From NCBI GenBank assembly GCA_001184205.1, contig LBMP01000001.1, forward strand, positions 1,206,001 through 1,270,000: a stretch of DNA of 64,000 nucleotides, in the 5' to 3' direction. A program made the translations under genes and the position numbers. Every line of letters begins with the position of its first letter. Within the stretch, counting starts at the first letter, position 1. Positions 1 through 64,000 of this stretch are shown one piece after another. A model generated the notes under the pieces. The model was given only the letters and a program-made list of their open reading frames with translations. It made no database searches and had not been told where the DNA came from. This DNA is from Desulfocarbo indianensis. Its GTDB lineage: Bacteria > Desulfobacterota > Desulfarculia > Desulfarculales > Desulfarculaceae.

Positions 1-190
1 ATGTCCTTAAGCCCGACACGGTTCTTTTGAGCCTTGAAATGACGCCCTTGGCAAGGATGGGCTCCCGGGCGGGCCGCCTCGGCTTTTCGAGCAGGCCCCG
101 GCCAGGCAGGGACCCGCCCAGGGGCCGCAAGGTCTCATGAGGGACCGTGGCCCGTTGACGCAGGTCCAGAATGCCGGCCATGCCACCCAT
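1..190 (-). CDS. Partial ORF with asparagine-synthase-like N-terminus (runs off left edge)
   Basis: The reading frame opens with ATG at 190-188, sharing one base with the TGA of the upstream aminotransferase (TGATG), so the two are translationally coupled. It stays open for 63 codons to the window edge. The first ten residues, MGGMAGILDL, closely match the MCGIAGILDL start of class II glutamine amidotransferases such as AsnB, but the catalytic Cys2 is Gly. The RGPDG motif expected about 25 residues later is absent. It could be a degenerate or non-catalytic asparagine synthase homolog, or a decayed gene. The identification rests on the N-terminus only. Confidence 0.35.
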   Translation of the reverse strand, partial: MGGMAGILDLRQRATVPHETLRPLGGSLPGRGLLEKPRRPAREPILAKGVISRLKRTVSGLRT

Positions 191-1380
191 CAGATATACC
201 GCTCCGGGTTAAGGAGATAGGCGGCCACCCGCTCTTGCGCCTTTGGCTCGATGCCCATGAACAAGGGCAGGGCGATGCTGAGCCGGTCGGCCAAAAGGCT
301 CATGGGCAAATCTTCCGGCTTCAGTCCGTATTTCTTTTGGTAGTAGCCCAGGGTGTGCACGGCGTGGGTGCCCTGCCGGACGGAAACGCCGTCCTTTTCC
401 ATTCTCGCCATGAGGCGGTTGCGTTGCCGGTTCAGTTGCGCCAGGTTTTCCAGGGAGGGCTCGCCGCCGCCGGTGAAGGTCGCCACATAGGACTGGTAGG
501 CGTGCTCGTATCCCTTTGGCGCCAGGGGCGGCCGCACCGCTTGGGCCCCGGCCAGAAGCGCGTCGTAATTGGCCGCCGCCGCGCGCCGGCCGGCGATGAT
601 GTCCCCCACCCGCTCCATCTGGGCCACGCCCAGGGCGCCCTGCAGATCGGTCATGCGGTAATTGAAGCCCAACAGGTTGAACGCCGGCAGCAGGGAGCCG
701 CCGGTCTGTTGGTGGCGCTCCAAATCCGTGGCTTCCGCGCCGTGGTTCCGCAGCTTGGCCGCCCGCTCGGCCAGCTCGCCGTCGTTGGTGGTGACCATGC
801 CGCCCTCGCCGGTGGTGATGGCCTTGCGCGGGTGAAAAGAAAAAGCGGCCGCCGTGCCCAGCACCCCGCTGTGCGCGCCGCCGACCCTGGCGCCCAGGGC
901 GCAGGCCGCGTCCTCGATCACATGGAGCCCTTTGGCCTTGGCCAATTCCAGGCAGCCGGGCAGGTCGGCCGAGAGGCCGAAAAGGGAAACCGGCAGGATG
1001 GCCTTGGTGCGGGGGCCTATCAGCCTGGCGGCCTCTTTCAGGTCGATATTAAACGTGGCCAGCTCGATGTCGCAGAACACGGGCCGCGCACCGGCGTATT
1101 CCACCGCGTTGGCCGTGGCCACGTAGGTGAACGAGGGAACGATGACCTCGTCGCCGGGGCCGACGCTCAGGGCGCACAGGATGAGATGCAGGGCGCTGGT
1201 GCAGGAAGTGGTGGCCAGGGAGTGCTTGGCTCCGGTGTAGGCGCAGAATTCCCGCTCGAAGCGGCTGACGTAAGGGCCCTGCACCACCCAGCCGGTCTCC
1301 AGGGGCTTGAGCAGCAGCTCTTTCTCCCGCTCGCCGAACACGGGCATGGTGATGGGTATGGGCGTGGCGTGCTCAAGCAT
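190..1380 (-). CDS. DegT/DnrJ/EryC1/StrS family PLP aminotransferase
   Basis: This 396-residue protein has the length and fold signature of sugar nucleotide aminotransferases, which convert keto sugars to amino sugars with PLP, usually from glutamate. Visible are the GDEVIVPSFTYVATANA segment, the VIEDAACALGA region with the PLP-contacting Asp, and SFHPRKAITTGEGGM, whose Lys is the expected Schiff-base residue. Its start overlaps the end of the upstream radical SAM gene by 8 nt, and its stop overlaps the next ORF, so it sits inside a tightly packed minus-strand operon. The context suggests synthesis of an amino sugar for a surface glycan; the exact substrate cannot be read from the sequence. 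Confidence 0.9.
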   Translation of the reverse strand: MLEHATPIPITMPVFGEREKELLLKPLETGWVVQGPYVSRFEREFCAYTGAKHSLATTSCTSALHLILCALSVGPGDEVIVPSFTYVATANAVEYAGARPVFCDIELATFNIDLKEAARLIGPRTKAILPVSLFGLSADLPGCLELAKAKGLHVIEDAACALGARVGGAHSGVLGTAAAFSFHPRKAITTGEGGMVTTNDGELAERAAKLRNHGAEATDLERHQQTGGSLLPAFNLLGFNYRMTDLQGALGVAQMERVGDIIAGRRAAAANYDALLAGAQAVRPPLAPKGYEHAYQSYVATFTGGGEPSLENLAQLNRQRNRLMARMEKDGVSVRQGTHAVHTLGYYQKKYGLKPEDLPMSLLADRLSIALPLFMGIEPKAQERVAAYLLNPERYI

Positions 1381-2296
1381 AGGCCGTGCTCTGTTCTTTC
1401 AGATAGAGTTCGCCCACCAGCTGGTTTTCCAGGTAGTGGACCCGCCAGTGATCGCAGTGCAGGCAGGTGGCATCGCTCAGGCCGGCGGGATCCTTGTGCT
1501 GCCCGCGCAAACGGGCGTAGGCCTCCCCTTGCCACACCGCCTGTATGCCCGACCGGCCCACGTCGCCCAGGGGCGGATCGCGGTACCAATCGTGATTGCA
1601 AAGCGCGGCTTGGCCGTTGTGATAGACCACCATTTCGCTGAAAGGCTTTTGGCAGGCCAAACGCTCTTGCGGCCCGGCCTGGCCCAGGCCGGGCAGGCTG
1701 CCGGTGTGGCCGTCGGCCGAATGCTCGTAATAGATGCGCACCCGGTCGGCCACGTTTTGCCAGGCGGCTATGAATTTTTGCATGCTCTCCTGGTTGAGCC
1801 CGGTGCGGGTGGCCGATACCTGAACCGTGGTGGCGTAGCCGCCCTGGTCGCGCAGCCTGAGGAAGCGCCTGACGTTGCGCAGCACCTGGGGGAGATCGCC
1901 GCCTTTCCTTATGCGGCGGTACTCCAACTCATCCATGGTGTCCAGGCTGAAGGAGATGAAATCCAGGCCGGCGTCCAAAAGGCGCTTGGCCATCAGCTCG
2001 GAGAGCAACAGCCCGTTGCTGGCCAACTGCACGGGGCCCAGGCCCTTGCCCTTGGCATAGGCGATCAGGTTGGCGATGGCCGGATGCAGCAGGCTTTCGC
2101 CCCGGAAAAAGGGGACCAGGGCCACTGGAAGATGACCCGAGGCTTCGTCCACCAGGCGCTTGAAAAGCTTGGGCTCCATCATCCCCTTGGCTTCGCCGGG
2201 ATCGAAGCGCGAGGGGCACATGGCGCACTTGTAATTGCATTGATTGGTCAGTTCCAAGGTTAGCCTGCTTGGAAAAGCCGGGGTTTTAATGGTCAT
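1373..2296 (-). CDS. Radical SAM/SPASM domain protein
   Basis: About 307 residues from the ATG at 2296. The [4Fe-4S] motif CNYKCAMC lies at residues 20-27 (CX3CX2C), followed by a radical SAM barrel. A Cys-containing C-terminal region (ACQKPFSEMVVYHNGQAALCNHDW, then CLHCDHW) looks like a SPASM auxiliary-cluster domain. The frame extends 33 codons further upstream, but those residues look non-coding; a purine-rich GACGAGAAG precedes this ATG. The last 8 nt overlap the aminotransferase gene. Proteins of this type recur in polysaccharide loci; the reaction is unknown. Family confidence is high, function low. Confidence 0.85.
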   Translation of the reverse strand: MTIKTPAFPSRLTLELTNQCNYKCAMCPSRFDPGEAKGMMEPKLFKRLVDEASGHLPVALVPFFRGESLLHPAIANLIAYAKGKGLGPVQLASNGLLLSELMAKRLLDAGLDFISFSLDTMDELEYRRIRKGGDLPQVLRNVRRFLRLRDQGGYATTVQVSATRTGLNQESMQKFIAAWQNVADRVRIYYEHSADGHTGSLPGLGQAGPQERLACQKPFSEMVVYHNGQAALCNHDWYRDPPLGDVGRSGIQAVWQGEAYARLRGQHKDPAGLSDATCLHCDHWRVHYLENQLVGELYLKEQSTAYA

Positions 2297-2509
2297 GGTC
2301 TTCTCGTCCCGTTTTTGGCTCCAATGAGGGCCGGGCAAGGCGGCGGCCCCCCGCGCCATCGTTTTCTGGCTGTATGCATGCAATCCAAAGGCCAATCTGG
2401 GGAGATTGATTAGCCCAATCTATCATGGTCATTGGGTTTATTGCGGAATCCCCAGCAGTTTCCAACCAAGCGGCGGGGGAGGGCTCGCGGCCGTAAGTAT
2501 AATAAAAGC

Positions 2510-2542
2510 GTTGACATTTTGACTGCCAGTCAAAATGTCAAC
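2510..2542. promoter_or_regulatory. Perfect 15-bp inverted repeat, 3-nt spacer
   Basis: Arms GTTGACATTTTGACT and AGTCAAAATGTCAAC flank the spacer GCC. Both arms carry TTGACA, the sigma-70 -35 consensus, in opposite orientations. No T-run follows, so it does not look like an intrinsic terminator. It lies 214 bp upstream of the radical SAM gene start at 2296. An operator for a dimeric regulator is the simplest reading; a mobile-element end is another. I find no convincing -10 at the right spacing on either strand. Confidence 0.55.
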
Positions 2543-3909
2543 AGAGACGGGCGGTTTTGGCAAGCGCCCGTATGGCGGAAAACCGTGATGGCGCGAAACG
2601 CAACTCATGCAAATCAATTAACCCGTTCATGTCGATTTGGGGAAGAAGCCCTTGCCGGCCCTAACGCGGCAAAAAGTGAGCCTCTCTGACGGGCTACGAG
2701 CACGCGGCGGCGATTTGCGGTCGGGCGGCGCGGGAAGCATTGAAACAGGAACGGGCCCTCTCGGAGCTTGCGGCCTGAGCGACCGCACCCTCGTGCGCTG
2801 CGTGGTCTGTACGTCTTCAAGGGGTAAAGCGAGGCCATGGCGGGGCTCATCCAGGGCCGTACCGATCGAAGTTGCGGCACGAAAACCCCAAACGCCTCAA
2901 CCTTGGGGGCCGTCGCTTGAGAAATTCCGGTTTAACTCATGACGTTGCGCCTTTTGGCGCCGGTAAGGCGCGGCCCAGGCGTGTCTTGACCGGTGGCATG
3001 CATATTGCAAAAACTTGGCGCGGAACCAGAGGTCCAATTTTATGACACTTACAATGCTAGGACGGCGAAAGAACTAGTTATTCTTATGAAATGCTGGCCC
3101 AGCCATATCAAAAAGGGAACGGTTTCAACTGATCTACCCGCCCGGCGCGCCCTTGAGCCGGCAAACGCCTGCCGCCACAGGCGCGCGCCGGGTTTCTCTC
3201 GGAAGGGGCGGAACGCGGAACTAGGGTTCATCTTACTTAAATCATTAATTATTACTGTTAAGGCCTCCGCCGGGCGCCTTTCTGGTGACTTGGCGCCGTT
3301 TCCCATGGATGAGATGCCTTTGCGCCAGCGGATAAACGGACTGCCCACGGACGCCCAGGCAGGGCCACAGGGCTTGTTTTCCGCGAATCCGGATATGGCC
3401 AAACCGGCAACTTCTGCCCATGGGTGGCTGCAAGGCGGTTTGCCGCTGGCTGCGGCCGAGGCAAACGGTTCCATACTTTTTTGTGGGGCCAAGGATAACG
3501 ACCAACAGATACGAGTCCCTGCGGCACGCGTCGCCAACGCCGCGGAGGGCCTGGCGGCCTCAGGCGGATACTGGCGCGTCCGCACGGATGGCAGTGACCA
3601 TGCGCGCTTGCGGGGGGCTGAAGCGCACCGCGGGATGGCATCGGGTAACTCCTCGATACTCCAACCGCCCCGCGGCCGGAAAAGCCTTCCAGGTTCGAAC
3701 AAGCCCCATAACAACCTTATGACGCGTCAAAAGGCGGCGGGGGGCCAAGAGGCGGCGCATAGCCTGGATTGCCGCGCGCCTCAAGACGATCTCCCCTACA
3801 ACCTCATGGCCGGTCGTCCCTCCCTGGCCCTGGCGCCTCGCGGGAGGGTGACGGCTCTCAACCGGAAAGGCTTGACCCCTTTCCCACCCGAAGGGTAGTG
3901 AATCAACGC
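2543..3909. other. Stretch of about 1.4 kb with no supportable gene
   Basis: Long open frames exist on both strands here, but they overlap each other, have low-complexity Arg/Pro/Ala-rich translations, no ribosome binding sites and no recognisable motif. This is what chance gives in high-GC DNA. It separates the minus-strand aminotransferase/radical SAM pair from the plus-strand glycan operon, so promoters for the operon should lie here. A GAAGGGTAGTG run at about 3890-3900 may serve as the binding site for the asparagine synthase start. Decayed genes are possible but not recognisable. Confidence 0.5.
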
Positions 3910-5892
3910 ATGTGCGGAATAGCGGCCGTATTTGACTTGAGACGACACGAACCGGTCAGGCGCTCCGTTCTTCGGAGAATGTCAAACGCGTTGGCCCATC
4001 GGGGGCCTGACGGCTCGGGCCTTTACCTCAACCGGAACATCGGCTTGGCGCATCGCCGCCTGGCGGTCATTGACCCCACGCCGGCGGGGGCCCAGCCCAT
4101 GACCACCCGGGACGGGCGATTCACGGTATCATATAATGGGACTATTTATAACTTCCTGCAATTAAAGCAGGAACTCATCCGGCTCGGGCACGCCTTCCAA
4201 TCGAATTGCGATACCGAGGTGCTGCTGCATGGTTTCGAAGAGTGGGGTGAAGATATAATCCAGCGGCTAAACGGCCATTTCGCCTTTATCCTCTATGACC
4301 GCGACAATCACAAGGCCTACCTGGTCCGCGACCGCTATGGAACTAAGACGCTTTATTACGCCAATCTGGGCGGCCTGTGGCTGATAGGCTCCGAGATTAA
4401 AGCGATCCTGGCCCATTCGGCCTATAGTTTCGCAATCAATTACGATGCGTTGAATGAGTATTTCACTTTTCAGAACCTGTTCCGCTTCCAAACCCTTTTC
4501 GAGGGCGTAAACCTGCTCCCGCCCGCCAACATCTTGACGATAGACTTGGACAGCGGCGCTGTATCGCGGCGGTCGTACTGGGATTACAACTTCACCAGCC
4601 ATGACGATACGATGACCGCCTGCGACGCGAAAAACGAGACCCGCCGCTTACTGGAGCAGGCGGTGAGCAGGCAACTGTACGCCGACGTTCCCCTGGGCGG
4701 ATACCTCTCGGGCGGCATGGACTCCGGCTCCATCGTGAAGATCGCTTCCGCCTCGGTGCCTCGCTTCCATACCTTCACCTGCGGCTGGCACATGGAAGAG
4801 GTGGATGGGGTGGAGCTTGCCTATGATGAAAGGATCCACGCTGAACGGATGGCCGCGTCTTTCGGGACCCGGCATTTTGAGCAGGTGGTGGGCCATCACG
4901 ATATTCACTGGGTTCTGGATGATCTGGTGAGCCACCTGGAGGATATCCGGCTGGGCATGTGCTATGGCAACTACTACATAGCCGATTTGGCCTCGCGGTT
5001 CGTGAAGGTGTGCCTGTCCGGGGCGGGAGGGGATGAACTGTTCGGAGGATACCCCTGGCGCTATTACCGCTTCTCCCTGGTCTCCAACCGGGAGGAGTTC
5101 TTTGATCGTTATTACGAATATTGGCAGAGATTGGTCCCGGAACAACACCGCAAGGACTTCTTTTTACCGTCCGTCGGGGAAAAAATGGGGTTTTCGGACC
5201 CCAAAGAGGTGCTGAAGCGGGTCTTCACTTTCAATGACCACCTGAACTACGCGACGCCCGAGGACCACATCGCCAACTCCATGTATTTTGAAGCCAAGAC
5301 CTTTCTGCACGGCCTCCTGATCGTGAACGACCGCCTGTCCATGGCGCACGGGCTTGAAGAGCGCTTCCCCTTTTTGGACAATGACTTATGCGACTTCGCC
5401 CAAAAAATACCCGTCCGTCACAAGCTGAGGAACCTGTACAACTGGAAAAGCCTTGATGAAAACAACCTCTTCAAGCGCAAGCAGAATTACGCTGAGCATG
5501 ACGACGGGAAAAACGTGCTGCGCAAAGCCATGGAACATTACATACCGGATGAGATACTCAACCGTAAAAAACAGGGTTTCTCCTCGCCGGACGGCTCATG
5601 GTACCGAGGTCCCATCCTCAAATTCGTCCAGGACAAAGTCTTAAGCAAGACCAGCCTCTGCCATGAGTTCATATCCCGGGGGAAGATAAAGGAAATCCTG
5701 GAAGACCATTGCCGGGGAAACAACAGGCGCCTATTGATTTGGTCGCTGCTTTGCTTTGAAACTTGGCTGCAGATTTTTGCCAATTCGCGTTCTGGGCTGA
5801 AGTATAACCACGGCCCCTTGGATTTGGTCCCCTCGGTGAGTCCCGAAACCTCGTCTCGGGCCCGTATCGCCGGCCCGGTCTTGAATCGATGA
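3910..5892 (+). CDS. Asparagine synthase (glutamine-hydrolysing) family protein
   Basis: 660 residues. The N-terminal class II amidotransferase domain starts MCGIAAVFDL, so Met removal would expose the catalytic Cys2; it includes HRGPDGSG, HRRLAVID and SYNGTIYN (the family usually has NGEIYN). The C-terminal synthetase domain has the PP-loop SGGMDS at residues 267-272 and SGAGGDELFGGYPWR. Together they transfer ammonia from glutamine to an ATP-activated carboxylate. The start is fixed by the Cys2 requirement although the frame is open further upstream. Glycan loci often carry AsnB homologs that amidate sugar acids, so a glycan role is more likely here than asparagine supply. Confidence 0.92.
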   Translation: MCGIAAVFDLRRHEPVRRSVLRRMSNALAHRGPDGSGLYLNRNIGLAHRRLAVIDPTPAGAQPMTTRDGRFTVSYNGTIYNFLQLKQELIRLGHAFQSNCDTEVLLHGFEEWGEDIIQRLNGHFAFILYDRDNHKAYLVRDRYGTKTLYYANLGGLWLIGSEIKAILAHSAYSFAINYDALNEYFTFQNLFRFQTLFEGVNLLPPANILTIDLDSGAVSRRSYWDYNFTSHDDTMTACDAKNETRRLLEQAVSRQLYADVPLGGYLSGGMDSGSIVKIASASVPRFHTFTCGWHMEEVDGVELAYDERIHAERMAASFGTRHFEQVVGHHDIHWVLDDLVSHLEDIRLGMCYGNYYIADLASRFVKVCLSGAGGDELFGGYPWRYYRFSLVSNREEFFDRYYEYWQRLVPEQHRKDFFLPSVGEKMGFSDPKEVLKRVFTFNDHLNYATPEDHIANSMYFEAKTFLHGLLIVNDRLSMAHGLEERFPFLDNDLCDFAQKIPVRHKLRNLYNWKSLDENNLFKRKQNYAEHDDGKNVLRKAMEHYIPDEILNRKKQGFSSPDGSWYRGPILKFVQDKVLSKTSLCHEFISRGKIKEILEDHCRGNNRRLLIWSLLCFETWLQIFANSRSGLKYNHGPLDLVPSVSPETSSRARIAGPVLNR

Positions 5893-5908
5893 GAGACGAG
5901 GTGAAACC

Positions 5909-8900
5909 ATGAGCAATCAATTCTTGGCCCAGGGCCAGAAGCTTGTCGTTGAAAAGAAATACGCGGAGGCCCGGAACGCCTTCTTGATGGCGCTGGAGGT
6001 CGAACCAGGGTGCGTCCAAGCGCATAACAACATAGCGGTGCTCAGCATGTTGGAAAAGGAGCCGTCCCAGGCCGAGTCGCATTTCCTGAAGGCCATTTCC
6101 CTTGACCCGAAATACAGCGTCGCCAGGGAAAACCTGGTGCAATTGTATCTCAAGGAGGAGAAATGGAACCAAGCTAGAAATCAACTGGAGATAATGCGCC
6201 AAGATTCGCCGGAATCCCAGGATGTGGCCAATAAGTTGGCCCTGGTCTATGAGAAACTCGATCAGCCCCCGCAAGCCCAAACCCGAGCGGGCCAAACGGA
6301 TGACAAACATGGCAACCGCCCAAGCGGCCGAGGAAAGGCAATCCATGAGAAGGCCAGGGCAGTCCCGTCCCGGAAGGTATTATTGGCTTGCTTGCCCGGC
6401 CTCGACAATTTCGTGGATGATGTGGCGGCTGAACTGCGGCCCGACTTCATGGTGGAGAAGCTGGTTTCGGACCAGTTGGATTCATATGTTTCCGCCATCA
6501 AAGACAAGGATATTGTCTGGCTCGAATGGGGCAACCAACTCGCCGAGGTTTTGACCAAAAGGGCGCGCTTCGCTCTGCGGGGCAAAAAAGTCGTCTGCCG
6601 AATTCATAGTTATGAGGTGTTGGACGGCCTGACGGACAGGATAGATTTTTCCGTTGTCAGCGATTTGATCTTCGTGGCTCCGCACATCCGGGATATCTTC
6701 CTGAAAAGGCATCCGGGAATCGTTAAAACCGCCACGAAGCTGCATCTGGTCCCCAACGGCATCGACACGGAACGCTTCGGCATGATTCGGCGGGACCCGG
6801 GGCATGTGGTTGGCTTCCTCGGGTCTATCAATTTCAAGAAAGACCCCATGGTGCTCATGCACGCCTTCCAGGCCTTGCAAGCGCACGACCTCCGGTTTTC
6901 CCTGCGGGTGGGAGGGGGAGTACAGTGCCTGCGCGCCGAGGTGGCCATTCCCACTTTCCTCCGCCAGAACGGGCTGACGGATCGCGTTACGTTCGACGGT
7001 CCGGTGAAGGACGTGCGGGACTGGCTTTCCAGGGTGAACTATATTATCTGCACCAGCCTCATGGAAGGCCACCCGGTTGGGCTGATGGAAGCCATGTCCA
7101 CCGGCTGCCGGCCGCTTATTTACGCCTTTCCCGGGGCGGACCGGATGTACCCCGCCTCTTTTTTATGGAAGAGCATACCGGAGCTGATCCGAAGGATAGA
7201 CGAACCAATCGATCCGGAGGTCTGCCGGGAGTTTGTCACCGAGAACTTTTCGCTTCAAAAGCAGGCCGCAAGGTTCGTAAAGGTTTTCACCGGCCGCGCG
7301 GGCGGCGCTCCGGTGGAGCCCTATTCCTGGCGGCGCGAAAAACGGCTTTACACGGATAGCCCTGTTTATCATGAGCATCGCCAGGCTGCCGCGCAGCCCG
7401 GGCCGGACAGGCGCCAGGTGGCCCGAAGGGATAAATATGATTGGAAATTCCCATCGGAGATATACGCGCAAGACCCCGCCGTTCGACTAAGGGCTTTCAT
7501 CTCGGAAGCGCAAAGGCAGCTCGAGGCCGGCAAGCGGGAACTCGCCGAGACGAGCCTGCTGAGGGCGGCCAAAACTTTGGATTGGAATTCTTCCTTTGTT
7601 GTCAATCAACTCCTGGAGCTATATCGCACGCGGCAGGACATTCCCGCCATACAGCAACTATGGAAACGGGTGGCGGTCTCTGGATTGCGGCGCGGAGACC
7701 TCAACCAGTTTCTCGGCGCGCACTACATGGCCAACTACGCCGAGAGCATGAACTCCAAAGACCCGGATTATTCTTTCTGCGATATAGACGAAGATTATCA
7801 CGCTTTTATCGCTTTGGCCGCCAGACAGCACCCCTTTGCCAAGTGGGTCGTGCAAAACCGGGCGTTGAACCGGCCCGATGGCAGGCGCTTGAGGATCGGT
7901 TTTGTGCTGGAAGGATTCAGCAAGTTGCAAGCGCCCATTCAAAGATACCGCACTCTGGCCCGCCATTATGATCCGAGCCGCTATGAGCTTGCTTTTTATT
8001 CGCGGGTCTCCGCGGACAGCGCACCATTCAAGAACGAGGATTATGCCTCGGTCGCCGCTGAAATGGAAGAGCGGGGTTGCAAGGTCAGATATCCGGCGAA
8101 GCCGCTCGCCCCCTTGGACGAGGTGAAGTTCTTGGCTGAAAACATAGTCCGGGACGAGATGGATATTATATTTTATCAGACCATATATTTCGTCCCTCAA
8201 TTGCATTTCCTGTCTTGGCTGGAGCCGGCCTTTTACCAGGCATCGACCAGCCATCAACAACCTGAGTTGCCGCGCAGCGTGGACGCCTGCCACCTTGGGA
8301 TCAACCTGGTTCCCGACCATGTGGGCTACGCTTATCCCAACCTGCTCTCGGTCGACAAGGATACCAACAGCCCGGCCTCCAACCGGCGAGACTTTGGAAT
8401 CCCCGAGGATGCCGTGGTCATGGCTTGCGCCAATAGGGATATCAAGTACCGCAACGAGGCCAATCTGCAATGGTGGCAGGCGATAGGCGCCGCGCTGGAA
8501 CGTCACGACAATCTGTATTTTCTGCCCTTGGGCCTGGAAGAACCGGTCGATCGGGTACCCGTCTCCCCAAAAGTCAAAAACAGGGTTGTCGCTCTGGGCT
8601 TCAGAACCGACTTGATGCCTTTGCTGAAGATGGCCGATTTCTATGTCGACATCTTCATGCATACCTCGGGGGCGGTGATGGAAGCCGCTTGTCTGGGGTT
8701 GCCGGTGCTGGCCGTGAGCCGCTATTTGGCCGGCGCTCCATTCTCCACCAGAGATAGCGATATCACCAAGATGCTGTTGCCTGAGACTGAATTGGTAGTT
8801 CCCGAGGGCCAACTGGATGTTTGGAAAAGCCGCATCGACCGTCTCGTGCTGGATGCGGATTACAGGAGGGCGATGGGTAGGGTTCATCTGGAGTTCGCGG

Positions 8901-9007
8901 AGCGCTTCAAACCTGGAACCGCTGTCTCGATATTTTTGAATGACCTGGAGAACGGCTATCGAGCCAAGATGGCGACTTTCATGAGGGCGGTCAACACAAC
9001 TAGCTGA
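5909..9007 (+). CDS. TPR protein with two glycosyltransferase-like domains
   Basis: 1032 residues, start at 5909 behind GAGACGAGGTG, 16 nt after the amidotransferase stop. Residues ~1-130 are TPR repeats (YAEARNAFLMALEVEPGC and the following units). Residues ~150-475 look like a GT-B glycosyltransferase of family-4 type: LHLVPNGIDTERF, GFLGSINFKKDP, and TSLMEGHPVGLMEAMSTGC with the ExxxxGxxxxEA pattern. A helical linker (~515-650) precedes a second domain (~655-1010) with a weak GT-B C-terminal signature (FYVDIFMHTSGAVMEAACLG, LPVLAV), reminiscent of SPINDLY/OGT-type TPR transferases. Probably cytoplasmic. Two transferase modules in one chain suggest sequential sugar addition, perhaps to protein; acceptors are unknown. 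Confidence 0.8.
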   Translation: MSNQFLAQGQKLVVEKKYAEARNAFLMALEVEPGCVQAHNNIAVLSMLEKEPSQAESHFLKAISLDPKYSVARENLVQLYLKEEKWNQARNQLEIMRQDSPESQDVANKLALVYEKLDQPPQAQTRAGQTDDKHGNRPSGRGKAIHEKARAVPSRKVLLACLPGLDNFVDDVAAELRPDFMVEKLVSDQLDSYVSAIKDKDIVWLEWGNQLAEVLTKRARFALRGKKVVCRIHSYEVLDGLTDRIDFSVVSDLIFVAPHIRDIFLKRHPGIVKTATKLHLVPNGIDTERFGMIRRDPGHVVGFLGSINFKKDPMVLMHAFQALQAHDLRFSLRVGGGVQCLRAEVAIPTFLRQNGLTDRVTFDGPVKDVRDWLSRVNYIICTSLMEGHPVGLMEAMSTGCRPLIYAFPGADRMYPASFLWKSIPELIRRIDEPIDPEVCREFVTENFSLQKQAARFVKVFTGRAGGAPVEPYSWRREKRLYTDSPVYHEHRQAAAQPGPDRRQVARRDKYDWKFPSEIYAQDPAVRLRAFISEAQRQLEAGKRELAETSLLRAAKTLDWNSSFVVNQLLELYRTRQDIPAIQQLWKRVAVSGLRRGDLNQFLGAHYMANYAESMNSKDPDYSFCDIDEDYHAFIALAARQHPFAKWVVQNRALNRPDGRRLRIGFVLEGFSKLQAPIQRYRTLARHYDPSRYELAFYSRVSADSAPFKNEDYASVAAEMEERGCKVRYPAKPLAPLDEVKFLAENIVRDEMDIIFYQTIYFVPQLHFLSWLEPAFYQASTSHQQPELPRSVDACHLGINLVPDHVGYAYPNLLSVDKDTNSPASNRRDFGIPEDAVVMACANRDIKYRNEANLQWWQAIGAALERHDNLYFLPLGLEEPVDRVPVSPKVKNRVVALGFRTDLMPLLKMADFYVDIFMHTSGAVMEAACLGLPVLAVSRYLAGAPFSTRDSDITKMLLPETELVVPEGQLDVWKSRIDRLVLDADYRRAMGRVHLEFAERFKPGTAVSIFLNDLENGYRAKMATFMRAVNTTS

Positions 9008-9126
9008 AAGAACGGACTGTTTATGGGGAAGGCCCTCGCGGGTCTCTGGTGGTGGATGAAAAGTAGTTCGATCGCCTTGACTCTCATGAAACCCGTGCCC
9101 TGAACTAAAGAACCGAGGTGACCCGG

Positions 9127-9891
9127 ATGAATGAGGCGCTTATTAGGGATACCATCAGCGAATTTCAAGCGGTTTTGGGCGACAATGAATGGCAGTTCCT
9201 TAATCGGGTCTATTCCGGCGGAATCGCAAGCTACCAAGCCCGGCTCCGGCAGTACGGATTTGAGCGGATGGAGCGGGTCCTTGACGCCGGCTGCGGATTC
9301 GGGCAATGGGCCCTGGCCCTGGCGGAGCTGAACGCAAATGTGGAGGCCTTGGACGATTCTTCGATCCGCGTGGTTTTCATCAAAGAGCTACAGAAGCGTC
9401 TGGGCCTGCCGGGCTTGAAGCCGAGCAAGGGTAGCATTGAGCGGGTGCCTTTTCCCGACGGGGCCTTTGATGGCCTCTGGTGCTATCAATCCTTCTTCCT
9501 CTCGGACTGGAAAAATACCCTGCGAGAATTTCGCAGGGTGCTCAAGCCGGGCGGACTCTTGTATCTGAACGCCAACAGTCACGGGTGGTATAGATTTATT
9601 TGGGAGACCAGCCACAATCGAACGTCGGACTTTGACCCGCGGCTTACGGTGGCCAAGGCATACATGAACACTTGGCGTTATGAAAATGGCCACTTGATTG
9701 AAAAAGGCGCACCAATTATCATTGCACCGGACGATTTGGAAAACGTGCTAGATTCCTTGGGGTTCAAAGATATAAGGAGGGCGAAAGAAGGCTATGCCAA
9801 CCTTCCCTCCGATGCGGTCGCCAATCCGTTTCTAAAAGGCGAATATGGCGGTGACTTGGCGGTATATGAAGTGCTGGCCAGAAAAGTTTGA
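9127..9891 (+). CDS. Class I SAM-dependent methyltransferase
   Basis: 254 residues from the ATG at 9127, chosen because GAGGTG at 9115-9120 is a well-spaced ribosome binding site; an in-frame GTG at 9118 lies within that site. Motif I VLDAGCGFG (residues 51-59) binds SAM, and the LREFRRVLKPGGLLYLNANS segment is the usual post-core helix and strand. Residues after about 160 are likely the acceptor-binding part. Third gene of the plus-strand glycan run, so a sugar or amino-sugar O/N-methylation role is inferred. Substrate unknown. Confidence 0.85.
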   Translation: MNEALIRDTISEFQAVLGDNEWQFLNRVYSGGIASYQARLRQYGFERMERVLDAGCGFGQWALALAELNANVEALDDSSIRVVFIKELQKRLGLPGLKPSKGSIERVPFPDGAFDGLWCYQSFFLSDWKNTLREFRRVLKPGGLLYLNANSHGWYRFIWETSHNRTSDFDPRLTVAKAYMNTWRYENGHLIEKGAPIIIAPDDLENVLDSLGFKDIRRAKEGYANLPSDAVANPFLKGEYGGDLAVYEVLARKV

Positions 9892-10197
9892 TGGCCCGTG
9901 ACCCATGAAGCCGTATCTTTATGCTTGGCTAAAGGCGCATGATGATATCATTTTCGCTCGAGGTGGGAGGAATCGGCAAGACACCGTGGTCAAACTGTTC
10001 GCGTGGAACCGGCTTTTTTAATGGCATATGGCAGTGAATCGAGGGGATGGCCGTTTCCGCCAAGAGGACTATGGTGCATTGGGTCGGAGCACGATGCACC
10101 ATTTAAATATCAGCATGGTAATTCGTCAGGCATGGATCGCTCTTCTGCCGACAGCTTCATTGGCATCAACCGCTACGCGTTGGGCTAATGTATTGAT
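9892..10197. other. Intergenic stretch between methyltransferase genes
   Basis: Together with the micro-ORF that follows, this makes a 464-nt gap in an otherwise dense operon. A 38-codon frame at 9905-10021 lacks homology I can recognise. Base composition drops in GC toward 10100-10340. The gap may be the scar of a deleted gene or carry an internal promoter; nothing definite is visible. Confidence 0.4.
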
Positions 10198-10341
10198 ATG
10201 GGAAAGAATAATATCGTTATTTTTGGGAGTGAAAACGATAAACGATGGCGCCATATTGAGCATGTATATCCGTATGCCGTCAGAGAAAATCAATCAGCCA
10301 CGTCTGCCGGCATGGTGTGCAATCCGATGCGGAACCAATAG
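10198..10341 (+). CDS. Possible 47-codon ORF ahead of methyltransferase
   Basis: ATG at 10198, stop TAG at 10339-10341 embedded in the AGGAGG ribosome binding site of the next gene. The translation starts MGKNNIVIFGSENDKRW and has a protein-like composition, unlike the other frames nearby. No good ribosome binding site precedes it and no family is recognised. It may be a gene remnant, a translated leader, or chance. Confidence 0.2.
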   Translation: MGKNNIVIFGSENDKRWRHIEHVYPYAVRENQSATSAGMVCNPMRNQ

Positions 10342-10355
10342 GAGGCTATTATAAA

Positions 10356-11387
10356 ATGACGCCCCCGCCTTTTAGCTTAGTCTGCCCAGAACATCGCCAG
10401 AGTGTTTTATCGTTATCCGGGGATAATCTTATCTGCCCGGCATGCGGTCGAACATTCAGTCGCAACCCGGTGCCTGATCTGTTGGGTTACGTTCCAGAAG
10501 AGAATCCCACGGCGGCTCATTATACCAAACAATGGGGATCTCCTTTGGGGTTCAACCGTTTTCTGGAGAAGAACAAGAAAGCCGAACTGGTCACCATGGG
10601 CAAACAGCTTGGCTGGCCTAAATTGTTCGATAACATTAGGCGGCAGGCTGAAACCCAAGAAGTCAAGGTTTTTGATGCGGCATGCGGCAGGGGCGCCATA
10701 TTTCTCGATCTTTTCCGGGCGCCGATTCCCGGGCGTCTTTATTATCTAGGCGCTGACATTCACGGCGCGCTGGGGGATATTCAGTCACCGGAGCGCATTC
10801 TGGGCGAACAGGCTTTTTTCGTTCGTTGGGATATCAGCGAGCCCCTGCCGGTGGCGGAAAAATTCGACTACGTGATTTGCCGCGCCTCGGTTCACCACAC
10901 GCCCGATCCGGCCAGAACGCTTCGAAGTCTTAAAGAGGCGCTCAAACCCGGCGGAGTCCTGGCCATATCGGTATATACCAAGAAGGCTCCCATGCGCGAG
11001 GCGGTGGATACCGCCTTGCGGGAAATGATCGTGCCGTTGCCCTCCGAGGAGGCGTACAGCGTCTGCCGCCAGCTTTCCGTCCTGGGGCGCGATCTGCAGA
11101 AAACCGGCGCCAAGATAACCATAAGCGAAGACCTGCCGTTTCTCGGCATTTCGTCCGGGGAACATGAATTGCAATCCTTTATTTATGAACACCTGATTAA
11201 ATGCTGGTATAACGATCAATTCGGCATCGAGCATTCCACCGCGGTGAATTTTGATTGGTATCATCCCGCCTATGCCTATCGCTTCTCGGAAGATGAGCTA
11301 TATTCGCTGGTTGAAGAGGCGGGCCTGGTAGTGGCTGGCTTTGAAAGCAATAAATACCAACATTACGCAGAACTGAGAGCAGAATGA
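10356..11387 (+). CDS. Zinc-ribbon (Trm112-like) plus SAM methyltransferase
   Basis: 343 residues from the ATG at 10356, preceded by AGGAGG. The N-terminus has CPEH and, 16 residues on, CPACGRTF, a Trm112-like zinc ribbon common at the front of glycan and natural-product methyltransferases. Motif I is VFDAACGRG; DYVICRASVHHTPDP and LKEALKPGGVLAISVY follow. The C-terminal ~130 residues are helical and probably select the acceptor. It shares C-terminal character (QSFIYEHLIKCWYND) with the next gene (QRFIYYFFLNCFWNG), which suggests related substrates or a duplication. Confidence 0.85.
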   Translation: MTPPPFSLVCPEHRQSVLSLSGDNLICPACGRTFSRNPVPDLLGYVPEENPTAAHYTKQWGSPLGFNRFLEKNKKAELVTMGKQLGWPKLFDNIRRQAETQEVKVFDAACGRGAIFLDLFRAPIPGRLYYLGADIHGALGDIQSPERILGEQAFFVRWDISEPLPVAEKFDYVICRASVHHTPDPARTLRSLKEALKPGGVLAISVYTKKAPMREAVDTALREMIVPLPSEEAYSVCRQLSVLGRDLQKTGAKITISEDLPFLGISSGEHELQSFIYEHLIKCWYNDQFGIEHSTAVNFDWYHPAYAYRFSEDELYSLVEEAGLVVAGFESNKYQHYAELRAE

Positions 11388-11393
11388 TCCGCC

Positions 11394-12356
11394 ATGACTC
11401 CACCGAATTGGGATGAAATACTCGATCTGTCGAGTCCCCATACATTACCGCCGTCGCGCAACTATTTTCTGGATTATTTCCAAGATAAATCCAACCGGGA
11501 GAGACTGTATTCCAACTGCGTAGACCAGGATACGTTTAAGGCCTATACATCCGAACCAAACCTTGTCTGGCGCATTAAGGGCTTTTTAAGCCGATACGGT
11601 TATCTTTCAGAGGAGGAATTTAGCGCGGCCATAAAACAAGACGGGGTAATTGCTGACTTGGGGGCCGGCGGGGGCATGTATTTGTTGTGGTTGACGCGCC
11701 TTTTCCCGGATGCGGCCATTTTAGGGGTGGATTTCTCGGAATCACTATCTTTGCTTGATCAGCATTGTGGACCGTTTCCCAACCTTGGGCTGCTCAGGTG
11801 CGACCTGAACCGGACAATTCCCATACAAGACCAAACCGTTGACTTTGCGATTTGCGATTATGTGCTCAGCGAGGTAAAGGACCCTCGTTTCACCATTGGG
11901 CAATTTGCGAGGATTCTCAAGCCGGAGGGAAGGCTCGCGGCGTCTTTCAGCCTCAAGCGGGCTCTTCCAAGAAAAATCACTGATGATTTCCTCCAGGGTT
12001 TTTTCAACAAGGGCCAGGACAAGGACATAAACGCCGTTGCCGAGGAACTTACCGGCCTTGCCCGGGAATTGGCGGAAAGCGGATTAAAAGTAAAAATTAA
12101 AAATAATTACAAATTCCTCAATCTTCCGCCTGGCGAATATCCATTGCAGCGATTCATTTATTATTTCTTTTTAAATTGCTTTTGGAACGGCGATGAAACA
12201 TATAGCCGTAAGCGGAACAGGTCCAATTTTATCATCTCCAGGGACTCCAAGTTTTACGCCGCAGATGAAATCACCGAAATGATTGACGAGGTATTCAATG
12301 TCGAGCGCGCCGACAATAATCTAACCTCTCTTTCTCTTTTGCTGAAAAAGAAATAG
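11394..12356 (+). CDS. SAM-dependent methyltransferase
   Basis: 320 residues beginning 7 nt after the previous stop. Motif I is VIADLGAGGGMY, with FAICDYVLSEVKDP and FARILKPEGRLAASF further on, all typical of class I methyltransferases. There is no zinc ribbon. The binding site is weak, so translation may be coupled to the upstream gene. The C-terminal segment YPLQRFIYYFFLNCFWNG parallels the upstream protein. Likely acts on the same glycan precursor, but this is inferred only from position and resemblance. Confidence 0.82.
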   Translation: MTPPNWDEILDLSSPHTLPPSRNYFLDYFQDKSNRERLYSNCVDQDTFKAYTSEPNLVWRIKGFLSRYGYLSEEEFSAAIKQDGVIADLGAGGGMYLLWLTRLFPDAAILGVDFSESLSLLDQHCGPFPNLGLLRCDLNRTIPIQDQTVDFAICDYVLSEVKDPRFTIGQFARILKPEGRLAASFSLKRALPRKITDDFLQGFFNKGQDKDINAVAEELTGLARELAESGLKVKIKNNYKFLNLPPGEYPLQRFIYYFFLNCFWNGDETYSRKRNRSNFIISRDSKFYAADEITEMIDEVFNVERADNNLTSLSLLLKKK

Positions 12357-12403
12357 CCGCCTGATGGCGGGTGCGGGCGGCTTGCGGAAGGGCTTTGTAG
12401 GTT

Positions 12404-13465
12404 ATGGAGATTGTGCAAATTCCTAAAGACGCTAGGCTCGCCGACTGGACCGAGCTGCTGCACAAGTCGCCCAATAGCCTGCTTTTCCAGTCCAAGCAGT
12501 GGGTTGGCCTGCTGTCCGAATACCTGGCGGGGGTCCAGGACGAAACCTTGTTGTGCCTCGATCAGGGGAAAATGATCGGGGCCTTGCCAATGCTGGCGGC
12601 CCAAGGTCCCTTGGGCCCGGTCGCCAATTCCCTGCCTTTTTATGGTTCAAACGCGGCTTTTATAATCGATCCAGACCACCCGAACCCGGACGCCATACGC
12701 GAGGCTCTCTGGGCGGCTTGGCTTGAACGGGAAAAGGAAATCGGCGCCGTAGTTACGGTGCTGATAGACACTCCTTTTGGCGATCACGGGTCCTTCCTGG
12801 AAAAATATTCTTGGGATTATAAAGAGGAACGCATCGGCCATTTGACGCCCCTTGCCGATATCGGCGGTGGCGAGGAAGCCGAGGGCAGGCTTTACCAATT
12901 GATCCACGGCAAGACCAGAAATGTGGTTAAAAAGGCCAAAAAGCTGGGCGTGACCGTGGACGTGACCACAGACGAGGCCGATTACCGGTTTTTGCAGGAG
13001 ACGCACGAAGAAAACCTCAAGGCAATGGGGTCTTCACCCAAGGAAAGACCGTTTTTCGATAAAGCCAGGGCCATGTTGGATACCCGCACCTATATCGGCA
13101 GGTTATCGGGCGAGGCCGTGGCGGGATTGTTTCTGGTCCGCTATCACAAAACCATAGAATATTTCACCCCGGCCATAAAAAAGGAATTCCGCTCCTCGCA
13201 GCCGCTCAGCGCCATCATTTTTCAGGCGATGTTGGACGCGGCCGCAGAAAATTTTGCCTGGTGGAATTGGGGGGCTTCTTGGCCCAGCCAAGAGAACCTG
13301 CAATTGTTCAAGAAACGTTGGGGATCGGTCAATACGACTTATTCCTATTATATACGTTCGTCGGTTCCGCTTGAGGATATCAGGTGCTTGGGGGTCGAGG
13401 GGCTGCTGCGCGGCTATCCGTATTTCTATGTGATCCCCTTCAGCGCCCTCGCTGAAAAGCATTAG
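12404..13465 (+). CDS. FemAB/GNAT-like acyl- or aminoacyl-transferase
   Basis: 353 residues. The pattern (N-terminal half with LLFQSKQWVGLL, a basic stretch at HGKTRNVVKKAKKLGV, then GEAVAGLFLVRYHKTIEYFTPA and ending in a WNWGASWPSQENLQLFKKRWG motif) is that of the FemAB-related GNAT proteins found in exopolysaccharide and cell-wall loci. The LxxFKxxWG C-terminal motif is well preserved. FemAB proteins attach amino acids from aminoacyl-tRNA to peptidoglycan; relatives in glycan clusters may acylate sugars. Start at 12404 behind GTAGG. Substrate unknown. Confidence 0.75.
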   Translation: MEIVQIPKDARLADWTELLHKSPNSLLFQSKQWVGLLSEYLAGVQDETLLCLDQGKMIGALPMLAAQGPLGPVANSLPFYGSNAAFIIDPDHPNPDAIREALWAAWLEREKEIGAVVTVLIDTPFGDHGSFLEKYSWDYKEERIGHLTPLADIGGGEEAEGRLYQLIHGKTRNVVKKAKKLGVTVDVTTDEADYRFLQETHEENLKAMGSSPKERPFFDKARAMLDTRTYIGRLSGEAVAGLFLVRYHKTIEYFTPAIKKEFRSSQPLSAIIFQAMLDAAAENFAWWNWGASWPSQENLQLFKKRWGSVNTTYSYYIRSSVPLEDIRCLGVEGLLRGYPYFYVIPFSALAEKH

Positions 13466-13473
13466 AGCGAGAC

Positions 13474-14322
13474 ATGAAAACGGTCATATATTACGGCAGC
13501 TATCCAATAAGCTTGGCCTTGCTGAAGTCGCTTTGCCAGGACCCAAGGTTCAGGATAGAGATGGTTGTCACCGCTCCTGCCCATGGGATTGCGCCCAGGC
13601 CGGTGTTGGAGTGGTTGAATGCCGGCGGTTTGCCGTTTCCCGTGCTGACGCCGGCCTCCCTCAAGGCCGGCTCGCGGCCCATTCAGTTGGAACGGGCTGC
13701 GGCCGATTTGGTGCTGGCCTGCGCTTATTCTCTGAAAATACCAAAGAGCCTGCGGGACAAGGCTTATGTCGCGGCCCTGAATGTCCATCCGTCTTTACTA
13801 CCCAGATACCGGGGGGCCGACCCGTTGCGGCGGGCCATCATGGCCGGCGAAAACCAGACCGGCATTACTCTGCTGAAATTGAGCGACGAGTTTGACTCCG
13901 GCGAAATTCACGCCCAATGGAGCATCGGGATGAAACCCGGTATCGACTTGGGGGAATTATACAGGTCCTTGACGGAACTATGCGTCAGCAAGGTCCCGGA
14001 CGCCCTGCATCGCGCCGCCAGCCGCATGGATTCGCCCACTCCCCAAGCAAGCGGGGAAGCCACCTATGCGCCGCCGGTCACGGACGAGGAGCGAAGGATT
14101 CGGCCGGGCCTCGCGGCCGACCGGGCGGACAGGATCGTCAGGGCGAACCATCCCATGACTCCCGCCTATGTCATCGAAAACGGACGCCGCCTTTTTTTGG
14201 CTCCGGGGGAGTTCGCGCCTCAACCGGCCCCATCAAGTTTGTTCGAGATCAATGCGGGCCGATTGGTTGTCGCGGGATCAAAGGGAATCGCCAAGTTCAA
14301 CGTAATTCAAGCAAGCCGATGA
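13474..14322 (+). CDS. Formyltransferase family protein (Fmt/sugar N-formyltransferase type)
   Basis: 282 residues, starting 8 nt after the previous stop. The catalytic residues of 10-formyl-THF-dependent formyltransferases are present: Asn103 and His105 in NVHPSLLPRYRG and Asp141 in FDSGEI. The C-terminal part after ~180 is shorter than in Met-tRNA formyltransferase. In a locus with a DegT aminotransferase, N-formylation of an amino sugar is the most economical role. A true fmt next to def is not indicated. Confidence 0.82.
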   Translation: MKTVIYYGSYPISLALLKSLCQDPRFRIEMVVTAPAHGIAPRPVLEWLNAGGLPFPVLTPASLKAGSRPIQLERAAADLVLACAYSLKIPKSLRDKAYVAALNVHPSLLPRYRGADPLRRAIMAGENQTGITLLKLSDEFDSGEIHAQWSIGMKPGIDLGELYRSLTELCVSKVPDALHRAASRMDSPTPQASGEATYAPPVTDEERRIRPGLAADRADRIVRANHPMTPAYVIENGRRLFLAPGEFAPQPAPSSLFEINAGRLVVAGSKGIAKFNVIQASR

Positions 14323-14341
14323 ACCGGCGGGGAAGCGATAA

Positions 14342-15730
14342 ATGTGCGCCGATCTCATAAAAGACCAGATAGATCATAATCTAGATAAGTTGGAAAACGA
14401 GTGCAGGCGTTCCCCGCTTTTCGCTTGGAGCAACGGCCTTACCGAGTTGGACTACACGCCGCCCATACTCTATATCAGCCCCACGAACGCGTGCTCCCAC
14501 AGCTGCCGGATTTGCGCCCACAAAACCGCCATGCGCAGGGGGGTTCGGGATGACGGCGAACGCCAACGCGGCCTGATGGACTGGGATCGGTTCACGGCCA
14601 TTGCCGATCAGGTGCCCGAGGACGTCACCCGCATATATTTCTACAAGCACGGGGAGCCTCTGCTTCACCCCCGATACCTTGAGATGCTCCAGTATTTGCG
14701 GTCGAAAGTCGGAACCCGGGTGGAGATCGCTCTCAGCACCAACGCCACCCACCTCAAAGAGGGAATGTTTCCTGTCTTGCTGGACAATCTCAACGTCATC
14801 CTTTTTTCCATTTACGGATTGGACCGCCAAACCTTCAAGGAATTGCACGGGCGGGACGATTTCGAACCCATCATGGCCAAAATCAAGAAGTTTCATGAAT
14901 TTTACCTGGGCTACGATAAGCCGAAATCCGAGGTTTATTTCAATTTCGTGCGCCAGGAGGGCAACGCCGACGTGAGCGACGAGGAAGTAGAATCCTTTTT
15001 CGTCGAAAATTTCCCAGCGTTTCATAATGCCATCCACGGGGTCTACAACTTCGGGGGGCGCATCTCCGAGGGCAATTACCAGGTTCTGGACGAGGCTGAC
15101 AAGTCGTTTTATCCGGTTTGCATTTTCCCTTTTGTCGTCACCACGGTTCTATGGGACGGCTTCATCTCCCATTGCATGGTGGATGTCGAAGAACTGGTGC
15201 ACAATGGGCGGGTTCCGGAGGAAAACCTAAAGGAGCTGGTGAATCATCCCGGCCTGATAGATTACCGCCGGGCGTCTCTCGAAGGGGATTTCCAAACGTT
15301 GGCGCAAAGGCGTCTGGGCTGCGGGGAATGCAATTGGCTTTTTCATCTGCGGGCCCAGGGCCTCAATTACTTCACCCTCCGAACCAAGCAGATCGCCAAA
15401 AGCTTTGAGCTGAGCGGATTGGATGACCTGAAGCTGAGCGGCGAGGAATACCTGTACAGCGGCCTGCTGAATTATCTGAGAGGCGAACTCGACCAGGCCT
15501 TAGGAAACTTCGTGGCCGCCCAGGAAATCATAACCGCTCCCGAAATCCGGTCCAAGGCCGTTGAATGGGAGGCTTTCGTCCGCGCGGTCTATCGGCGCAG
15601 GAGGCATTTGGAAAGATGGGAGCGGGCCTTCAACGAGGAAGGCCTCAGCATTAGGAGCATATTCAAAACCACTTATTTCGAAACCACTTATGATGGCCGG
15701 CAAAAGCGGATCGATAAGCACAGTTTTTAA
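14342..15730 (+). CDS. Radical SAM protein with C-terminal Cys cluster
   Basis: 462 residues. The [4Fe-4S] motif CSHSCRIC is at residues 51-58 (CX3CX2C), followed by IYFYKHGEPLLHP and LSTNATHL barrel strands. Further Cys occur in YPVCIFPF, SHCMVD and LGCGECNW, consistent with an auxiliary SPASM-like cluster. The last ~110 residues are helical and basic, an extension beyond usual SPASM enzymes. It ends the plus-strand operon, 19 nt after the formyltransferase. Reaction unknown; it is a second radical SAM enzyme in this glycan locus and differs in length and spacing from the one at 1373-2296. Confidence 0.85.
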   Translation: MCADLIKDQIDHNLDKLENECRRSPLFAWSNGLTELDYTPPILYISPTNACSHSCRICAHKTAMRRGVRDDGERQRGLMDWDRFTAIADQVPEDVTRIYFYKHGEPLLHPRYLEMLQYLRSKVGTRVEIALSTNATHLKEGMFPVLLDNLNVILFSIYGLDRQTFKELHGRDDFEPIMAKIKKFHEFYLGYDKPKSEVYFNFVRQEGNADVSDEEVESFFVENFPAFHNAIHGVYNFGGRISEGNYQVLDEADKSFYPVCIFPFVVTTVLWDGFISHCMVDVEELVHNGRVPEENLKELVNHPGLIDYRRASLEGDFQTLAQRRLGCGECNWLFHLRAQGLNYFTLRTKQIAKSFELSGLDDLKLSGEEYLYSGLLNYLRGELDQALGNFVAAQEIITAPEIRSKAVEWEAFVRAVYRRRRHLERWERAFNEEGLSIRSIFKTTYFETTYDGRQKRIDKHSF

Positions 15731-16053
15731 CGGGCCATGCGGTCTTGGGAGCGAGCGCCGGATATAGCCGGCAAGCGCCATCCTTCGCCCTGCGCCGGTC
15801 TTGCGAGGGTGGCCAGGCTTGCGACCGCCCGGCTTGTTCTGCCCCACAAGCCCCGGCCGCGAGGAAAGGCCGGAAAGGGGAAAAGTCGTCCGCGGCCCAT
15901 TCCTCCGCTCTTGCCCAGCGCTTTTCGTCATCAACCTTCAGCCAAACCAGACGGTTGGGGAATCAGGGCGGGGAGAGGCGGGCAACTCCATGGCAAGGAA
16001 GACCGGCTTGGCCATGGCCGGCTTCTGTTCTCCGAATTTTGTGAGAGGCCTCT
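15731..16053. other. Intergenic region between convergent genes
   Basis: Separates the convergent radical SAM (plus) and deacetylase-like (minus) genes. GC-rich with overlapping frames in several phases, none with a ribosome binding site or recognisable protein. No clear hairpin with a T-run was found. Confidence 0.4.
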
Positions 16054-16755
16054 TCAGCATCCGCGGCCAGCCACGGTTTTCAGGATTTCCCCCAAGGGCT
16101 TGGATTGTATTTTCAAGCTTTTCATCCTTTCCAGAAGCGACAGGAGCATATCCCTCGCGCCGGTCGCCCCGGTTTGGCGGCGCGTCTTCAGGTATTGGTA
16201 ATCATGGTAATATGCTTTTATTCCGCCATAGTAATCCACGCTCGGAGTGTTGAGGTAGATATGGATTGGATGAAAACAAAAAACGTAAAGGTTTTCCACT
16301 GTGAAATTGCCTTCCGCTAGAGGCGCGGCGGCTTGTTTGGTGTTTTTAAGCCTCAGCCAAGTCATATCGGAAAAGTAAATCGGCATCTCCCACAGTTCGA
16401 CCAGCCGAAAGGGCCTGATCCCCTCCATGTAAGGCATCATGTAGTCGCTGCTGTATTTTATCCCGTGGCGCGGGTAAATGTCGGTCATCAGCCTGCCGTT
16501 GAAATACAAGCCATGGCCGCGGATTCCAATCGCCTCGGGATAAAGATCAAGCATCCGCTTGACGTGATCTTCTTCGGATAGGCTTCGGTCAAAGTAATTT
16601 GGGTGCAGCGCGGTTTCGTGTCGCCCGATCAGATCCGGGGAATATTCCGAAGTGCAGAAAACCGTGGCCGTCTGCCCATAGTAAGCCAGCAATCCCATGG
16701 TGTCCGCGAGAATTTCCGGAACGACCCAGTCCGTGTCGATTGTTATGGATACCAT
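16054..16755 (-). CDS. WbmS-like polysaccharide deacetylase-family protein
   Basis: 233 residues from the ATG at 16755, preceded by GCGAGGGCG; an in-frame TTG three codons upstream is less likely. The N-terminal ITIDTDW supplies the Asp pair, and HETALHPNYF, IRGHGLYF and CFHPIHIYLNTP supply His residues in the order seen in the NodB-fold deacetylase relatives of the WbmS type encoded in O-antigen loci. No signal peptide is seen, so it should be cytoplasmic. Likely removes an acyl group from a sugar in glycan precursor synthesis. The family call is by motif pattern. Confidence 0.7.
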   Translation of the reverse strand: MVSITIDTDWVVPEILADTMGLLAYYGQTATVFCTSEYSPDLIGRHETALHPNYFDRSLSEEDHVKRMLDLYPEAIGIRGHGLYFNGRLMTDIYPRHGIKYSSDYMMPYMEGIRPFRLVELWEMPIYFSDMTWLRLKNTKQAAAPLAEGNFTVENLYVFCFHPIHIYLNTPSVDYYGGIKAYYHDYQYLKTRRQTGATGARDMLLSLLERMKSLKIQSKPLGEILKTVAGRGC

Positions 16756-16937
16756 GGATTTCAACGCCCTCGCTGAAAGTGGAACCTATCCGCAGCGGCC
16801 ACGCCGCTTTTTCTGGACGGTAACGGTTCATATGGCTTCTTCACCGGGCAGCCGGGGTGGATGCCGCGCCGTCTCCCAGGTTTCCAATCCGGTATTAACA
16901 GACCTTCGGCTAGATCGAACATAAAAAAACCATTGAC

Positions 16938-18038
16938 TCACGCGGCCCAAAAGGCCAACGCGGATTCAACCACCCTTTCCGCGGTGCGTCCGTCCCACAG
17001 TTCGATGGGCCCGGCGGCGGCGATGCCGCCGGCCAGGGCCGTCTCCGCCAGGGCGGCCAGCTCCTCGGGCCGGCACAAACGGTTGCTGCCCTGGCTGATG
17101 GTGATGGGCCTTTCGGTGCTGGGCCGCAAGGTGAGGCAGGGGATGCCCAGGTAGGTGGTTTCCTCCTGAATGCCGCCCGAATCGGTGATGGCCAGCCGCG
17201 AACGCCACAAGAGGCTCATGAAGGAGATATAGCCCAGGGGCTCCATGATATGGAGGCCGGGCTGCTCTTGCAGACTTTCCCACCGGCCGGCCTCGGCCAG
17301 GCGGGCCCTGGTGCGGGGATGCACGGGAAAGGCCAGCGGCAGGCGGCGGGCCAGGCCGCTCAGCACCTCCATGATGAGCCCCAGGGTATCCGGTCGGTCC
17401 ACGTTGGCCGGCCGATGCAGGGTGACCACGCCGTAGGCGCCCGGCTCCAGGCCCAGGCGGCCGGGCAGGTCGGCGGCCTCTATGCGGGGGCGCATCATCT
17501 CCAGGCTGTCGATCATGATGTTGCCCACCCGTTCCACCCGACCATGCACCCCCTCGCGGGCCAGGTTGGCATCGGCGTCCGGCGAGGGCGTCCACAATAG
17601 ATCGGCCAGGGCGTCGGTCACCACCCGGTTGATCTCTTCCGGCATGGTCCGGTCAAAGGAGCGCAGGCCCGCCTCCAGGTGGGCCACCTTTACGCCCAGC
17701 TTCACCGCGGCCAGGGCGGCGGCCACGGTGGCGTTGACGTCGCCGGCCACCACCACCAGATCGGGGCTGGTTTCCAGGAGCAGGGTTTCATAGGCCATCA
17801 TGGTGCGGCCGGTCTGCTGGGCGTGGGAGCCGCTGCCTATGCCCAAATGAAAATGGGGCCGGGGCAGGCCCAGGTCCCGGAAAAAATCGTCCGACATGTT
17901 GGCGTCGTAATGCTGGCCGGTGTGAACGATATGGGGCCGGCACCAGCTCTCCCCAGCCAGCGCCTTCCACAAAGGCGCCACTTTCATGAAATTGGGCCGG
18001 GCCGCCGCCACCAAGTGTATGTTTTTGATTTTTTTCAT
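16938..18038 (-). CDS. wecB: UDP-N-acetylglucosamine 2-epimerase (non-hydrolysing)
   Basis: 366 residues, usual length. N-terminal LVAAARPNFMKVAPLWKAL, HTGQHYD, GSGSHAQQTG, VVAGDVNAT, HLEAGLRSFDRTMPEEINR and the C-terminal ITDSGGIQEETTYLGIPCLTLR with RPIT are all hallmarks. The enzyme interconverts UDP-GlcNAc and UDP-ManNAc in the cytoplasm, feeding ManNAc-containing surface polysaccharides. It lies at the end of the glycan locus and probably supplies a precursor. A T-run follows the stop codon on the minus strand (16922-16928), but a stable stem is not obvious. Confidence 0.95.
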   Translation of the reverse strand: MKKIKNIHLVAAARPNFMKVAPLWKALAGESWCRPHIVHTGQHYDANMSDDFFRDLGLPRPHFHLGIGSGSHAQQTGRTMMAYETLLLETSPDLVVVAGDVNATVAAALAAVKLGVKVAHLEAGLRSFDRTMPEEINRVVTDALADLLWTPSPDADANLAREGVHGRVERVGNIMIDSLEMMRPRIEAADLPGRLGLEPGAYGVVTLHRPANVDRPDTLGLIMEVLSGLARRLPLAFPVHPRTRARLAEAGRWESLQEQPGLHIMEPLGYISFMSLLWRSRLAITDSGGIQEETTYLGIPCLTLRPSTERPITISQGSNRLCRPEELAALAETALAGGIAAAGPIELWDGRTAERVVESALAFWAA

Positions 18039-18117
18039 GCCGGCTCAGGTTCCGGTTTCAGAGGGGGGGCTTTGGGGAGCTATTGTACCGGAACTGGGCC
18101 TCAAGGTCTTTAAATTC

Positions 18118-19356
18118 CTAGGCTTGCGGCGGGGGCACTATGCTGCCGTCTTCGTTGACCTGGTAGCCCAGCTTCTGCAACACCGCGTCCAGGAGCTGGC
18201 GGGCTTCCTTGAATTCCGGGTTGAGCTGCAAGGCCTTGGCCAGGGTCTCGGCGGCTGGTTGAAACTCTTCCATCTCCCAGTGCACCCGGGCGATGTTGTA
18301 GTGCAAGTTCTCGTCTTCCGGGTGGAAAGTCAGGGCGCGCCGGTAGAGGCTTAAGGCCTGGTCGAATTTTTTCTGCCGGCGGTAGGCCATGCCCAGCCGG
18401 TTGTACACATGGGCCAGCTCCGGGTTCATCTTCAGGGCCAGTTGGTAAAACTCCTCGGCCTCGGCCAGACGATCGTGGGCGGAAAGGGTGTCGCCGATCC
18501 TCACCTGAAGCTCGGCGTCGGTGGTGTTCAACTTGCCCACCTGGCGGAAATAGCCCAGGGAGTCCTGCAGGCGCTTGAGCCGCAGGGCCACCTCGCCCAT
18601 GTAGAAAAAGAGGCTGGCCTGGGTGTTGCCGCTGGCTTTCAGCTTGCGGGCCATGCTCAGGGCCAGGGCCAGGACCTTGAGCGCGTCCTCCAGGCGTCCG
18701 GCTGCCTGATAAACGTCGGCCAGGCCCAGATAGCCTTTCAGATTGGATGAGTTCAGGCGCATGGCCGCCATGAAGCACTTCTCGGCCCCGCCTAGATCGC
18801 CCTTGGTTTTCAGTATTTTGCCCAGGCCCAACTGGGCCTCTTCGTCGTTTTTGGCGGCCAGGGCCGCGCGGTAGCCTGCTTCGGCCTGCTCCCATTTTTC
18901 CTTGCGGCTGGCGATGCGCGCCGCGTTGATGTTCTTGAGAAACTCCTCCTCGTTTTCGTCCACCAGGGGAAGCAGCAGGGCGTCTATTTCGGCCAAGGCC
19001 ACCTTGGATTCGAGCGGCAAAGGTATATACCCGTTTATATTAAGCTCTTTACCCTTTTCCTCCACGTGCTTGTCGCGCTTGTCGCGCATCATGATAACCA
19101 GGGTTTCTTTCAGCCTGGGATCGTTCCTGATCTTTTCCACCAGTTGAAAGCCGTTCATGGGCATCATCTTCCAGGCCGTGATCACCAGGGTGATGGATTT
19201 TTCCTTGTCGCTGAGGATTTGCCAGGCCTCCTCCACCGAGCGGGCGGTCCAGACCCGGTAGAACTGGTAATCACGCACGAAATCGCGCAAGGTGTCCACC
19301 GCCTGGGAGATCGCGTCCACCAATAGAAGGCTCATTTTGCGATAGCTGTATTTCAC
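18118..19356 (-). CDS. Pseudo-receiver domain fused to TPR repeats
   Basis: 412 residues from a GTG at 19356 with GAGGAAA six nt upstream. Residues 8-125 follow the CheY-like receiver fold (SLLLVDA, ITAWKMMPMNGFQLVEKIRNDP, TLVIMMRD), but the phospho-acceptor Asp is Ala61, the second acidic-pocket Asp is Ala15, and the conserved Thr and Lys are also lost. Residues ~145-400 are TPR repeats, for example LGRALTFHPEDENLHYNIAR-like units. Such proteins act as scaffolds. It lies 79 nt upstream of wecB on the same strand. A phosphorylation-independent interaction role is inferred. Confidence 0.8.
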   Translation of the reverse strand: MKYSYRKMSLLLVDAISQAVDTLRDFVRDYQFYRVWTARSVEEAWQILSDKEKSITLVITAWKMMPMNGFQLVEKIRNDPRLKETLVIMMRDKRDKHVEEKGKELNINGYIPLPLESKVALAEIDALLLPLVDENEEEFLKNINAARIASRKEKWEQAEAGYRAALAAKNDEEAQLGLGKILKTKGDLGGAEKCFMAAMRLNSSNLKGYLGLADVYQAAGRLEDALKVLALALSMARKLKASGNTQASLFFYMGEVALRLKRLQDSLGYFRQVGKLNTTDAELQVRIGDTLSAHDRLAEAEEFYQLALKMNPELAHVYNRLGMAYRRQKKFDQALSLYRRALTFHPEDENLHYNIARVHWEMEEFQPAAETLAKALQLNPEFKEARQLLDAVLQKLGYQVNEDGSIVPPPQA

Positions 19357-19732
19357 GGCGTTTCCTCAGGGGAAGAAGGTCGCTCCATAATACAAAATTG
19401 TGGTTGTCGATAAAACCTCCAAATTAAGAACGGCTCCAGCCGCCCGGCGGCCGCCCCGGCGGGCACATCCTTCTTGACCAAGCCAGGTAGGGGGGTTAAT
19501 CTGAAATTATAAGGCAGATAATTTCTGCCCCCGGCAAGCACTGGAGGCGCTATGCCCGATCCCTCTGCGGACGGCGCAGGCCTGCTTACTCTTTCAATCT
19601 CCCCCCAGGCGGGAACCTACTTCCGCCTCCGATTTTCTAGGGTCCAATCCTTGGACCGCCTATCTCCGACCTTGGCTAGACCTGGCCCGGCAAGGGCCTT
19701 GAAACACGTCACTTTTGGCGGAGGTGAAGTCT
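19357..19732. other. Divergent intergenic region
   Basis: Lies between the divergent receiver/TPR gene (minus) and the baeRF-like gene (plus), so it should hold both promoters. On the minus strand a TATTAT-like element occurs near 19386-19391, but no good -35 at 17 nt is apparent. GGAGGTGA at 19720-19727 is the plus-strand ribosome binding site. No small gene is supported. Confidence 0.4.
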
Positions 19733-20860
19733 ATGAACCACACCATTGATCTGCACCAATTGGCCGGCATCGACACCCGGCCCCACAGCACTTTGAGCCT
19801 TTACTTGGCCTTGGATTCATCCCGCGAGGGCCGGCTGCAAGCCTTGGCCCAAATGCTGAAAACCAAAGAGCAGCAGATGGGCGGCAACGGTTCGGCCCAG
19901 GCCTGGCAAGCCCTGGAGCCGGACGTGGATCAGTTGGTGCGCTACGTGGAAGAATTGCCCCTGGGCCCGGACCGCGGGCTGGCGCTTTTCACCTGCTCGG
20001 CCCAGGGGGTTTTTTCCGCCCACACCCTGCCGGTGTTGGTGCCCAACCTGATGGAGCTGGGTCCGGTGCCCTATATCCGTCCCCTGGCCGCCCTGGCCGG
20101 CGACCATTGCCCCACCCTGGTGGCGGTGCTGGACAGCCGCCGCGCCCGGTTGTTCCAGGGTTTTCTGGGGCAATTGATCGAGAGAGAGGATTTGGAATTG
20201 GAAAGCGAGCCCGCTCCCCTGGAACGCGACGGGGACCGGGGCCGCGCCGGCGACAAACGGGCCTCCCGGCGGGCGGAAGAGGCCATGAGCCGCCTCTTCA
20301 AGGAGCTGAATCGCCAGCTAACCGATATGCTTGAGGAAACCAGCAGCAAACAGCTCTTGGTGGGCGGCGCCAAAAGCGCGGTGGAGGCCTACCTGAGCCA
20401 GTTGCCGCCTTCTCTGGCCGAACGCCTGGGCGGAAGCTTCGCCTGCGAGGCGGGCGCCTCCCTGAGCCAGGTGGCCCAGGAGGTGGCCATGGCCCAGCCG
20501 GCCGCCCGCCGTCACCGCCAGGAAAAGCTCTTGGGCGTCCTGGCCGATAACCTGGGTCCGGGAGGCCAGGCCGCCACCGGCCTGAACCAGGTGCTGGCCG
20601 CCCTGCACGCCGGCCAGGTGCACACCCTGTTCGTGCGGCGGGGCTTCAGCGCGGCCGGCGGCTCCTGCCCCTCCTGCGGCCGCCTGCGCCACACGGACGG
20701 CAAATGCCCCTTGTGCGGGGAGGAGATGACCCCGGTCAGCGACGTGATAAACCTGGCCCTGGCCAGGGCCCTGGAATCCGGGGCCAACCTTGAGCAGATC
20801 GAGGGCGATTCCAAGCTGGACGAACTGGGCCAAGTGGCCGCCCTGCTGCGCTACGCATAG
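19733..20860 (+). CDS. Bacterial eRF1/Vms1-like (baeRF-type) protein with zinc ribbon
   Basis: 375 residues; the ATG at 19733 is preceded by GGAGGTGA with ideal spacing, making an in-frame upstream TTG unlikely. The order of segments fits the bacterial archaeo-eukaryotic release-factor-like group: TLSLYLALDSS near the N-terminus, RGLALFTCSAQGVF and LPVLVPNLMELGPVPYIRPLAAL, VAVLDSRRARLF, a central acidic/basic linker, QLLVGGAKSAV, and an eRF1-domain-3-like end with LAALHAGQVHTLFVRRG. A zinc ribbon (CPSCG...CPLCG) follows at ~310-330. The GGQ of true release factors is absent. A ribosome-associated or RNA-cleaving role is inferred from the family. Confidence 0.75.
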   Translation: MNHTIDLHQLAGIDTRPHSTLSLYLALDSSREGRLQALAQMLKTKEQQMGGNGSAQAWQALEPDVDQLVRYVEELPLGPDRGLALFTCSAQGVFSAHTLPVLVPNLMELGPVPYIRPLAALAGDHCPTLVAVLDSRRARLFQGFLGQLIEREDLELESEPAPLERDGDRGRAGDKRASRRAEEAMSRLFKELNRQLTDMLEETSSKQLLVGGAKSAVEAYLSQLPPSLAERLGGSFACEAGASLSQVAQEVAMAQPAARRHRQEKLLGVLADNLGPGGQAATGLNQVLAALHAGQVHTLFVRRGFSAAGGSCPSCGRLRHTDGKCPLCGEEMTPVSDVINLALARALESGANLEQIEGDSKLDELGQVAALLRYA

Positions 20861-20883
20861 GTCAAAACCCAAAAAAAACAACC

Positions 20884-20918
20884 AGCCCCCGGAGCCCCGG
20901 CGCTCCGGGGGCTTTTTT
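20884..20918 (+). terminator. Rho-independent terminator after baeRF-like gene
   Basis: A perfect 12-bp stem, AGCCCCCGGAGC at 20884-20895 with GCTCCGGGGGCT at 20902-20913, closes a 6-nt loop and runs straight into six T. It lies 24 nt after the baeRF-like stop. The A-run at 20873-20879 upstream is the usual companion. Confidence 0.93.
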
Positions 20919-21123
20919 CGTAATGTCATTGCGGCTTGACCTGATACTACCCCGGCTTGCACAATGGTTTAGGCGCGGAACAAGCGCACGCGGCCATGCT
21001 GCCCAGGCCAAGATTGGGGACTAGGCCCACGGGGGGCGGTCACAGGTCTCAAACACGCTCAAGAAAGCCCATGAACGGGGCAAAAGGCCCCAGCGGCTTA
21101 TTCAACAAAAGGAGAGGGTAGGC

Positions 21124-21507
21124 ATGAAGAATTTCGGGCAAAAGCTCTTCGATTTCAGTTTTCAGGAGTTCATCACTCCCAGCATCATCAAGATAATTTT
21201 TTGGATAGCCATCATCTTCATCGGCCTGGGGGTCTTGATAAACATCATAGGCAGTTTCAGCCAGGGAGCCGGCTACGGCATCTTGAGTCTCATTATTTCT
21301 CCTTTGGTGGGCTTACTGTTTGTGATCATGACCAGAATCTATCTGGAACTGGTCATGGTGCTTTTCCGCATCATGGGGCTGTTGGAGGGAATCGCCAAGG
21401 AAAAGGGCGTAACGTTGGCCGCTCCGGCCGCCGCAGCCCCCGCGGTCGCCGCGCCCGCTCCGGCAATGCCTTCGGATTTCACCCCTCCGCCGCCGCCCGG
21501 AGAGTAG
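21124..21507 (+). CDS. DUF4282-type small membrane protein
   Basis: 127 residues, start preceded by AGGAGAGGG. Two membrane segments, about residues 21-41 (IIKIIFWIAIIFIGLGVLI) and 50-72 (YGILSLIISPLVGLLFVIM), followed by RIYLELVMVLFRI, the conserved tail of DUF4282 proteins. The last 35 residues are Ala/Pro-rich and end in a proline run, probably a disordered cytoplasmic tail. Function is unknown in the family. It stands alone between a terminator and the metallophosphoesterase. Confidence 0.75.
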   Translation: MKNFGQKLFDFSFQEFITPSIIKIIFWIAIIFIGLGVLINIIGSFSQGAGYGILSLIISPLVGLLFVIMTRIYLELVMVLFRIMGLLEGIAKEKGVTLAAPAAAAPAVAAPAPAMPSDFTPPPPPGE

Positions 21508-21608
21508 CGCCGCTTATAAAGCCTTGGTTCGCCTGACCGGAGCCCGGCCCTCGGGCTCCGGCTGCGCTTGGGGCCGCGGGCCCTGGCGGGCGAGGGGAGA
21601 ATCTTGTC

Positions 21609-22337
21609 TTGCGGATCGGCCTGATATCAGACATCCACGGTAATCTGTTGGCCCTGCGGGCGGTGCTCGCCGATTTGGAGCGCACCGGGGTGGAGGAGAT
21701 AGTCTGCCTGGGCGATTTGGCCAGTCTGGGGCCCTGCCCCCGGAGGACCCTTGCCCTGTTGCGGGAAAGGAACATCGCCTGCATCCAAGGCAATCACGAC
21801 GAGTTTCTCTTGGAGCCGGCCCTGGCGGAGCAATACAGCAGCCAGCCCATGATAACCAAGGCCACCCTGTGGTGCCGGCAGAGGCTTGGCCGGGATGCTT
21901 TGGATTTCCTGGCCGGGCTGCCGGCCGGCCTGCAATTGCCTTTGGGCGCGGCCGGCAAACTTTTATTGTTTCACGGCTCCCCCGGTTCCAACCAGGAGGA
22001 CATCCTGGCCGCCACGCCGCCGGAAGATCTGGACGCGATGCTGGAGGGGCAGGCAGCCCAAGTCTTTGCCGGCGGCCATACCCATATCCAGATGCTGCGC
22101 CAGCACAAAGGCCGGCTTATGGTCAATCCGGGCAGCGTGGGCATTCCCTTCCTGGAATTCGCCCAAGGCGGGAGACCCAGGATTTTGCCTCACGCGGAGT
22201 ATGCCGTTATCAGCGCCAACGGCGGCGGGGTGGAGGTGAGCCTGCGCCGCCTGGCCTTGGACAAGGCCGAGTTGCGCCGCCAGGCGGAGGCCAGCGATTT
22301 GCCTTTGAGGGATGTGCTATTGGGGGAGTATTCCTGA
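21609..22337 (+). CDS. YfcE/MPE-type metallophosphoesterase
   Basis: 242 residues from a TTG start with GAGGGGAGA about 10 nt upstream. Calcineurin-like metal-binding motifs are in order: LISDIHGN (D-x-H), LGDLASLGP (GD), GNHDEFL (GNHD), FHGSPG (H) and GGHTHIQ (GHxH), ending VNPGSVGIPF. These coordinate a dinuclear metal site for phosphoester hydrolysis. Cytoplasmic. Substrate cannot be told. Confidence 0.9.
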   Translation: MRIGLISDIHGNLLALRAVLADLERTGVEEIVCLGDLASLGPCPRRTLALLRERNIACIQGNHDEFLLEPALAEQYSSQPMITKATLWCRQRLGRDALDFLAGLPAGLQLPLGAAGKLLLFHGSPGSNQEDILAATPPEDLDAMLEGQAAQVFAGGHTHIQMLRQHKGRLMVNPGSVGIPFLEFAQGGRPRILPHAEYAVISANGGGVEVSLRRLALDKAELRRQAEASDLPLRDVLLGEYS

Positions 22338-22455
22338 GCGCGCCACGTAATCCAGCCTAGGCGGCAGGCCGCCACCTCAAGCCCCGGCGGGGGATATCCC
22401 AATCTCCCGCGGGTGCGGATGGTCTTGCGCCAGCAGCCTATGATTTCTTGACCGC

Positions 22456-23628
22456 CTATTGATTCTCGGAGATCATCTCCCGCACCTCCTGGGCGATGGC
22501 CAGGCTGGCGGTGAGGGCCGGCGAGTCGAAGCCCAGGAGATTCAGGCAGGCGGGAGCCTTGGGGTCGAACTCCAGGAGCCAGTCCTGATGGCCGGCCAGG
22601 CGGGCCTGCACCCCCACCTGATAGGGCTGCAAATCGTCCTCGGTGAGTTGGGGGAAAAAGCCCGCCACCTGGTCGCGGAAATCGGCCATGGGCCGGTGCT
22701 GGCCGCCGTAGTCTTCCTTGTGGGCGGCGGCGAAGTTCAGGGGGCCCACGGTCACGGCGGGGGAAGGCTTCACCTCGCCCTGGGGGGTGGTCTCCAGGGT
22801 GGGGGTGAGGTGCACGCCCACGGTCCAGTAGGAGCCGCCGGGCAGTTTCACCTGGTACGGGGTGGGATAGATGTTCAGGGCGCCCACGCCCAGCTCCGGC
22901 CTTTTGCCGCGGTAAAAACAGGCCGCCTCGCCCCGCATGGGGTCTATGCGGTGGGGCGAAGCCGGGTTCACCAGGCGGGCCACCTCGTCGGAATAAAGGC
23001 CGGCGCAGTTGATCAGCCGCTTGGTGAGAAACTCGTCAATGGCCCCGTCGCGGTAGCGCAGGGTCACCTGGATGCCTTCCGCCTGGGGCCGGGCGGCGAT
23101 GACCTCGGTCTGGGTGAGGAACTGGGCCCCGTCGCCCGCGGCCAGGGCGTAGAGCTGGTGCAGGTAGGCGGTGGGGTCTATCACCCCGGAGGTGGGCAGC
23201 CACAAGGCGGCCAGGGCCTTGACCAGGGGCTCGCGCTCCCGGGCGGCGTCGGCGTCTATGAGCTGGCAGGGCGCCCCGTTGGCCGCGGCTCTGGCCTGAT
23301 ACAGCTCCAGGGCCGGCAGCTCCTCTTGGCGGGTGGCCGCCACCAGCTTGCCGCATTGCAGGTGGGGCACCTGGTAGCGCTCGCAAAATTCATAGAGCAG
23401 CCGGTTGCCGGCCGGGCAGAGCCGGGCCTTTAGGGGGCGGGTCTGGCTATCGTAATAGAGCCCGGCGTGGATCACGCCCGAATTGCGCGAGGACTGGTTT
23501 TCGCCCTGGGTCACGCCCGGGTTTTTTTCTATGACGAACACCTCGCGCCCCTGGCGGGCCAGGGCCTGGGCCACCGCCGCGCCCACCGCGCCGGCGCCCA
23601 CCACGGTTATCTCCAGGCTTTCGCTCAT
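22456..23628 (-). CDS. FAD-dependent oxidoreductase, L-2-hydroxyglutarate oxidase-like
   Basis: 390 residues. N-terminal dinucleotide-binding loop VVGAGAVGAAVAQALARQG, then QSSRNSGVIHAGLYY, a signature of the LhgO/L-2-hydroxyglutarate dehydrogenase group in the DAO family, and C-terminal LLGFDSPALTASLAIAQEV. The family oxidises hydroxy acids to keto acids with FAD and feeds quinones. A related glycerol-3-phosphate dehydrogenase role is less likely given the GVIHAGLYY motif. It lies 37 nt from the OM barrel gene, in the same direction. Confidence 0.85.
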   Translation of the reverse strand: MSESLEITVVGAGAVGAAVAQALARQGREVFVIEKNPGVTQGENQSSRNSGVIHAGLYYDSQTRPLKARLCPAGNRLLYEFCERYQVPHLQCGKLVAATRQEELPALELYQARAAANGAPCQLIDADAAREREPLVKALAALWLPTSGVIDPTAYLHQLYALAAGDGAQFLTQTEVIAARPQAEGIQVTLRYRDGAIDEFLTKRLINCAGLYSDEVARLVNPASPHRIDPMRGEAACFYRGKRPELGVGALNIYPTPYQVKLPGGSYWTVGVHLTPTLETTPQGEVKPSPAVTVGPLNFAAAHKEDYGGQHRPMADFRDQVAGFFPQLTEDDLQPYQVGVQARLAGHQDWLLEFDPKAPACLNLLGFDSPALTASLAIAQEVREMISENQ

Positions 23629-23664
23629 GCCGTTTCCTTGGCTACCGCCCGGAGCGGGGCGGGG

Positions 23665-24666
23665 CTAGAACCTGATGCCCAGCTTCAGGCTGGCGAACCA
23701 GGCGTTTTCCAAATCCAGGCGCTCCTGGTGGCGGTCTTGGTAGTTCTCGCCCTCGAAAAACAGGCGGTCGAAACTGTATCCTGTTTCCAGGTTGAGGTAA
23801 AGGCCTCCCCCCAACTCATAGCCGGCTCCCAGAAAGCCCCGCTTTTGGAAATAAAAGAGCATGTTTTCCGTGTGGGGGCGGTCGGCCAGGTAGAAACGCT
23901 GGTTGGTCCAGTCAAAGCCGGTGTAGAGGCGCAGCCGCTTGACGGGCTGCCAGGTGAGGCGGGCGTCCACGTTGCGGGGATACATATAATAGAAAGACAA
24001 GGCCCATTGCTTATGCGGTCGGTAGCGCAGGGCCAAGAGCGGCGCGCCCAGGATGGCTTTGAACTTGGGCGAGGGGTTGTAATAATAGGCCAGGCCGGGA
24101 ATGGGGGAGCCGCTCAGGAAGTCGCGGTTGTTGGTCCAGTTGAGCATCAGTAGCCAGGCGTTTTTTTCGCCGTGGGGCAGGCGCAGGAATCCGGTGAGGG
24201 AGGCGTCGGTTTCATTCTCGGAATGAAAGGGCTTGTCGGAGCGGGAGCCCAGCGAGACGAAGCCTCCCCAGATCCAGCCGCCGGCCGAGCGGTGGCGGTA
24301 GGACAAGCCGGCGGACAGGTCCCACAGGTCCTCCGGGAACTGGCGTCCGCTGTCCGGCAGAATCGCTTGGGTGTCGGCGTTGAAATAGCCGGCCTGGGCC
24401 ATGAGGGCCAGCTCGTCGTCCGGGCTCTGCCAGAGCGGCGCCTGGGCCTTGAAGGCGTGCCCGCTTATGCCCATGTCGGCCTTCTGGTTTTCCAGGTCGC
24501 TTTTGGGATAATAATATCCCTGGTAGGAAAAATCGTTTTGCAGCTTGCCCAATTGGGGCGCAAGCCATTGTTCCAGGCGGGGGACCGCCAGGGCGGGAAA
24601 GGCGAACAGCAGAATCAGGGGGCCGGCAAGGATCAGTTTCAGTAAGTGGCTGGGGTGGCGGCGCAT
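23665..24666 (-). CDS. Predicted outer-membrane beta-barrel protein
   Basis: 333 residues from the ATG at 24666. The first ~28 residues (MRRHPSHLLKLILAG, then LILLFAFPALA) form a signal peptide with an ALA-VP cleavage site. The mature protein is rich in alternating aromatic/polar strands (LSAGLSYRHRSAGGWIWGG, WALSFYYMYPRNVDARLTW) and ends FASLKLGIRF, with the terminal Phe used by the BAM machinery. The pattern resembles DUF6268-type barrels. Cargo or function is not evident. The frame is open for 17 more codons upstream but the signal peptide fixes the start. Confidence 0.75.
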   Translation of the reverse strand: MRRHPSHLLKLILAGPLILLFAFPALAVPRLEQWLAPQLGKLQNDFSYQGYYYPKSDLENQKADMGISGHAFKAQAPLWQSPDDELALMAQAGYFNADTQAILPDSGRQFPEDLWDLSAGLSYRHRSAGGWIWGGFVSLGSRSDKPFHSENETDASLTGFLRLPHGEKNAWLLMLNWTNNRDFLSGSPIPGLAYYYNPSPKFKAILGAPLLALRYRPHKQWALSFYYMYPRNVDARLTWQPVKRLRLYTGFDWTNQRFYLADRPHTENMLFYFQKRGFLGAGYELGGGLYLNLETGYSFDRLFFEGENYQDRHQERLDLENAWFASLKLGIRF

Positions 24667-24717
24667 TACGGCTTGGCTCCGTGAAAAGGGCGATGGCTTT
24701 TGGGCAGTGAAAACCAT

Positions 24718-24996
24718 TTACGGCAGGCTTCACCCTAGAGCAATCAGGCATCCTTGGCCAGTGATAAAAATGAAAGTAACCGCAAAGACAATGAGACGGC
24801 CGCAAAACACAGGGCCAGGCCACGTGGTGGCCCGGCCCCGCCGCACCAAGCATGCCAGCGGTTCCCCTCCTCTTGCCCTGTCTTCAGAACCACCGCAGCC
24901 CCGATGCAGGAGGCACCTTAGCATGTTTAGCTACTTTATAGCTACTCTTTTATTGCATAGCCGCCCTACTATTTATTGGGACTATAACTGATCGAT
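24718..24996. other. Divergent intergenic region with AT-rich right half
   Basis: The last ~75 bp (24920-24996) are clearly AT-rich beside GC-rich flanks and include TATAAC at 24983-24988, eight nt before the ATG of the next gene, as well as TTGCAT at 24953-24958. The spacing between these two is too long for a normal promoter. Probably contains promoters for both divergent genes. Confidence 0.35.
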
Positions 24997-25671
24997 ATGG
25001 CGCGCCCCTTTGAACATAGCCGGCCCGAGCTGGCGGTTTGGGGCCGGGCCGAGCCCAGGGTTTTGATCCTGCCCGAGGCGGGGCAGGGGCCGCAAGCTTG
25101 GGCCGGCGTGGGCCGGGCCCTGGCCGCGCGGGGAATCGCCGCCGCCTGCCTGGCCTACCCCGGCCACGGCGCTCTGCCTTGGAGCCCGCCGCCGCAGACC
25201 GGGCTGCGGGATTACGCCCTCCTGGCCGCCCGCGCCGCCGGCGGCCTAGGCCGGCCCCTTTTGGTGGGCCAGGGCCTGGGCGGCTGGCTGGCCCAGCGGC
25301 TTCTGGAATGGGCGGATCTGCCCGCGCTCTTATTGGCCCCCTGGCCAACGCCCCTGGCCGCGCGGGCCCCGCGCCTGGCCTGGCGCTTGCTCCGGGGCCG
25401 CCCCTGGGGGGCCGCTTGGCTGGTGGAGCCGGCCGCCCTGCGCTGGCAGGCGGCCCTGGGCCTGGCCGGAGGGGCTCCGCGTCGGCGGGGAAGAGCGCCC
25501 TGCCTGGTGGCGGCCAGGGAAGGCGATGCCTGGTTGCCGCCCGCCGCCCTGGCCGGCTGCGCCCGGCGTCTGGGCGCGGAGATGCTGGCGCTGCCGGCCA
25601 GCGCCGGGTCTTCCTGGCGGGAGCCGGCCCTGGTGCTGGCGCTATTGGCCAAGCTGGCCGCCAGGCTGTAG
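24997..25671 (+). CDS. Alpha/beta-hydrolase-like protein lacking the nucleophile
   Basis: 224 residues, Ala/Leu/Arg-rich. The order of segments fits an alpha/beta hydrolase: RVLILPEAGQGPQAWAGVGRAL, CLAYPGHG, then the elbow LLVGQGLGGWLAQRLL and a C-terminal CLVAAREGDAWLPPAAL. The elbow should read G-x-S-x-G; here it is G91-Q92-G93-L94-G95, so the Ser is Gly and classical hydrolysis looks impossible. No ribosome binding site is seen before the ATG. It precedes lolA by 94 nt. Probably a non-catalytic relative, or a gene in decay. Confidence 0.65.
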   Translation: MARPFEHSRPELAVWGRAEPRVLILPEAGQGPQAWAGVGRALAARGIAAACLAYPGHGALPWSPPPQTGLRDYALLAARAAGGLGRPLLVGQGLGGWLAQRLLEWADLPALLLAPWPTPLAARAPRLAWRLLRGRPWGAAWLVEPAALRWQAALGLAGGAPRRRGRAPCLVAAREGDAWLPPAALAGCARRLGAEMLALPASAGSSWREPALVLALLAKLAARL

Positions 25672-25765
25672 AAAAGGCGCTTCCCCCCGGCGGCCGGCGG
25701 GCGGCTCTGGTAGACTTGGCGGGCGATATCCCCCTTGACCAGGAAACCCTTGACGGGATGGCGAG

Positions 25766-26464
25766 ATGAAACCGCTGTTTTGCCTAAGCCGGGTTTTTTT
25801 CGTTATAGTGGGCCTTATCCTGGCCGCGCCCTTGGCGGCGCTGGCGGCCGGCGGACAAGCCGCCGAGCTGGCGGCCTCGGTGCAAAAGCGCTATCAAAAG
25901 GTGCACTCCCTCTCCGCCGATTACACCCGCCACAGCCGTTTCCTGGCCGGCGGCGGCCAGGGCGCCCGTGAGGTGGAGGCCAAGGGCCGCCTGTTCTGGA
26001 AAAGGCCGCTGAGCCTGCGCCTGGACCAGGCCGCGCCCAAGCCGGAGTTGGTGGTGACCACCCCCCAGGGCGTGTGGTGGGCCCGCCCCCAGCGCCAGCG
26101 CGCGGACCTGTACCCCCTGGCCCAATTCACCACGGGCCTGCAATCCCTCCTGGATATCCTGGGCGGTCTGGCCAAGGTGGACCAGTCGTTCAACCTGGAA
26201 ACCCCCACCCCCCAGGAAAGCCAGGCGGCCAGCGGCCCGCTTTTGGTCCTAAGCCCCAAGGAGCAGCGGGCCGACCTCCAGCGCCTGGTGGTCTGGTTCG
26301 ACGCCAAGGAACTCCTGCTCAAGGGCTTCCGCATGACCAGCCTGGTGGGCGACGTCACCGAATACAACTTAAGCGGCGTGGTGGTGAATCCGGAATTGGC
26401 CGGCGACGCCTTCAGCTATATTCCACCCGCGGATTTTCAGGTGCGCGATCACCGCCCGCGCTGA
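25766..26464 (+). CDS. LolA-like outer-membrane lipoprotein carrier
   Basis: 232 residues with a signal peptide (residues ~1-28, ending AALAA). The mature part has the LolA order: VQKRYQKVHSLSADYTRHSRF, EAKGRLFWKRPLSLRLD, PELVVTTPQGVWWARPQ and a C-terminal LVVWFDAKELLLKGFRMTSLVGDVTEY. LolA ferries lipoproteins across the periplasm from LolCDE to the outer membrane. Length is slightly above the usual ~200. The several lipobox proteins in this window are potential cargo. Confidence 0.85.
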   Translation: MKPLFCLSRVFFVIVGLILAAPLAALAAGGQAAELAASVQKRYQKVHSLSADYTRHSRFLAGGGQGAREVEAKGRLFWKRPLSLRLDQAAPKPELVVTTPQGVWWARPQRQRADLYPLAQFTTGLQSLLDILGGLAKVDQSFNLETPTPQESQAASGPLLVLSPKEQRADLQRLVVWFDAKELLLKGFRMTSLVGDVTEYNLSGVVVNPELAGDAFSYIPPADFQVRDHRPR

Positions 26465-26786
26465 AAGGTTCGGGCTGGTAATAAAGCTGGTCGTGTCTGA
26501 CTGCGATGTAGGATTTTATCTTGGGTCGGCTTGTCGGGTGGTTATTACCGAAAATGGTTTTGGCTATCCCGCCGCCGGTTTGGGCCTCCTCCAGCGGGAT
26601 GCATGAAAACCCGGCGGCTTGGGCCAGCCGCTCCGCACGGGCGGCGGGGCTTTGGCTTAGCCGCCCGCCGCGCCCGGCCCAGCGTTTTCGGGCGTAAAAG
26701 CCTTGCCCGGCCAAGCCGGGTCTGCTGAACGCCTAGGGCATGGAGCAGTCGCCGGCGCGCTTAAGCGCCGAGGATGAGCGCCGCGG
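26465..26786. other. Intergenic region between convergent genes
   Basis: Lies between lolA (plus) and the FmdB-type gene (minus). Contains short GC-rich inverted repeats such as CCCGGCC...GGCCGGG-like segments near 26705-26725 but no stem followed by a T-run. No supported gene. Confidence 0.35.
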
Positions 26787-26972
26787 CTAACTGTCCGTGC
26801 GCTTGGGGGCTCCGCTCTTGGGGCGGGCGTAGGACGCCAGAACCGTGGCCACGTCCACTTCGCGCACCATGGGCTGGCCGCAGGCCGAGCAAACCACGGT
26901 GTGATCGTCGATACCGGCAATGCGGACTTCCCTGGCCTGGCAAGAATGGCAGGTGTATTCGTAAGCTGGCAT
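26787..26972 (-). CDS. FmdB-type zinc ribbon protein
   Basis: 61 residues, ATG preceded by AAGGAG at good spacing. MPAYEYTCHSCQ followed by CSACGQPM gives the CxxC...CxxC zinc ribbon at residues 8-30, with the N-terminal MPxYxYxC typical of the family (FmdB regulatory domain). The C-terminal part is short and basic. Members are thought to be regulatory, though few have been studied. Confidence 0.85.
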   Translation of the reverse strand: MPAYEYTCHSCQAREVRIAGIDDHTVVCSACGQPMVREVDVATVLASYARPKSGAPKRTDS

Positions 26973-27287
26973 GATTGAAGCTCCTTAGCTGCGGTGGTTC
27001 TTGAGTTCCGCCTGCTTAATTCGCCAGCTATATACGCAACTTCCGTACCATTTGTGCAAAAAGGGCGGTCCGGTTTGGGCGATAATATGGAACAACCTGT
27101 AATTATTGTCTATTTGATTGTCAGTCCTGGGCCGGCCCAGTGAGCGATAATTTTCACAAAGTATCATAACCATTGCTGACTGAGGAGATTTGGCCCAGCG
27201 GCCGGGGCAAAATGCCCCAAGCGCTTTTCCCGGAATGTATGAAGAGCAGGAAACAGCGCGGCTTCGGGGCTCCTTGGCCCCCCAAGT
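26973..27287. other. Upstream region of the FmdB-type gene
   Basis: Lies between surE and the FmdB-type gene, both on the minus strand. It has an AT-rich core (27020-27180). A loose minus-strand promoter TTGCAC, about 18 nt, GTATAT is present near 27028-27058. No gene is supported. Confidence 0.35.
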
Positions 27288-28055
27288 CTAACGGGGAGGT
27301 AGGTCCATGCCGGAACTCCGCAGCTCGGCCAACACGGGATCGTGGGTCATATCGTGGCGGATCGGGGTGATGGCCACGTAGCCGGCCTGCAAGGCGCTGA
27401 AGTCGGTTTCCAGGCCGGTGTCCTGGCCCATGGTTTCGCCGGCCTGCCAGTAATAGGTCTGCCCCCTGGGGTCCTTGCGCTCGATGAAGTTCTCCACCAG
27501 GCGGGCCTGGCTTTGCCGGGTGAAAAGCACGCCCTTGATCTGGTCGGCGGGCAAATCCGGCACGTTGACGTTGAGCGGAGTCAGGGGCGAGGCGGGCAAT
27601 TGGGGCAGCCGCCTCACCAGGTGGGCCGCGAACTTGGCCGCGAAGCCGTAATCGGCCGCCGCATGGGAATTCAGCGACACCGCGATGGCCTTGAGCCCCA
27701 GGATGGAGGCCTCGGTGGCCGCGGAGACGGTGCCCGAATACAGGAGGTTGACCCCCACGTTGGCCCCCCGGTTTATGCCGCTGATCACCAGGTCCGGCCG
27801 CTCCGGCAAAAGCTGGTTGACCGCCAGCTTCACGCAATCGGCCGGGGTGCCGTTGATGGCCCAGCCGTGAAAGCCGGTGCGGGAGCCCAGGAGGCGCACC
27901 CGGATGGGGTCGGCCAGGGTTATGGCGTGGCCCACGGCGGATTGCTCGCTCTCCGGCGCCACCACGCTCAGCTCGTGGGCTCCGTTCAAGGCGGCGTGCA
28001 GGGCCGCCAGGCCGGGGGCGTAAACCCCGTCGTCATTGGTGAGCAGTATCCTCAT
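27288..28055 (-). CDS. surE: 5'/3'-nucleotidase SurE
   Basis: 255 residues, full length. The N-terminal MRILLTNDDGVYAPG supplies the metal-binding Asp pair; VVAPESEQSAVGHAIT, GTPADCVKLA and ISGINRGANVG complete the SurE active-site set. SurE dephosphorylates nucleoside monophosphates in the cytoplasm. No ribosome binding site precedes the ATG, and a strong promoter ends only a few nt before it, so the mRNA is probably nearly leaderless. Confidence 0.96.
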   Translation of the reverse strand: MRILLTNDDGVYAPGLAALHAALNGAHELSVVAPESEQSAVGHAITLADPIRVRLLGSRTGFHGWAINGTPADCVKLAVNQLLPERPDLVISGINRGANVGVNLLYSGTVSAATEASILGLKAIAVSLNSHAAADYGFAAKFAAHLVRRLPQLPASPLTPLNVNVPDLPADQIKGVLFTRQSQARLVENFIERKDPRGQTYYWQAGETMGQDTGLETDFSALQAGYVAITPIRHDMTHDPVLAELRSSGMDLPPR

Positions 28056-28064
28056 GATGGCCGC

Positions 28065-28093
28065 AGTCTACTGGAGGCCCAGGGGGGTGTCAA
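28065..28093 (-). promoter_or_regulatory. Sigma-70-type promoter of surE
   Basis: On the minus strand, TTGACA (28093-28088), a 17-nt spacer and TAGACT (28070-28065). The -35 is consensus. The expected start of transcription, near 28058, is about three nt before the surE ATG at 28055. Confidence 0.75.
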
Positions 28094-28113
28094 ACGGCGT
28101 TGAGGTTACCCTG

Positions 28114-28371
28114 GCCCGCATATTTCATGAGGGCCGGGCGGTCCGGCCGCGCCAGGTGCCCGTCGCCTGCGTTGCCGCCTGCGCCAAGTCGTCGCTGTAG
28201 TTTAAACTACACCTGCCTCCTTGGCTGGCCGGTCGCCTTGGCGGCGGCCAACTGGCTGTGCCGGACCGGGTGACGGAATGCGGCCTTTGCATACGAGGCT
28301 TGTTCTTTTATCAGCCCATCATGATCGACAAATCCGCTAACGACCACCCAACCCTCATGAAATATGCGGGC
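28114..28371. repeat. MITE-like element with perfect 20-bp terminal inverted repeats
   Basis: The left end GCCCGCATATTTCATGAGGG (28114-28133) is exactly complementary to 28352-28371. The 258-bp body codes for nothing recognisable and has a 14-bp palindrome, GTAGTTTAAACTAC, at 28197-28210. Its right ~115 bp (from about 28258) is related, by eye at roughly 75% identity, to 37740-37852. It lies between divergent surE and htpX, ending 12 nt before the htpX -35. No transposase is inside. Target duplication not evident. Confidence 0.75.
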
Positions 28372-28382
28372 TGGCGGCCTCG

Positions 28383-28411
28383 TTGACAAGCAACCCGGTG
28401 GGCCCTACCTT
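28383..28411 (+). promoter_or_regulatory. Candidate promoter of htpX
   Basis: TTGACA (28383-28388), 17-nt spacer, TACCTT (28406-28411). Consensus -35, weak -10. It begins 12 bp outside the MITE-like element and 77 nt upstream of htpX. A heat-shock-type promoter was not seen. Confidence 0.5.
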
Positions 28412-28459
28412 TAGGCCATATTCGTTGACGCCGCCGGCCGGCGCTGACTGGAGAAGGAG

Positions 28460-29425
28460 ATGAATCAACTGAAGACGGTGCTTCTTTTGGGGCTTTTGAC
28501 CGGACTCTTGGTGGTCCTGGGCGGGGTCATCGGCGGGCGCGGCGGCATGGTCATCGCGCTCATCCTGGCCGCGGCCATGAATTTCTTCTCCTATTGGTAT
28601 TCCGACAAGATCGTGCTCAGGATGTATCGCGCCCGGCCAGTGAGCGAGGAAGAAGCGCCCGGCGTGTACGGCATGGTGGAGGAGCTTTGCCGCCAGGCGG
28701 GGCTGCCCCTCCCCAGGGTGTACGTCATAGACGATGATACGCCCAACGCCTTCGCCACCGGCCGCGACCCCGAGCACGCGGTGGTGGCGGTCACCACCGG
28801 CATCCTGCGGATTTTGTCGCCCAGGGAACTGCGCGGCGTCCTGGGCCACGAGCTGGCTCACGTGAAAGACCGCGACATCCTGATCTCCTCGGTGGCGGCC
28901 ACCCTGGCCGGGGCCGTGATGGTCCTGGCCAACCTGGCCCGCTGGAGCATGTTTTTCGGCGGCTCGCGGGACGATGAGGAAGGCGGCGGCCTGGGCATGG
29001 TGGGCGTTTTGCTCATGTCCATCCTGGCTCCCCTGGGGGCCATGCTGGTGCAGATGGCGGTGAGCCGCAGCCGGGAATACCTGGCCGATCAGGAGGGCGC
29101 CGCCATGGCCCGGGACCCCCAAGCCCTGGCCAGCGCGCTGACCCGCCTGCAAGAGGCCAATCAGCGACAGCCCATGCATGACGCCCAGCCGCAGACCGCC
29201 CACATGTTCATCGTCAATCCTTTGAGCGGCGGCGGGCTGACCAATCTTTTCTCCACCCATCCGCCCATGGAGGAAAGGGTGGCCCGCCTGCGGGCCATGG
29301 CCGGCCAGGGCGGCTACGCGCCGCCGCCCGCCGGGCCCCGGCGCCACGCGGCCCCGCCGCCGCCCCCGCCGCCGCCCCCGCCAGCCAACGGCCGCAACGG
29401 GGGAGGGAAGATCGATTGGTCATGA
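28460..29425 (+). CDS. htpX: Membrane zinc metalloprotease HtpX
   Basis: 321 residues, ATG preceded by GGAGAAGGAG. Two N-terminal membrane segments (residues ~5-24 and 27-45) are followed by the M48 zinc motif [10 protein letters not shown], a second hydrophobic pair (~150-210), and the downstream Glu in [14 protein letters not shown]. HtpX degrades misfolded inner-membrane proteins. The C-terminus has a proline/histidine-rich tail not found in the E. coli enzyme. The stop overlaps the start of the HtrA gene (ATGA), so both proteases are co-translated. Confidence 0.95.
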
Positions 29426-30810
29426 AGAAGGCCCTGTCACGCAGCCCGATTCGCGCCCTGACCATGGCGCTGGCCATGGCCCTGGCTCTGGCCCCCGGCT
29501 GGCCCGCGGCCTGGGCCGATCAGGCCGGCAGGGTGACGCCGGTGGTCAAGGTGGTGCGCCAGACCGCGCCCGCGGTGGTGAACATCTCGGCCAAGGGGCG
29601 CGCCAGCATCCGCCCCTTCCGCTCGGGCGATGAAAACATAGACCGCTTTTTCGAGGAATTCTTCGGCCCCATGGAGCGGGAGCATTCCAGCCTGGGCTCC
29701 GGGGTGATCATAGACGGGGCCAAGGGGCTCATCGTCACCAACAGCCACGTGGTGAGCCGGGCCAGCCAGATCATGGTGCAGCTGGCCGACAACCGGCGCT
29801 TCGCGGCCAAGGTGCTGGGCGCGGACCCGGACGGCGATTTGGCCCTCCTGCGGATCGAGGCGCCGGGGCCTTTGCCCCAGGTGCGCCTGGGCGACAGCGA
29901 TCAGCTCATGATAGGCGAAAGCGTCATCGCCATCGGCAACCCCTTCGGCCTGAGCCACACGGTTACCTCCGGCGTGGTGAGCGCCCTGCACCGCAAGGTG
30001 AAAGCCGGCCAGGGCAAATGGCTGGACGATCTGATCCAGACCGACGCCAGCATCAATCCCGGCAATTCGGGCGGCCCCCTCCTCAACGCCGACGGCGAGG
30101 TGATCGGGGTCAACACGGCCATCTACGCCAACGCCCAGGGCATCGGTTTCGCCATCCCGGTGAACCGCCTGAAACGCATCGTCAGCGATCTGGCCCGCCA
30201 CGGCGAGGTGATACCCGCCTGGCTGGGCCTCAAGCTGCAGGATTTGAACCCGGCCCTGGCCGCCCACTTCGGCCTGAAGCAGGCGCGGGGGGTCCTGGTG
30301 CGCGAGGTCAGCCCGCAAAGCCCCGCCGCCCAGGCGGGCTTCAAACGCGGCGAATTGATTCTGGCCATGCAGGAGAGGCCCCTGGAGGACACCAGCGATT
30401 ACCTGGCGCGCCTAAGGGGCGTGTCGGTGGGCCAGATGGTGAGCATCCAGGTGCTCTCCGGCGGCCGCACGGTCACCCGCCAGGTGCTGGCCAAGGCCTT
30501 CCCCCTGGAGCGGGCCATGGAGGAGGCCTGGCGGCGGCTGGGCTTCAGGGTGCGCGAGATGCGGCAGGAGGACGCCGTGCGCCACCGCGCCCGGCCGGGC
30601 TCGGCGGTGGTCATTTCGCAGCTCAGGCCTGACTCCCGGGCGCTGGACATCGGCCTGCGCCCCGGCGACCTGGTGCGCCAGGTGGGCGAGACGCCCACGC
30701 CCAATCTGGCCGTTTTCCAGCGTGAGATAGCCAAGCACCGCCTGCTGAACCGCATCACCATCCTGGTGCAGCGCGGGCCGGCCTCGCAGTTCATAACCCT
30801 GGGCCAATAG
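29422..30810 (+). CDS. DegP/HtrA-type periplasmic serine protease
   Basis: 462 residues from the ATG at 29422, which overlaps the htpX stop. Signal peptide residues ~1-33 end in AWA. The trypsin-like domain has the triad His109 (TNSHVV), Asp139 (DGDLALLRI) and Ser216 (GNSGGPLL). Two PDZ domains follow (~265-350 and ~370-455), as in DegP/DegQ. It is a periplasmic quality-control protease; coupling to HtpX gives one envelope-stress operon. Could be called degP or degQ; the sequence does not decide. Confidence 0.94.
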
Positions 30811-30829
30811 CCCCGCAAAAAAATAAGGG

Positions 30830-30880
30830 CCCGCCTGCCAGGAGACGAGCCCAACCGAGGATTTCAGGCGGGGGCGTTTT
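30830..30880 (+). terminator. Possible terminator after the HtrA gene
   Basis: CCCGCCTG at 30830-30837 pairs with CAGGCGGG at 30865-30872, followed by GGCGTTTT. The loop of 27 nt is long and the T-run is short, so this is a weak terminator call. It lies between convergent genes. Confidence 0.4.
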
Positions 30881-31015
30881 CGCGAACCCCCGTCCCAAGG
30901 CTTGCAAGCCAAGCGGCGTTTTGGCGCGCGGTGTTTTCGTTTGCGGCCCGGCTGCCTGCCAAAGCCTGGCCGGGCGTTTTGGCGTGCGCGGCGTTTTCGC
31001 CGGCCGGGCCCGCCT

Positions 31016-31525
31016 TTAGAAGGATGCCATGGCCGCCACTTCCGCCGCGGTGAGCACCTTGTCAATGTCCAGCAAAATCTTAACCTTGTCACCCACCTTG
31101 GCCATGCCGAGGATAAAGGCGGTATCCAGGTTGACGCCGAAGCTGGGGGTGGGCTCCACTTCGCTGCCCTTCACATCCACAACTTCGTTGACCCTGTCAA
31201 CTACGATGCCCATCTGCACGGTGCCGTTTTCGGCGGTGACCTCCACCACGATGACGCAGGTGCGGTCGTCGGGCTCCTTGTAGGGCAGACCGAATTTGAG
31301 GCGTAGATCCACCACGGGGATCACCTTGCCACGCAGATTTATAACGCCCAAAACGAAATCCGGGGTCTTGGGCACCGGAGTGATATCCATGAGGCCGATG
31401 ATTTCCCGCACCCGCAATATCTCGAGGCCGTATTCTTCCTCGGCCAGGTCAAAGGTGAGATACTTGCCCGCGATGCGATCGGCTAAAGAAACCTGGACTT
31501 CGGCGGCCTGGCCAGCGTTGGACAT
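31016..31525 (-). CDS. cheW: CheW-type chemotaxis coupling protein
   Basis: 169 residues from the ATG at 31525, preceded by GGAGG; an upstream in-frame start is less likely. The CheW core is clear: YLTFDLAEEEYGLEILRVREII, PDFVLGVINLRGKVIPVVDLR, IVVDRVNEVVDV and ILLDIDKVL. It links receptors to the CheA kinase. No cheA or receptor gene is in the window, so this is an orphan or auxiliary copy. It follows the HDOD-kinase gene by 76 nt on the same strand and may share its signalling pathway. Confidence 0.93.
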   Translation of the reverse strand: MSNAGQAAEVQVSLADRIAGKYLTFDLAEEEYGLEILRVREIIGLMDITPVPKTPDFVLGVINLRGKVIPVVDLRLKFGLPYKEPDDRTCVIVVEVTAENGTVQMGIVVDRVNEVVDVKGSEVEPTPSFGVNLDTAFILGMAKVGDKVKILLDIDKVLTAAEVAAMASF

Positions 31526-31601
31526 GCTAGTCCTCCCCATAAGAGTTGCTCAATTCTGCGGGTAATTATGGCCTAACTCGCTAAAAATATGCAACCCTTT
31601 G

Positions 31602-33257
31602 TTAAAACTCGCCTACCGGTGAGGCTTGGGGCAGGGCGGCGGTGAGCACGAAGCCGGCTCCCTTGGGAGCCGAGCCCGCGGAAAGATAGCCCCCGTGGGC
31701 TTCCATGATGCGGCGGGCCTTGGCCAGGCCCAGCTCGGGTCCGAAATGCTTGCCGGCCAGGACGTCTTCCTTGATCTGGGGGGAGCCCGGCCCGAAAATC
31801 GTTACCGAGGCCCAGCCGGATTTTTCTCCTAAATGCAGGTGCATGGACCCCTTGGGCGCGTCCAGGAGAGCGGCCCCGTAGCGGATTACATTTTTTACCG
31901 CGGTGGCCAGGCCCTCGGGGTCGGCCAGCACCGGCACCCGGCCCTGGGGCAGATGCCATTTCATGGGGGGAAGGCCGTCGGCCGGGCCGCCGGGCGGCTC
32001 GTTGGCCAAGGTTTTGCTCAGTTCCGCCAATATCTTGCTCAGGTCCACCGGCCTCCGCTGAGGATGATAGGGCGCGGCCACCGAGACCATCTCCGAAAGC
32101 ACCTGATCCAGGCGCGCGGCTTCCGAGATGATGACCTGGGCGTAGCTCTTGGCCCTTTCGCTGGATTCCATCTGGCTGGCCAGGCGGCGGGCGAAGCCGC
32201 CCACGCTCATGAGGGGATTGCGGATTTCGTGGGCCACCGCCTCCAGGGTGTTGACCATGGCCTGCTCCCGCAGGCGTTCGCTCTCCTTTTCCGGTCCACC
32301 GGCCATGCCCTCCTCCACCACCTTGCGCAGGGCCGGCTCCATGCGCCGGGAGAGACGGGAGAGCGCGGCGTTGGCCTTTTCCATCACCGCCAAGAGGTCC
32401 GCGTCCTGGTTCAGTTCGATGTCCATGGCCTGGGCCGCGTCGCCCACGTAGGATAACGCCGAGGCCAGCACCTGGTTCACCGCCTCGTCGTCCAGGCCGA
32501 ACCAGCGCCAGGCCACCTGATAAATATCGGTGAGCCGCACCTCGGGCAGGAAAAAAGCCTCGGTGGCCTGCCTGGCGAAATCGGCCACCTCCACCAGGAT
32601 GGGCGCCCGCTGGGCGGCGGGGTCGCCGATGATCTGCATGGCCTCGATCAGAACCTGGGGCAGTCCCCAATGGCTGAGCAGTTGGCGTCCCACCTCCCGG
32701 TGGTTTATGCCGAAACTGTCCTCGGCCCATTTGAGCTGGGTTTTTAGCGAGGAGCCGAAGCCGGGAAAGCCCGCCATCTCCTCGGGCTTCAACACCCAGA
32801 CGAGGAGCGGCAGGCCCATTTCCATGAGGAGGCCGGCCACGAAGGCCTCCTCCTTGCAATCCAGGGCCAGGCGGTTGGCCGTCTCCCTGGCCAGCACCGA
32901 GCGGTGCAGGGAGGCCCGCCAGAAAAGATTGAAATCCTGAGCGCCTTTTTTCAGGGGAAGGGTGTCGCGCAGGCTTATGGACAGGGCCATGATGCGCACC
33001 TCGCGCAGGCCCAGGAGCACCACGGCCCGCGAGATGCCGGTAATGTCGTCTTCGCTGCGGCGCAGGGCGGGGCTGTTGACCAGGCGCAGGAGCCGGGCGG
33101 TGAGGCCGGGGTCCTGCTCTATGATACGGGTCAAATCCTGCACCGAGGAACGATCGTCCGCGGCCAGTTCCACCAGGCGCACCGCCAGGGGGGAAATACT
33201 GGGCACGGAGCCGGTTTTCAGGATACGCTCTAGTATCTCGGCCCGCTTATCGGTCAT
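31602..33257 (-). CDS. HDOD domain fused to histidine kinase
   Basis: 551 residues. Residues ~15-215 are an HDOD domain (VPSISPLAVRLVELAADD, RLVNSPALRRS, AVVLLGLREVR). After a helical section comes a HisKA domain with the H-box AVAHEIRNPLMSVGG at about 350, then an HATPase_c region with the N-box VKNVIRYGAALL and G2 GPELGLAKARRIMEAHGG. The G1 box is FGPGSPQ rather than DxGxG, so ATP binding may be weak. No membrane segment: cytoplasmic. Partner regulator not adjacent; CheW lies downstream. Confidence 0.88.
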   Translation of the reverse strand: MTDKRAEILERILKTGSVPSISPLAVRLVELAADDRSSVQDLTRIIEQDPGLTARLLRLVNSPALRRSEDDITGISRAVVLLGLREVRIMALSISLRDTLPLKKGAQDFNLFWRASLHRSVLARETANRLALDCKEEAFVAGLLMEMGLPLLVWVLKPEEMAGFPGFGSSLKTQLKWAEDSFGINHREVGRQLLSHWGLPQVLIEAMQIIGDPAAQRAPILVEVADFARQATEAFFLPEVRLTDIYQVAWRWFGLDDEAVNQVLASALSYVGDAAQAMDIELNQDADLLAVMEKANAALSRLSRRMEPALRKVVEEGMAGGPEKESERLREQAMVNTLEAVAHEIRNPLMSVGGFARRLASQMESSERAKSYAQVIISEAARLDQVLSEMVSVAAPYHPQRRPVDLSKILAELSKTLANEPPGGPADGLPPMKWHLPQGRVPVLADPEGLATAVKNVIRYGAALLDAPKGSMHLHLGEKSGWASVTIFGPGSPQIKEDVLAGKHFGPELGLAKARRIMEAHGGYLSAGSAPKGAGFVLTAALPQASPVGEF

Positions 33258-33374
33258 GTTGCCTATTCTGTTCGGTTTGGCAGACGGGACAGGCTAATGC
33301 TAATCATAACATTTACAAGGCGCGGAACGCACCACCTGTTGACCGCGGCCTCGCCGGCCAGTAGTTTTTAGGCC

Positions 33375-34259
33375 ATGCGCTATGATGGCCCCATATACCG
33401 TCCGCCCTCGGAGGCGGACAGCCTTTTGGTGCAGGCCACGGTGGGTTGCCCCCACAACAAGTGCTCCTTTTGCATGGTCTATAAAAAGGGCCCCCGATTC
33501 AAGGTGCGCCCCCTGGGGGAGATCAAGGCCGACCTGGCCGAGGCGGCCGGCCTTTACGGCGCGCGGGCGCGCAGCCTGTTTCTGCCGGCGGGCAACAGCC
33601 TGGCCATGCCCACCGGGCAATTGACAGAGGTCTGCCGGGAAGCCCTCAGCTTGATGCCCCATTTGGAACGCATCACGGTGTATGCCTCCATGGCGGCCAT
33701 CGAGGCCCATGGGCCGCAGGGCCTGGCCCGCCTGCGCCGGGCGGGTTTGCGCCGCCTGCACGTGGGCCTGGAATCTGGCCACGGCCCCACCCTGGCCAGG
33801 GTCAAGAAGGGGACCGACCCGGAACAGCAGGCGCGGGCCGGCGCCATGGCCCTGGAGGCCGGCCTGGAGCTGTGCCTCTACGTGCTCCTGGGGCTGGCCG
33901 GGCCGGAGCAATCCCTGGACCACGCCCGGGCCACCGCCCAGGTCATCAACCGGATAAACCGGGCCGGCCAACTCACGGTGCGCCTGCGCACCCTGGTGCC
34001 CAAGGTCAACACCCTGCTCCTGCACCAGATGCGGCGGGGCCGCTTCACCCTTTGCACCCCCCACGAGATAATCGCCGAAACAAGAGAATTGCTGTCCGGT
34101 CTCAGCGGGCCCCTGGAGCTCCACAGCGATCATTACACTAATTACCTGAACCTGCGCGGCCGCCTGCCCCGCGACCGGCGCATCTTGCTGGAAGGGCTGG
34201 AACGGGCCGGCCGGCTGCCCAGGGAGGCCTTCCGCCCCGACTTCGTGGGAGAGCAATGA
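33375..34259 (+). CDS. Radical SAM protein (CX4CX2C type)
   Basis: 294 residues. The cluster motif is CPHNKCSFC (CX4CX2C), near residue 25, in the context VGCPHNKCSFCMVYK, typical of a widespread uncharacterised radical SAM group. LHVGLESGHGPTLARVKKG is the SAM-binding strand region. No auxiliary cysteines follow, so it likely holds one cluster. It is isolated between divergent and co-directional genes. Function is unknown. Confidence 0.85.
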   Translation: MRYDGPIYRPPSEADSLLVQATVGCPHNKCSFCMVYKKGPRFKVRPLGEIKADLAEAAGLYGARARSLFLPAGNSLAMPTGQLTEVCREALSLMPHLERITVYASMAAIEAHGPQGLARLRRAGLRRLHVGLESGHGPTLARVKKGTDPEQQARAGAMALEAGLELCLYVLLGLAGPEQSLDHARATAQVINRINRAGQLTVRLRTLVPKVNTLLLHQMRRGRFTLCTPHEIIAETRELLSGLSGPLELHSDHYTNYLNLRGRLPRDRRILLEGLERAGRLPREAFRPDFVGEQ

Positions 34260-34337
34260 CCCCGTCTTGTGAGCGGCGGGCGGGGATGCTATAGTCACGC
34301 CAGTTTGTTCATTTTTAGCAACTTGCAAGGAGATTCT

Positions 34338-35072
34338 ATGCCCAGCGGCGGCTATGAAGACATGGGGCCCAAGATCGATTTGGACGCCCAGCCCGATGAG
34401 CCCAGCTACATGCGGCAAGACTACCGCGAGCCCCTGCGCTCCCCCGACCGCGAGCCCGCGCCCTCCGGCGCCTATCGGCGGGAGGCCTCCGGCGGCGGCA
34501 AGGGGCTGGCCCTGGCGAGCCTGGCCATCTCGCTCTTGGCCCTGTTGATCGCCCTGTGGGGGCTTTGGTCCCAGCCCGACATGGTGAGCGGGCCGCCGCT
34601 TTCGCCCGAGGTGGTGCCCGGCGGCGCGGCGGAAAGGGTGGCCAAGCTGGAAAAGGACGTTAGCCAGCTCATGCTGCGCCTGGTCACCCAGGAAAAGGAG
34701 TTGCAGTCTCTGGCCAACAAGGCCGGCACCGTGACCCAGCTCACCGAATTGAACGCCAAGGTCGCCGCCCTGCAGGACCGGCTGGACGCGCGGGCCGTGG
34801 ATGAGCGCGTGTCTTCCCTGGCCCGCAAAAGGGAGCAGGAGCCCGCGCCCAGGGCCGAGCAAAAGCCCGCGCCGCGGGCCGCCGAACCCCAGGCCAAGCC
34901 CGAGCCGGCCAGGAGCGAGCGCAAGAAGCAAACCTACACCGTGCGGCGGGGCGACACCCTTTTCACCGTGGCCCAGCGCTACAAGGTGCGCATGTCCGAC
35001 CTCATGTCCTGGAACAAGATCAAAAAGGGCGACGTGCTCAAGGTGGGCGACAAGCTGGTCATCTACAAGTAG
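34338..35072 (+). CDS. Membrane-anchored LysM protein
   Basis: 244 residues from the ATG at 34338 with AAGGAGA upstream. The N-terminal ~55 residues are acidic/basic and disordered, then one membrane segment (LALASLAISLLALLIALWGL, ~57-76), a coiled coil (ERVAKLEKDVSQLMLRLV onward, ~98-160), a Pro/Lys/Glu-rich linker, and a C-terminal LysM domain starting YTVRRGDTLFTVAQRY. Type II topology would put LysM in the periplasm on peptidoglycan. A cell-wall tether role is inferred. Confidence 0.85.
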   Translation: MPSGGYEDMGPKIDLDAQPDEPSYMRQDYREPLRSPDREPAPSGAYRREASGGGKGLALASLAISLLALLIALWGLWSQPDMVSGPPLSPEVVPGGAAERVAKLEKDVSQLMLRLVTQEKELQSLANKAGTVTQLTELNAKVAALQDRLDARAVDERVSSLARKREQEPAPRAEQKPAPRAAEPQAKPEPARSERKKQTYTVRRGDTLFTVAQRYKVRMSDLMSWNKIKKGDVLKVGDKLVIYK

Positions 35073-35415
35073 CCCCGCGGGGCCAAGCCAATGCTTTAAT
35101 CAGGGCCGGCGGGCGATTTAGCCGGCCGGCCCTCTGCGCGTGAGCCCTTGCCCAGCGTCATGAAAACACGGGATGGCAACGAGCGGCCGCTTCCGTCGCG
35201 CCCCGCCCTTGGCACAAGCAACCGCCATCCGGTTCGCATAAGTTTTAAACGGCAAGCTTTGGGCGGGACGTCCGCCGGCTTGCGACTGAAGGTGGAGTGA
35301 CTTCTTCCGGCCGGCCTGCCCGGCCGGGGCGAGGCTGCGCCGGGTTTTGGCCTGCCGGGCCTTGGGTCGGCGGGCGAGTTCCCATCGGGCCGGGATGGGG
35401 GGGAGGGAAAGCAAA
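35073..35415. other. Intergenic region with one GC-rich hairpin
   Basis: AGGGCCGGC at 35102-35110 pairs with GCCGGCCCT at 35125-35133, loop 14 nt, 30 nt after the LysM gene stop. No T-run follows, so it may be a weak or factor-assisted terminator or an mRNA stabiliser. The remainder contains no supported gene. Confidence 0.45.
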
Positions 35416-36453
35416 GTGAGAGGGAAACGGCGCTTTGGCCTGGCGGCCCGGCTGCTTGGCGCGGTCCTGGGCTTGGTGATATTGCCGCTGTCCTGTTCCA
35501 CCGAATCCAGCCAGCCCGCCAAGCTGACCAACAGCCTGGACATGGAGTTCGCGCTCATTCCGGCGGGCGATTTCCAGATGGGCGGCGACCAGGACGACCT
35601 CAAGCAAATGCGGCGGGATTTCAAGCGGGCCACCGGCCGGGAGTACAAGGAGGAGTGGCTCCTCCACGTGCGCGACGAATCGCCCAAGCACCGGGTGGAG
35701 ATCACGCGCGCCTTCTATTTGCAAATCCACGAGGTCAGCAATGACCAGTTCGCGGTTTTCGTGGGGGAGACCGGCTATCGCACCACGGCCGAAGCGCAGG
35801 GCGGCGGCTGGAGCTACAACCAAGGCGGCTGGCACCGCCTGCCGGGCGCGGATTGGCGGCATCCCCTGGGGCCGGGCAGCTCCATCGACGGCAAGAGCCG
35901 CCATCCCGTGGTGCAGGTGAGCTGGCTGGACGCCAACGCCTTTTGCCAATGGCTCAGCCAAAAGGAAGGCAAGCCGTACGCCCTGCCCTCCGAGGCCCAG
36001 TGGGAATACGCCTGCCGGGGCGGCCTCAAGGGCGCGCTCTATTCCTGGGGCAGGGAAATGCCGCCCGCCAGGCCGGTGGCCAACATGCCCGACCAGGCCT
36101 ACGCCCGCAAGCTGGGCGAGGACCGCTACCACGTGCGCGGCTATGACGACGGCCACGACGGCACCGCGCCGGTGGGTTCATACCAGGCCAACGGGTTCGG
36201 CCTGCATGACATGATCGGCAATGTCTGGGAGTGGTGCGCGGATTGGTATGACGCCGGCTACTACGCCGGCTCGCCGCTGAAAGACCCGCCGGGCCCCGCC
36301 GCCGGAACCCACCGCGTCTTGCGGGGCGGCTCCTATTGCTATTTGCCCAGCAACCAACGCTGCGCGGACCGCTTTCGCAACCTGCCGCCGTTCCGCTGCG
36401 CCTTTGCCGGCTTCCGTTTGGCGCTGGCCGTGCCGGCGGCGAGTGCGAGCTGA
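35416..36453 (+). CDS. FGE/sulfatase-modifying-factor-fold lipoprotein
   Basis: About 345 residues from a GTG at 35416 with GGGAGGGAAA upstream; an in-frame ATG at 35395 is the alternative. The signal peptide ends in the lipobox LPLSC, so the protein is probably lipid-anchored. The FGE-sulfatase fold is clear: FALIPAGDFQMGG, HPVVQVSWLDANAFCQWLS, LPSEAQWEYACRGG, GLHDMIGNVWEWCADWY and RVLRGGSYCYLPSNQRCADR. The catalytic CxxxxC of formylglycine-generating enzymes is not conserved here, so this is likely a binding or structural member. Confidence 0.82.
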   Translation: MRGKRRFGLAARLLGAVLGLVILPLSCSTESSQPAKLTNSLDMEFALIPAGDFQMGGDQDDLKQMRRDFKRATGREYKEEWLLHVRDESPKHRVEITRAFYLQIHEVSNDQFAVFVGETGYRTTAEAQGGGWSYNQGGWHRLPGADWRHPLGPGSSIDGKSRHPVVQVSWLDANAFCQWLSQKEGKPYALPSEAQWEYACRGGLKGALYSWGREMPPARPVANMPDQAYARKLGEDRYHVRGYDDGHDGTAPVGSYQANGFGLHDMIGNVWEWCADWYDAGYYAGSPLKDPPGPAAGTHRVLRGGSYCYLPSNQRCADRFRNLPPFRCAFAGFRLALAVPAASAS

Positions 36454-36511
36454 CGCCGCACCGCCGCCCCCGCGGCCAGGCGGGTAACCGGCGGCCCCAG
36501 GTTGCGGCGTT

Positions 36512-37636
36512 TCAGGCCGGCGGCGTTTCGCCCTCCCGCCGGCCGCCCGGCTCGGGTTTCAGCATGAGCCTGCCTCCCACCGGCAGCGCCTGCAGCCGCG
36601 TCTTCAGCTTGGGGCGGTCTCGCAGATAATTCTCCAGGTCCTTTAGGGGCCAGGCCGGGGGCTCGTCGCCCAGGGGCATGACGCCCCATTGCATGGGTAT
36701 CAGCAAACGGGCGCCCAAATCCTGGAAAGCCTGCACCACCTCGGGCGGGTTCATGTGGGCATAGTGCATGAACCAGCGGGGCTGATAAGCGCCCATGGGC
36801 AGCAGGGCCAGATCGATGCCCGGATAGCGGCGGCCGATTTCCCGGTAGCCCACGAAATAGCCGCTATCTGCCCCGAAGAATATCTTGCGGCCGCCGCGCT
36901 CCATGAGCCAGGCGCACCATAGGACCTCGTTGTAGCCCTGGCCCAGACGCCGCGTCCAATGCTGGGCCGGCAGGCAGGTGAAGCGGGTTCCGCCCACTTC
37001 CACGCTCTGCCACCAATCCAGCTCGCGCACCTCCTTGGCCCCCAATTCCCGCAGCAAGGGGCCCAGGCCCAGGGGGCACAGGGTCACTCCCGCCCTGGGC
37101 AGGAGCGCTTCCAGGCTGTCCGCGTCCAGATGGTCATAATGGTTGTGGCTGATGAGAACCACCGCGCCCTCCGGCACGGCTTGCGGCCCAAAGGGCGCGG
37201 GAACCTTGCGCTTGACCACCGCCGCGCGCTGGCTGAAGAAGGGGTCGGTGAGCACCACCTGGCCGGACCACTGCAAGGCGAAGGTGGCGTGGCCCACCCA
37301 GGTCAGGGAATCGGGCGCGTTCGAGTCGCGCAAATAAGCCCCGTCGTTGGCCTGCACCGGGGTGTCGGGGTCGTTTCCCGCGTCCTCGCCCAGGCTGTTG
37401 CGCGAGAGCACCCAGCGCCAGAAGCTCCACCTGGATCGATCCTCGGGCTGCCAGGGATTGAAGAAAGCGCCGTCCGGCCGGCGGTGGGGCGCGTACAGCG
37501 CGGCCGGGTCCTGGGCGGCCACCTTGGCCCGCCAGGCCTCCTCGTCAAAGGGCCTGGGCGGCAGGCAGCCGGCCAGGCTCATGGTCAAAACAGCCAGGCC
37601 CGCCGCCATAACGACCCAGCGCCTGGCCCCTCTCAT
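36512..37636 (-). CDS. MBL-fold metallohydrolase lipoprotein (NAPE-PLD-like)
   Basis: 374 residues from the ATG at 37636. A signal peptide (residues ~1-24) ends in a lipobox, LAGC. The metallo-beta-lactamase fold has DSLTWVGHATFALQ, LTDPFFSQRA, the metal motif SHNHYDHLD, PAQHWTRR, FFGADSGYF and a C-terminal MQWGVM with the final ligand. This layout is that of NAPE-phospholipase-D-like hydrolases. Its anchoring suggests a phospholipid or other envelope substrate, which is inference. The frame is open upstream but the lipobox fixes the start. Confidence 0.85.
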   Translation of the reverse strand: MRGARRWVVMAAGLAVLTMSLAGCLPPRPFDEEAWRAKVAAQDPAALYAPHRRPDGAFFNPWQPEDRSRWSFWRWVLSRNSLGEDAGNDPDTPVQANDGAYLRDSNAPDSLTWVGHATFALQWSGQVVLTDPFFSQRAAVVKRKVPAPFGPQAVPEGAVVLISHNHYDHLDADSLEALLPRAGVTLCPLGLGPLLRELGAKEVRELDWWQSVEVGGTRFTCLPAQHWTRRLGQGYNEVLWCAWLMERGGRKIFFGADSGYFVGYREIGRRYPGIDLALLPMGAYQPRWFMHYAHMNPPEVVQAFQDLGARLLIPMQWGVMPLGDEPPAWPLKDLENYLRDRPKLKTRLQALPVGGRLMLKPEPGGRREGETPPA

Positions 37637-37718
37637 TGCCGATCTGCTTAACGCCACCCGCACCTGCCCTTCGCATGGTTCATTCAATCTAATCACAAGC
37701 CGGGGCAAGGGCAAGCCT

Positions 37719-37852
37719 GCCCGCATATTTCATGGGGCGCGGCCGGTTCGGGTGGCGGAGTGCGGCCCTCGCATATGGGGCTCGTCCTTTAAGCAGCCCG
37801 CCATGATCGGCGAATCCGCCGTGACCACCGGACCCGCATTGAATGCGCGGGT
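37719..37852. repeat. Diverged, shortened copy of the MITE-like element
   Basis: Begins GCCCGCATATTTCATGGGGC, matching the 28114 terminus, then resembles the right half of the first copy (GGAGTGCGGCC, CATGATCGGCGAATCCGC and neighbours). The right end is replaced by an imperfect hairpin ACCCGCATT-G-AATGCGCGGGT at 37832-37852 that touches the stop codon of the tape-measure-like gene. About 120 bp of the left interior of the first copy is missing. It may act as the terminator for the gene on the minus strand. Confidence 0.65.
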
Positions 37853-40419
37853 TAGGCGTGAATGCGGCGGCGTTCGATGTCCTTGAGCTTGCCCTCGATC
37901 AAGCGGGCCAAATCCTCCAGGTTTTCCTCGCTGCCCAGCAGGTTGCCGTGCACCTCCACGTGCAGGTTCACCATCTGCCCGCCCGAGGCCTCGCCCATGG
38001 GCCGGCCGGTCTGGTTGAGGGCTTGCAGCCAGGGCAGGGTGGCGGCGGTGACGCTGTCGGCCCGCACCACGTATTCGCCGCGCTGGGCGATGATGGGCAC
38101 CTCGTCGGCGGAAAGCCTTTTCACCATGGAGCCCTGATGATAGCGCGGCGCGGCGGAAAGCCAGCCGCCCTGGTGCATGATGAGCCCGCCCAAATGCTTT
38201 TCCGTCGCGGTGTTGGTGTTGCTGAATTCCGGCGGGGCCTCGTTGGCCCAATGCCAGTCCAGGGCGATGTTGCGGTCCGGTATGCCCTCTATGGCCGCGG
38301 CCAATTGGCGCATCTGCTCGGCGGTCAATTCCCCGCTCTTGGCCGCCGCCTCCAGGGCCGCCTTGAATTCCTTGTCCATGCGCTCGGCCACCTGCTCGGT
38401 GGTGATGTCTCCCAGGAGCAGGTCCTCGGTGAGTCCGGCCACGGTCTGGCTGAGGCCCGAGGTGTCCAGCCCGGCCTGGCCCAACACCCCCACCAGCCGG
38501 GTCAGCTCGCCGTTCACCTGCTCGGCGCCGCCGTCCCAGTCGTGGTATTTGATCAGGGCCTGGTCCACCTGGTGGTTGAGCAGCTCGCTGGCCTGGGCCG
38601 CCTCGAACATGGCCGCGCCCACCAGGCCCAGGCCCTCGATGGGTATGCCGGTGGCCTGGCCCAATTCCTCCAGCTTTTGTATCTGGAGCTGAATGGCCTC
38701 CATCTCCGACTCTATGCCCTGGACCTGAAGCTCCGAGGCCCCGGCTTCCACCGCTTGCTGGCGGGATTCCTCCATCTGGACCAGTTGTTGCTCCAGGCCG
38801 GCCACGCCCAAGACCAGGAGGTCCACCTCCTGGGCGGAGATGCCGGCCCGCTCGGCGATGCGCTCGATCTCCACCGCCGAATCCTGGATGTATTGCAGGC
38901 TGAAGCCGCCCTCGGAATTCTGGGCGCGTTGCAGATATTCCATGTCCGCCCGCATGTAGTCCTGGGCGCTGGCCTGGCTGTGCCCGCCGCCGGGGGTGAG
39001 CCCCAGGATGGTGCCGATGGCATTGGTGATGCCCTCGGTGGGGCCGGGCATGCCCATGAGGCTGGCGAAAAGCTCCACCCCGCCGAAGATGCCCGCCCCG
39101 GCCATGAGCGCCGGATTCATGCCGCCGCTGCCGCCGAACAGGTTCTCCAGGCCGGAAAACAGATCGCCGCTGAAAAGGTCCTTGACGCCGCCTAAAATAT
39201 CGCCGCCCAACAGGTCCTTGAATTGCCCCGCCAGGTCGCCCAATCCGCCCAGCAGGTCGGAGTTGATGAAGGCGTCCAAGAGCCCGTCGCCCTGTCCCAG
39301 CGCCGCCAGAAAATCGGAGACGCCTTCTCCCAGGCCGCTGCCCAGGAGATCGCCCAGCATGCCGCCCAGGTCCAGCCCGCCCGCGCCGAAGAGCTGGTCC
39401 GCCAGGCCACCCAGGTCGAAATCAAACAGATCGCCCAGGCCGAAGTCCAGCAAGCCGCCCAGATCGAGATCGAAAAATCCCCCCAAGAGGTCGCCCAGGC
39501 CGCCGAAATCGAACCCATCCAACAGCCCGCCCAGCATGCCCTTGAGCCCGCCCAGCAGATCGCCCAGAAAACCGCCCAGGTCCAGCCCGCCCAGGAGGCT
39601 CTTCAGCCAGCCGCTGAGGTCGTTGAGCAGCCCGCCCAGGGCCTCCTGGCCCCATTTGGCCAGGGAGGAGAGCATGCCGTCCAGGGTGCTGTCCAATACG
39701 CCGGAAAAGCCGGAGACCGAGTTTTCCCACAAATCACTAAGGCTATTTATCTCGCCGGAAAAAACACCACCGAGCACGTCCTGCGCGAGGGTTCCGATTT
39801 GATTAAGACATGTATCGGCATAAGAATCCATCATTGAAAAGCTGGCATTAGCGATTTCCCCGGTTCCTTCGATCTGGGGATAAAGCAGATCCGGGAACAA
39901 ATCGGCAAGGTCGGAGATGGTGTTCTCGCCCTCATCGTACATGCCAGCGAAGCAGGCGGAAGCGCCGCTAGCGGCTTTCTCCATGCCTGAGGCGAGGGAG
40001 TCTCCAAAATCTACCCCCAGCTTGGACAGCTTGTCTTTGGCGCCGTCAACGTTTTTGTGGAAGTCATCCAAAGATTTTCTAAGTTTTTCGGAGCTTTCAA
40101 ACTGATCCGCCATCTCTAGCAGGCCTAAAACCGAGTTTCCGATATCTCCCACAACCGGGGCTATGCCAATCAAGTCTTTGATCCAGGCAGTCGAAGCTTC
40201 AAGGTTTCGATTGCTATCAATTTCCAATAGCCCATTTTCTATGAGCCGTAGATGCTTTTGTAGATTTGCAACCTCGGTAGAAAGGTTCTCAAATTTAGTT
40301 TCGAGTGCCTCCAAGGCCTTGGATGTCGTGTCAGTGAATTTCCTCGCGCTTTCCGCCAGGTTTCCAAAAGCCTTGTCAGCCGCCCCAAAGCCGTTCAAAT
40401 CAAGTTCAAGCTTAAACAT
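37852..40419 (-). CDS. Phage tail tape-measure-like protein with Gly/Leu/Asp repeats
   Basis: 855 residues, ATG preceded by GAGGA. Residues ~1-225 are helical and encoded by AT-richer DNA; ~255-440 are dense LGGLLGD/DFGGLGDLL-type repeats; ~520-620 predict coiled coil (EEL, QQLVQMEESRQQAVEAG). The end has ADEVPIIAQRGEYVVRADS and LPWLQALNQTGRP, the pattern seen at the C-termini of tail tape-measure and minor tail proteins. No capsid, tail-tube or baseplate gene is nearby, so it is an orphan. No signal peptide. Could instead be a bacterial repeat protein that captured a tail-derived end. Confidence 0.6.
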   Translation of the reverse strand: MFKLELDLNGFGAADKAFGNLAESARKFTDTTSKALEALETKFENLSTEVANLQKHLRLIENGLLEIDSNRNLEASTAWIKDLIGIAPVVGDIGNSVLGLLEMADQFESSEKLRKSLDDFHKNVDGAKDKLSKLGVDFGDSLASGMEKAASGASACFAGMYDEGENTISDLADLFPDLLYPQIEGTGEIANASFSMMDSYADTCLNQIGTLAQDVLGGVFSGEINSLSDLWENSVSGFSGVLDSTLDGMLSSLAKWGQEALGGLLNDLSGWLKSLLGGLDLGGFLGDLLGGLKGMLGGLLDGFDFGGLGDLLGGFFDLDLGGLLDFGLGDLFDFDLGGLADQLFGAGGLDLGGMLGDLLGSGLGEGVSDFLAALGQGDGLLDAFINSDLLGGLGDLAGQFKDLLGGDILGGVKDLFSGDLFSGLENLFGGSGGMNPALMAGAGIFGGVELFASLMGMPGPTEGITNAIGTILGLTPGGGHSQASAQDYMRADMEYLQRAQNSEGGFSLQYIQDSAVEIERIAERAGISAQEVDLLVLGVAGLEQQLVQMEESRQQAVEAGASELQVQGIESEMEAIQLQIQKLEELGQATGIPIEGLGLVGAAMFEAAQASELLNHQVDQALIKYHDWDGGAEQVNGELTRLVGVLGQAGLDTSGLSQTVAGLTEDLLLGDITTEQVAERMDKEFKAALEAAAKSGELTAEQMRQLAAAIEGIPDRNIALDWHWANEAPPEFSNTNTATEKHLGGLIMHQGGWLSAAPRYHQGSMVKRLSADEVPIIAQRGEYVVRADSVTAATLPWLQALNQTGRPMGEASGGQMVNLHVEVHGNLLGSEENLEDLARLIEGKLKDIERRRIHA

Positions 40420-40519
40420 GATATGGTCCTCATAATGATATGGTCACTAAATAGCTATTTTGGCAGCAAGAATAAGACGGAAAAGCAATCAAAAGCCAAT
40501 ACGGTATTTCACTAAATGA

Positions 40520-40548
40520 TTGACTTGTATTTTAAGACTGGGCACAAT
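40520..40548 (+). promoter_or_regulatory. Candidate promoter of the beta-repeat gene cluster
   Basis: TTGACT (40520-40525), 17-nt spacer, CACAAT (40543-40548), 43 nt before the first paralog's ATG at 40592. It matches the sigma-70 pattern with five of six -35 bases. Confidence 0.55.
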
Positions 40549-40591
40549 GCCGTGGACCGCAATGACTATTCTATAAGGGGGAAATCAAGCG

Positions 40592-41104
40592 ATGAATAAA
40601 CCGAAAATTATTGCCGCGATACTTGTATCAATGTTAGCGAGCTTTTTGACGCAAGCGATAATCGCCTACTCCAGCTCACAAGATGGCGCGGTAAGCGATA
40701 AGAACAAGATAATATATGCGAGGGCATTCTACCTGGTGGACAGCGGCGGTAAGCAGAAAGGAAGTATGAAACTAGACAAGATTGGTGTGCCTAGCGTGAC
40801 GTTATTGCGTGAGTCGAATAATCGGCTTATATCGATCGATTTGATGATGAACAACCCTTATGTTAGCCTCAATAGGAAGAGCGGTAATTCTGGCGTCGGA
40901 ATGAATATATCGCTTGGTAATTATCCAACTATAGGAGTAGGCTATAGAAATGGAATAAGCGCGGCTGAGTTAAAATTATCGCGCACCATTCCTCTTGTCT
41001 CAATTAATCACGCCGGAGGCAAATCAGCAATAGAAATGCTATCCTGGATAGCCAATGGAATAAGAATATCGCAGCCGGGCAATAAATATAAAATAATAAG
41101 ATAA
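40592..41104 (+). CDS. Membrane-anchored beta-repeat protein, paralog 1
   Basis: 170 residues behind GGGGGAAA. Residues 1-25 (KIIAAILVSMLASFLTQAII) are a signal anchor, then a short Ser/Asp linker and repeated ~20-25-residue units with a hydrophobic-strand, [DN]xxG turn, strand pattern (YLVDSGGKQKGSMKLDKIG, then NPYVSLNRKSGNSGVGMNI). It ends GNKYKIIR, as does paralog 2 (GSYKIIR). No known domain recognised. Codons are AT-rich against the surrounding genome. Likely extracytoplasmic beta-solenoid or beta-sandwich; function unknown. Confidence 0.7.
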   Translation: MNKPKIIAAILVSMLASFLTQAIIAYSSSQDGAVSDKNKIIYARAFYLVDSGGKQKGSMKLDKIGVPSVTLLRESNNRLISIDLMMNNPYVSLNRKSGNSGVGMNISLGNYPTIGVGYRNGISAAELKLSRTIPLVSINHAGGKSAIEMLSWIANGIRISQPGNKYKIIR

Positions 41105-41163
41105 CGATATCTTCGATCTACAGCGATAACCATATGCTCTATTTATATAAGGCGGTATGAATC

Positions 41164-41676
41164 ATGAATAAGCTGAATTTATTTATAATGTTGTTTGTGG
41201 CGCTCCTTGCAAGCTTTGTCACGCAGGCTATAATGGCTTATAGCAGCTCTAGTGAGAGCACAACGGGGGACACGAATAAAAAAATCTACGCTAATGGGTT
41301 CGTCCTGCTGGACAAGGAGGGCCGGGAAAGAGGCTGGTTCAAAATCGACGAAAATGGTCAGCCAGTCCTTGCGCTCAGGCGTGAAGATGGCAGCGATTTC
41401 ATATCTCTTTGCGTGCGCGATAACATGCCGTATATCGCTCTGTCTGATGAAGAAGGAACGCCAAGGGTTAGCATGGGCATGACGATTAAGGAGTATCCTT
41501 ATATCAGCGTTAATTATCCAAATGGTTCGCGTGCCGCGGTAATGGAACTTGTGCGTGACGTTCCCAGCATATCTGTCAATGATGACGCCGGTAAAAAGGC
41601 GGTGGAGATGACCAGGGACCCTGAAAATGTAATTAAAATACTGCAAACTGATGGAAGCTATAAGATCATTAGATAA
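41164..41676 (+). CDS. Membrane-anchored beta-repeat protein, paralog 2
   Basis: 170 residues, the same length as paralog 1 and 60 nt downstream of it. The N-terminal anchor reads LLASFVTQAIMAYSSS against LLASFLTQAIIAYSSS-like in paralog 1. Repeats are cleaner: FVLLDKEGRERGWFKIDENG, PVLALRREDGSDFISL, PYIALSDEEGTPRVSM, PYISVNYPNGSRAAVM. Each has strand, D/N-x-x-G turn, R/K, strand. Ends GSYKIIR. A recent tandem duplication is inferred from the shared ends and spacing. Confidence 0.72.
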   Translation: MNKLNLFIMLFVALLASFVTQAIMAYSSSSESTTGDTNKKIYANGFVLLDKEGRERGWFKIDENGQPVLALRREDGSDFISLCVRDNMPYIALSDEEGTPRVSMGMTIKEYPYISVNYPNGSRAAVMELVRDVPSISVNDDAGKKAVEMTRDPENVIKILQTDGSYKIIR

Positions 41677-41861
41677 CTGTTATTTTGATTTAGTTGTTCG
41701 ATAACAAATCGCGGCTAAATAACTTATTATCATAAATTAGTAGTGCCATTCTGGGCTATTAATTCATTAGCCCGGGAGACGACTAATGTCTTGTTTGCCA
41801 GACATAGGTAAGGTCTGTTTTGCTTGAATTACGATGCGAATTCGCTATAGATTAAAAGTGA

Positions 41862-42116
41862 CCAATTCGCGGTTATGATATTGCTAAGGGAGGCGGCAGG
41901 AGGGCATGGTTAAAAGCACTAATAAAATCAAAGAGCTGGATATTTATATTTATTGGCGGATATGTTGTTTTGCAGGAAACTTTTTCTGATGTGCTGAGAA
42001 TGTGGCCAGATAGAGGAGCTTTGGGGGGGTATCTTATAGTATGCGCTCTATTGATAACTTATCATGAAAAACGCATGCTGGATGCGAAACATATATCAGA
42101 TGAAGAAGATAAATAA
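41862..42116 (+). pseudogene. Small membrane-protein frame without a start codon
   Basis: This frame follows a stop and has no ATG, GTG or TTG before its hydrophobic part. From 41907 it reads WLKALIKSKSWIFIFIGGY, then a second hydrophobic stretch (GALGGYLIVCALLITY) and an acidic/basic tail ending SDEEDK. An ATG at 41906 with AGGAGGG just upstream lies one base out of frame. A single-base indel would join them into a ~70-residue two-helix protein. Could be a frameshifted gene or sequencing error. Confidence 0.4.
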
Positions 42117-42257
42117 TATGTTAAGTCCGCGTATTGCGCTGTGAATATGTGTTCAATTGGCTGCTGGGTACCGTTGTTTTTTCATTGTGAAATGTAGAAT
42201 CTATATCTGATAAGTAAAATGTGTTAGTGACGGTTAGACTTGATTGGGGGAATCAAA

Positions 42258-43220
42258 ATGGACAGAAAAACGAAGTTTAGGACTGTGATATCGATGGTAT
42301 TGTCTGGTTTGGCAAGCGTGATAATGGTAAATTTGATGAATGGAGGTTTTACGAATGCAAACAGCAAAGATAAAATAATTGTCGCTGATTCATTTGGTTT
42401 AAGCGATAAGCAAGGAAGAATAAGAGCCGGCCTGAGCATGGATAAAAATGAGCTAGTATTTTTTCTTGCCGACGAAGATGGTAAAAAGAAGCTTTCCATC
42501 AGCCTTGTAAAAGATCAGGCTAGAATTGCGGTTAATAACAAACTAGGCGTAAAAAGCATGGAAATCGGAATTGATAAATCCGACCAGCCGGAAATTTTGC
42601 TGAGGGGGCAAACCGGCAGGCTAAGATGCATGCTTAAGGGGTTTCATGACACTCCGATGTTGACGATGGTCTATGATTCCGGGGAAAAAGCCATGAGCAT
42701 GTATATGGAGAATGATAGCCGCGGAGTGCTCAAGCTAACGCCAAAAGACAGTAAAACAACAACCATGCTGGTTGGCGATAGTAAAGCCAGCGGCCTAAGT
42801 GTAATAAATTCTTATGGGAAACAAAATATAGCGTTTGTAAACAGCGATAAGCTCGGCCCAAAATTGTCCATGCAAAGTTCTTGGGGGAAAGCAAAATGTG
42901 AAGTCACTGCTAATGTAGAAGGTGGTTCTCAGATAGCACTCAGAAATTCTGATGGGTTACATCACGTACTTATCAGCGCGGAAGAAGACGCTGCTCTATT
43001 GGGATTGACCTATGGAGACTTTTTACCTAAGGCAGGAGATCACAGTGTCGTGGCTGGGGTCTTTGGCGAAGCCGCCGAAATCAACAGCGTCAGACCAAGC
43101 GGGCAACGTGTCTTTGCTTTTATTGATGACACGAATGAGCCTTGCTTCGCATTGCTTAATAATGAAAAGCCGGCTTGGAGCATGCCGCCCGACCTTCCCA
43201 AGGCATTAATGCCTAAGTAA
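42258..43220 (+). CDS. Membrane-anchored beta-repeat protein, paralog 3 (long form)
   Basis: 320 residues from the ATG at 42258 with GGGGGAA upstream. The signal anchor is residues ~10-28 (VISMVLSGLASVIMVNLM). Then SFGLSDKQGRIRAGLSMD, FLADEDGKKKLSISL, VNNKLGVKSMEIGI, MVYDSGEKAMSMYM and VINSYGKQNIAFVN continue the strand/[DN]xxGK/strand pattern, about twice as many units as paralogs 1 and 2. The C-terminus, FIDDTNEPCFALLNNEKPAW, has one Cys and ends in a Pro-rich tail. Codon use is AT-rich. Function unknown. Confidence 0.72.
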   Translation: MDRKTKFRTVISMVLSGLASVIMVNLMNGGFTNANSKDKIIVADSFGLSDKQGRIRAGLSMDKNELVFFLADEDGKKKLSISLVKDQARIAVNNKLGVKSMEIGIDKSDQPEILLRGQTGRLRCMLKGFHDTPMLTMVYDSGEKAMSMYMENDSRGVLKLTPKDSKTTTMLVGDSKASGLSVINSYGKQNIAFVNSDKLGPKLSMQSSWGKAKCEVTANVEGGSQIALRNSDGLHHVLISAEEDAALLGLTYGDFLPKAGDHSVVAGVFGEAAEINSVRPSGQRVFAFIDDTNEPCFALLNNEKPAWSMPPDLPKALMPK

Positions 43221-43305
43221 ATATGCTTACTAGAGGACAAGTTACTTCTTGTGGTTACAGTAAAGGCATTTCATCGACTTAAATGAGAGAATAAAAGGAT
43301 AGGAT

Positions 43306-43842
43306 ATGCGGTTTGAAAGATGGACCTCGATAAAAATCGCCCTGGTAGCGTTTATTTCCGCATCCATGGGAGTGATAGTTACGTCATTATTCTTGTCAAC
43401 ACCTGCGGCGAGTGAATCCCGCGTGCAATTTGTAGACAGGCTGGCAACCAATGCGCTTATTTTGGTAGACGCCAACCATAAGTTGAGAGGTGAATTTAGA
43501 ATAGGTAAAGATGGAGATCCGGTTCTCTTTCTAAGGAATTCAAACGGCAAGCCCGTTGTGGGCCTGACAATTGATAAATTTGGCAGCGGGTTAACGGTAA
43601 CCGACGAATTTGGCAATCCAAGGGCTCAAATCGGTTGTGATTTGAGCAAGTCAGGTTATGTGCGCTTGACGGACAGTAGCAACCAAAGGGGAATTGAAGC
43701 AACAATATTTGCAGGGACCCCAAGCCTATCCTTGAAAAACGAGGGGGGAAACCGGCAAATCGAGTTGGCGATTAACAATTATAAGCCGAGTTTATCCATG
43801 GCTAACAAAGAAGGGGTAAAGAAGCTTGCAATTGAACCTTAA
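43306..43842 (+). CDS. Membrane-anchored beta-repeat protein, paralog 4
   Basis: 178 residues behind AAGGATAGGAT. The anchor is residues ~10-30 (IALVAFISASMGVIVTSLFL), then NALILVDANHKLRGEFRIGKD, PVLFLRNSNGKPVVGL, GLTVTDEFGNPRAQIG and PSLSLKNEGGNRQIEL repeats ending PSLSMANKEGVKKLAIEP. The repeat register is the same as in paralogs 1-3 while the anchor sequence differs. It is 85 nt after paralog 3 and shares its strand. Confidence 0.72.
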   Translation: MRFERWTSIKIALVAFISASMGVIVTSLFLSTPAASESRVQFVDRLATNALILVDANHKLRGEFRIGKDGDPVLFLRNSNGKPVVGLTIDKFGSGLTVTDEFGNPRAQIGCDLSKSGYVRLTDSSNQRGIEATIFAGTPSLSLKNEGGNRQIELAINNYKPSLSMANKEGVKKLAIEP

Positions 43843-43984
43843 ACAGTTAGATTGCAACTGCTATCGGGATGCATGGCGGCTATGCAGCCGTGTGTAAATT
43901 GGGATAAAAGTATATCCCGCGCTGAGCGTTTCAAAAAAGATAAAAACCAGCTAGTTAGCTTGATTATCCTGCTGGGGGGAAGCC

Positions 43985-44086
43985 ATGAACAAGTTTCTTC
44001 TTGTAGCTAATGTGGTGCTGCTATTCGTGATAGCTTTAATTGAATACTCGCGCATTGCAAGCGCGCAGGCACGCCCGCCGGCTTAA
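43985..44086 (+). CDS. 33-residue signal-anchor micro-ORF
   Basis: ATG at 43985 with GGGGGGAAG upstream; TAA at 44084-44086. The product MNKFLLVANVVLLFVIALIE plus 13 residues is one hydrophobic helix with a cleavage-like ASA, like the N-termini of the upstream paralogs (MNK start) but with no repeat domain. It is either a truncated family member or a small membrane peptide. It sits at the point where the AT-rich island returns to GC-rich DNA. Confidence 0.45.
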   Translation: MNKFLLVANVVLLFVIALIEYSRIASAQARPPA

Positions 44087-44122
44087 TCGAAAATTCAGCT
44101 TGGCAACCCAGCGCCCTGAAGG

Positions 44123-46537
44123 CTACTCATCCAGCTTTTGGGAGAACTTGCAGCCTGGGTTGGGGCAACGCAATGAACGGCCGGCCTTGGTTTTTTTCTC
44201 CACCAGGAAAGCGTGGCCGCAATCAGGGCAGGCCTGGTCCACCGGCTTGTCCCAGGAGGCGTATTTGCACTTGGGGAAGTTGTCGCAGCCGTAAAACACC
44301 TTGCCCCGCTTGGAGCGCTTTTCCACCAGGGGGCCGCCGCATTCCGGGCAGGCCACCCCCAGGGGGATGCCCCGCGAGTAGCGGCACTTGGGGTAGTTGG
44401 AGCAGCTTATGAAACGGCCGCCGTCGCGGGTGGGCTTGATAACCAAATCGCCCTTGCCGCACTTGGGGCATTTCTCGCCCAGCTTTTCGGGCTCGGGGCG
44501 GGCCACGGGATTGCCGTTGGCGTCCAGGTCCATGATGTTCTTGCAGTCGGGATAGCCGGTGCAGGCCAGGAAGGGGCCGTAGGGGCCTTTCTTCACCTGC
44601 ATGGGCTTGCCGCATTTGAGGCAGCTCACCTCGGGGCCGGGCTCCACTTCCTGGGGGATGATCTCGCCCTTTTCTCCCCGGCGGAAATCCATGGTGGTCT
44701 CGCATTGGGGATAGCCGGTGCAGGCCAGGAATTCGCCGTGCTTGCCCAGGCGGATGTTCATGGTCTTGCCGCAGGAGGGGCAGTTCACGTCGGTGGCCAG
44801 GCCCTTGCCCTTCACCTGCCGCATGCCGGTCTTGGCCTCGGCCAGGGCGTCCTTGAAGGGCCCGTAGAACTCGCCTAAAAGCTTGCGCCAGTCTTCCTTG
44901 CCCTCCTCCACCTGGTCCAGGCTTTGCTCCAGGGCGGCGGTGAAGCCTACCTCCATGATGCGGGGGAAGCTCTCCACCAGAAGATCGCTCACCACCCGGC
45001 CCAGCTCCGAGGGGAAGAGCCGCTTGCGGTCGTCCTTGTCCACGTAGCCCCGGTCCTGGATGGTGGAGAGGATGGCGGCGTAGGTGGAGGGGCGGCCGAT
45101 GCCCTTTTCCTCCAGCTCCTTGACCAGGCTGGCCTCGGTGAAGCGCGGCGGCGGCTGGGTGAAATGCTGCTTGGGCAGAATCTCCTTCAGCTTCAGCTCC
45201 TGGCCTTCCTCCAGGGGCGGCAGCACGCCTTCCTGGGGCTTGCCGTTTTCCGCGCCGTTGTCGCCCTCGTCCTTGCCTTCCTCGTATACGGCGGTGAAGC
45301 CGGGGAAGACCATGACCTGGCCGCTGGCCCGCAGGAGCCCCCGGCCGGCGGTTATCTGGGCCTGGGTCTGATCGAACAGGGCCGGGGCCATCTGGCAGGC
45401 CACGAAGCGGTTCCAGATCAGGCGGTAGAGGCGCAGCTCGTCGCGCTTCAGGTATTTCTGCATGGCCTCCGGGGTGCGGAAGGCGCTGGTGGGGCGGATG
45501 GCCTCGTGGGCCTCCTGGGCCCCGGAGCGGGCCTTGTACACCGGCGGGGACTTGGGCAGGAAGGATTCGCCGTAGCGGGAGGCGATGAGCTTGCGCGCCT
45601 CGTCCACCGCCTCGGCGGCCAGGCGGGTGGAGTCGGTGCGCATATAGGTGATGAGGCCCACCGCGCCCTCGTCGGTTTCCTGGCCCTCGTAGAGGCGCTG
45701 GGCCAGGGTCATGGTCTTCTTGGCCGAGAAGCCCAGCTTGCGGTAGGCCTCCTGCTGCAGGGTGGAGGTGATGAAGGGCGGCGCCGCCTTTTGCTGGCGC
45801 TTGCGTTTCTTGATCTCCTTCACCACGAAGGGCCGGCCGCTTATGGCATCCACCCCGGCCTGGGCCTCTTCCTGGTTCTTGGGCTCGAACTTGCCGCCGG
45901 CCACCTGCACCAGACGGGCGATGAAGGGCGGCGGCTCCTCGGCCAGAAGCTCGGCCGACACCGACCAATACTCCTGGGGCTCGAAGGCCTGGATGGCGCG
46001 CTCGCGCTCCACCACCAGCCGCACCGCCACGGACTGCACCCGGCCCGCGCTGAGGCCGCCCTTGACCTTTTCCCACAACAGCGGCGAAATCTGATAGCCC
46101 ACCAGCCGGTCCAGCACCCGGCGGGCCTGCTGGCTTTCATAGCGGTGGGCGTCCAGGGCGCCCGGCTCGGCCACCGCCTTTTGGATGGCCTTCTTGGTCA
46201 GTTCGTGAAACAGCACCCGGTGATAGTTTCGCACGGGGCCGCCCAGTTGCTCGGCGATGTGCCAGGCGATGGCCTCGCCCTCGCGGTCCGGGTCCGGGGC
46301 CAGATAGATGTCGCTCACCTTGCCGGCGGCCTTTTTGAGCTCCTTGAGGATTTTTTCCTTGCCCTTTATCACCTGGTATTCGGGCTGGAAGCCGTCTTCC
46401 ACGTCCACGCCCAGGCGCTTGGGCGGCAAATCCACCACGTGGCCCACCGAGGCCATGACCTCGAAATCGGGACCCAGGTATTTTTTTATGGTGCGGGCCT
46501 TGGCCGGCGATTCGACTATGAGCAATGACTTGGACAT
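44123..46537 (-). CDS. topA: DNA topoisomerase I
   Basis: About 804 residues from the ATG at 46537 (an in-frame TTG at 46552 is the alternative). TOPRIM: SLLIVESPAKARTIKKYLG and APDPDREGEAIAWH. The active-site Tyr lies in GLITYMRTDSTRL. RPSTYAAILSTI follows. The C-terminus holds five Cys4 zinc-ribbon repeats (CPSCGK, CLKCGK, CPKCGK, CPECGG, CPDCGH), more than in E. coli TopA. It relaxes negative supercoils. dprA lies upstream on the same strand, a common bacterial pairing. Confidence 0.97.
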   Translation of the reverse strand: MSKSLLIVESPAKARTIKKYLGPDFEVMASVGHVVDLPPKRLGVDVEDGFQPEYQVIKGKEKILKELKKAAGKVSDIYLAPDPDREGEAIAWHIAEQLGGPVRNYHRVLFHELTKKAIQKAVAEPGALDAHRYESQQARRVLDRLVGYQISPLLWEKVKGGLSAGRVQSVAVRLVVERERAIQAFEPQEYWSVSAELLAEEPPPFIARLVQVAGGKFEPKNQEEAQAGVDAISGRPFVVKEIKKRKRQQKAAPPFITSTLQQEAYRKLGFSAKKTMTLAQRLYEGQETDEGAVGLITYMRTDSTRLAAEAVDEARKLIASRYGESFLPKSPPVYKARSGAQEAHEAIRPTSAFRTPEAMQKYLKRDELRLYRLIWNRFVACQMAPALFDQTQAQITAGRGLLRASGQVMVFPGFTAVYEEGKDEGDNGAENGKPQEGVLPPLEEGQELKLKEILPKQHFTQPPPRFTEASLVKELEEKGIGRPSTYAAILSTIQDRGYVDKDDRKRLFPSELGRVVSDLLVESFPRIMEVGFTAALEQSLDQVEEGKEDWRKLLGEFYGPFKDALAEAKTGMRQVKGKGLATDVNCPSCGKTMNIRLGKHGEFLACTGYPQCETTMDFRRGEKGEIIPQEVEPGPEVSCLKCGKPMQVKKGPYGPFLACTGYPDCKNIMDLDANGNPVARPEPEKLGEKCPKCGKGDLVIKPTRDGGRFISCSNYPKCRYSRGIPLGVACPECGGPLVEKRSKRGKVFYGCDNFPKCKYASWDKPVDQACPDCGHAFLVEKKTKAGRSLRCPNPGCKFSQKLDE

Positions 46538-46605
46538 AAGCTTTATTTTCAATTCCCCGGCCGGCGGAACCCGCCGCGCCCGGGGTTGGAGTATACAGCG
46601 AACCT

Positions 46606-46670
46606 CCCCGCAGCAAGCTGCGGGGTATCGGCGGGAACCAAATCACACCGAAGCGAGCTTCGGGGTATCA
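46606..46670. repeat. Two tandem hairpin repeats upstream of topA
   Basis: CCCCGCAG-CAAG-CTGCGGGG at 46606-46625 and CCGAAG-CGAG-CTTCGG at 46648-46663, each followed by GGTATC or GGGGTATC. The shared layout (stem with MAG/CTK at the tip, purine loop, GGTATC tail) marks them as members of one palindromic repeat family. They lie between dprA and topA (topA start at 46537) and may stabilise or attenuate the dprA-topA transcript. Confidence 0.65.
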
Positions 46671-46722
46671 GGCCCGCGACAAAAGAATAATAAGCGCCTC
46701 CGGCCTGGTGGGGCCAAAGGCT

Positions 46723-47859
46723 TTACAAACGAACATAATGCTTGCCCGGCTTTTGTTCAACCAGGCCTTCCATCTCCAGGCTCACCAGGATGGCGGTGAC
46801 CTCCTGGGACTTGAATCCGCTTTCGCGGGCTATCAAATCCAGGTGCACCGGATTAATTGTTACAAGCTCCAGCACTTTTTGCCAATCCTGGGGCAGATCG
46901 CTCACGGCGGGGCCCTGGCTGCCCGGCTTTTCAGCCGCCGGGCTCAGGAAGGATTTGGGCGCGGGCGGCAGGGAGCCCGGCTCCAGGATATCGGCCGCCG
47001 AGCTCAGGAGCCTGGCCCCCTGGCGCAAAAGATCGTGGCAGCCCTCGCTCTGGGGCGAGCCCACCGGGCCGGGCACCGCGAAGACCTCGCGGCCCTGGTC
47101 CAGGGCGTGGCGCGCGGTGATGAGGGAGCCGCTCTTGCGCCCGGCCTCCACCACCACCACCGCCTGGGCCAGGCCGGAAATCACCCGGTTGCGCACCGGG
47201 AAGTTGCCGGCGGCCGGCGGAGCGCCCAGGGGGAATTCGCTCACCACCGCGCCCTTTAGCGCCATCTCCTTGATGAGGCCCCGGTTCTCGGGGGGATAGG
47301 CCACGTCCAGGCCGCAGCCCAGCACGCCCACCGTGTGCCCGCCGGCCTTGAGGGCGGCCGTATGGGCCGCGGTGTCGATGCCCCGGGCCAGGCCGGATAT
47401 CACGCTCTTGCCGGCCAGGGCCAGATCCCGGGCCACCTCCTCGGCCACCCGGCGGCCGTAGGAGCTGTGCCCCCGCGAGCCCACCATGGCCACCGCGCCG
47501 CCGTGGCAGGGTTTCAGATCGCCCCACGCGAAAAGCAGGGGCGGCGGCGCGAACACGCTTTTCAGAAGCGGCGGGTAGTCGGCATGGTCCAAGGTGACTA
47601 GCCTGGCGCCCATGCCTTCCAGCCGGGCCAGTTCGGCTCGGGGCTCGGCCAGGCGTTCGCCCCTGCTTATGGCCTGGGCCACCACCGAGGGAATCCCCTT
47701 GACCGCGGCCAGGCGCTCCTCCGGGGCCGCCAAGACGGCCCTGGGCGAGCCGAAAGCCTCCATCAGGCGTAAGAATCGCACGCTGCCGATGCCGGGCGTG
47801 AGCCTCAAGCCCAGCCAGGCCAGCAAATCGGGCGAATCTCCTGTGCGATGGTGGTCCAT
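46723..47859 (-). CDS. dprA: DNA processing protein DprA
   Basis: 378 residues. N-terminal helical domain with LTPGIGSVRFLRLMEAFGSP, then the Rossmann-like core AMVGSRGHSSYGRRVAEEV, SGLARGIDTAAHTAAL, GVLGCGLDVAYPPENRGLIKEM, GNFPVRNRVISGLAQAVVVVEAG, and SGSLITARHALDQGREVFAVPG. The C-terminal ~60 residues form a winged-helix (VTAILVSLEMEGLVEQ). DprA loads RecA on incoming single-stranded DNA in transformation. The binding site before the ATG is weak. Confidence 0.96.
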   Translation of the reverse strand: MDHHRTGDSPDLLAWLGLRLTPGIGSVRFLRLMEAFGSPRAVLAAPEERLAAVKGIPSVVAQAISRGERLAEPRAELARLEGMGARLVTLDHADYPPLLKSVFAPPPLLFAWGDLKPCHGGAVAMVGSRGHSSYGRRVAEEVARDLALAGKSVISGLARGIDTAAHTAALKAGGHTVGVLGCGLDVAYPPENRGLIKEMALKGAVVSEFPLGAPPAAGNFPVRNRVISGLAQAVVVVEAGRKSGSLITARHALDQGREVFAVPGPVGSPQSEGCHDLLRQGARLLSSAADILEPGSLPPAPKSFLSPAAEKPGSQGPAVSDLPQDWQKVLELVTINPVHLDLIARESGFKSQEVTAILVSLEMEGLVEQKPGKHYVRL

Positions 47860-48025
47860 AGGCCATGGAAGCTAACGGCCCGGCGGCTAGCAGTCAAGCC
47901 ATTTTTACGCCGGTAAGCTGCGACCGGGGCGGGCCTTGGCTTGAGCTTGCGCAAAAACATCTTGAATAAACGGCCGCTTGTCTCTTATGGTGAGATTAAA
48001 GTCACCGCCGGAGGGAAGGGCAGCC

Positions 48026-49555
48026 TTGCAGGGAAGAAATAACGGCCTATTGGTGGGAATAATCTTTTACCTGCTGGCCTGGGGTTGGCTTGGGGCCGGC
48101 CCCGCCCCGGCGGCGGGCCCTTCCCAGGAGCCCTGGAGCCTGGCTTTTGTGGTGGAGGATTCGTCGGCCATGGCCGAGCCCTGGCTGGGCAGCTACCGCC
48201 GGGAGGCGGTGGAAAAGGCGCTGAATCTGGAGCTGCGCACCTTGCCCCTGCGGATCAGCGCCGGGGTTTGGCTGGCCCGCGCCGGAAAAGCGGAACGCCT
48301 GGTGCCGCCCGCCTCCGCCCTGGAATTGAAAGACTTGGAGCTGAAGCTGCCCGCGCCCCTGGCCGGGCCGCCGGAATTGGGGCCGGCCGTGGCCGCGGCC
48401 TGCGCCTGGCTGCAAAGCCGCGGCGGCGGCAGCCTGATCATCATCGCCGCCGGCGGCCGCGAACCCCTGGCGGCCTGGGCCGCGCGGCTCGATTCCGCCG
48501 ATATTTTCTGCCACGCCCTGGCCCTGGCCCCTGGGGCCGGCGGCGCTTCCCTGGCGGAATTGGCCCTGGCCGGCGGCGGCTCCTGGTTTCTGGCGGAAAA
48601 GCCCGAGCGGGTGCTGACCCTTCTGCACCGGGCGGTGCTCACCTGCTTAAGCGCCGGCCGCTTGCTCATCGAAACCCACGACCCGGCCAACCGGCCGGTG
48701 CAGATATCCTTTGGCCTCGAAAGGCAGGACGCCCTGGCCCGGAAACGCCAGGGCTTCAGCGGCCGGGTGCAGCAATGCCTGCCGGGCGTGTACGCCCTGG
48801 CCTGGCCGCCGGCGGCGGCCACCGGGCCGGCCCCGGTGCCGCCGAGGGTGAGCGTGGCCCCCGAGGGAGTGACCCGCCTGCCGGTGGGCGGGCGGGCCAA
48901 GCTGAAGGTGGCGGTCCTTGACGCCGACGGCCGGGAGCCGGGTTGGAACATGCGGGTCTCCCGCCTGAGCGACGGCAAGGTGCTGGAGGCTTCCCGGCGC
49001 AGCCCCTTTGCGCTGGACCTCTTCGCCGGCTTGTATCTGGTCAAATCCCTGCACCTGCCCCTGGCCTGGACCGTGGTGCTGGAGGCCGGCCGGGACCGGG
49101 AGCTCCTGGCCGGGCCGGCCGGCGTGCTCAAGGTGAAAATGGCCGGGCCCCAGGGGCCCTTGCGCGCGCGCTACGAGCTGTGGGACGTTCTGGCCCAGCG
49201 CCCCGGCGGCACCGGCTACACCAATCAATCGCTGCGCATAAAGCCCGGCCCCTATCGCCTGCGCCTGGAGGTGCCGCCCGGCCTGGAAAGGGAGGCGCGG
49301 GTGCCGCCGGCCGGGGAAGTCAAGCTGGAGCTGCCCGCGGCCGGCGGAATCCTGCTGGCCCATGGCGCGGCCGGCGACAGGGTGGAGTTGCTGGATGGGA
49401 AAGGCCGGGTGCTGGACACCGGCTTGCTCAACCGGGTGATGCCTCTCTTGCCCGGCGCCTATTGGGCGCGCCTGGCCGGTTCCGGCCAAAAAGGCCGCTT
49501 GGTCAACGTGGAGGCAGGCAAACTGACCACGATTCAGGCGGCGGATTTGCGCTAA
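48026..49555 (+). CDS. Exported VWA-like protein of unknown function
   Basis: About 509 residues from a TTG at 48026 with GGAGGGAAGG upstream; ATG at 47987 is the alternative. A signal peptide or anchor (GIIFYLLAWGWLGAGPAPAAG) leads to a von Willebrand A-like domain: LAFVVEDSSAM aligns with the MIDAS DxSxS strand but is altered. LIIIAAGGREPLAAWAARL and ADIFCHALALAPG fit later VWA strands. The rest (~260-500) is beta-rich, perhaps Ig-like repeats. Its function and partners are unknown. Confidence 0.65.
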   Translation: MQGRNNGLLVGIIFYLLAWGWLGAGPAPAAGPSQEPWSLAFVVEDSSAMAEPWLGSYRREAVEKALNLELRTLPLRISAGVWLARAGKAERLVPPASALELKDLELKLPAPLAGPPELGPAVAAACAWLQSRGGGSLIIIAAGGREPLAAWAARLDSADIFCHALALAPGAGGASLAELALAGGGSWFLAEKPERVLTLLHRAVLTCLSAGRLLIETHDPANRPVQISFGLERQDALARKRQGFSGRVQQCLPGVYALAWPPAAATGPAPVPPRVSVAPEGVTRLPVGGRAKLKVAVLDADGREPGWNMRVSRLSDGKVLEASRRSPFALDLFAGLYLVKSLHLPLAWTVVLEAGRDRELLAGPAGVLKVKMAGPQGPLRARYELWDVLAQRPGGTGYTNQSLRIKPGPYRLRLEVPPGLEREARVPPAGEVKLELPAAGGILLAHGAAGDRVELLDGKGRVLDTGLLNRVMPLLPGAYWARLAGSGQKGRLVNVEAGKLTTIQAADLR

Positions 49556-49691
49556 AAGGGCGATGGCGCGGCCATTGTCGCGTTGACAGAGGGAGGGGGG
49601 CTGCGTTAACCTTGGGGTCTGCGCCCGCCTGCGTAAACCAATCGTTACCATTATGAGGTTGGGGTGGATAATCGCCCCCGGAGGGAGAGCC

Positions 49692-51413
49692 ATGACCAAG
49701 GATTTGGGAGACCGTCCCTGGTACGGGGACTGGCCGCAGGGCGTCCCGAAGACGATCGATATTCCCGAGGTGGGTCTGGGAGACCTCTTGCGCCAAACCG
49801 CCGAGCGCTACCCAGAACGCCGGGCCATCGTCTTCCTGGACTCGGTCGTCACCTACCGCCAGCTTGATGAGTACGTCGACCGCTTTGCCACGGCTCTGCA
49901 CAACCTGGGGCTGAAAAAGGGAGACGTGGTGGCCATGATGCTGCCCAACTCCCACCAGTTCGTGATCAACTTTTTCGCCTGCCAGCGGCTGGGCCTCACC
50001 GTCACCTCCATCAACCCCACCTACAAGCCCCTGGAGATCAAGCACCAGCTCAACGACTCCGGGGCCAAGGCCCTCATCTGCCTGGACTCGGTGTTCGAGG
50101 CGCCCGCCAAGATCCTGCACGAAACCGGGGTCAAGCACTTGATCGGCACCAACGTGGTGGACGTTTGCAGGTTTTCGCCCATCAAGGTGATGCTGGGCAA
50201 GCTTTTGAAAAAGATCCCCACCGGCCAGATGCCGGCCAATACCCTGCAATTCAAGGCCCTGCTGAAGGCCCAGCCCAATCCGCCCCAGGTCACGATAGAC
50301 CCGGAGAACGATTTGGCCGTGCTGCAATACACCGGCGGCACCACCGGCACCCCCAAGGGCGCCATGCTCACCGCGCGCAACCTGGTGGCCAACGCGGTGC
50401 AGCTCAAGGCCTGGCTGGGCGAGCAGGGCTCGGCCGACAACCTGGGCTTCGTGGGCATATTGCCCCTGTTCCACGTTTTCGCCATGACCTGCTGCATGAC
50501 CATCGCGGTGGGCACGGGCGCTTTCCAGCTCCTCTTCCCCCGGCCGCCCGAGACCATGCACGAGTGGGCGGCGGAGATCGAAAAATGGGGCAAGGGCTAC
50601 CAGTTGGTCATGGCCGGGGTGGCGGTCTTGTACAACAAGATCAACAACACGCCGGGCCTGGAGAAATACGATATCTCTCCCCTGGTGCGCGGCCTTTCCG
50701 GAGCCGGCCCCCTGCCCCGCGACGTGCAGATGACCTTTGAAAAGAAGTTCCAATGCCAGATCGTGGAGGGCTACGGCCTTTCCGAATCCTCGCCGGTCAC
50801 CCACGCCAACCCCTTTGTGCTGCCCCAGGGCTCGGAGCGGGTCATGGGCTCCATCGGGCTGCCCATCTGCAACACCGACTGCAAGATCATGGACCTGGAA
50901 ACCGGCGACACCCAGATGCCCCTGGGCTCCGAGGGCGTGGGCGAGCTCTGCGTCAAGGGCCCCCAGGTGATGAAGGGCTATTTCAACCGGCCCGAGGAAA
51001 CCGCCCGCACCCTGCGCGACGGCTGGCTCTACACCGGCGACATCGCCTACCTGGACGAGCGCGGCTGGACCTTCATCATGGACCGGGCCAAGGATTTGGT
51101 GAAGCACAAGGGCTTCAGCGTGTTTCCCAAGGAGGTGGAGGACTACATGTTCTCCCATCCGCAAATCCTGGAGGTGGCGGTCATAGGCCTGCCCCATCCC
51201 AAGGTGGGCGAGATTCTGAAGGCCTTCGTGGTGCTGAAGCCCGAATACAAGGGCCAGGTCTCCGAGGACGAGATCATCGCCTGGTGCAAGGAAAACATGA
51301 CCCACTACAAAGTGCCATCCATCGTGGAGTTCCGCGAGGAACTGCCCAAGACCATGGTGGGCAAGGTCTTGCGGCGGGTGCTCAAGGAAGAGGAAAACAA
51401 GAAAACGGCCTAA
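49692..51413 (+). CDS. Long-chain fatty acid-CoA ligase (AMP-forming)
   Basis: 573 residues from the ATG at 49692 with GGAGGGAGAG directly upstream. The P-loop LQYTGGTTGTPKGAML, GYGLSESSPVTH, YTGDIAYLDERGWTFI and DLVKHKGFSVFPKEVED follow the FadD order, with the catalytic Lys near the end in PKTMVGKVLRR. It activates fatty acids for beta-oxidation or lipid synthesis. A terminator follows 22 nt after the stop. Chain-length preference cannot be told, though length and motifs favour long-chain ligases. Confidence 0.93.
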   Translation: MTKDLGDRPWYGDWPQGVPKTIDIPEVGLGDLLRQTAERYPERRAIVFLDSVVTYRQLDEYVDRFATALHNLGLKKGDVVAMMLPNSHQFVINFFACQRLGLTVTSINPTYKPLEIKHQLNDSGAKALICLDSVFEAPAKILHETGVKHLIGTNVVDVCRFSPIKVMLGKLLKKIPTGQMPANTLQFKALLKAQPNPPQVTIDPENDLAVLQYTGGTTGTPKGAMLTARNLVANAVQLKAWLGEQGSADNLGFVGILPLFHVFAMTCCMTIAVGTGAFQLLFPRPPETMHEWAAEIEKWGKGYQLVMAGVAVLYNKINNTPGLEKYDISPLVRGLSGAGPLPRDVQMTFEKKFQCQIVEGYGLSESSPVTHANPFVLPQGSERVMGSIGLPICNTDCKIMDLETGDTQMPLGSEGVGELCVKGPQVMKGYFNRPEETARTLRDGWLYTGDIAYLDERGWTFIMDRAKDLVKHKGFSVFPKEVEDYMFSHPQILEVAVIGLPHPKVGEILKAFVVLKPEYKGQVSEDEIIAWCKENMTHYKVPSIVEFREELPKTMVGKVLRRVLKEEENKKTA

Positions 51414-51435
51414 CGGCCTCCTTTAAAACGGATAC

Positions 51436-51469
51436 GGGGGCCTTTCCTTGGGGGAAGGGCTCCCTTTTT
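51436..51469 (+). terminator. Rho-independent terminator after the acyl-CoA ligase gene
   Basis: GGGGGCCTTTCC at 51436-51447 pairs with GGGAAGGGCTCCC at 51452-51464 with one bulge, and five T follow at 51465-51469. Loop of four. Confidence 0.8.
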
Positions 51470-51514
51470 ATTTGGCTGCCTGGCCTGAGCAGTGCCGGTC
51501 GGGCCAAGTGGGGA

Positions 51515-51520
51515 TATAAT
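51515..51520 (+). promoter_or_regulatory. Candidate -10 element of hemW
   Basis: A perfect TATAAT ends six nt before the hemW ATG, so transcription would start on the start codon itself. The -35 position (51492-51497, GTGCCG) is weak. No ribosome binding site precedes the ATG, consistent with leaderless translation. Confidence 0.4.
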
Positions 51521-51526
51521 CCGCCC

Positions 51527-52663
51527 ATGTCCGCTGAACTGGGTCTTTACATCCATCTGCCCTTTTGCCCGTCGCGCTGCCCCTATTGCGATTTCTTCGC
51601 CTTGCCCTGGTCGTCGGGTTCGGCCAGGCCTCTTCTGGCGGCCATGCACGTGCACCTGGAGCGCCTGGCGCCCCTGGCCCAGGGGCGGCGGCTGGCCAGC
51701 CTTTACCTGGGCGGCGGCACCCCCAGCATGTGGCCGGCGCGGGATTTGGCCGGGCTCATCCAGGCGGCCCGCCAGCGCATCGGCCTGGCACAGGCGGCGG
51801 AAATAAGCCTGGAAGCCAACCCCGGCACCGTGAGCCAGGGCAAGCTGGAGGCCCTGCGCCAGGCGGGGGTGAACCGCTTAAGCCTGGGGGCGCAGAGCCT
51901 GGACGACGGCTTGCTGGCCAGGCTGGGCCGGCGGCACGACGCGGCCCAGACCAGGCGCGCCCTGGCGGCGGCCCGCCGCGCCGGCTTCGAGAATATCAGC
52001 CTGGACTTGATCTACGGCCTGCCCGGCCAAAGCCAGGATATGGCTTGCGCGGATTTGGCCAGGGCCCTGGCGCTGGAGCCGGATCATCTATCCTATTATG
52101 AATTGACCCTGGGCGCGGACACTCCCTTTGGCCGGCTTTACGCCAAGGGCCGGCCTCCCTTGCCCGGCGAGGATGAGCTGGCCGATTGGGAGGAACGGGC
52201 CTGGGAGTTGGTCCGGAAGGCCGGGCTGGAGCGCTACGAGGTCAGCAACTTCGCCAGGCCGGGCCGGCGATGCCGGCACAACCAGGCCACCTGGCGGGGC
52301 GGCGATTATCTGGCCCTGGGGCCGGGCGCGCACGGCCATTTGGCCGGGGTGCGCTGGGCCTTTGTGGCCGATGCCCGCGGCTATGCGGAGCAAGTGCGGC
52401 AGGGCGGGGAGCCGCTGGCCTTCCGCGAGGAGGTGGACCCGCGCGGCCGGGGGCTGGAGCTTTTCATGCTGGGACTGCGCACCACCGAGGGCGTGGACAT
52501 GCAAGCGGTGGACCGCCTGCTGGGGGGCGGCCTGGAAAAAGAATGGGGAGCGGCCCTGGCGCAAGCGGTCAGCCTGGGCTGGGCCCGGCGCCGGGCCGGT
52601 CGGCTCATCCCCACCCCGCGGGGCCTGACCATGGCCGACGCGGCGGCCGCGCTCTTCGCCTAA
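51527..52663 (+). CDS. hemW: HemW-type radical SAM protein (coproporphyrinogen oxidase family)
   Basis: 378 residues. GLYIHLPFCPSRCPYCDF holds the CX3CX2C cluster motif preceded by the family's IHxPFC; LYLGGGTPSMWP, VNRLSLGAQSLDDGLLARLGR and LIYGLPGQS follow, then YYELTLGADTPF and the C-terminal winged-helix-like region. HemW is now regarded as a heme chaperone rather than the HemN oxidase; the extra Cys of HemN is lacking in the CPYCDF context. Separated from the ligase gene by a terminator, so it has its own promoter. Confidence 0.9.
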   Translation: MSAELGLYIHLPFCPSRCPYCDFFALPWSSGSARPLLAAMHVHLERLAPLAQGRRLASLYLGGGTPSMWPARDLAGLIQAARQRIGLAQAAEISLEANPGTVSQGKLEALRQAGVNRLSLGAQSLDDGLLARLGRRHDAAQTRRALAAARRAGFENISLDLIYGLPGQSQDMACADLARALALEPDHLSYYELTLGADTPFGRLYAKGRPPLPGEDELADWEERAWELVRKAGLERYEVSNFARPGRRCRHNQATWRGGDYLALGPGAHGHLAGVRWAFVADARGYAEQVRQGGEPLAFREEVDPRGRGLELFMLGLRTTEGVDMQAVDRLLGGGLEKEWGAALAQAVSLGWARRRAGRLIPTPRGLTMADAAAALFA

Positions 52664-52830
52664 GCCCCGCCAAACCATTCCAGCCTCGTTTCCGTATGGG
52701 AGGAAGGCCTGGACGCCCATCCCAAAGGCCGGCTGGCCGGGCGGAAAGGGCTGGGGCGCTTGAGTTCGTCCGGGTTGCGGCGTCAAGGTTTCGCCTGTAA
52801 GACCGCCTGGTTTTTTTGCCTGCTATCGCC

Positions 52831-52859
52831 TTGTGAAAGCCCAGGTTTTAGGGTATATG
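52831..52859 (+). promoter_or_regulatory. Candidate promoter of tRNA-Glu
   Basis: TTGTGA (52831-52836), 17-nt spacer, TATATG (52854-52859). It lies 79 nt before the tRNA, a typical distance with a short leader. Confidence 0.6.
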
Positions 52860-52938
52860 TTGGGACCGGTATCGGCCCGGCGACTTGCAAAGGCGGCAAC
52901 GGCCTTGAACCCGCCGAGCCGACAAAGATTTTCATAAC

Positions 52939-53016
<78 letters not shown>

Positions 53017-53031
53017 AAATATATCAAGGGG

Positions 53032-54213
53032 TTAGCCTTTATGGTCGGCCCCTTGTTTTTCGTTTTGAGACATTTTTTGAGACATTTCTTCCGCGACTTC
53101 GAGGACCTTCTCCCATTGCAGCAGCTCCATGGTGCTGCGCGTGTCCGAATAATAGCCCTCCAAATAGATCTCGGTGGTGGCCTGGCGCCTGTGCCTCAGC
53201 ATCTGTTGCACACGCTTCATGCCGACCTTCTGGATGTCGTTGAGGTACTTGGCCGCAGTGTGGCGGATGTCGTGGTATCCGAAAGTCTCAACGCCGGCCT
53301 GCTCGCATAGGCCGGGCATCCTCTTTTCCCTGGGCTCCCCTTTCCGGGTCATCCACTTTCGGGTGTAGCCAACCAATAGCCTGTGGGCGCGCTGCTCTCC
53401 GATCAGGTTGTTGCCGCGATCATCCGGCTCGTAATAGCGGGGGAACACATAGGGGCTGGACGGATCCCGGTGCTTTTTCCAGACCTCGGTGAGCAGGGAG
53501 TGAAGATCGTCATTCATCCATAGCCGCTCGTAGGACATGGCGCCGTCCCGGTTTTTACGGGTGCCCAGGCGCACCCAACGCTCGGTAAGGTTCACGTCTT
53601 CGGCCCATGTCCAGCGCAGCACCTCGCCGCGGCGGCCGGCGGTGTGCCAATAGGCGGCCAGCATGGCTTTCTCCGGCATGGGCGCGGCCATGATTACCAG
53701 GTAGGTGTCTTGAACCGGTATGAGCCGGCGGGCCTTCTTGGTGTGGGGCTTTTGTTTGATCGGCCCAGTGGGGTCATGCAGTATGCCGTGCACGTCCCGC
53801 AGCCAGGAATAGAAAGCCTTGAGGTTTTTCCTGTCCTTGTTGGCGGCGTTGTTGGAGGCATCCCTGGCGCGGCGCTCCAGATAGTCGCTGACCAGCAGCG
53901 GGGTGACGTCGGCCGGCAGCGTCTGATCTCCGGCGAAGGCCACGAAGCGCATCAGGCAGGAACGTTTTTCGTGGTAGGTGCGGTGGGTGAATTGGGTTTC
54001 GGCCCAGTCCAGGTATCTACCGCTCAGCTCGTACAGGCCGAGGGAAGTGCTTGTGTTCTGTGGTTGAGCCAGCCGAGCCTTTACCGCTTCTATTTTGTCC
54101 CTTACGGCGTTCTTGGCGTCGGCCTTGAGGCGGAAGGTTCCCTGGATTTGATAGGTCACGCCTTCCACCTGGGCCCGGGCGCGCCAGCCGTATTTGGTCT
54201 TCCAAATAGCCAT
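53032..54213 (-). CDS. int: Phage/island tyrosine recombinase (integrase)
   Basis: 393 residues, ATG preceded by GGAG. The N-terminus (MAIWKTKYGWRARAQVEGVTYQ) is an AP2-like arm-binding region; a SAM-like core-binding domain follows (~60-165). The catalytic domain has Arg in AGRRGEVLRW, HDIRH (HxxR), His in LRHRR and Tyr in YLEGYYSD. Such integrases use tRNA genes; its 3' end abuts tRNA-Glu, as expected for an island at its left attachment site. All catalytic residues are present, so it may be active. Confidence 0.93.
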   Translation of the reverse strand: MAIWKTKYGWRARAQVEGVTYQIQGTFRLKADAKNAVRDKIEAVKARLAQPQNTSTSLGLYELSGRYLDWAETQFTHRTYHEKRSCLMRFVAFAGDQTLPADVTPLLVSDYLERRARDASNNAANKDRKNLKAFYSWLRDVHGILHDPTGPIKQKPHTKKARRLIPVQDTYLVIMAAPMPEKAMLAAYWHTAGRRGEVLRWTWAEDVNLTERWVRLGTRKNRDGAMSYERLWMNDDLHSLLTEVWKKHRDPSSPYVFPRYYEPDDRGNNLIGEQRAHRLLVGYTRKWMTRKGEPREKRMPGLCEQAGVETFGYHDIRHTAAKYLNDIQKVGMKRVQQMLRHRRQATTEIYLEGYYSDTRSTMELLQWEKVLEVAEEMSQKMSQNEKQGADHKG

Positions 54214-54388
54214 TAAGCTGCTCCAGGCTCATGCGCCTGGGTGCGCGCGGCCCGTTTCCCAGGCGGATGGATGGAAGATCGCCGGTCCGCATTTTCTCGC
54301 GCACCCGCTCCGGGTGTAGCTGCAGAATGCTGGCCACCTGGTTCACGTTCAGGAGTGTTGGCGGATTGTCCAAAGAAGAAGCGCCCAC
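54017..54388 (-). CDS. Excisionase-like helix-turn-helix protein overlapping int
   Basis: 123 residues from a GTG at 54388 with GGAGGA upstream. Residues ~10-60 are a helix-turn-helix of the excisionase/MerR type (LLNVNQVASILQLHPERVREKMRTG then LPSIRLG). The C-terminal ~65 residues are basic, low-complexity and overlap the integrase 5' end by 197 nt in another frame, so they may be a read-through tail. It is well placed to direct excision or regulate int. Confidence 0.65.
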   Translation of the reverse strand: MGASSLDNPPTLLNVNQVASILQLHPERVREKMRTGDLPSIRLGNGPRAPRRMSLEQLNGYLEDQIRLARPGPGGRRDLSNPGNLPPQGRRQERRKGQNRSGKGSAGSTTEHKHFPRPVRAER

Positions 54389-54501
54389 CCCGGAATCCTC
54401 CGAGGGCTATTGGGCGCTCTGGGCTAGGTCGCAAGGCCATGCTACCTCACCAGCGGCGGCCGATCAAGGCAAAATGCTCATTTGTTTTGTGACGGCAATC
54501 A

Positions 54502-55679
54502 CCTGACAGTTTAGGCTTACAAGGTTGGTGGCCATGCCACCTCCAGTCGGGTTAGAAGAAGTGTTGGTGAAGCACTTCAGACCCAAGGAGGAAAGGACAT
54601 GACCACCGAAAAGAAGGTAGCACGAAGAAGGCTGAGCCTGCTAGAGCTTGCGGCAGACATGAAAAACGTAAGCCGTGCCTGCAAGATCATGGGCTACTCC
54701 CGCCAGCAATTCTACGAGATACGCCGAACTACCAGACCTATGGAGCCAAGGGCCTGGTGGACCGCCTTCCCGGCCCCAGAGGGCCCCATCCCAACAGGGT
54801 GTCCGAGGAGATCGAGAGGCCATCCTGGAGCACAGCCTGGACCACCCCAGCCATGGCTGCCTGCGGGTGGCCGAGGAACTGGCCCTGAAGGTCGTGCAGG
54901 TGAGCTCAGGGGGCGTGCGGGGCGTCTGGTCAAGGCACCAGCTCTTGACCCGTCACGAGCGTCTGCTGCGTTTGGAGAAGACGGTCTCGAAAAGCAAGAT
55001 CGAGCTGAGTGAGGAGCAGGTGGTGCTCTTGGAGCGCTTCAGCCCGGAATTCAGGGAGCGGCACATAGAAACCAAGGGAGTGGGCGACCTTGTGGCCGTG
55101 GACACTTTTTTCGTGGGCACGCTCAAGGGTGTAGGCAAGGTGTATTTGCAGACGGTTATCGACTGCCACAGCCGCCATGCCTGGGGCAGGCTGTACACCA
55201 GCAAGCTGCCGGTGACGGCTGTCCACGTGCTCAACACCGATGTGCTGCCCTTCTTTGATCAGCACGGCGTCCAGGTGCGGACCATTCTCAGCGACAACGG
55301 CCGGGAGTATTGCGGCCGCCCGGACCGGCATCCTTACGAACTGTTCCTGCAGCTTGAGGGCATCGAGCACCGCACAACCAAGGTGCGGCGGCCCCAATCC
55401 AACGGCTTCGTGGAGCGTCTCCACCGCACCCTTCTGGACGAGCATTTCCGCATCATGGGGCGCAAGAAGTGGTACGAAACCTTGGAAGAGATGCAGAAAG
55501 ACCTGGAGGCCTACCTGGTCATCTACAACACCAAACGGCCTCACCAAGGCCGCAATATGAATGGGAGGACGCCTCTGAAGGCCTTCCTGGACGGATTGAA
55601 GGACTTGAAACCAGAACCCGAAAAGAACAAGACTAAAAAGGCTGCCTAACAAACATCCCGGTGGGAGGCGACTGTCAGG
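54502..55679 (+). mobile_element. IS481-type insertion sequence, degenerate
   Basis: Bounded by CCTGACAGT (54502-54510) and its complement ACTGTCAGG (55671-55679), 1178 bp apart. Only the first nine bp of the inverted repeats are perfect. The single transposase frame inside is broken. Flanking bases do not show an obvious target duplication. It lies between the excisionase-like gene and hsdR. Confidence 0.7.
54599..55649 (+). pseudogene. IS481-type transposase with two frameshifts
   Basis: The N-terminus MTTEKKVARRRLSLLELAAD reads an HTH domain (ACKIMGYSRQQFYEIRR). One missing base near 54729 shifts the frame, giving NYQTYGAKGLVDRLPGPRG in the next frame, and a second near 54810 shifts it again. 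The remaining frame (to 55649) carries the DDE residues: VAVDTFF, ILSDNGREYCG and VERLHRTLLDE. Restored length is about 350 residues, normal for the family. Not functional as read. Confidence 0.85.
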
Positions 55680-56182
55680 CGAATACCATCACTGTACACA
55701 CTGCCCTATGTTAACGGTGGCTTCTTCGTGCTTAATCTTCCATTCAAGTTCTCTGGAATTATGTATAAAATGATTTGGCCTAAAGTTTTTAGGGGCCAAC
55801 ATCCAATTGGCGATTGGATTTGTTACATCTCTAGCGGAATTCGTTGAACATCTGCACAGATAAATGGACTCCCCCCTCCAGGCTAAAATACTTGGCAAAG
55901 GTTGAATTATTGAACGTAGCACCAGTTTGAAACCTGTAGAACCTCTCTCTCGAAAATAAGGGCTTCGAGAACAGCCCAGGAGATCGGGTTGCGCCGATAA
56001 CTACACAGTTGACCATGGGGTATACATGAAATAATTTGTGGGGGGCAGGGAAAACCGTTCTCTGGGGGGAAACTGTGGCAAGCTCCTTAACCCACTAGTT
56101 CCGATATCAATCACTGCAAATATGGATTATGCAATAAACCTTGAGGATCATTGCACTCACAAGGGGAACTGATTAGGAAACG
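55680..56182. other. AT-richer spacer upstream of hsdR
   Basis: 503 bp of lower GC with frames on the minus strand that have no recognisable protein or ribosome binding site. Presumably carries the hsdR promoter; a strong candidate was not found. Could be scar DNA from the neighbouring IS. Confidence 0.4.
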
Positions 56183-59100
56183 ATGACCGAACAAGAACTC
56201 GAACAAGCACTGATCGGCAAACTGACCGATCTCAAATACACCCACCGCCCCGACATCCACGACCGTGCCGCCCTTGAAAGCAACTTCCGCAACCACTTCC
56301 AGGCACTCAACCGCGTCCAGCTCACCGACGGGGAATTCAAGCGCCTCCTCGACGAGATCATCACCCCCGACGTCTTCTCCGCCGCGACCCTGCTCCGCGA
56401 GATCAACAGCTTCACCCGCGACGACGGCACCCCGCTCAACTACACCCTCGTCAACATCAAGGACTGGTGCAAAAACACCTTCGAGGTCGTCAACCAGCTC
56501 CGCATCAACACCGAAAACAGCTTCCAACGCTACGACGTGATGCTGCTTATCAACGGCATCCCCACTGCCCAGATCGAACTCAAGGCCCTCGGCATCAGCC
56601 CCCGCCGGGCCATGCAGCAGATAGTCGACTATAAAAAAGACCCCGGCAACGGCTATACCAAGACCCTGCTCTGCTTCGTCCAGCTCTTCATCGTCTCCAA
56701 CCGGACCGAGACCTATTACTTCGCCAATAACAACGACCGCCATTTCGCCTTCGACGCCGATGAAAACTTCCTGCCCATCTACCAGCACGCCGCCGAAGAC
56801 AACACCAAGATCACTCACCTCGACGATTTCGCCGAGTACTTCCTGCCCAAGTGCACTCTCGCCACTACCATCAGCCGCTACATGGTCCTCGTCGCCTCCG
56901 AGCAGAAGATGCTCATGATGCGCCCCTACCAGGTTTACGCCGTCGAGGCCATCGACCAGTGCATCCGCGAAAACCGCGGCAACGGCTACATCTGGCATAC
57001 CACCGGCTCGGGCAAGACCCTCACCTCCTTCAAGGCCTCCACGCTCCTCAAACTCAACCCCGACATCCACAAGTGCCTCTTCGTCGTCGACCGCAAAGAC
57101 CTCGACCGCCAGACCCGCGAAGAGTTCAACCGCTTCCAGGAAGGCTGCGTCGAGGAAAACACCAACACCGCTGCGCTCGTCCGCCGCCTCGTCTCCGACG
57201 ACTACGCCGACAAGGTCATCGTCACCACCATCCAAAAGCTCGGCCTCGCCCTCGGCGAAAACAGCAAACGCAACAAAAAACGCGCGCAGCGAGGCCGAAC
57301 CACCTACAGCGCCCAACTCGCCACCCTCAGCGACAAGCGCATGGTCTTCATCTTCGACGAGTGCCACCGTTCCCAGTTCGGCCAGACCCACCAGACCATC
57401 AAGAACTTCTTCCCCAAGGCCCAACTCTTCGGCTTCACCGGCACGCCGATCTTTACCGAAAACGCCACCGCCCGGCAAATCGATGGCAACGTCCAGACCC
57501 TCCGCACCACCCAGGACCTTTTTCAGAGCGAACTCCACGCCTACACCATCACCCACGCCATCGAAGACAAAAACGTCCTTCGCTTCCACGTGGATTACTT
57601 CAAGTCCGACGGCGAAAACCCGCCCAGGCCCGGCGAAACCCTCGCAAAACTCGCCGTCATCGACGCCATCCTCGCCAAGCACGACGCCGCCACCGGCGAG
57701 CGCCGCTTCAACGCGCTCTTTGCCACCGCCTCGATCAACGACGCCATCGAGTACCACAAGCTTTTCAAGCAGGTCCAGGCCGAGCGCCAGGCCGGCGATC
57801 CCGACTTCGTCCCCCTCAAGGTCGCCGCAGTCTTCTCACCGCCCGCCGAGGGCAACAAGGATGTCCAGCAGCTCCAGGAAGACCTGCCCCAGGAACTCGC
57901 AGACAACCAGCAGGAGCCGAAGAAGAAAAAGAAAGCCCTCAAGGCCATCATCGCCGATTATAACGCCCGCTACGGCACGAATCACTCCATCGACGAGTTC
58001 GACGCCTATTACCAGGACGTCCAGAAACGCATCAAGGACCAGCAATACCCCAACCGCGACCTCCCTCAAAAGGGCGCGGAAAAGATCGACATCACCATCG
58101 TCGTCGATATGCTCCTGACCGGCTTCGACGCCAAATACCTCAACACCCTTTACGTCGATAAAAACCTCAAGCACCATGGCCTCATCCAGGCTTTCTCCCG
58201 AACCAACCGCGTGCTCAACGCCGCCAAGCCCTACGGCCACATCCTCGACTTCCGCGGCCAGCGGGACAGAGTTGATGAAGCCATCACCTTGTTCTCCGGC
58301 GCGCGAGCCGAACAGGCGAAGGAAATCTGGCTGGTAGAAGAAGCCCCCGTGGTGATCGAACAACTCAAGGCCGCCAGGCGGAAACTGGACGACTTCCTCA
58401 AGTCCCAGGGCCTCGCACCGCGCCCCGAAGCCGTCCCCAACCTCAAGGGCGACGACGCCCGCGCCGCCTTTGTCAGGCAATTCAAAGAGGTCCAGCGCCT
58501 CACCACCCAGCTCGACCAGTACACCGACCTCACCGGCGAGCAGCGTCAAGAGATCGAGCGGACGCTCCCCAGGGACGACGCCCGCGCCTTCCGCGGCGTT
58601 TACCTGGAAACCGCCAAACGCCTCAAAGCCAGACAGGACAAGGCCGGCGGCGGCGACAGCGCCACGCAGGAGGCGATCGACCAGCTCGATTTCGAGTTCG
58701 TGCTCTTCGCCTCGGCCGACATCGACTACGACTACATCATGAACCTCATCGCCCGCTTCAGCGGCCAGCCGCCGAGCCAGCAGGAAATGAACCGCGATCA
58801 GCTCATCAGCCTCATCCGTTCCGACGCCAAGTTCATGGACGAACTCGACGAGATCACCGAATACGTCCGGACGCTGGAAACCGGCCGACCCCTCACCGAG
58901 GAAGAAGTCCGGAGCGGCTACCAGCGCTTCAAGGACCAGCGCCACGCCGACGAGCTCGCCGCCGTCGCGGGCAAGCACGGCCTGACCAACCAGGCGCTGC
59001 AAGACTTTGTGGACGCCATCCTCGACCGCATGATCTTCGACGGCGAGCAGCTCACCGACCTCATGGAGCCCCTGGATCTGGGCTGGCGCGAACGCCGCGA

Positions 59101-59194
59101 AAAGGAACTGGCCCTGATGGACGATCTTTTGCCCCTCCTGAAGAAACGCGCCGCCGGCCGCACCATCTCCGGCCTGAACGCATACGAGCAATGA
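56183..59194 (+). CDS. hsdR: Type I restriction enzyme R subunit
   Basis: 1003 residues, start after TTAGGAAACG. The N-terminal PD-(D/E)xK nuclease motif is YDVMLLINGIPTAQIELK (~115-133). The SF2 translocase has HTTGSGKTLTSF (Walker A), VFIFDECHRSQFG (DEAD-box-like II) and GFTGTPIF; later DITIVVDMLLTGFDAKYLN and AFSRTNRVLN are helicase V-VI. The C-terminal part is helical. HsdR cleaves DNA after ATP-driven translocation. Codon use is strongly C-ending, unlike the AT-rich stretch before it, suggesting transfer. Confidence 0.97.
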   Translation: MTEQELEQALIGKLTDLKYTHRPDIHDRAALESNFRNHFQALNRVQLTDGEFKRLLDEIITPDVFSAATLLREINSFTRDDGTPLNYTLVNIKDWCKNTFEVVNQLRINTENSFQRYDVMLLINGIPTAQIELKALGISPRRAMQQIVDYKKDPGNGYTKTLLCFVQLFIVSNRTETYYFANNNDRHFAFDADENFLPIYQHAAEDNTKITHLDDFAEYFLPKCTLATTISRYMVLVASEQKMLMMRPYQVYAVEAIDQCIRENRGNGYIWHTTGSGKTLTSFKASTLLKLNPDIHKCLFVVDRKDLDRQTREEFNRFQEGCVEENTNTAALVRRLVSDDYADKVIVTTIQKLGLALGENSKRNKKRAQRGRTTYSAQLATLSDKRMVFIFDECHRSQFGQTHQTIKNFFPKAQLFGFTGTPIFTENATARQIDGNVQTLRTTQDLFQSELHAYTITHAIEDKNVLRFHVDYFKSDGENPPRPGETLAKLAVIDAILAKHDAATGERRFNALFATASINDAIEYHKLFKQVQAERQAGDPDFVPLKVAAVFSPPAEGNKDVQQLQEDLPQELADNQQEPKKKKKALKAIIADYNARYGTNHSIDEFDAYYQDVQKRIKDQQYPNRDLPQKGAEKIDITIVVDMLLTGFDAKYLNTLYVDKNLKHHGLIQAFSRTNRVLNAAKPYGHILDFRGQRDRVDEAITLFSGARAEQAKEIWLVEEAPVVIEQLKAARRKLDDFLKSQGLAPRPEAVPNLKGDDARAAFVRQFKEVQRLTTQLDQYTDLTGEQRQEIERTLPRDDARAFRGVYLETAKRLKARQDKAGGGDSATQEAIDQLDFEFVLFASADIDYDYIMNLIARFSGQPPSQQEMNRDQLISLIRSDAKFMDELDEITEYVRTLETGRPLTEEEVRSGYQRFKDQRHADELAAVAGKHGLTNQALQDFVDAILDRMIFDGEQLTDLMEPLDLGWRERREKELALMDDLLPLLKKRAAGRTISGLNAYEQ

Positions 59195-59204
59195 AGCTAA
59201 AACG

Positions 59205-60446
59205 ATGAAGAAGAAGAGCAAACGCACATCGACGCCGAAACTGCGGTTTCCGGAGTTCAGGAAAGAGCCGGGGTGGGAGGAAAAGCCGCTTGGCGACTTT
59301 TTAACCGAAAGTAGATTACTTGGTAGCAAAGGGAATGTTGCCAAGAAAATCACCGTCAAGCTCTGGGGAAATGGAGTATTCGAGAAGAATGAAGCAGTTC
59401 AAGGCAGCATCCACACTCAGTATTTCCGGCGCAAAGCGGGGCAGTTTGTTTACAGCAAACTTGATTTCCTTAATCAAGCCTTCGGTATTATTCCACCCGC
59501 TTTGGACAATTATGAATCAACAGTTGATTTGCCGTGTTTTGATATCGCCGATAGGCTAAATTCTGTGTTCTTGCTTGAATATGTTAAGCGAAAAGATTTT
59601 TACGAGAGGCTGGGCGAAACTGCCGACGGCAGCAGAAAAGCGAAACGAATTCATGCCGAAACATTTCTCTCGTTCCCAATTGCGTTGCCCTCCCTTCCCG
59701 AGCAGCATAAGATCGCCGAGTGTCTGAGTTCGCTGGACGGGTTGATCACCGCCGAGGGCCGCACGCTGGAGGCGCTCAAGACCCACAAGCGCGGCCTGAT
59801 GCAGCAACTCTTCCCCCAACCCGGCCAAACCCAAACCCGCCTCCGCTTCCCCGAGTTTGAAGGGGCTGGGGAGTGGGAAACGTTGCCGCTTGGTCGAGTC
59901 GCCGAAGTTGCGTCCGGTCAAGTTGATCCTACGGAGTCGCCATATTGCGACTTACCACACGTGGGCGGCGAGAACATCGAGAGCCACACCGGCACTATCA
60001 GAGACGTAAAAACAGCAAAAGAACTTGATCTCGTCAGTGGCAAATACGCCTTTGATGAAAATGACGTACTCTACTCAAAGATTCGACCCGCCTTGAACAA
60101 GGTAGCCGCCCCTGATTTCAAGGGGATTTGCAGCGCCGATATTTACCCGATACGTCCATCTAATCGCGAGTTACGTCGGGAGTACCTCGTCTATCTACTC
60201 CTGTCTGAAGGGTTTTTGGAGCATGCGATAAAGCACTCCGATAGAAGCAAAATCCCTAAGGTTAATCGTGACACTCTGTTGTCATACTCGATCTCACTCC
60301 CAACCCCCGTCGAGCAGCAACGCATCGCCGACTGCCTCACCGCCCTCGACGACCGGATCGCCGCGCAGGCGGCGAAGATCGAATCCCTGAAGACCCACAA
60401 GCGCGGCCTGATGCAGCAGCTCTTCCCCGCGCCGGAGGTGTCCTGA
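59205..60446 (+). CDS. hsdS: Type I restriction-modification specificity subunit
   Basis: 413 residues, starting 10 nt after the hsdR stop. Two target-recognition domains (~20-180 and ~225-380) are each followed by the conserved helical spacer, seen as PSLPEQHKIAECLSSLDGLI and PTPVEQQRIADCLTALDDRI, and both end LKTHKRGLMQQLFP. This repeat makes the pseudo-symmetric HsdS shape. The two domains read half of a bipartite DNA site each; the target cannot be predicted. The TRD1 region is lower in GC than its flanks, as usual for exchangeable TRDs. Confidence 0.95.
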   Translation: MKKKSKRTSTPKLRFPEFRKEPGWEEKPLGDFLTESRLLGSKGNVAKKITVKLWGNGVFEKNEAVQGSIHTQYFRRKAGQFVYSKLDFLNQAFGIIPPALDNYESTVDLPCFDIADRLNSVFLLEYVKRKDFYERLGETADGSRKAKRIHAETFLSFPIALPSLPEQHKIAECLSSLDGLITAEGRTLEALKTHKRGLMQQLFPQPGQTQTRLRFPEFEGAGEWETLPLGRVAEVASGQVDPTESPYCDLPHVGGENIESHTGTIRDVKTAKELDLVSGKYAFDENDVLYSKIRPALNKVAAPDFKGICSADIYPIRPSNRELRREYLVYLLLSEGFLEHAIKHSDRSKIPKVNRDTLLSYSISLPTPVEQQRIADCLTALDDRIAAQAAKIESLKTHKRGLMQQLFPAPEVS

Positions 60447-60450
60447 CATC

Positions 60451-60956
60451 ATGAACGACCTGATTCTTTACGCCACCGAAGAAGGCCGAAGCCGGATTCA
60501 GTTGCGTGCGGACCAGAACACGGTCTGGCTGACGCAGTTGGAGATGGCGGAACTCTTCGACGCCACCAAACAGAACATTTCCCCGCACCTGAAGAACATC
60601 TTCGAGGACGGGGAGTTGGATCCGGATTCAGTTGTCAAGGGATCCTTGACAGCTCCCGCCGATGGCAAGCGGTACAAGACACTGCTTTACAATCTGGACG
60701 CCATACTGGCCGTGGGATACCGGGTGCGCTCGCCCCGGGGGGTGCAGTTCCGGCGCTGGGCTTCGACTGTCCTCAAGGATTTCCCCTGCTCAGCCACGCG
60801 GGGTCTGTCAGCCATGAGCAAATGAAGAAGCACACCTCCGCGCTGTACTTGGAATATGACCAGCAGCGCAAAATAGAGGAAGCGAAAGAAGCCGACCTGC
60901 AAGACGATGCCGAGCTGAAAGCTCTTGAAGCTAAGATCGCGAAACGAAAACAGTGA
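60451..60956 (+). pseudogene. RhuM-family gene, frameshifted and internally deleted
   Basis: The first 110 residues (TVWLTQLEMAELFDATKQNIS, GVQFRRWASTVLKDF) match the RhuM family. At about 60780 the frame breaks to a stop at 60823-60825, while the next frame continues as SHAGSVSHEQMKKHTSALYL to a TGA at 60954-60956, which resembles the family's C-terminus. Intact RhuM proteins are about 300 residues or longer, so roughly half is gone. It sits between hsdS and hsdM, a common location for RhuM. Intact function is unlikely. Confidence 0.75.
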
Positions 60957-60975
60957 GCAGGAACAAGAAGAAACC

Positions 60976-62595
60976 ATGACCGAAAACGACCAGAAACAAC
61001 TGGGCAAAATCCTCTGGAACATCGCCGACCAACTGCGCGGCGCGATGAACGCGGACGACTTCCGCGATTACATGCTCGCGTTTCTGTTCCTGCGCTATCT
61101 CTCGGACAATTACGAGCAGGCGGCGAAGAAGGAACTGGGGCGGGACTACCCCGATCCGGATGCGGTGGGCAACGGCGGCCGGACGCCGCTGTCGGTGTGG
61201 TACCACGACAACCCCGGCGACATCGCCGCGTTCGAAAAGCAGATGCGCCGCAAGGCCCACTACGTCATTAAACCAAATCATCTGTGGGCGAACATCGCTA
61301 ACCTGGCCCGGACGCAGCACAAGGAACTGCTGAACACGCTGCAGGAGGGTTTCTCGTACATCGAGAACGAATCGTTTGAAAGCACCTTCTCCGGGCTGTT
61401 CTCGGAGATCAACCTCAGCTCGGAGAAGCTGGGCAAGACCTACCAGATCCGTAACGATAAACTCTGCGCGATCATCACCAAGATCGCCGAGGGGCTGGCC
61501 AAGTTCTCGACCGATTCCGACACGCTGGGCGACGCCTATGAATACCTGATCGGCGAGTTCGCCGCCGGGTCGGGCAAGAAGGCGGGGGAATTCTATACGC
61601 CCCAGCGCATCAGCGACATCCTGTCCGCCATCGTCACCCTCGACGGCCAGGACCCCGCGACCGGCCCCCGCAAGAAGCTGGCCAGCGTGCTGGACTTTGC
61701 CTGCGGGTCGGGATCGCTGTTGCTGAACGTCCGCCACCGCGTGGTCAAAGCCGGGGGCAGCGTCGGCATGATCTACGGCCAGGAGAAGAACATCACGACC
61801 TACAACCTTTGCCGCATGAACATGCTGCTGCACGGGCTGAAGGATTCGGAGTTCGAGATTTACCACGGCGATACGCTGACCAACGACTGGGACATGCTCC
61901 GTGAGCAAAACCCGGCCAAGAAGCCGACCTTCGACGCGGTAGTCGCCAATCCGCCATTCAGCTACCGCTGGGACCCGAACGAGGAGCTCGGCAAAGGCAT
62001 GCGGTTCAAGAACCACGGGCTGGCGCCGAAGAGCGCGGCCGACTTCGCCTTTCTGCTGCACGGGTTTCACTACCTCAAAGATGAGGGCGTGATGGCGATC
62101 ATCCTGCCCCACGGCGTGCTGTTCCGGGGCGGCAAGGAGGCGGCGATCCGCAAGAAGCTGCTCGACGACGGGCACATCGACACGGTGATCGGACTGCCGG
62201 CGAACCTGTTCTACTCGACGGGTATTCCGGTGTGCATTCTCGTGCTCAAGAAGTGCAAGAAACCCGATGACGTACTGATCATCAATGCCGCCGAGCACTT
62301 CGAAAAAGGCAAGCGGCAGAACTATCTGAACCCCGAGCACATCGACAAGATCGTCGACACCTACCGGCAACGCAAGGAAGAGAAGCGGTATTCCCGGCGG
62401 GTCGAGATGGAAGAGATCGAAGAGAACGACTACAACCTGAACATCTCGCGCTATGTCAGCACGGCCAAGCCGGAACCGGAGATAGACCTGAAAGCAACCC
62501 ACGCCGAACTGGTCGAGGCGGAGAAGGAGATCAAGGCGGCCAAGGACAAGCACAACGCGTTTCTCGAAGAACTGGGCCTGCCGCCGTTGCCGTAA
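60976..62595 (+). CDS. hsdM: Type I restriction-modification methyltransferase subunit
   Basis: 539 residues from the ATG at 60976 (the frame is open 17 codons upstream). The N-terminal HsdM domain (LGKILWNIADQLRGAMNADD) is followed by the SAM motif VLDFACGSGSLLLN and the catalytic NPPFSYRW (N6-adenine type), with EFYTPQRISDIL as the family marker. The C-terminus is coiled coil (AEKEIKAAKDKHNAFLEE). With HsdS it methylates host DNA. The order R-S-X-M is less usual than R-M-S. Confidence 0.96.
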   Translation: MTENDQKQLGKILWNIADQLRGAMNADDFRDYMLAFLFLRYLSDNYEQAAKKELGRDYPDPDAVGNGGRTPLSVWYHDNPGDIAAFEKQMRRKAHYVIKPNHLWANIANLARTQHKELLNTLQEGFSYIENESFESTFSGLFSEINLSSEKLGKTYQIRNDKLCAIITKIAEGLAKFSTDSDTLGDAYEYLIGEFAAGSGKKAGEFYTPQRISDILSAIVTLDGQDPATGPRKKLASVLDFACGSGSLLLNVRHRVVKAGGSVGMIYGQEKNITTYNLCRMNMLLHGLKDSEFEIYHGDTLTNDWDMLREQNPAKKPTFDAVVANPPFSYRWDPNEELGKGMRFKNHGLAPKSAADFAFLLHGFHYLKDEGVMAIILPHGVLFRGGKEAAIRKKLLDDGHIDTVIGLPANLFYSTGIPVCILVLKKCKKPDDVLIINAAEHFEKGKRQNYLNPEHIDKIVDTYRQRKEEKRYSRRVEMEEIEENDYNLNISRYVSTAKPEPEIDLKATHAELVEAEKEIKAAKDKHNAFLEELGLPPLP

Positions 62596-62705
62596 AGCTC
62601 TAGGCGAGCTGCTCAAATTGTTAAACCTCATTATAATTAATGGGGCCATGGAATCATCGTTGCTGAAATTTTATTATGCTGAACTCAACGGGGGCCGCTT
62701 TTTAC

Positions 62706-63959
62706 TCAGGCAACCTGGCGGACAACGTCCCCACCCAGGCGGTGGCGCACAATATGGCCGCCAATGAACAAGGTTAGCAGGCCGAAGAAACCCATCCCCA
62801 CGAAAAAGACGGCGTAACCCACCGCATCGCCCCAAAAGCCGGCGATGGGCAAAACACCCAGAGACACCACGTGATGCAGGCTGCACAACACAGCGTAATT
62901 TGTCGCCGCCTGGCGGCCCGCGCTCAGGCTCATGATCATGCTGTAGACCATCACCATCATGACCCCACGTATTAGCCTCTCTCCCCCCAACATGATTCCC
63001 GCCCCCCAGTTGAGATCGCACACGCCCCCAGGAAGAAGGGCCGAAAACCAGCACAGCCCCACGGTCATCAGACAGCCCAGGACAAAAACCCGCCAGGGGC
63101 CCCATCTATTCAGAAGGGCGCCCCCCGCGACAGACCCCAATATGTACAGAGGCGAGCCGATCCACAAAAGAAGCTCTCCCAGGTTTTGGGGGTTGAGGCC
63201 CAAGTCGGCCAGCATGGTCAAGCGCAGTTGGTCGTCCCCGTTTTCCGCCAGGCCCACCAGGACCAGAAACAACAAGAACCAATGGATGCGGGGCAGGCGC
63301 AAAAAGGCGCGGGCGCTGGGCTTGAACTCCCCGGCTGCTTCATTCATCTCCGGGTGGTCCACTGGGGGCAATTCGCGGTGGGCCAACACCGGCATTGTAA
63401 GCAAAAGATGCAGGCAGGTCATGGCCCACAGGGTGCTCGCCCAGCCCAGCCACTGGTAGACAATTAAAAACACGCCCGATCCCAGCATGTGGCCGATGAT
63501 GTATCCGGTTGCCTGGGTGGTGTTGCCCCAGGGCCTCTCCTTGGGTTTCAGAATGTCGGTGGCATATCCATCAACCGCGATGTCCAGGGTGGCCACGTTT
63601 ATATTAAGCAAAAAAACCACCAGCAAGACCGGAATAAGCTGGCCTTGGGGATTCATAAGGGCCAGAACCGGCAAGAAGCCCAGGGTGATCAAGGACAGGG
63701 GCACGATCCAACTTTTGCGCCGCCCCCAGCGAGGGCTGTAGTGGCGATCCACCTGGGAGGCCCAGAGAAACTTGAGGGCCCAGGGGCTGTAAAGCAGGGC
63801 GGTGAGGCCGACCATCCCCAGGCTTAGCCCCTGCTTGCGCATCAAAAGAGGCAACAGGGTCCAGGTGAACCCCAGGGAGATGTTCTGCAAGATAAACATT
63901 AGGAACAAAAGCCCCATCTTTCGCCAGGCAGGGGCCTCGCCTGGATGAGTTACGGCCAT
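62706..63959 (-). CDS. MFS transporter (AmpG/RhtX-like)
   Basis: 417 residues with about 12 hydrophobic segments. The MFS loop motif after TM2-3 reads VDRHYSPRWGRRKSWIVP, and ATLDIAVDGYATDILKPKERPWGN is the DGYAtDxL signature of the AmpG/acetyl-CoA transporter/RhtX siderophore branch. The inner-membrane substrate could be a muropeptide or a ferric-siderophore-like molecule; the sequence does not decide. No ampC or siderophore genes are in the window. It lies 110 bp beyond hsdM and converges with it; whether it belongs to the island is uncertain. Confidence 0.85.
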   Translation of the reverse strand: MAVTHPGEAPAWRKMGLLFLMFILQNISLGFTWTLLPLLMRKQGLSLGMVGLTALLYSPWALKFLWASQVDRHYSPRWGRRKSWIVPLSLITLGFLPVLALMNPQGQLIPVLLVVFLLNINVATLDIAVDGYATDILKPKERPWGNTTQATGYIIGHMLGSGVFLIVYQWLGWASTLWAMTCLHLLLTMPVLAHRELPPVDHPEMNEAAGEFKPSARAFLRLPRIHWFLLFLVLVGLAENGDDQLRLTMLADLGLNPQNLGELLLWIGSPLYILGSVAGGALLNRWGPWRVFVLGCLMTVGLCWFSALLPGGVCDLNWGAGIMLGGERLIRGVMMVMVYSMIMSLSAGRQAATNYAVLCSLHHVVSLGVLPIAGFWGDAVGYAVFFVGMGFFGLLTLFIGGHIVRHRLGGDVVRQVA

Positions 63960-64000
63960 GCATCTCCCCTAAAGGCGCGAACGGGCCCCTCCCCGCCTTG

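Follow-up and report, generated by a model that had tools for sequence, protein, structure and literature searches.

A probable flagellin glycosylation island with radical SAM enzymes in Desulfocarbo indianensis

The genes near the start of the analyzed 64,000-nucleotide stretch of Desulfocarbo indianensis (contig LBMP01000001.1, positions 1,206,001 to 1,270,000; hereafter the window, with positions counted from its first base) appear to be the glycan-tailoring portion of a flagellin glycosylation island, and to this reading we assign a probability of about 0.8. Decoration of a flagellar sugar is the most likely role because the cluster adjoins flagellin genes both here and in a related bacterium. 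Islands of this kind are known; what is unusual here is the presence of oxygen-sensitive radical enzymes, and specifically a trio that consists of a radical SAM enzyme, a DegT aminotransferase and an AsnB-type amidotransferase.

Results

Pfam searches recovered, in frame, every enzyme that the original prediction had placed between positions 3910 and 15730, as well as the flanking aminotransferase, deacetylase-like enzyme and epimerase (Table 1). The segment extends from the start of AsnB (MCGIAAVFD) to the stop codon of the second radical SAM gene. Its eight same-strand genes are spaced by 6-110 bp, except for the 425-bp interval between MT1 and MT2, which holds no clear gene; the description of the segment as one run is thus fair, yet two transcripts are possible. 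Two features had been overlooked, namely, another radical SAM gene in the flank, which overlaps the DegT gene by 8 bp, and the N-terminal TPR repeats of the glycosyltransferase. The GC content of the genes from 3910 to 16764 is 0.47-0.60 compared to 0.65-0.66 around them. DegT and the 2-epimerase (0.67 each) are host-like and could have other roles, and membership of the 2-epimerase in the island is uncertain.

Table 1. Genes of the putative island and its flanks (window positions)
Feature	Position	Strand	Match
DegT/DnrJ/EryC1/StrS sugar aminotransferase, nearest the perosamine synthetase/PseC/ArnB class	190..1380	-	PF01041 2.3e-105
Radical SAM enzyme 1, 4-Cys auxiliary-cluster (twitch/SPASM-like) domain	1373..2395	-	PF04055 3.2e-17, PF13186 1.1e-8
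AsnB-type glutamine-dependent amidotransferase	3910..5892	+	PF00733 (Asn_synthase) 5.5e-81, PF13537 (GATase_7) 4.7e-40
TPR-glycosyltransferase: TPR repeats, GT4-type domain, second GT-B-like domain (1032 aa)	5909..9007	+	Pfam, glycosyltransferase 4.9e-18
SAM methyltransferase 1 (MT1)	9118..9891	+	PF08241 2.1e-17
SAM methyltransferase 2 (MT2)	10317..11387	+	PF13489 8.5e-15
SAM methyltransferase 3 (MT3)	11394..12356	+	PF08241 1.7e-13
FemAB/GNAT-fold acyl or aminoacyl transferase	12404..13465	+	PF13480 (Acetyltransf_6) 1.4e-9
10-formyl-THF dependent formyltransferase	13474..14322	+	PF00551 (Formyl_trans_N) 1.1e-23
Radical SAM enzyme 2, 4-Cys auxiliary motif	14342..15730	+	PF04055 3.4e-12
WbmS-like polysaccharide-deacetylase-type protein	16054..16764	-	PF22537 1.9e-32
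Non-hydrolysing 2-epimerase	16938..18038	-	PF02350 (Epimerase_2) 8.4e-94
Receiver-like + TPR protein, right flank, not a glycan enzyme	18118..19356	-	50% to L036:15777-16976

The survey of flagellar genes outside the window that had been proposed gave a clear result. Just upstream, on the same contig, lie flgI-flgK-flgL-csrA-fliW (FlgI 1.4e-141, FlgK 5.1e-50, FlgL-like 3e-19, CsrA, FliW 8.6e-43), a glycosyltransferase/Maf cluster, fliS-fliD (2.1e-38 and 8.2e-31) and two flagellin genes (4.1e-39 and 2.3e-38), the second of which stops some 690 bases short of window base 1. Amid these genes are a Maf/MptE-like match (PF01973, 2.2e-13) and a Maf_flag10_N match (9e-7). Eight genes between fliW and the flagellins resemble glycosyltransferases, of which seven pass the Pfam cut-off and one falls just short; most of them, and also the order of fliS and fliD, are found again in a second member of the family. 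The inference of few glycosyltransferases, and therefore of a short glycan, is not supported once these eight genes outside the window are counted. Those inside the window seem to constitute the variable, tailoring portion of a larger system.

The radical SAM/DegT/AsnB trio is kept in Desulfarculaceae and in two more distant genomes. Radical SAM 1, the true start of which is likely inside the listed ORF, has exactly 3 + 4 cysteines (Cys 33, 37 and 40 of the CxxxCxxC motif and auxiliary Cys 228, 246, 291 and 294), conserved in three sequences. In its low-confidence predicted fold, obtained from a two-sequence alignment with a pLDDT of 47.5 and a poorly modelled auxiliary domain, viperin is the best match and BtrN ranks 48. 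By sequence, the closest solved relative is BtrN of butirosin biosynthesis, where it is paired with BtrS, a DegT-family aminotransferase. BtrN resembles radical SAM 1 in having one 4-Cys auxiliary cluster, although its substrate is an aminocyclitol and the likeness amounts to only 42.7 bits (PMC9012708). DegT matches perosamine synthetase (234 bits), ArnB (194) and WbpE (156) in the PDB and scores 286 bits with the PseC model, under the cut-off of 423.5; its catalytic lysine 186 is present. AsnB scores above the cut-off of NCBIfam asn_synth_AEB (412 bits) and has the catalytic Cys2 and the ATP loop SGGMDSG.

With BtrN as the closest solved relative of radical SAM 1 by sequence, the suggestion is that a flagellin sugar is oxidized, aminated and amidated. 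By analogy, radical SAM 1 and DegT might form an anaerobic hydroxyl-to-amine module, a tentative proposal in which a hydroxyl of a nucleotide sugar would be oxidized, DegT would transaminate the ketone and AsnB would amidate a carboxylate; the new amine would then be formylated, acylated or methylated, with radical SAM 2 adding an oxidation or epimerization. The product, which we put forward with the same reserve, would be a flagellin sugar bearing amide, formamido and methyl groups, and we found no description of such a route for flagellin. In the portions of the literature retrieved, radical SAM, flagellin glycosylation, formyltransferase and methyltransferase were joined only in a Campylobacter phase-variation survey, and we claim no wider absence.

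A different chemistry for the same target is plausible, at somewhat less than even odds, and does not exclude the main reading. DegT would aminate a 3-keto sugar supplied by a UDP-GlcNAc 3-dehydrogenase/acetyltransferase fusion, yielding a 2,3-diamino sugar, while the radical SAM enzyme would act otherwise. The fusion gene adjoins the trio in three relatives (G007, G009 and G011), but not in the stretches fetched from three others (G015, G329 and G341). The homologue in the present genome (C268:38771, 60%) combines an acetyltransferase half that we take to be WlbB-like with a 3-dehydrogenase half (147 bits, under the cut-off of 450); however, it is on a different contig from the trio. Furthermore, the window DegT is nearer to 4-aminotransferases, and a separate DegT of the 3-aminotransferase-like DesV/QdtB/WbpE class is encoded at C1:281886. 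The fusion protein of the relatives was also considered as WbpB-WbpD, and this was rejected given that it is nearer to UDP-GlcNAc 3-dehydrogenase. Formation of a 2,3-diamino-uronic acid through UDP-GlcNAcA (WbpA) is not supported either: the sole strong dehydrogenase type resembles UDP-glucose dehydrogenase (TuaD model, 555 bits, below the cut-off of 700), and another copy with an equal score lies close to the beginning of contig C279.

The assignment to flagellin draws on a second genus. In Dethiosulfatarculus (L036), two flagellins precede the same set of tailoring genes, which are 38-63% identical to those here: a TPR gene, MT3 (38%), FemAB (50%), formyltransferase (50%), radical SAM 2 (63%), an adjoining WbmS homologue (49%), AsnB (59%), radical SAM (56%), the TPR flank (50%) and the next gene (53%). 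Of the two acceptors that had been offered as examples, flagellin is thus favored by adjacency in both genera and nothing points to an S-layer. In other Desulfarculaceae, parts of the cassette share a contig with flagellin or fliD: G007 (L040) carries flagellin, the TPR-glycosyltransferase, AsnB, DegT and radical SAM on a single contig, G011 has fliD and the trio, and in G015 flagellin adjoins the TPR-glycosyltransferase. The content at the flagellin locus varies; in G002 the cassette is in another order, and in the stretches fetched from G003 and G006 no cassette gene lies downstream of flagellin. By eye, HisH/HisF/WbpG-like genes accompany the trio in G007, and G005 has DegT and NeuB-like genes.

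Across the family, a radical SAM homologue at >490 bits is found in 6 of 12 flagellin-bearing genomes, the present one included, and in 0 of 8 flagellin-less ones, and the right-flank TPR protein in 10/12 and 0/8, respectively; all eight flagellin-less genomes belong to one genus, such that the contrast may reflect a single event. Right-flank synteny was rejected as a general rule: this TPR gene adjoins the island in two genomes and in G003 is ~600 kb from the flagellins. At the class level, the TPR-glycosyltransferase family is not flagellin-only because, among 10 fetched stretches with its relatives outside the present genome (two on short contigs), five (L041, L044-L047) show no flagellin or flagellar match and L038 has only a GT9-like flagellar neighbor. 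The trio of G329 has pilin-like genes and a flippase-like gene (both recognized by eye) in its vicinity, so that trio members can serve other glycans.

A role in modifying an O-antigen, capsule or exopolysaccharide, with placement beside flagellins by chance or at an insertion hot spot, is improbable. The WbmS-like protein, AsnB and the 2-epimerase do represent families that occur at O-antigen loci, the nearest solved relative of the last being UDP-GlcNAc3NAcA 2-epimerase (PDB 8sxv, 282.7 bits vs 115 for 1f6d); the top-scoring model for AsnB, under its cut-off, is the XrtA/PEP-CTERM amidotransferase, and the flippase-like neighbor in G329 fits this reading as well. The Bordetella wbm O-antigen locus is one of formyl, methyl and amide chemistry. 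It has a WbmS-type protein and genes whose predicted role is to modify a terminal sugar (PMC3849452), although its target is O-antigen on LPS rather than flagellin and only the WbmS family is matched here. Against such a role, the same cassette adjoins flagellins in two genera, and a search for the flippase family PF13440 did not give the refuting result named in the original prediction: its matches in this genome are on contigs C268, C312 and C279 only, none being on the 1.54-Mb contig of the window. Other polysaccharide-type genes, among them additional AsnB-type copies, a UDP-sugar dehydrogenase and a flippase, map to different places, around C1:237-291 kb and on C268. None of the proteins scanned in the window and its upstream region is a NeuB-type synthase.

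The remaining enzymes are assigned with varying precision. Used as a family profile, the C-terminal half of the TPR-glycosyltransferase weakly matches WaaG and SPINDLY, with WaaG first, and its single-sequence predicted fold has a pLDDT of 44; assignment to GT41 (OGT/SPINDLY) was rejected, with no Pfam GT41 match in 4/4 members at E<=1. MT2 is a paralogue of MT3 (28% over 169 residues) with an N-terminal zinc-ribbon-like segment (by eye). The FemAB-like transferase scores 50 bits with pepcterm_femAB, under the cut-off. The formyltransferase, which has the catalytic N103/H105/D141 triad, is most like Fmt (126.7 bits, under the cut-off of 201.5), and its substrate is probably an amino sugar. Radical SAM 2 has Cys 51, 55 and 58 and Cys 260, 278, 327 and 330, and a two-sequence profile gave no PDB match at E<=0.01. 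It was rejected as a widely shared marker: in 395 genomes of the phylum, a sample that left out G002, the best match outside the present genome is 105 bits, and a scan of genome contigs found Dethiosulfatarculus and one weak match (25%).

Peptides are frequent substrates of twitch/SPASM radical SAM enzymes, and radical SAM 2 is without a close solved relative. Together with the known lysine methylation of flagellin (PMC7181671), this would fit FliB-like action of FemAB, the methyltransferases and one radical SAM enzyme on flagellin side chains instead of sugars, but this reading is very improbable. Sugar chemistry is indicated by the presence of DegT, formyltransferase, AsnB and epimerase in one block, and in the Pfam and NCBIfam scans the methyltransferases match general SAM methyltransferase models.

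Discussion

Flagellin islands of Enterobacteriaceae and Geobacillus share a variable block of glycosyltransferase, aminotransferase, formyltransferase and methyltransferase genes adjoining flagellin, and the Geobacillus island, like the one described here, has a GC content below that of the genome and Maf proteins (PMC4875605, PMC5109656). The present island differs in its two radical SAM enzymes, AsnB amidotransferase, FemAB-like transferase and WbmS-like protein; in the available text of these two papers, 'radical SAM' occurs 0 times and 'asparagine' 0 and 1 times. FlmG, the flagellin O-glycosyltransferase of Caulobacter, also joins an N-terminal TPR part, which binds flagellin, to a C-terminal GT-B part (PMC7591256), whereas the window protein, which resembles it in domain layout, contains a GT4 domain plus an additional GT-B-like half. 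In Shewanella oneidensis, tailoring genes of the sfm cluster are needed for the filament, and flagellin carries a methylated outer moiety; unlike here, the genes encode a TPP enzyme, a reductase, a methyltransferase and an ATP-grasp protein (PMC3765264), and 'formyl' and 'asparagine' occur 0 times in the text available.

Taken together, gene families, catalytic residues, flagellin adjacency, second-genus synteny and the GC difference are read directly from the sequence; we infer that flagellin is the acceptor, and likewise the sequence of the steps and the individual substrates. Under the flagellin model, the conserved glycosyltransferases between fliW and flagellin, including the Maf protein, would build the glycan on flagellin, and the window genes would synthesize and decorate the distal or variable sugar of that glycan. 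The radical SAM enzyme and DegT would modify this sugar and add an amino group, AsnB would convert a carboxylate to an amide, and the TPR-glycosyltransferase would transfer it to flagellin or to the growing chain, with methyltransferases, formyltransferase and the FemAB-like enzyme capping amino and hydroxyl groups. All steps would be cytoplasmic, ahead of flagellin export, so that a flippase or polymerase would not be needed.

To our knowledge, the flagellin glycans of strictly anaerobic sulfate reducers have been little studied. If only the ordinary reading holds, this locus is a further example of a flagellin island, with an unusual combination of genes. The trio is a concrete, testable gene set in a named, isolated bacterium, Dethiosulfatarculus sandiegensis, and, if the proposed chemistry is true, its conservation next to flagellin genes would bring protein-bound sugars within the reach of radical chemistry.

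Gene content and flagellar setting of the cassette

All of the enzymes that the original prediction assigned to a glycan-modification operon were recovered in place by ORF analysis and Pfam scans, and key catalytic residues were found in the cassette enzymes by a residue check. The eight plus-strand genes are separated, in order, by 16, 110, 425, 6, 47, 8 and 19 bp, and the cassette glycosyltransferase (TPR-GT) also carries TPR repeats. A second radical SAM gene, radical SAM 1, overlaps DegT on the minus strand, and no convincing gene in any frame was detected in the 1.5 kb (2396-3909) between it and the divergent AsnB gene. The genes at 3910-16764 have a GC content of 0.47-0.60, and DegT, radical SAM 1 and the epimerase of 0.62-0.67.

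Coordinates of the cassette genes and of other features in the window
Feature	Position	Strand	Basis
DegT	190-1380	-	
Radical SAM 1	1373-2395	-	
AsnB	3910-5892	+	
TPR-GT	5909-9007	+	
Methyltransferases MT1-MT3	9118-12356	+	
FemAB	12404-13465	+	
Formyltransferase	13474-14322	+	
Radical SAM 2	14342-15730	+	
WbmS-like protein	16054-16764	-	
Epimerase	16938-18038	-	
Receiver-like + TPR protein	18118-19356	-	
Four consecutive ORFs	40592-43842	+	
HsdR-like	56183-59194		by eye
HsdS-like	59205-60446		by eye
RhuM-like fragment	60451-60825		by eye
HsdM-like	60925-62595		by eye

In this 5.11-Mb draft genome, the 40 kb preceding the window, with proteins assigned by Pfam, encode FlgI, FlgK, an FlgL-like protein, CsrA and FliW, followed by glycosyltransferases (PF13524; PF01973, Maf/MptE-like; GT2+TPR; GT4; GT9; PF13524 with a Maf N-domain match) and then by FliS, FliD, a weak GT9-like protein, a GT2+TPR protein and two flagellins. 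Of the eight glycosyltransferase-like proteins, L010:11415-12674 in the upstream stretch misses its Pfam cut-off (19.2 vs 22), and the other seven exceed theirs. The window begins about 690 bases past the end of the second flagellin.

This core order recurs in a relative assembled as a single 3.66-Mb contig (G003), with six glycosyltransferase genes at 47-52%, fliS, fliD, GT2+TPR and three flagellins; no window cassette gene was found in the 14 kb that follow. The cassette is likewise absent after the flagellin in the stretch fetched from G006, and at the same site G005 carries DegT together with NeuB- and LegB-like genes (the latter two by eye). Because the core order is kept and the downstream content differs among relatives, the arrangement fits a flagellin glycosylation island.

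The FemAB query matched 4 of 60 genomes at E<=0.001, its own included, and among the remaining three Dethiosulfatarculus sandiegensis (G002) gave the best match, at 50%. There, two flagellins precede a TPR protein, MT3, FemAB, the formyltransferase and radical SAM 2, and the opposite strand carries WbmS, additional genes for glycosyltransferases and methyltransferases, then AsnB, radical SAM 1 and the flanking TPR protein. In G007, a single contig (L040) carries flagellin, both halves of TPR-GT, AsnB, DegT and radical SAM 1, along with a dehydrogenase/acetyltransferase fusion gene.

Across 20 genomes of the family, probably Desulfarculaceae, radical SAM 1 scored above 490 bits in 6 of the 12 that have a flagellin match and in none of the 8 that lack one, all eight belonging to one genus. 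Arguing against a strict link, flagellin is missing from five of the ten stretches fetched around TPR-GT relatives (L041, L044-L047); four contain it (L039, L040, L043, L048), and the remaining one, a 7.9-kb contig (L038), has a GT9-like gene as its only flagellar-region feature. The receiver-like + TPR protein occurs in 10 of the 12 flagellin-bearing genomes and in none of the 8 flagellin-less ones, and its gene is possibly linked to motility.

Elsewhere in the window, four consecutive ORFs (170-326 aa) resemble one another in their N-terminal membrane/signal segments and look like a tandem paralogue family; they occupy a 41-43% GC stretch within a 65% GC region. A type I restriction-modification-like set was recognized by eye at 56183-62595, where GC skew falls to -0.28.

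Chemistry and distribution of the trio

Of the exactly seven cysteines in radical SAM 1, three belong to the SAM cluster and the other four follow a C-x12-G-x4-C ... CxxC pattern, as in twitch enzymes. Its best solved-structure match is BtrN (42.7 bits), followed by tetraether synthase and DesII; BtrN is described as oxidizing an aminocyclitol hydroxyl (PMC9012708) and having a four-cysteine auxiliary cluster. The window DegT is nearer to perosamine synthetase and ArnB than to WbpE, and a separate DegT (C1:281886) is of the DesV/QdtB/WbpE class, which together favour a putative amination at C4, DegT similarity being a weak guide to substrate. AsnB passes the asparagine-synthase model cut-off, and because the genome has nine GATase_6 matches, asparagine supply is an unlikely role for it. 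The formyltransferase is Fmt-like but falls under the Fmt model cut-off; the epimerase is nearest to UDP-GlcNAc3NAcA 2-epimerase and also exceeds the WecB cut-off.

With its own genome counted, radical SAM 1 matched 19 of the 395 genomes scanned from the phylum (E<=1e-45) and 9 of the 20 from the family (E<=1e-20). In the eight genomes above 300 bits (G000, G002, G007, G009, G011, G015, G329, G341), AsnB is always a neighbour, in the window across the 1.5-kb divergent gap, and DegT immediately adjoins radical SAM 1 in all except G002. Among six fetched loci with weaker matches, DegT immediately adjoins in one (L111).

In G329 (L108, C60:1-18000), the neighbourhood of radical SAM, DegT (33%) and AsnB (53%) includes, by eye, a flippase-like gene and two pilin-like genes. 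A trio of this kind may therefore serve to decorate a pilus or some other glycan. Two relatives have HisH/HisF/WbpG-like genes, recognized by eye, next to AsnB-DegT-radical SAM (L040:6320-8931, L107:100-2782); these suggest an acetamidino group on the flagellin or surface sugar of those relatives.

Relation to known islands

Two surveys (PMC4875605, PMC5109656) describe flagellin glycosylation islands of the same kind, in which tailoring adds formyl, methyl, acetyl and amino groups. In FlmG, the TPR part binds flagellin and the GT-B part glycosylates it (PMC7591256); for Aeromonas Maf, glycosylation is described as occurring in the cytoplasm ahead of export (PMC4065374), which would explain why no PF13440 flippase lies on the contig of the window. 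The identification of the window cassette as the tailoring block of a flagellin glycosylation island is well supported. The term 'radical SAM' does not occur in the available text of the two surveys (PMC4875605, PMC5109656), and the radical SAM/DegT/AsnB trio is the unusual element in an otherwise known kind of island.

What the first reader, a model, noticed from the sequence alone, without database searches (positions are those of the whole stretch)
40592..43842. Tandem array of four paralogous membrane-anchored beta-repeat proteins
Four genes on one strand share an N-terminal signal anchor and repeated ~20-25-residue units of the form strand-[DN]xxG[KR]-strand (for example FVLLDKEGRERGWFKIDENG). 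Two have the same length (170 aa) and the same GxYKIIR end; one is twice as long. The stretch is markedly AT-rich in a GC-rich genome, pointing to horizontal acquisition. No known family was recognised, so this may be an undescribed surface or periplasmic system.
Basis: partly seen in the sequence, partly recalled or inferred. Interest (0 to 1): 0.65.

Follow-up and report, generated by a model that had tools for sequence, protein, structure and literature searches.

The report
Variable anchored sheets beside lone tape-measure protein
Four related membrane-anchored proteins, each predicted to be a flat one-layer sheet, sit back to back with a lone bacterial gene descended from a phage tail "tape measure", and in related bacteria the facing ends of these two genes are swapped as a unit, which suggests a fast-changing recognition or immunity pair that has not been described.

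Summary
The four paralogs are real, homologous and undescribed (no Pfam, NCBIfam, PHROG or PADLOC match). AlphaFold2 of the second gives one N-terminal membrane helix plus a single-layer antiparallel beta-sheet like OspA/MORN (pLDDT 90), not a solenoid. The family reaches about 10% of sampled genomes of the phylum, usually as a lone gene; arrays were seen only in Desulfarculaceae. Divergently transcribed from the array is a stand-alone gene (37852-40419, minus) homologous to the C-terminal half of a phage tail tape measure protein. This pair recurs in 9 of 10 loci where it could be judged, in four genera. In related species the locus is a mosaic: an AT-rich hypervariable core (5' part of the sheet gene, intergenic region, first ~50 codons of the tape-measure gene) lies between GC-rich conserved arms. 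Synonymous divergence is saturated in the core but genome-typical in the arms; one genome carries three orphan tape-measure 5' fragments, each paired with its own sheet gene. Best explanation: a recombination-diversified recognition pair, probably exclusion or immunity, in which the anchored sheet protein binds tape-measure-type proteins. The pair and mosaic are well supported; the binding function is inferred.

The parts
40592..41104 (+). sheet-family gene 1 (170 aa): N-terminal TM anchor + single-layer beta-sheet; first gene, divergent from the tape-measure-like gene
41164..41676 (+). sheet-family gene 2 (170 aa); AlphaFold2 pLDDT 89.9
42258..43220 (+). sheet-family gene 3 (320 aa, longer repeat region)
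43306..43842 (+). sheet-family gene 4 (178 aa)
37852..40419 (-). c1: stand-alone protein (855 aa) homologous to the C-terminal part of phage tail tape measure proteins; AT-rich 5' end, GC-rich remainder
40420..40591 (.). divergent intergenic region between c1 and gene 1 (presumed two-way promoter region; the consensus scan is at chance level)
36512..37726 (-). c5: MBL-fold hydrolase, probable lipoprotein; conserved neighbour downstream of c1 in several relatives
39650..44085 (.). AT-rich island covering the c1 5' end, the intergenic region and all four sheet genes
43985..44086 (+). 33-codon ORF (MNKFLLVANVVLLFVIALIEYSRIASAQARPPA) at the island edge; possible remnant of a fifth signal anchor

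Best explanation
The array belongs to a two-component, recombination-diversified recognition locus of Desulfarculaceae. Component 1 is the sheet family: proteins held in the inner membrane by one N-terminal helix, with a flat single-layer OspA-like beta-sheet on the periplasmic side. Component 2 (c1) is a stand-alone, domesticated C-terminal half of a phage tail tape measure protein with a variable N-terminus and a hydrophobic segment. The two genes are divergent, so their variable parts are contiguous and can be exchanged as one cassette by homologous recombination in conserved flanking arms, while the fixed ends (sheet C-terminus, c1 body) stay put. Most likely function: the anchored sheet binds tape-measure-type proteins at the inner membrane and blocks or controls their insertion or channel action, as membrane-anchored superinfection-exclusion proteins do, with specificity set by the matched variable regions. 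Arrays of several sheet genes then give several specificities, like poly-immunity arrays. Shown: homology, predicted fold, pairing, mosaic cassettes (in relatives). Inferred: membrane topology, physical binding, exclusion or immunity role.
For: Pairing: c1 is divergent from and adjacent to a sheet gene in G000, G003, G004, G008, G009, G010, G012, G014 and G017, four genera. c1 as tape measure homolog: PHROG tape-measure families at E 1e-5 to 1e-7; matches the C-terminal half (res. 676-1270) of a prophage tape measure protein lying among tail-type genes in the same family, HMM E 8e-82; phage contigs in IMG/VR. No other tail gene was recognised at the window locus. Mosaic: in L039 four units have sheet 3' arms 88-100% identical, a core of ~800 nt at 25-60%, and c1 arms at 0.53-1.00; dS of sheet codons 1-150 is saturated or >=2.8, of codons 178-end 0-0.26; c1 codons 1-48 saturated or >=1.5, codons 48-118 0.18-0.39. 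Repeated in L040 and, with anchor and C-terminus fixed and the middle variable, in L036. Across species the arms have dS 0.27-0.65 and neighbouring genes 0.39-0.75, but the core is mostly saturated. The GC dip coincides with the core in several loci. Fold: pLDDT 90, OspA Foldseek E 7.5e-7, Z 11.3. Precedent: membrane-anchored proteins that target the tape measure protein to block DNA injection, TP-J34 Ltp and HK97 gp15 (PMC4465916, PMC3952083, PMC10883804).
Against: No direct evidence of binding. Covariation between the sheet core and the c1 N-terminus is weak: r 0.36, p 0.017 over ten cassettes, which species relatedness could produce; r 0.14, p 0.27 within the AT-type group. c1 has no evident export route or tail genes beside it, so how it would meet a periplasmic partner is unexplained. 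Sheet genes outside Desulfarculaceae usually stand alone without c1, and G011 has c1 without a detected sheet gene. No sheet gene was found in phages, plasmids or viral contigs. The window's own array shows no conserved arms: genes 1 and 2 are saturated throughout. The c1 structure model is poor, pLDDT 49.
Confidence: 0.38

Rival explanations
1. Polymorphic toxin-immunity system: c1 is a membrane-active (pore-forming) effector carried to neighbouring cells, perhaps inside tails of a helper prophage; the anchored sheets are cognate immunity proteins; the orphan c1 5' fragments are stored alternative specificities.
For: One full-length c1 plus orphan variable-end fragments plus several homologous partner genes in one locus; the variable end abuts the partner gene; a hydrophobic segment in every full-length c1 tested; faster protein change in c1 (dN 0.23-0.41 for the body against 0.02-0.11 for neighbouring genes among L036, L042 and L045).
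Against: The variable part is only ~50 residues in these relatives, too small for a usual toxin domain, and lies at the N-terminus; no secretion or tail genes recognised nearby; no PADLOC or Pfam toxin or immunity hit.
Confidence: 0.2
2. Antigenic or phage-receptor variation: the sheets are variable envelope proteins under pressure from phages or predators; c1 is a passenger or an assembly factor, and its N-terminus varies only because it lies next to the recombining sheet gene.
For: In L036 only the middle of the sheet varies, between a fixed anchor and a fixed C-terminus, in four tandem genes; OspA itself is a surface protein.
Against: c1 orphan fragments keep open frames with conserved arms and diverse N-termini; the pairing recurs in four genera; the N-terminal helix without a lipoprotein cysteine suggests the inner membrane rather than the cell surface.
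Confidence: 0.2
3. Decoy or interference defence: c1 is a truncated tape measure that poisons tail assembly of infecting phages, and the sheet proteins hold or regulate it at the membrane.
For: c1 corresponds to half of a real prophage tape measure found in the same family.
Against: Does not explain why the c1 N-terminus and the sheet are both hypervariable and contiguous; no other matching tape measure was found in the window's own genome.
Confidence: 0.1
4. c1 is a decaying prophage remnant and the neighbourhood is coincidence; the sheet array is an unrelated household family.
For: c1 is phage-derived and evolves fast.
Against: c1 is open and full length across four genera with no recognised tail gene beside it, shares a conserved C-terminus (about 55% identity over 108 aa between the window copy and L036, L042 and L045), and pairs with sheet genes in 9 of 10 loci.
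Confidence: 0.07

Closest known systems
OspA central sheet / MORN-repeat proteins
   Same: single-layer antiparallel beta meander built of repeated ~22-residue hairpins (Foldseek E 7.5e-7; Z 11.3 over 129 residues)
   Different: about 10% sequence identity, membrane helix instead of a lipoprotein anchor; no sequence relationship shown
Membrane-anchored superinfection-exclusion proteins that target tape measure proteins (TP-J34 Ltp, HK97 gp15)
   Same: membrane-anchored protein genetically tied to a tape measure-type protein; Ltp acts through its repeat domains
   Different: chromosomal rather than prophage genes, beta-sheet fold, tape-measure gene adjacent and co-diversified; interaction not tested
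Polymorphic toxin / Rhs / CDI loci with orphan modules and poly-immunity arrays (from own knowledge; Rhs orphan in PMC7043789)
   Same: one full-length gene with a variable end next to its partner gene, orphan fragments bearing alternative variable ends, arrays of partner genes, AT-rich exchanged cassettes
   Different: variable end is the N-terminus, partner is divergent, conserved part is a tape measure C-terminal half, no toxin domain recognised
Phage tail tape measure proteins (PHROG 167, 1272, 10030)
   Same: C-terminal homology and a hydrophobic segment
   Different: stand-alone, about half length, new variable N-terminus, no other tail genes recognised beside it

Membership tests
Any catalogued protein family (Pfam, NCBIfam, PHROGs, PADLOC) | sequence match to a family model for the four sheet proteins | tested here: not met
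   no significant hit; weak hits at E 0.017 or worse
OspA / MORN-like single-layer sheet (fold class) | single-layer antiparallel beta meander of repeated hairpins | tested here: met
   AlphaFold2 of gene 2 pLDDT 89.9; Foldseek OspA E 7.5e-7; Z 11.3, MORN Z about 9. Fold only, no common ancestry claimed
Phage tail tape measure protein (c1) | homology to tape measure families | tested here: met
Phage tail tape measure protein (c1) | located in a tail gene cluster | tested here: not met
   none recognised by inspection of predicted proteins around the window copy and the relatives; window neighbours are an MBL hydrolase, the sheet genes, topA and dprA
Superinfection-exclusion protein | membrane anchoring with an exposed domain | tested here: inconclusive
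   hydropathy and the predicted N-terminal helix fit, but a cleavable signal is not excluded
Superinfection-exclusion protein | carried by a phage or prophage | tested here: not met
   no match in phages, plasmids or viral contigs; locus is chromosomal with no tail genes recognised
Superinfection-exclusion protein | blocks phage DNA injection | not testable with these tools
   needs a phage assay
Polymorphic toxin-immunity locus | variable end with conserved remainder, orphan fragments, partner array | tested here: met
   in relatives; not seen in the window's own array
Polymorphic toxin-immunity locus | recognisable toxin domain and delivery module | tested here: not met
   no toxin or secretion hit
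Polymorphic toxin-immunity locus | matched specificity of the two variable parts | tested here: inconclusive
   weak correlation

The most novel reading that the evidence does not exclude
A new class of bacterial conflict or self-recognition system: a domesticated phage tape-measure protein carries an interchangeable N-terminal key, and inner-membrane-anchored single-layer beta-sheet proteins are the matching locks, both swapped together as a two-way cassette, with spare cassettes stored beside the active locus.
Probability: 0.27. Interest if true: 0.85.

Novelty: new variant of a known kind. Interest (0 to 1): 0.62.

Why it matters
It gives a named, testable partner pair to a widespread undescribed protein family, and shows a phage tail tape measure apparently kept outside any phage, with a hypervariable end that recombines together with a membrane protein gene. 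If the pair binds, it would link tape-measure-targeted exclusion to polymorphic immunity and give a natural library of matched variants for mapping how membrane proteins recognise tape measure proteins.

Tried and rejected
Beta-solenoid reading: rejected, the predicted fold is a single-layer sheet. Recent horizontal insertion of the whole stretch: rejected, the locus recurs in other genera and only the core is AT-rich and saturated. Simple prophage: no tail genes recognised around c1, and the window's genome holds no other matching tape measure. Covariation of the c1 N-terminus with the sheet core: weak, not significant within the AT-type group. Gene conversion within the window's own array: not seen. 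Promoter and terminator scan: at chance level. c1 structure: too poor to search. Profile search of named genomes with the full alignment failed for lack of conserved stretches; with a narrower alignment it gave three MAG records, two of them titled Desulfarculaceae. No literature on a stand-alone tape-measure pair of this kind was found in a limited search. The fold lists do not exclude other relatives of the fold.

Full report
Observation. The four genes are real: one strand, each behind a plausible ribosome-binding site, with 59 to 85 bases between neighbours except a 581-base gap before the third, which starts at 42258. They are paralogs: a search of the whole genome with gene 2 returns gene 1 (42% identity, E 1.9e-37), gene 4 (E 1.2e-13) and gene 3 (E 9.6e-11), and two lone relatives on other contigs. 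None matches Pfam, NCBIfam, PHROGs or PADLOC, and gene 3 finds no PDB sequence relative. Each has a single hydrophobic segment at the N-terminus. Foldseek and VIA-align place it with the single-layer sheet of OspA and with MORN sheets. It is not a solenoid.

Distribution. With a profile of 28 members the family is found in 40 of 395 genomes sampled across the phylum at E 1e-5, and in 12 of 20 genomes of the window's family. Records shared with named MAGs (matching contig lengths) identify the family as Desulfarculaceae; one genome of 3,655,731 bases is, from memory, Desulfarculus baarsii. Outside the family the genes examined mostly stand alone. Tandem arrays of two to four occur in Desulfarculaceae.

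The missed partner. Back to back with gene 1, on the minus strand at 37852-40419, lies c1, 855 aa. It and its relatives match tail tape measure families of PHROGs at 1e-5 to 1e-7, its C-terminal ~100 residues match many phage contigs, and its relatives correspond to residues 676-1270 of a 1270-aa tape measure protein in a prophage of the same family. No other tail gene was recognised near c1. c1 is divergent from and adjacent to a sheet gene in nine genomes of four genera. The exception is G011, where c1 has no detected sheet gene; three further copies (G015, G016, G019) are cut by contig ends and cannot be judged. An MBL-fold lipoprotein-like gene lies next to c1 in the window and in L036, L045, L100 and L101, near it in L095, and next to a sheet gene in L038. 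The locus is therefore old in the family and not a recent import.

Mosaic cassettes. In L039 (G004) the full-length c1 is accompanied by three orphan c1 5' fragments of ~150 codons, each divergent from its own sheet gene. Aligning the four units shows sheet 3' ends 88-100% identical, then about 800 nt of core at roughly 25-60% (sheet 5' part, intergenic, c1 codons 1-50), then c1 codons 50-115 at 0.53-1.00, and, in the orphans, a common tail with a strong terminator-like hairpin. Synonymous divergence is saturated or at least 2.8 in sheet codons 1-150 but 0-0.26 after codon 178; in c1 it is saturated or at least 1.5 in codons 1-48 and 0.18-0.39 in codons 48-118. L040 shows the same layout. In L036 four tandem sheet genes share anchor and C-terminus (dS 0.16-0.56 and 0.19-0.32) around a variable middle (dS 1.4-2.5 or saturated). 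Between species the arms (dS 0.27-0.65) match ordinary neighbouring genes (dS 0.39-0.75), whereas cores are mostly saturated. GC falls to about 0.4-0.5 over the cores and returns to 0.6-0.7 in the arms. Synonymous sites cannot easily differ so sharply along one gene by protein selection alone, so the segments have different histories; recombination is the simplest cause. A caveat is that the cores also differ in base composition, which can raise dS estimates.

The window's own array. Here the AT-rich island runs from the 5' part of c1 through all four sheet genes to about 44085. Genes 1 and 2 are saturated throughout, so the conserved-arm mosaic is shown in relatives, not in the window itself. 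No orphan c1 fragment was seen in the window.

Mechanism. [quoted passage not shown]). By analogy the anchored sheets most likely bind tape-measure-type proteins at the inner membrane, with specificity carried by the exchanged parts. The contiguity of the two variable ends is the argument for matched specificity; the direct covariation test was weak. Which target matters (c1 itself, phage tape measures, or c1 delivered by other cells) is open, as is how c1 would reach the periplasm.

Verdict. An undescribed, widespread anchored single-layer-sheet family; in Desulfarculaceae paired with a domesticated tape-measure protein in hypervariable two-way cassettes. Anatomy well supported, function inferred.

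Noticed in passing
window 41870-42118 (+): Open frame of ~80 codons without a standard start in the gap between genes 2 and 3, encoding two hydrophobic segments; possibly a small membrane gene with an unusual start or a remnant.
   Followed up: partly
L037 4269-4856, L041 7434-8036, L044 7668-8171: Lone sheet-family genes share a conserved neighbour (c7, 418 aa, MPSxRxxNLAxxI...) in three genomes including the window's own; a stable branch unlike the variable arrays.
   Followed up: partly
L097 7176-10988: Prophage tape measure protein (1270 aa) of a Desulfarculaceae genome whose C-terminal half is closely related to c1; possible source or recipient of c1 sequence.
   Followed up: partly
L039 7608, 8990, 10357: Near-identical terminator-like hairpin AAGGCCCCGAGGTTTTCCCCGGGGCC ends each orphan unit, at a common truncation point of the c1 fragment.
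   Followed up: partly
window 56001-59000: Strong negative GC skew (to -0.30) with positive AT skew over about 3 kb, at the far end of the window.
   Followed up: no
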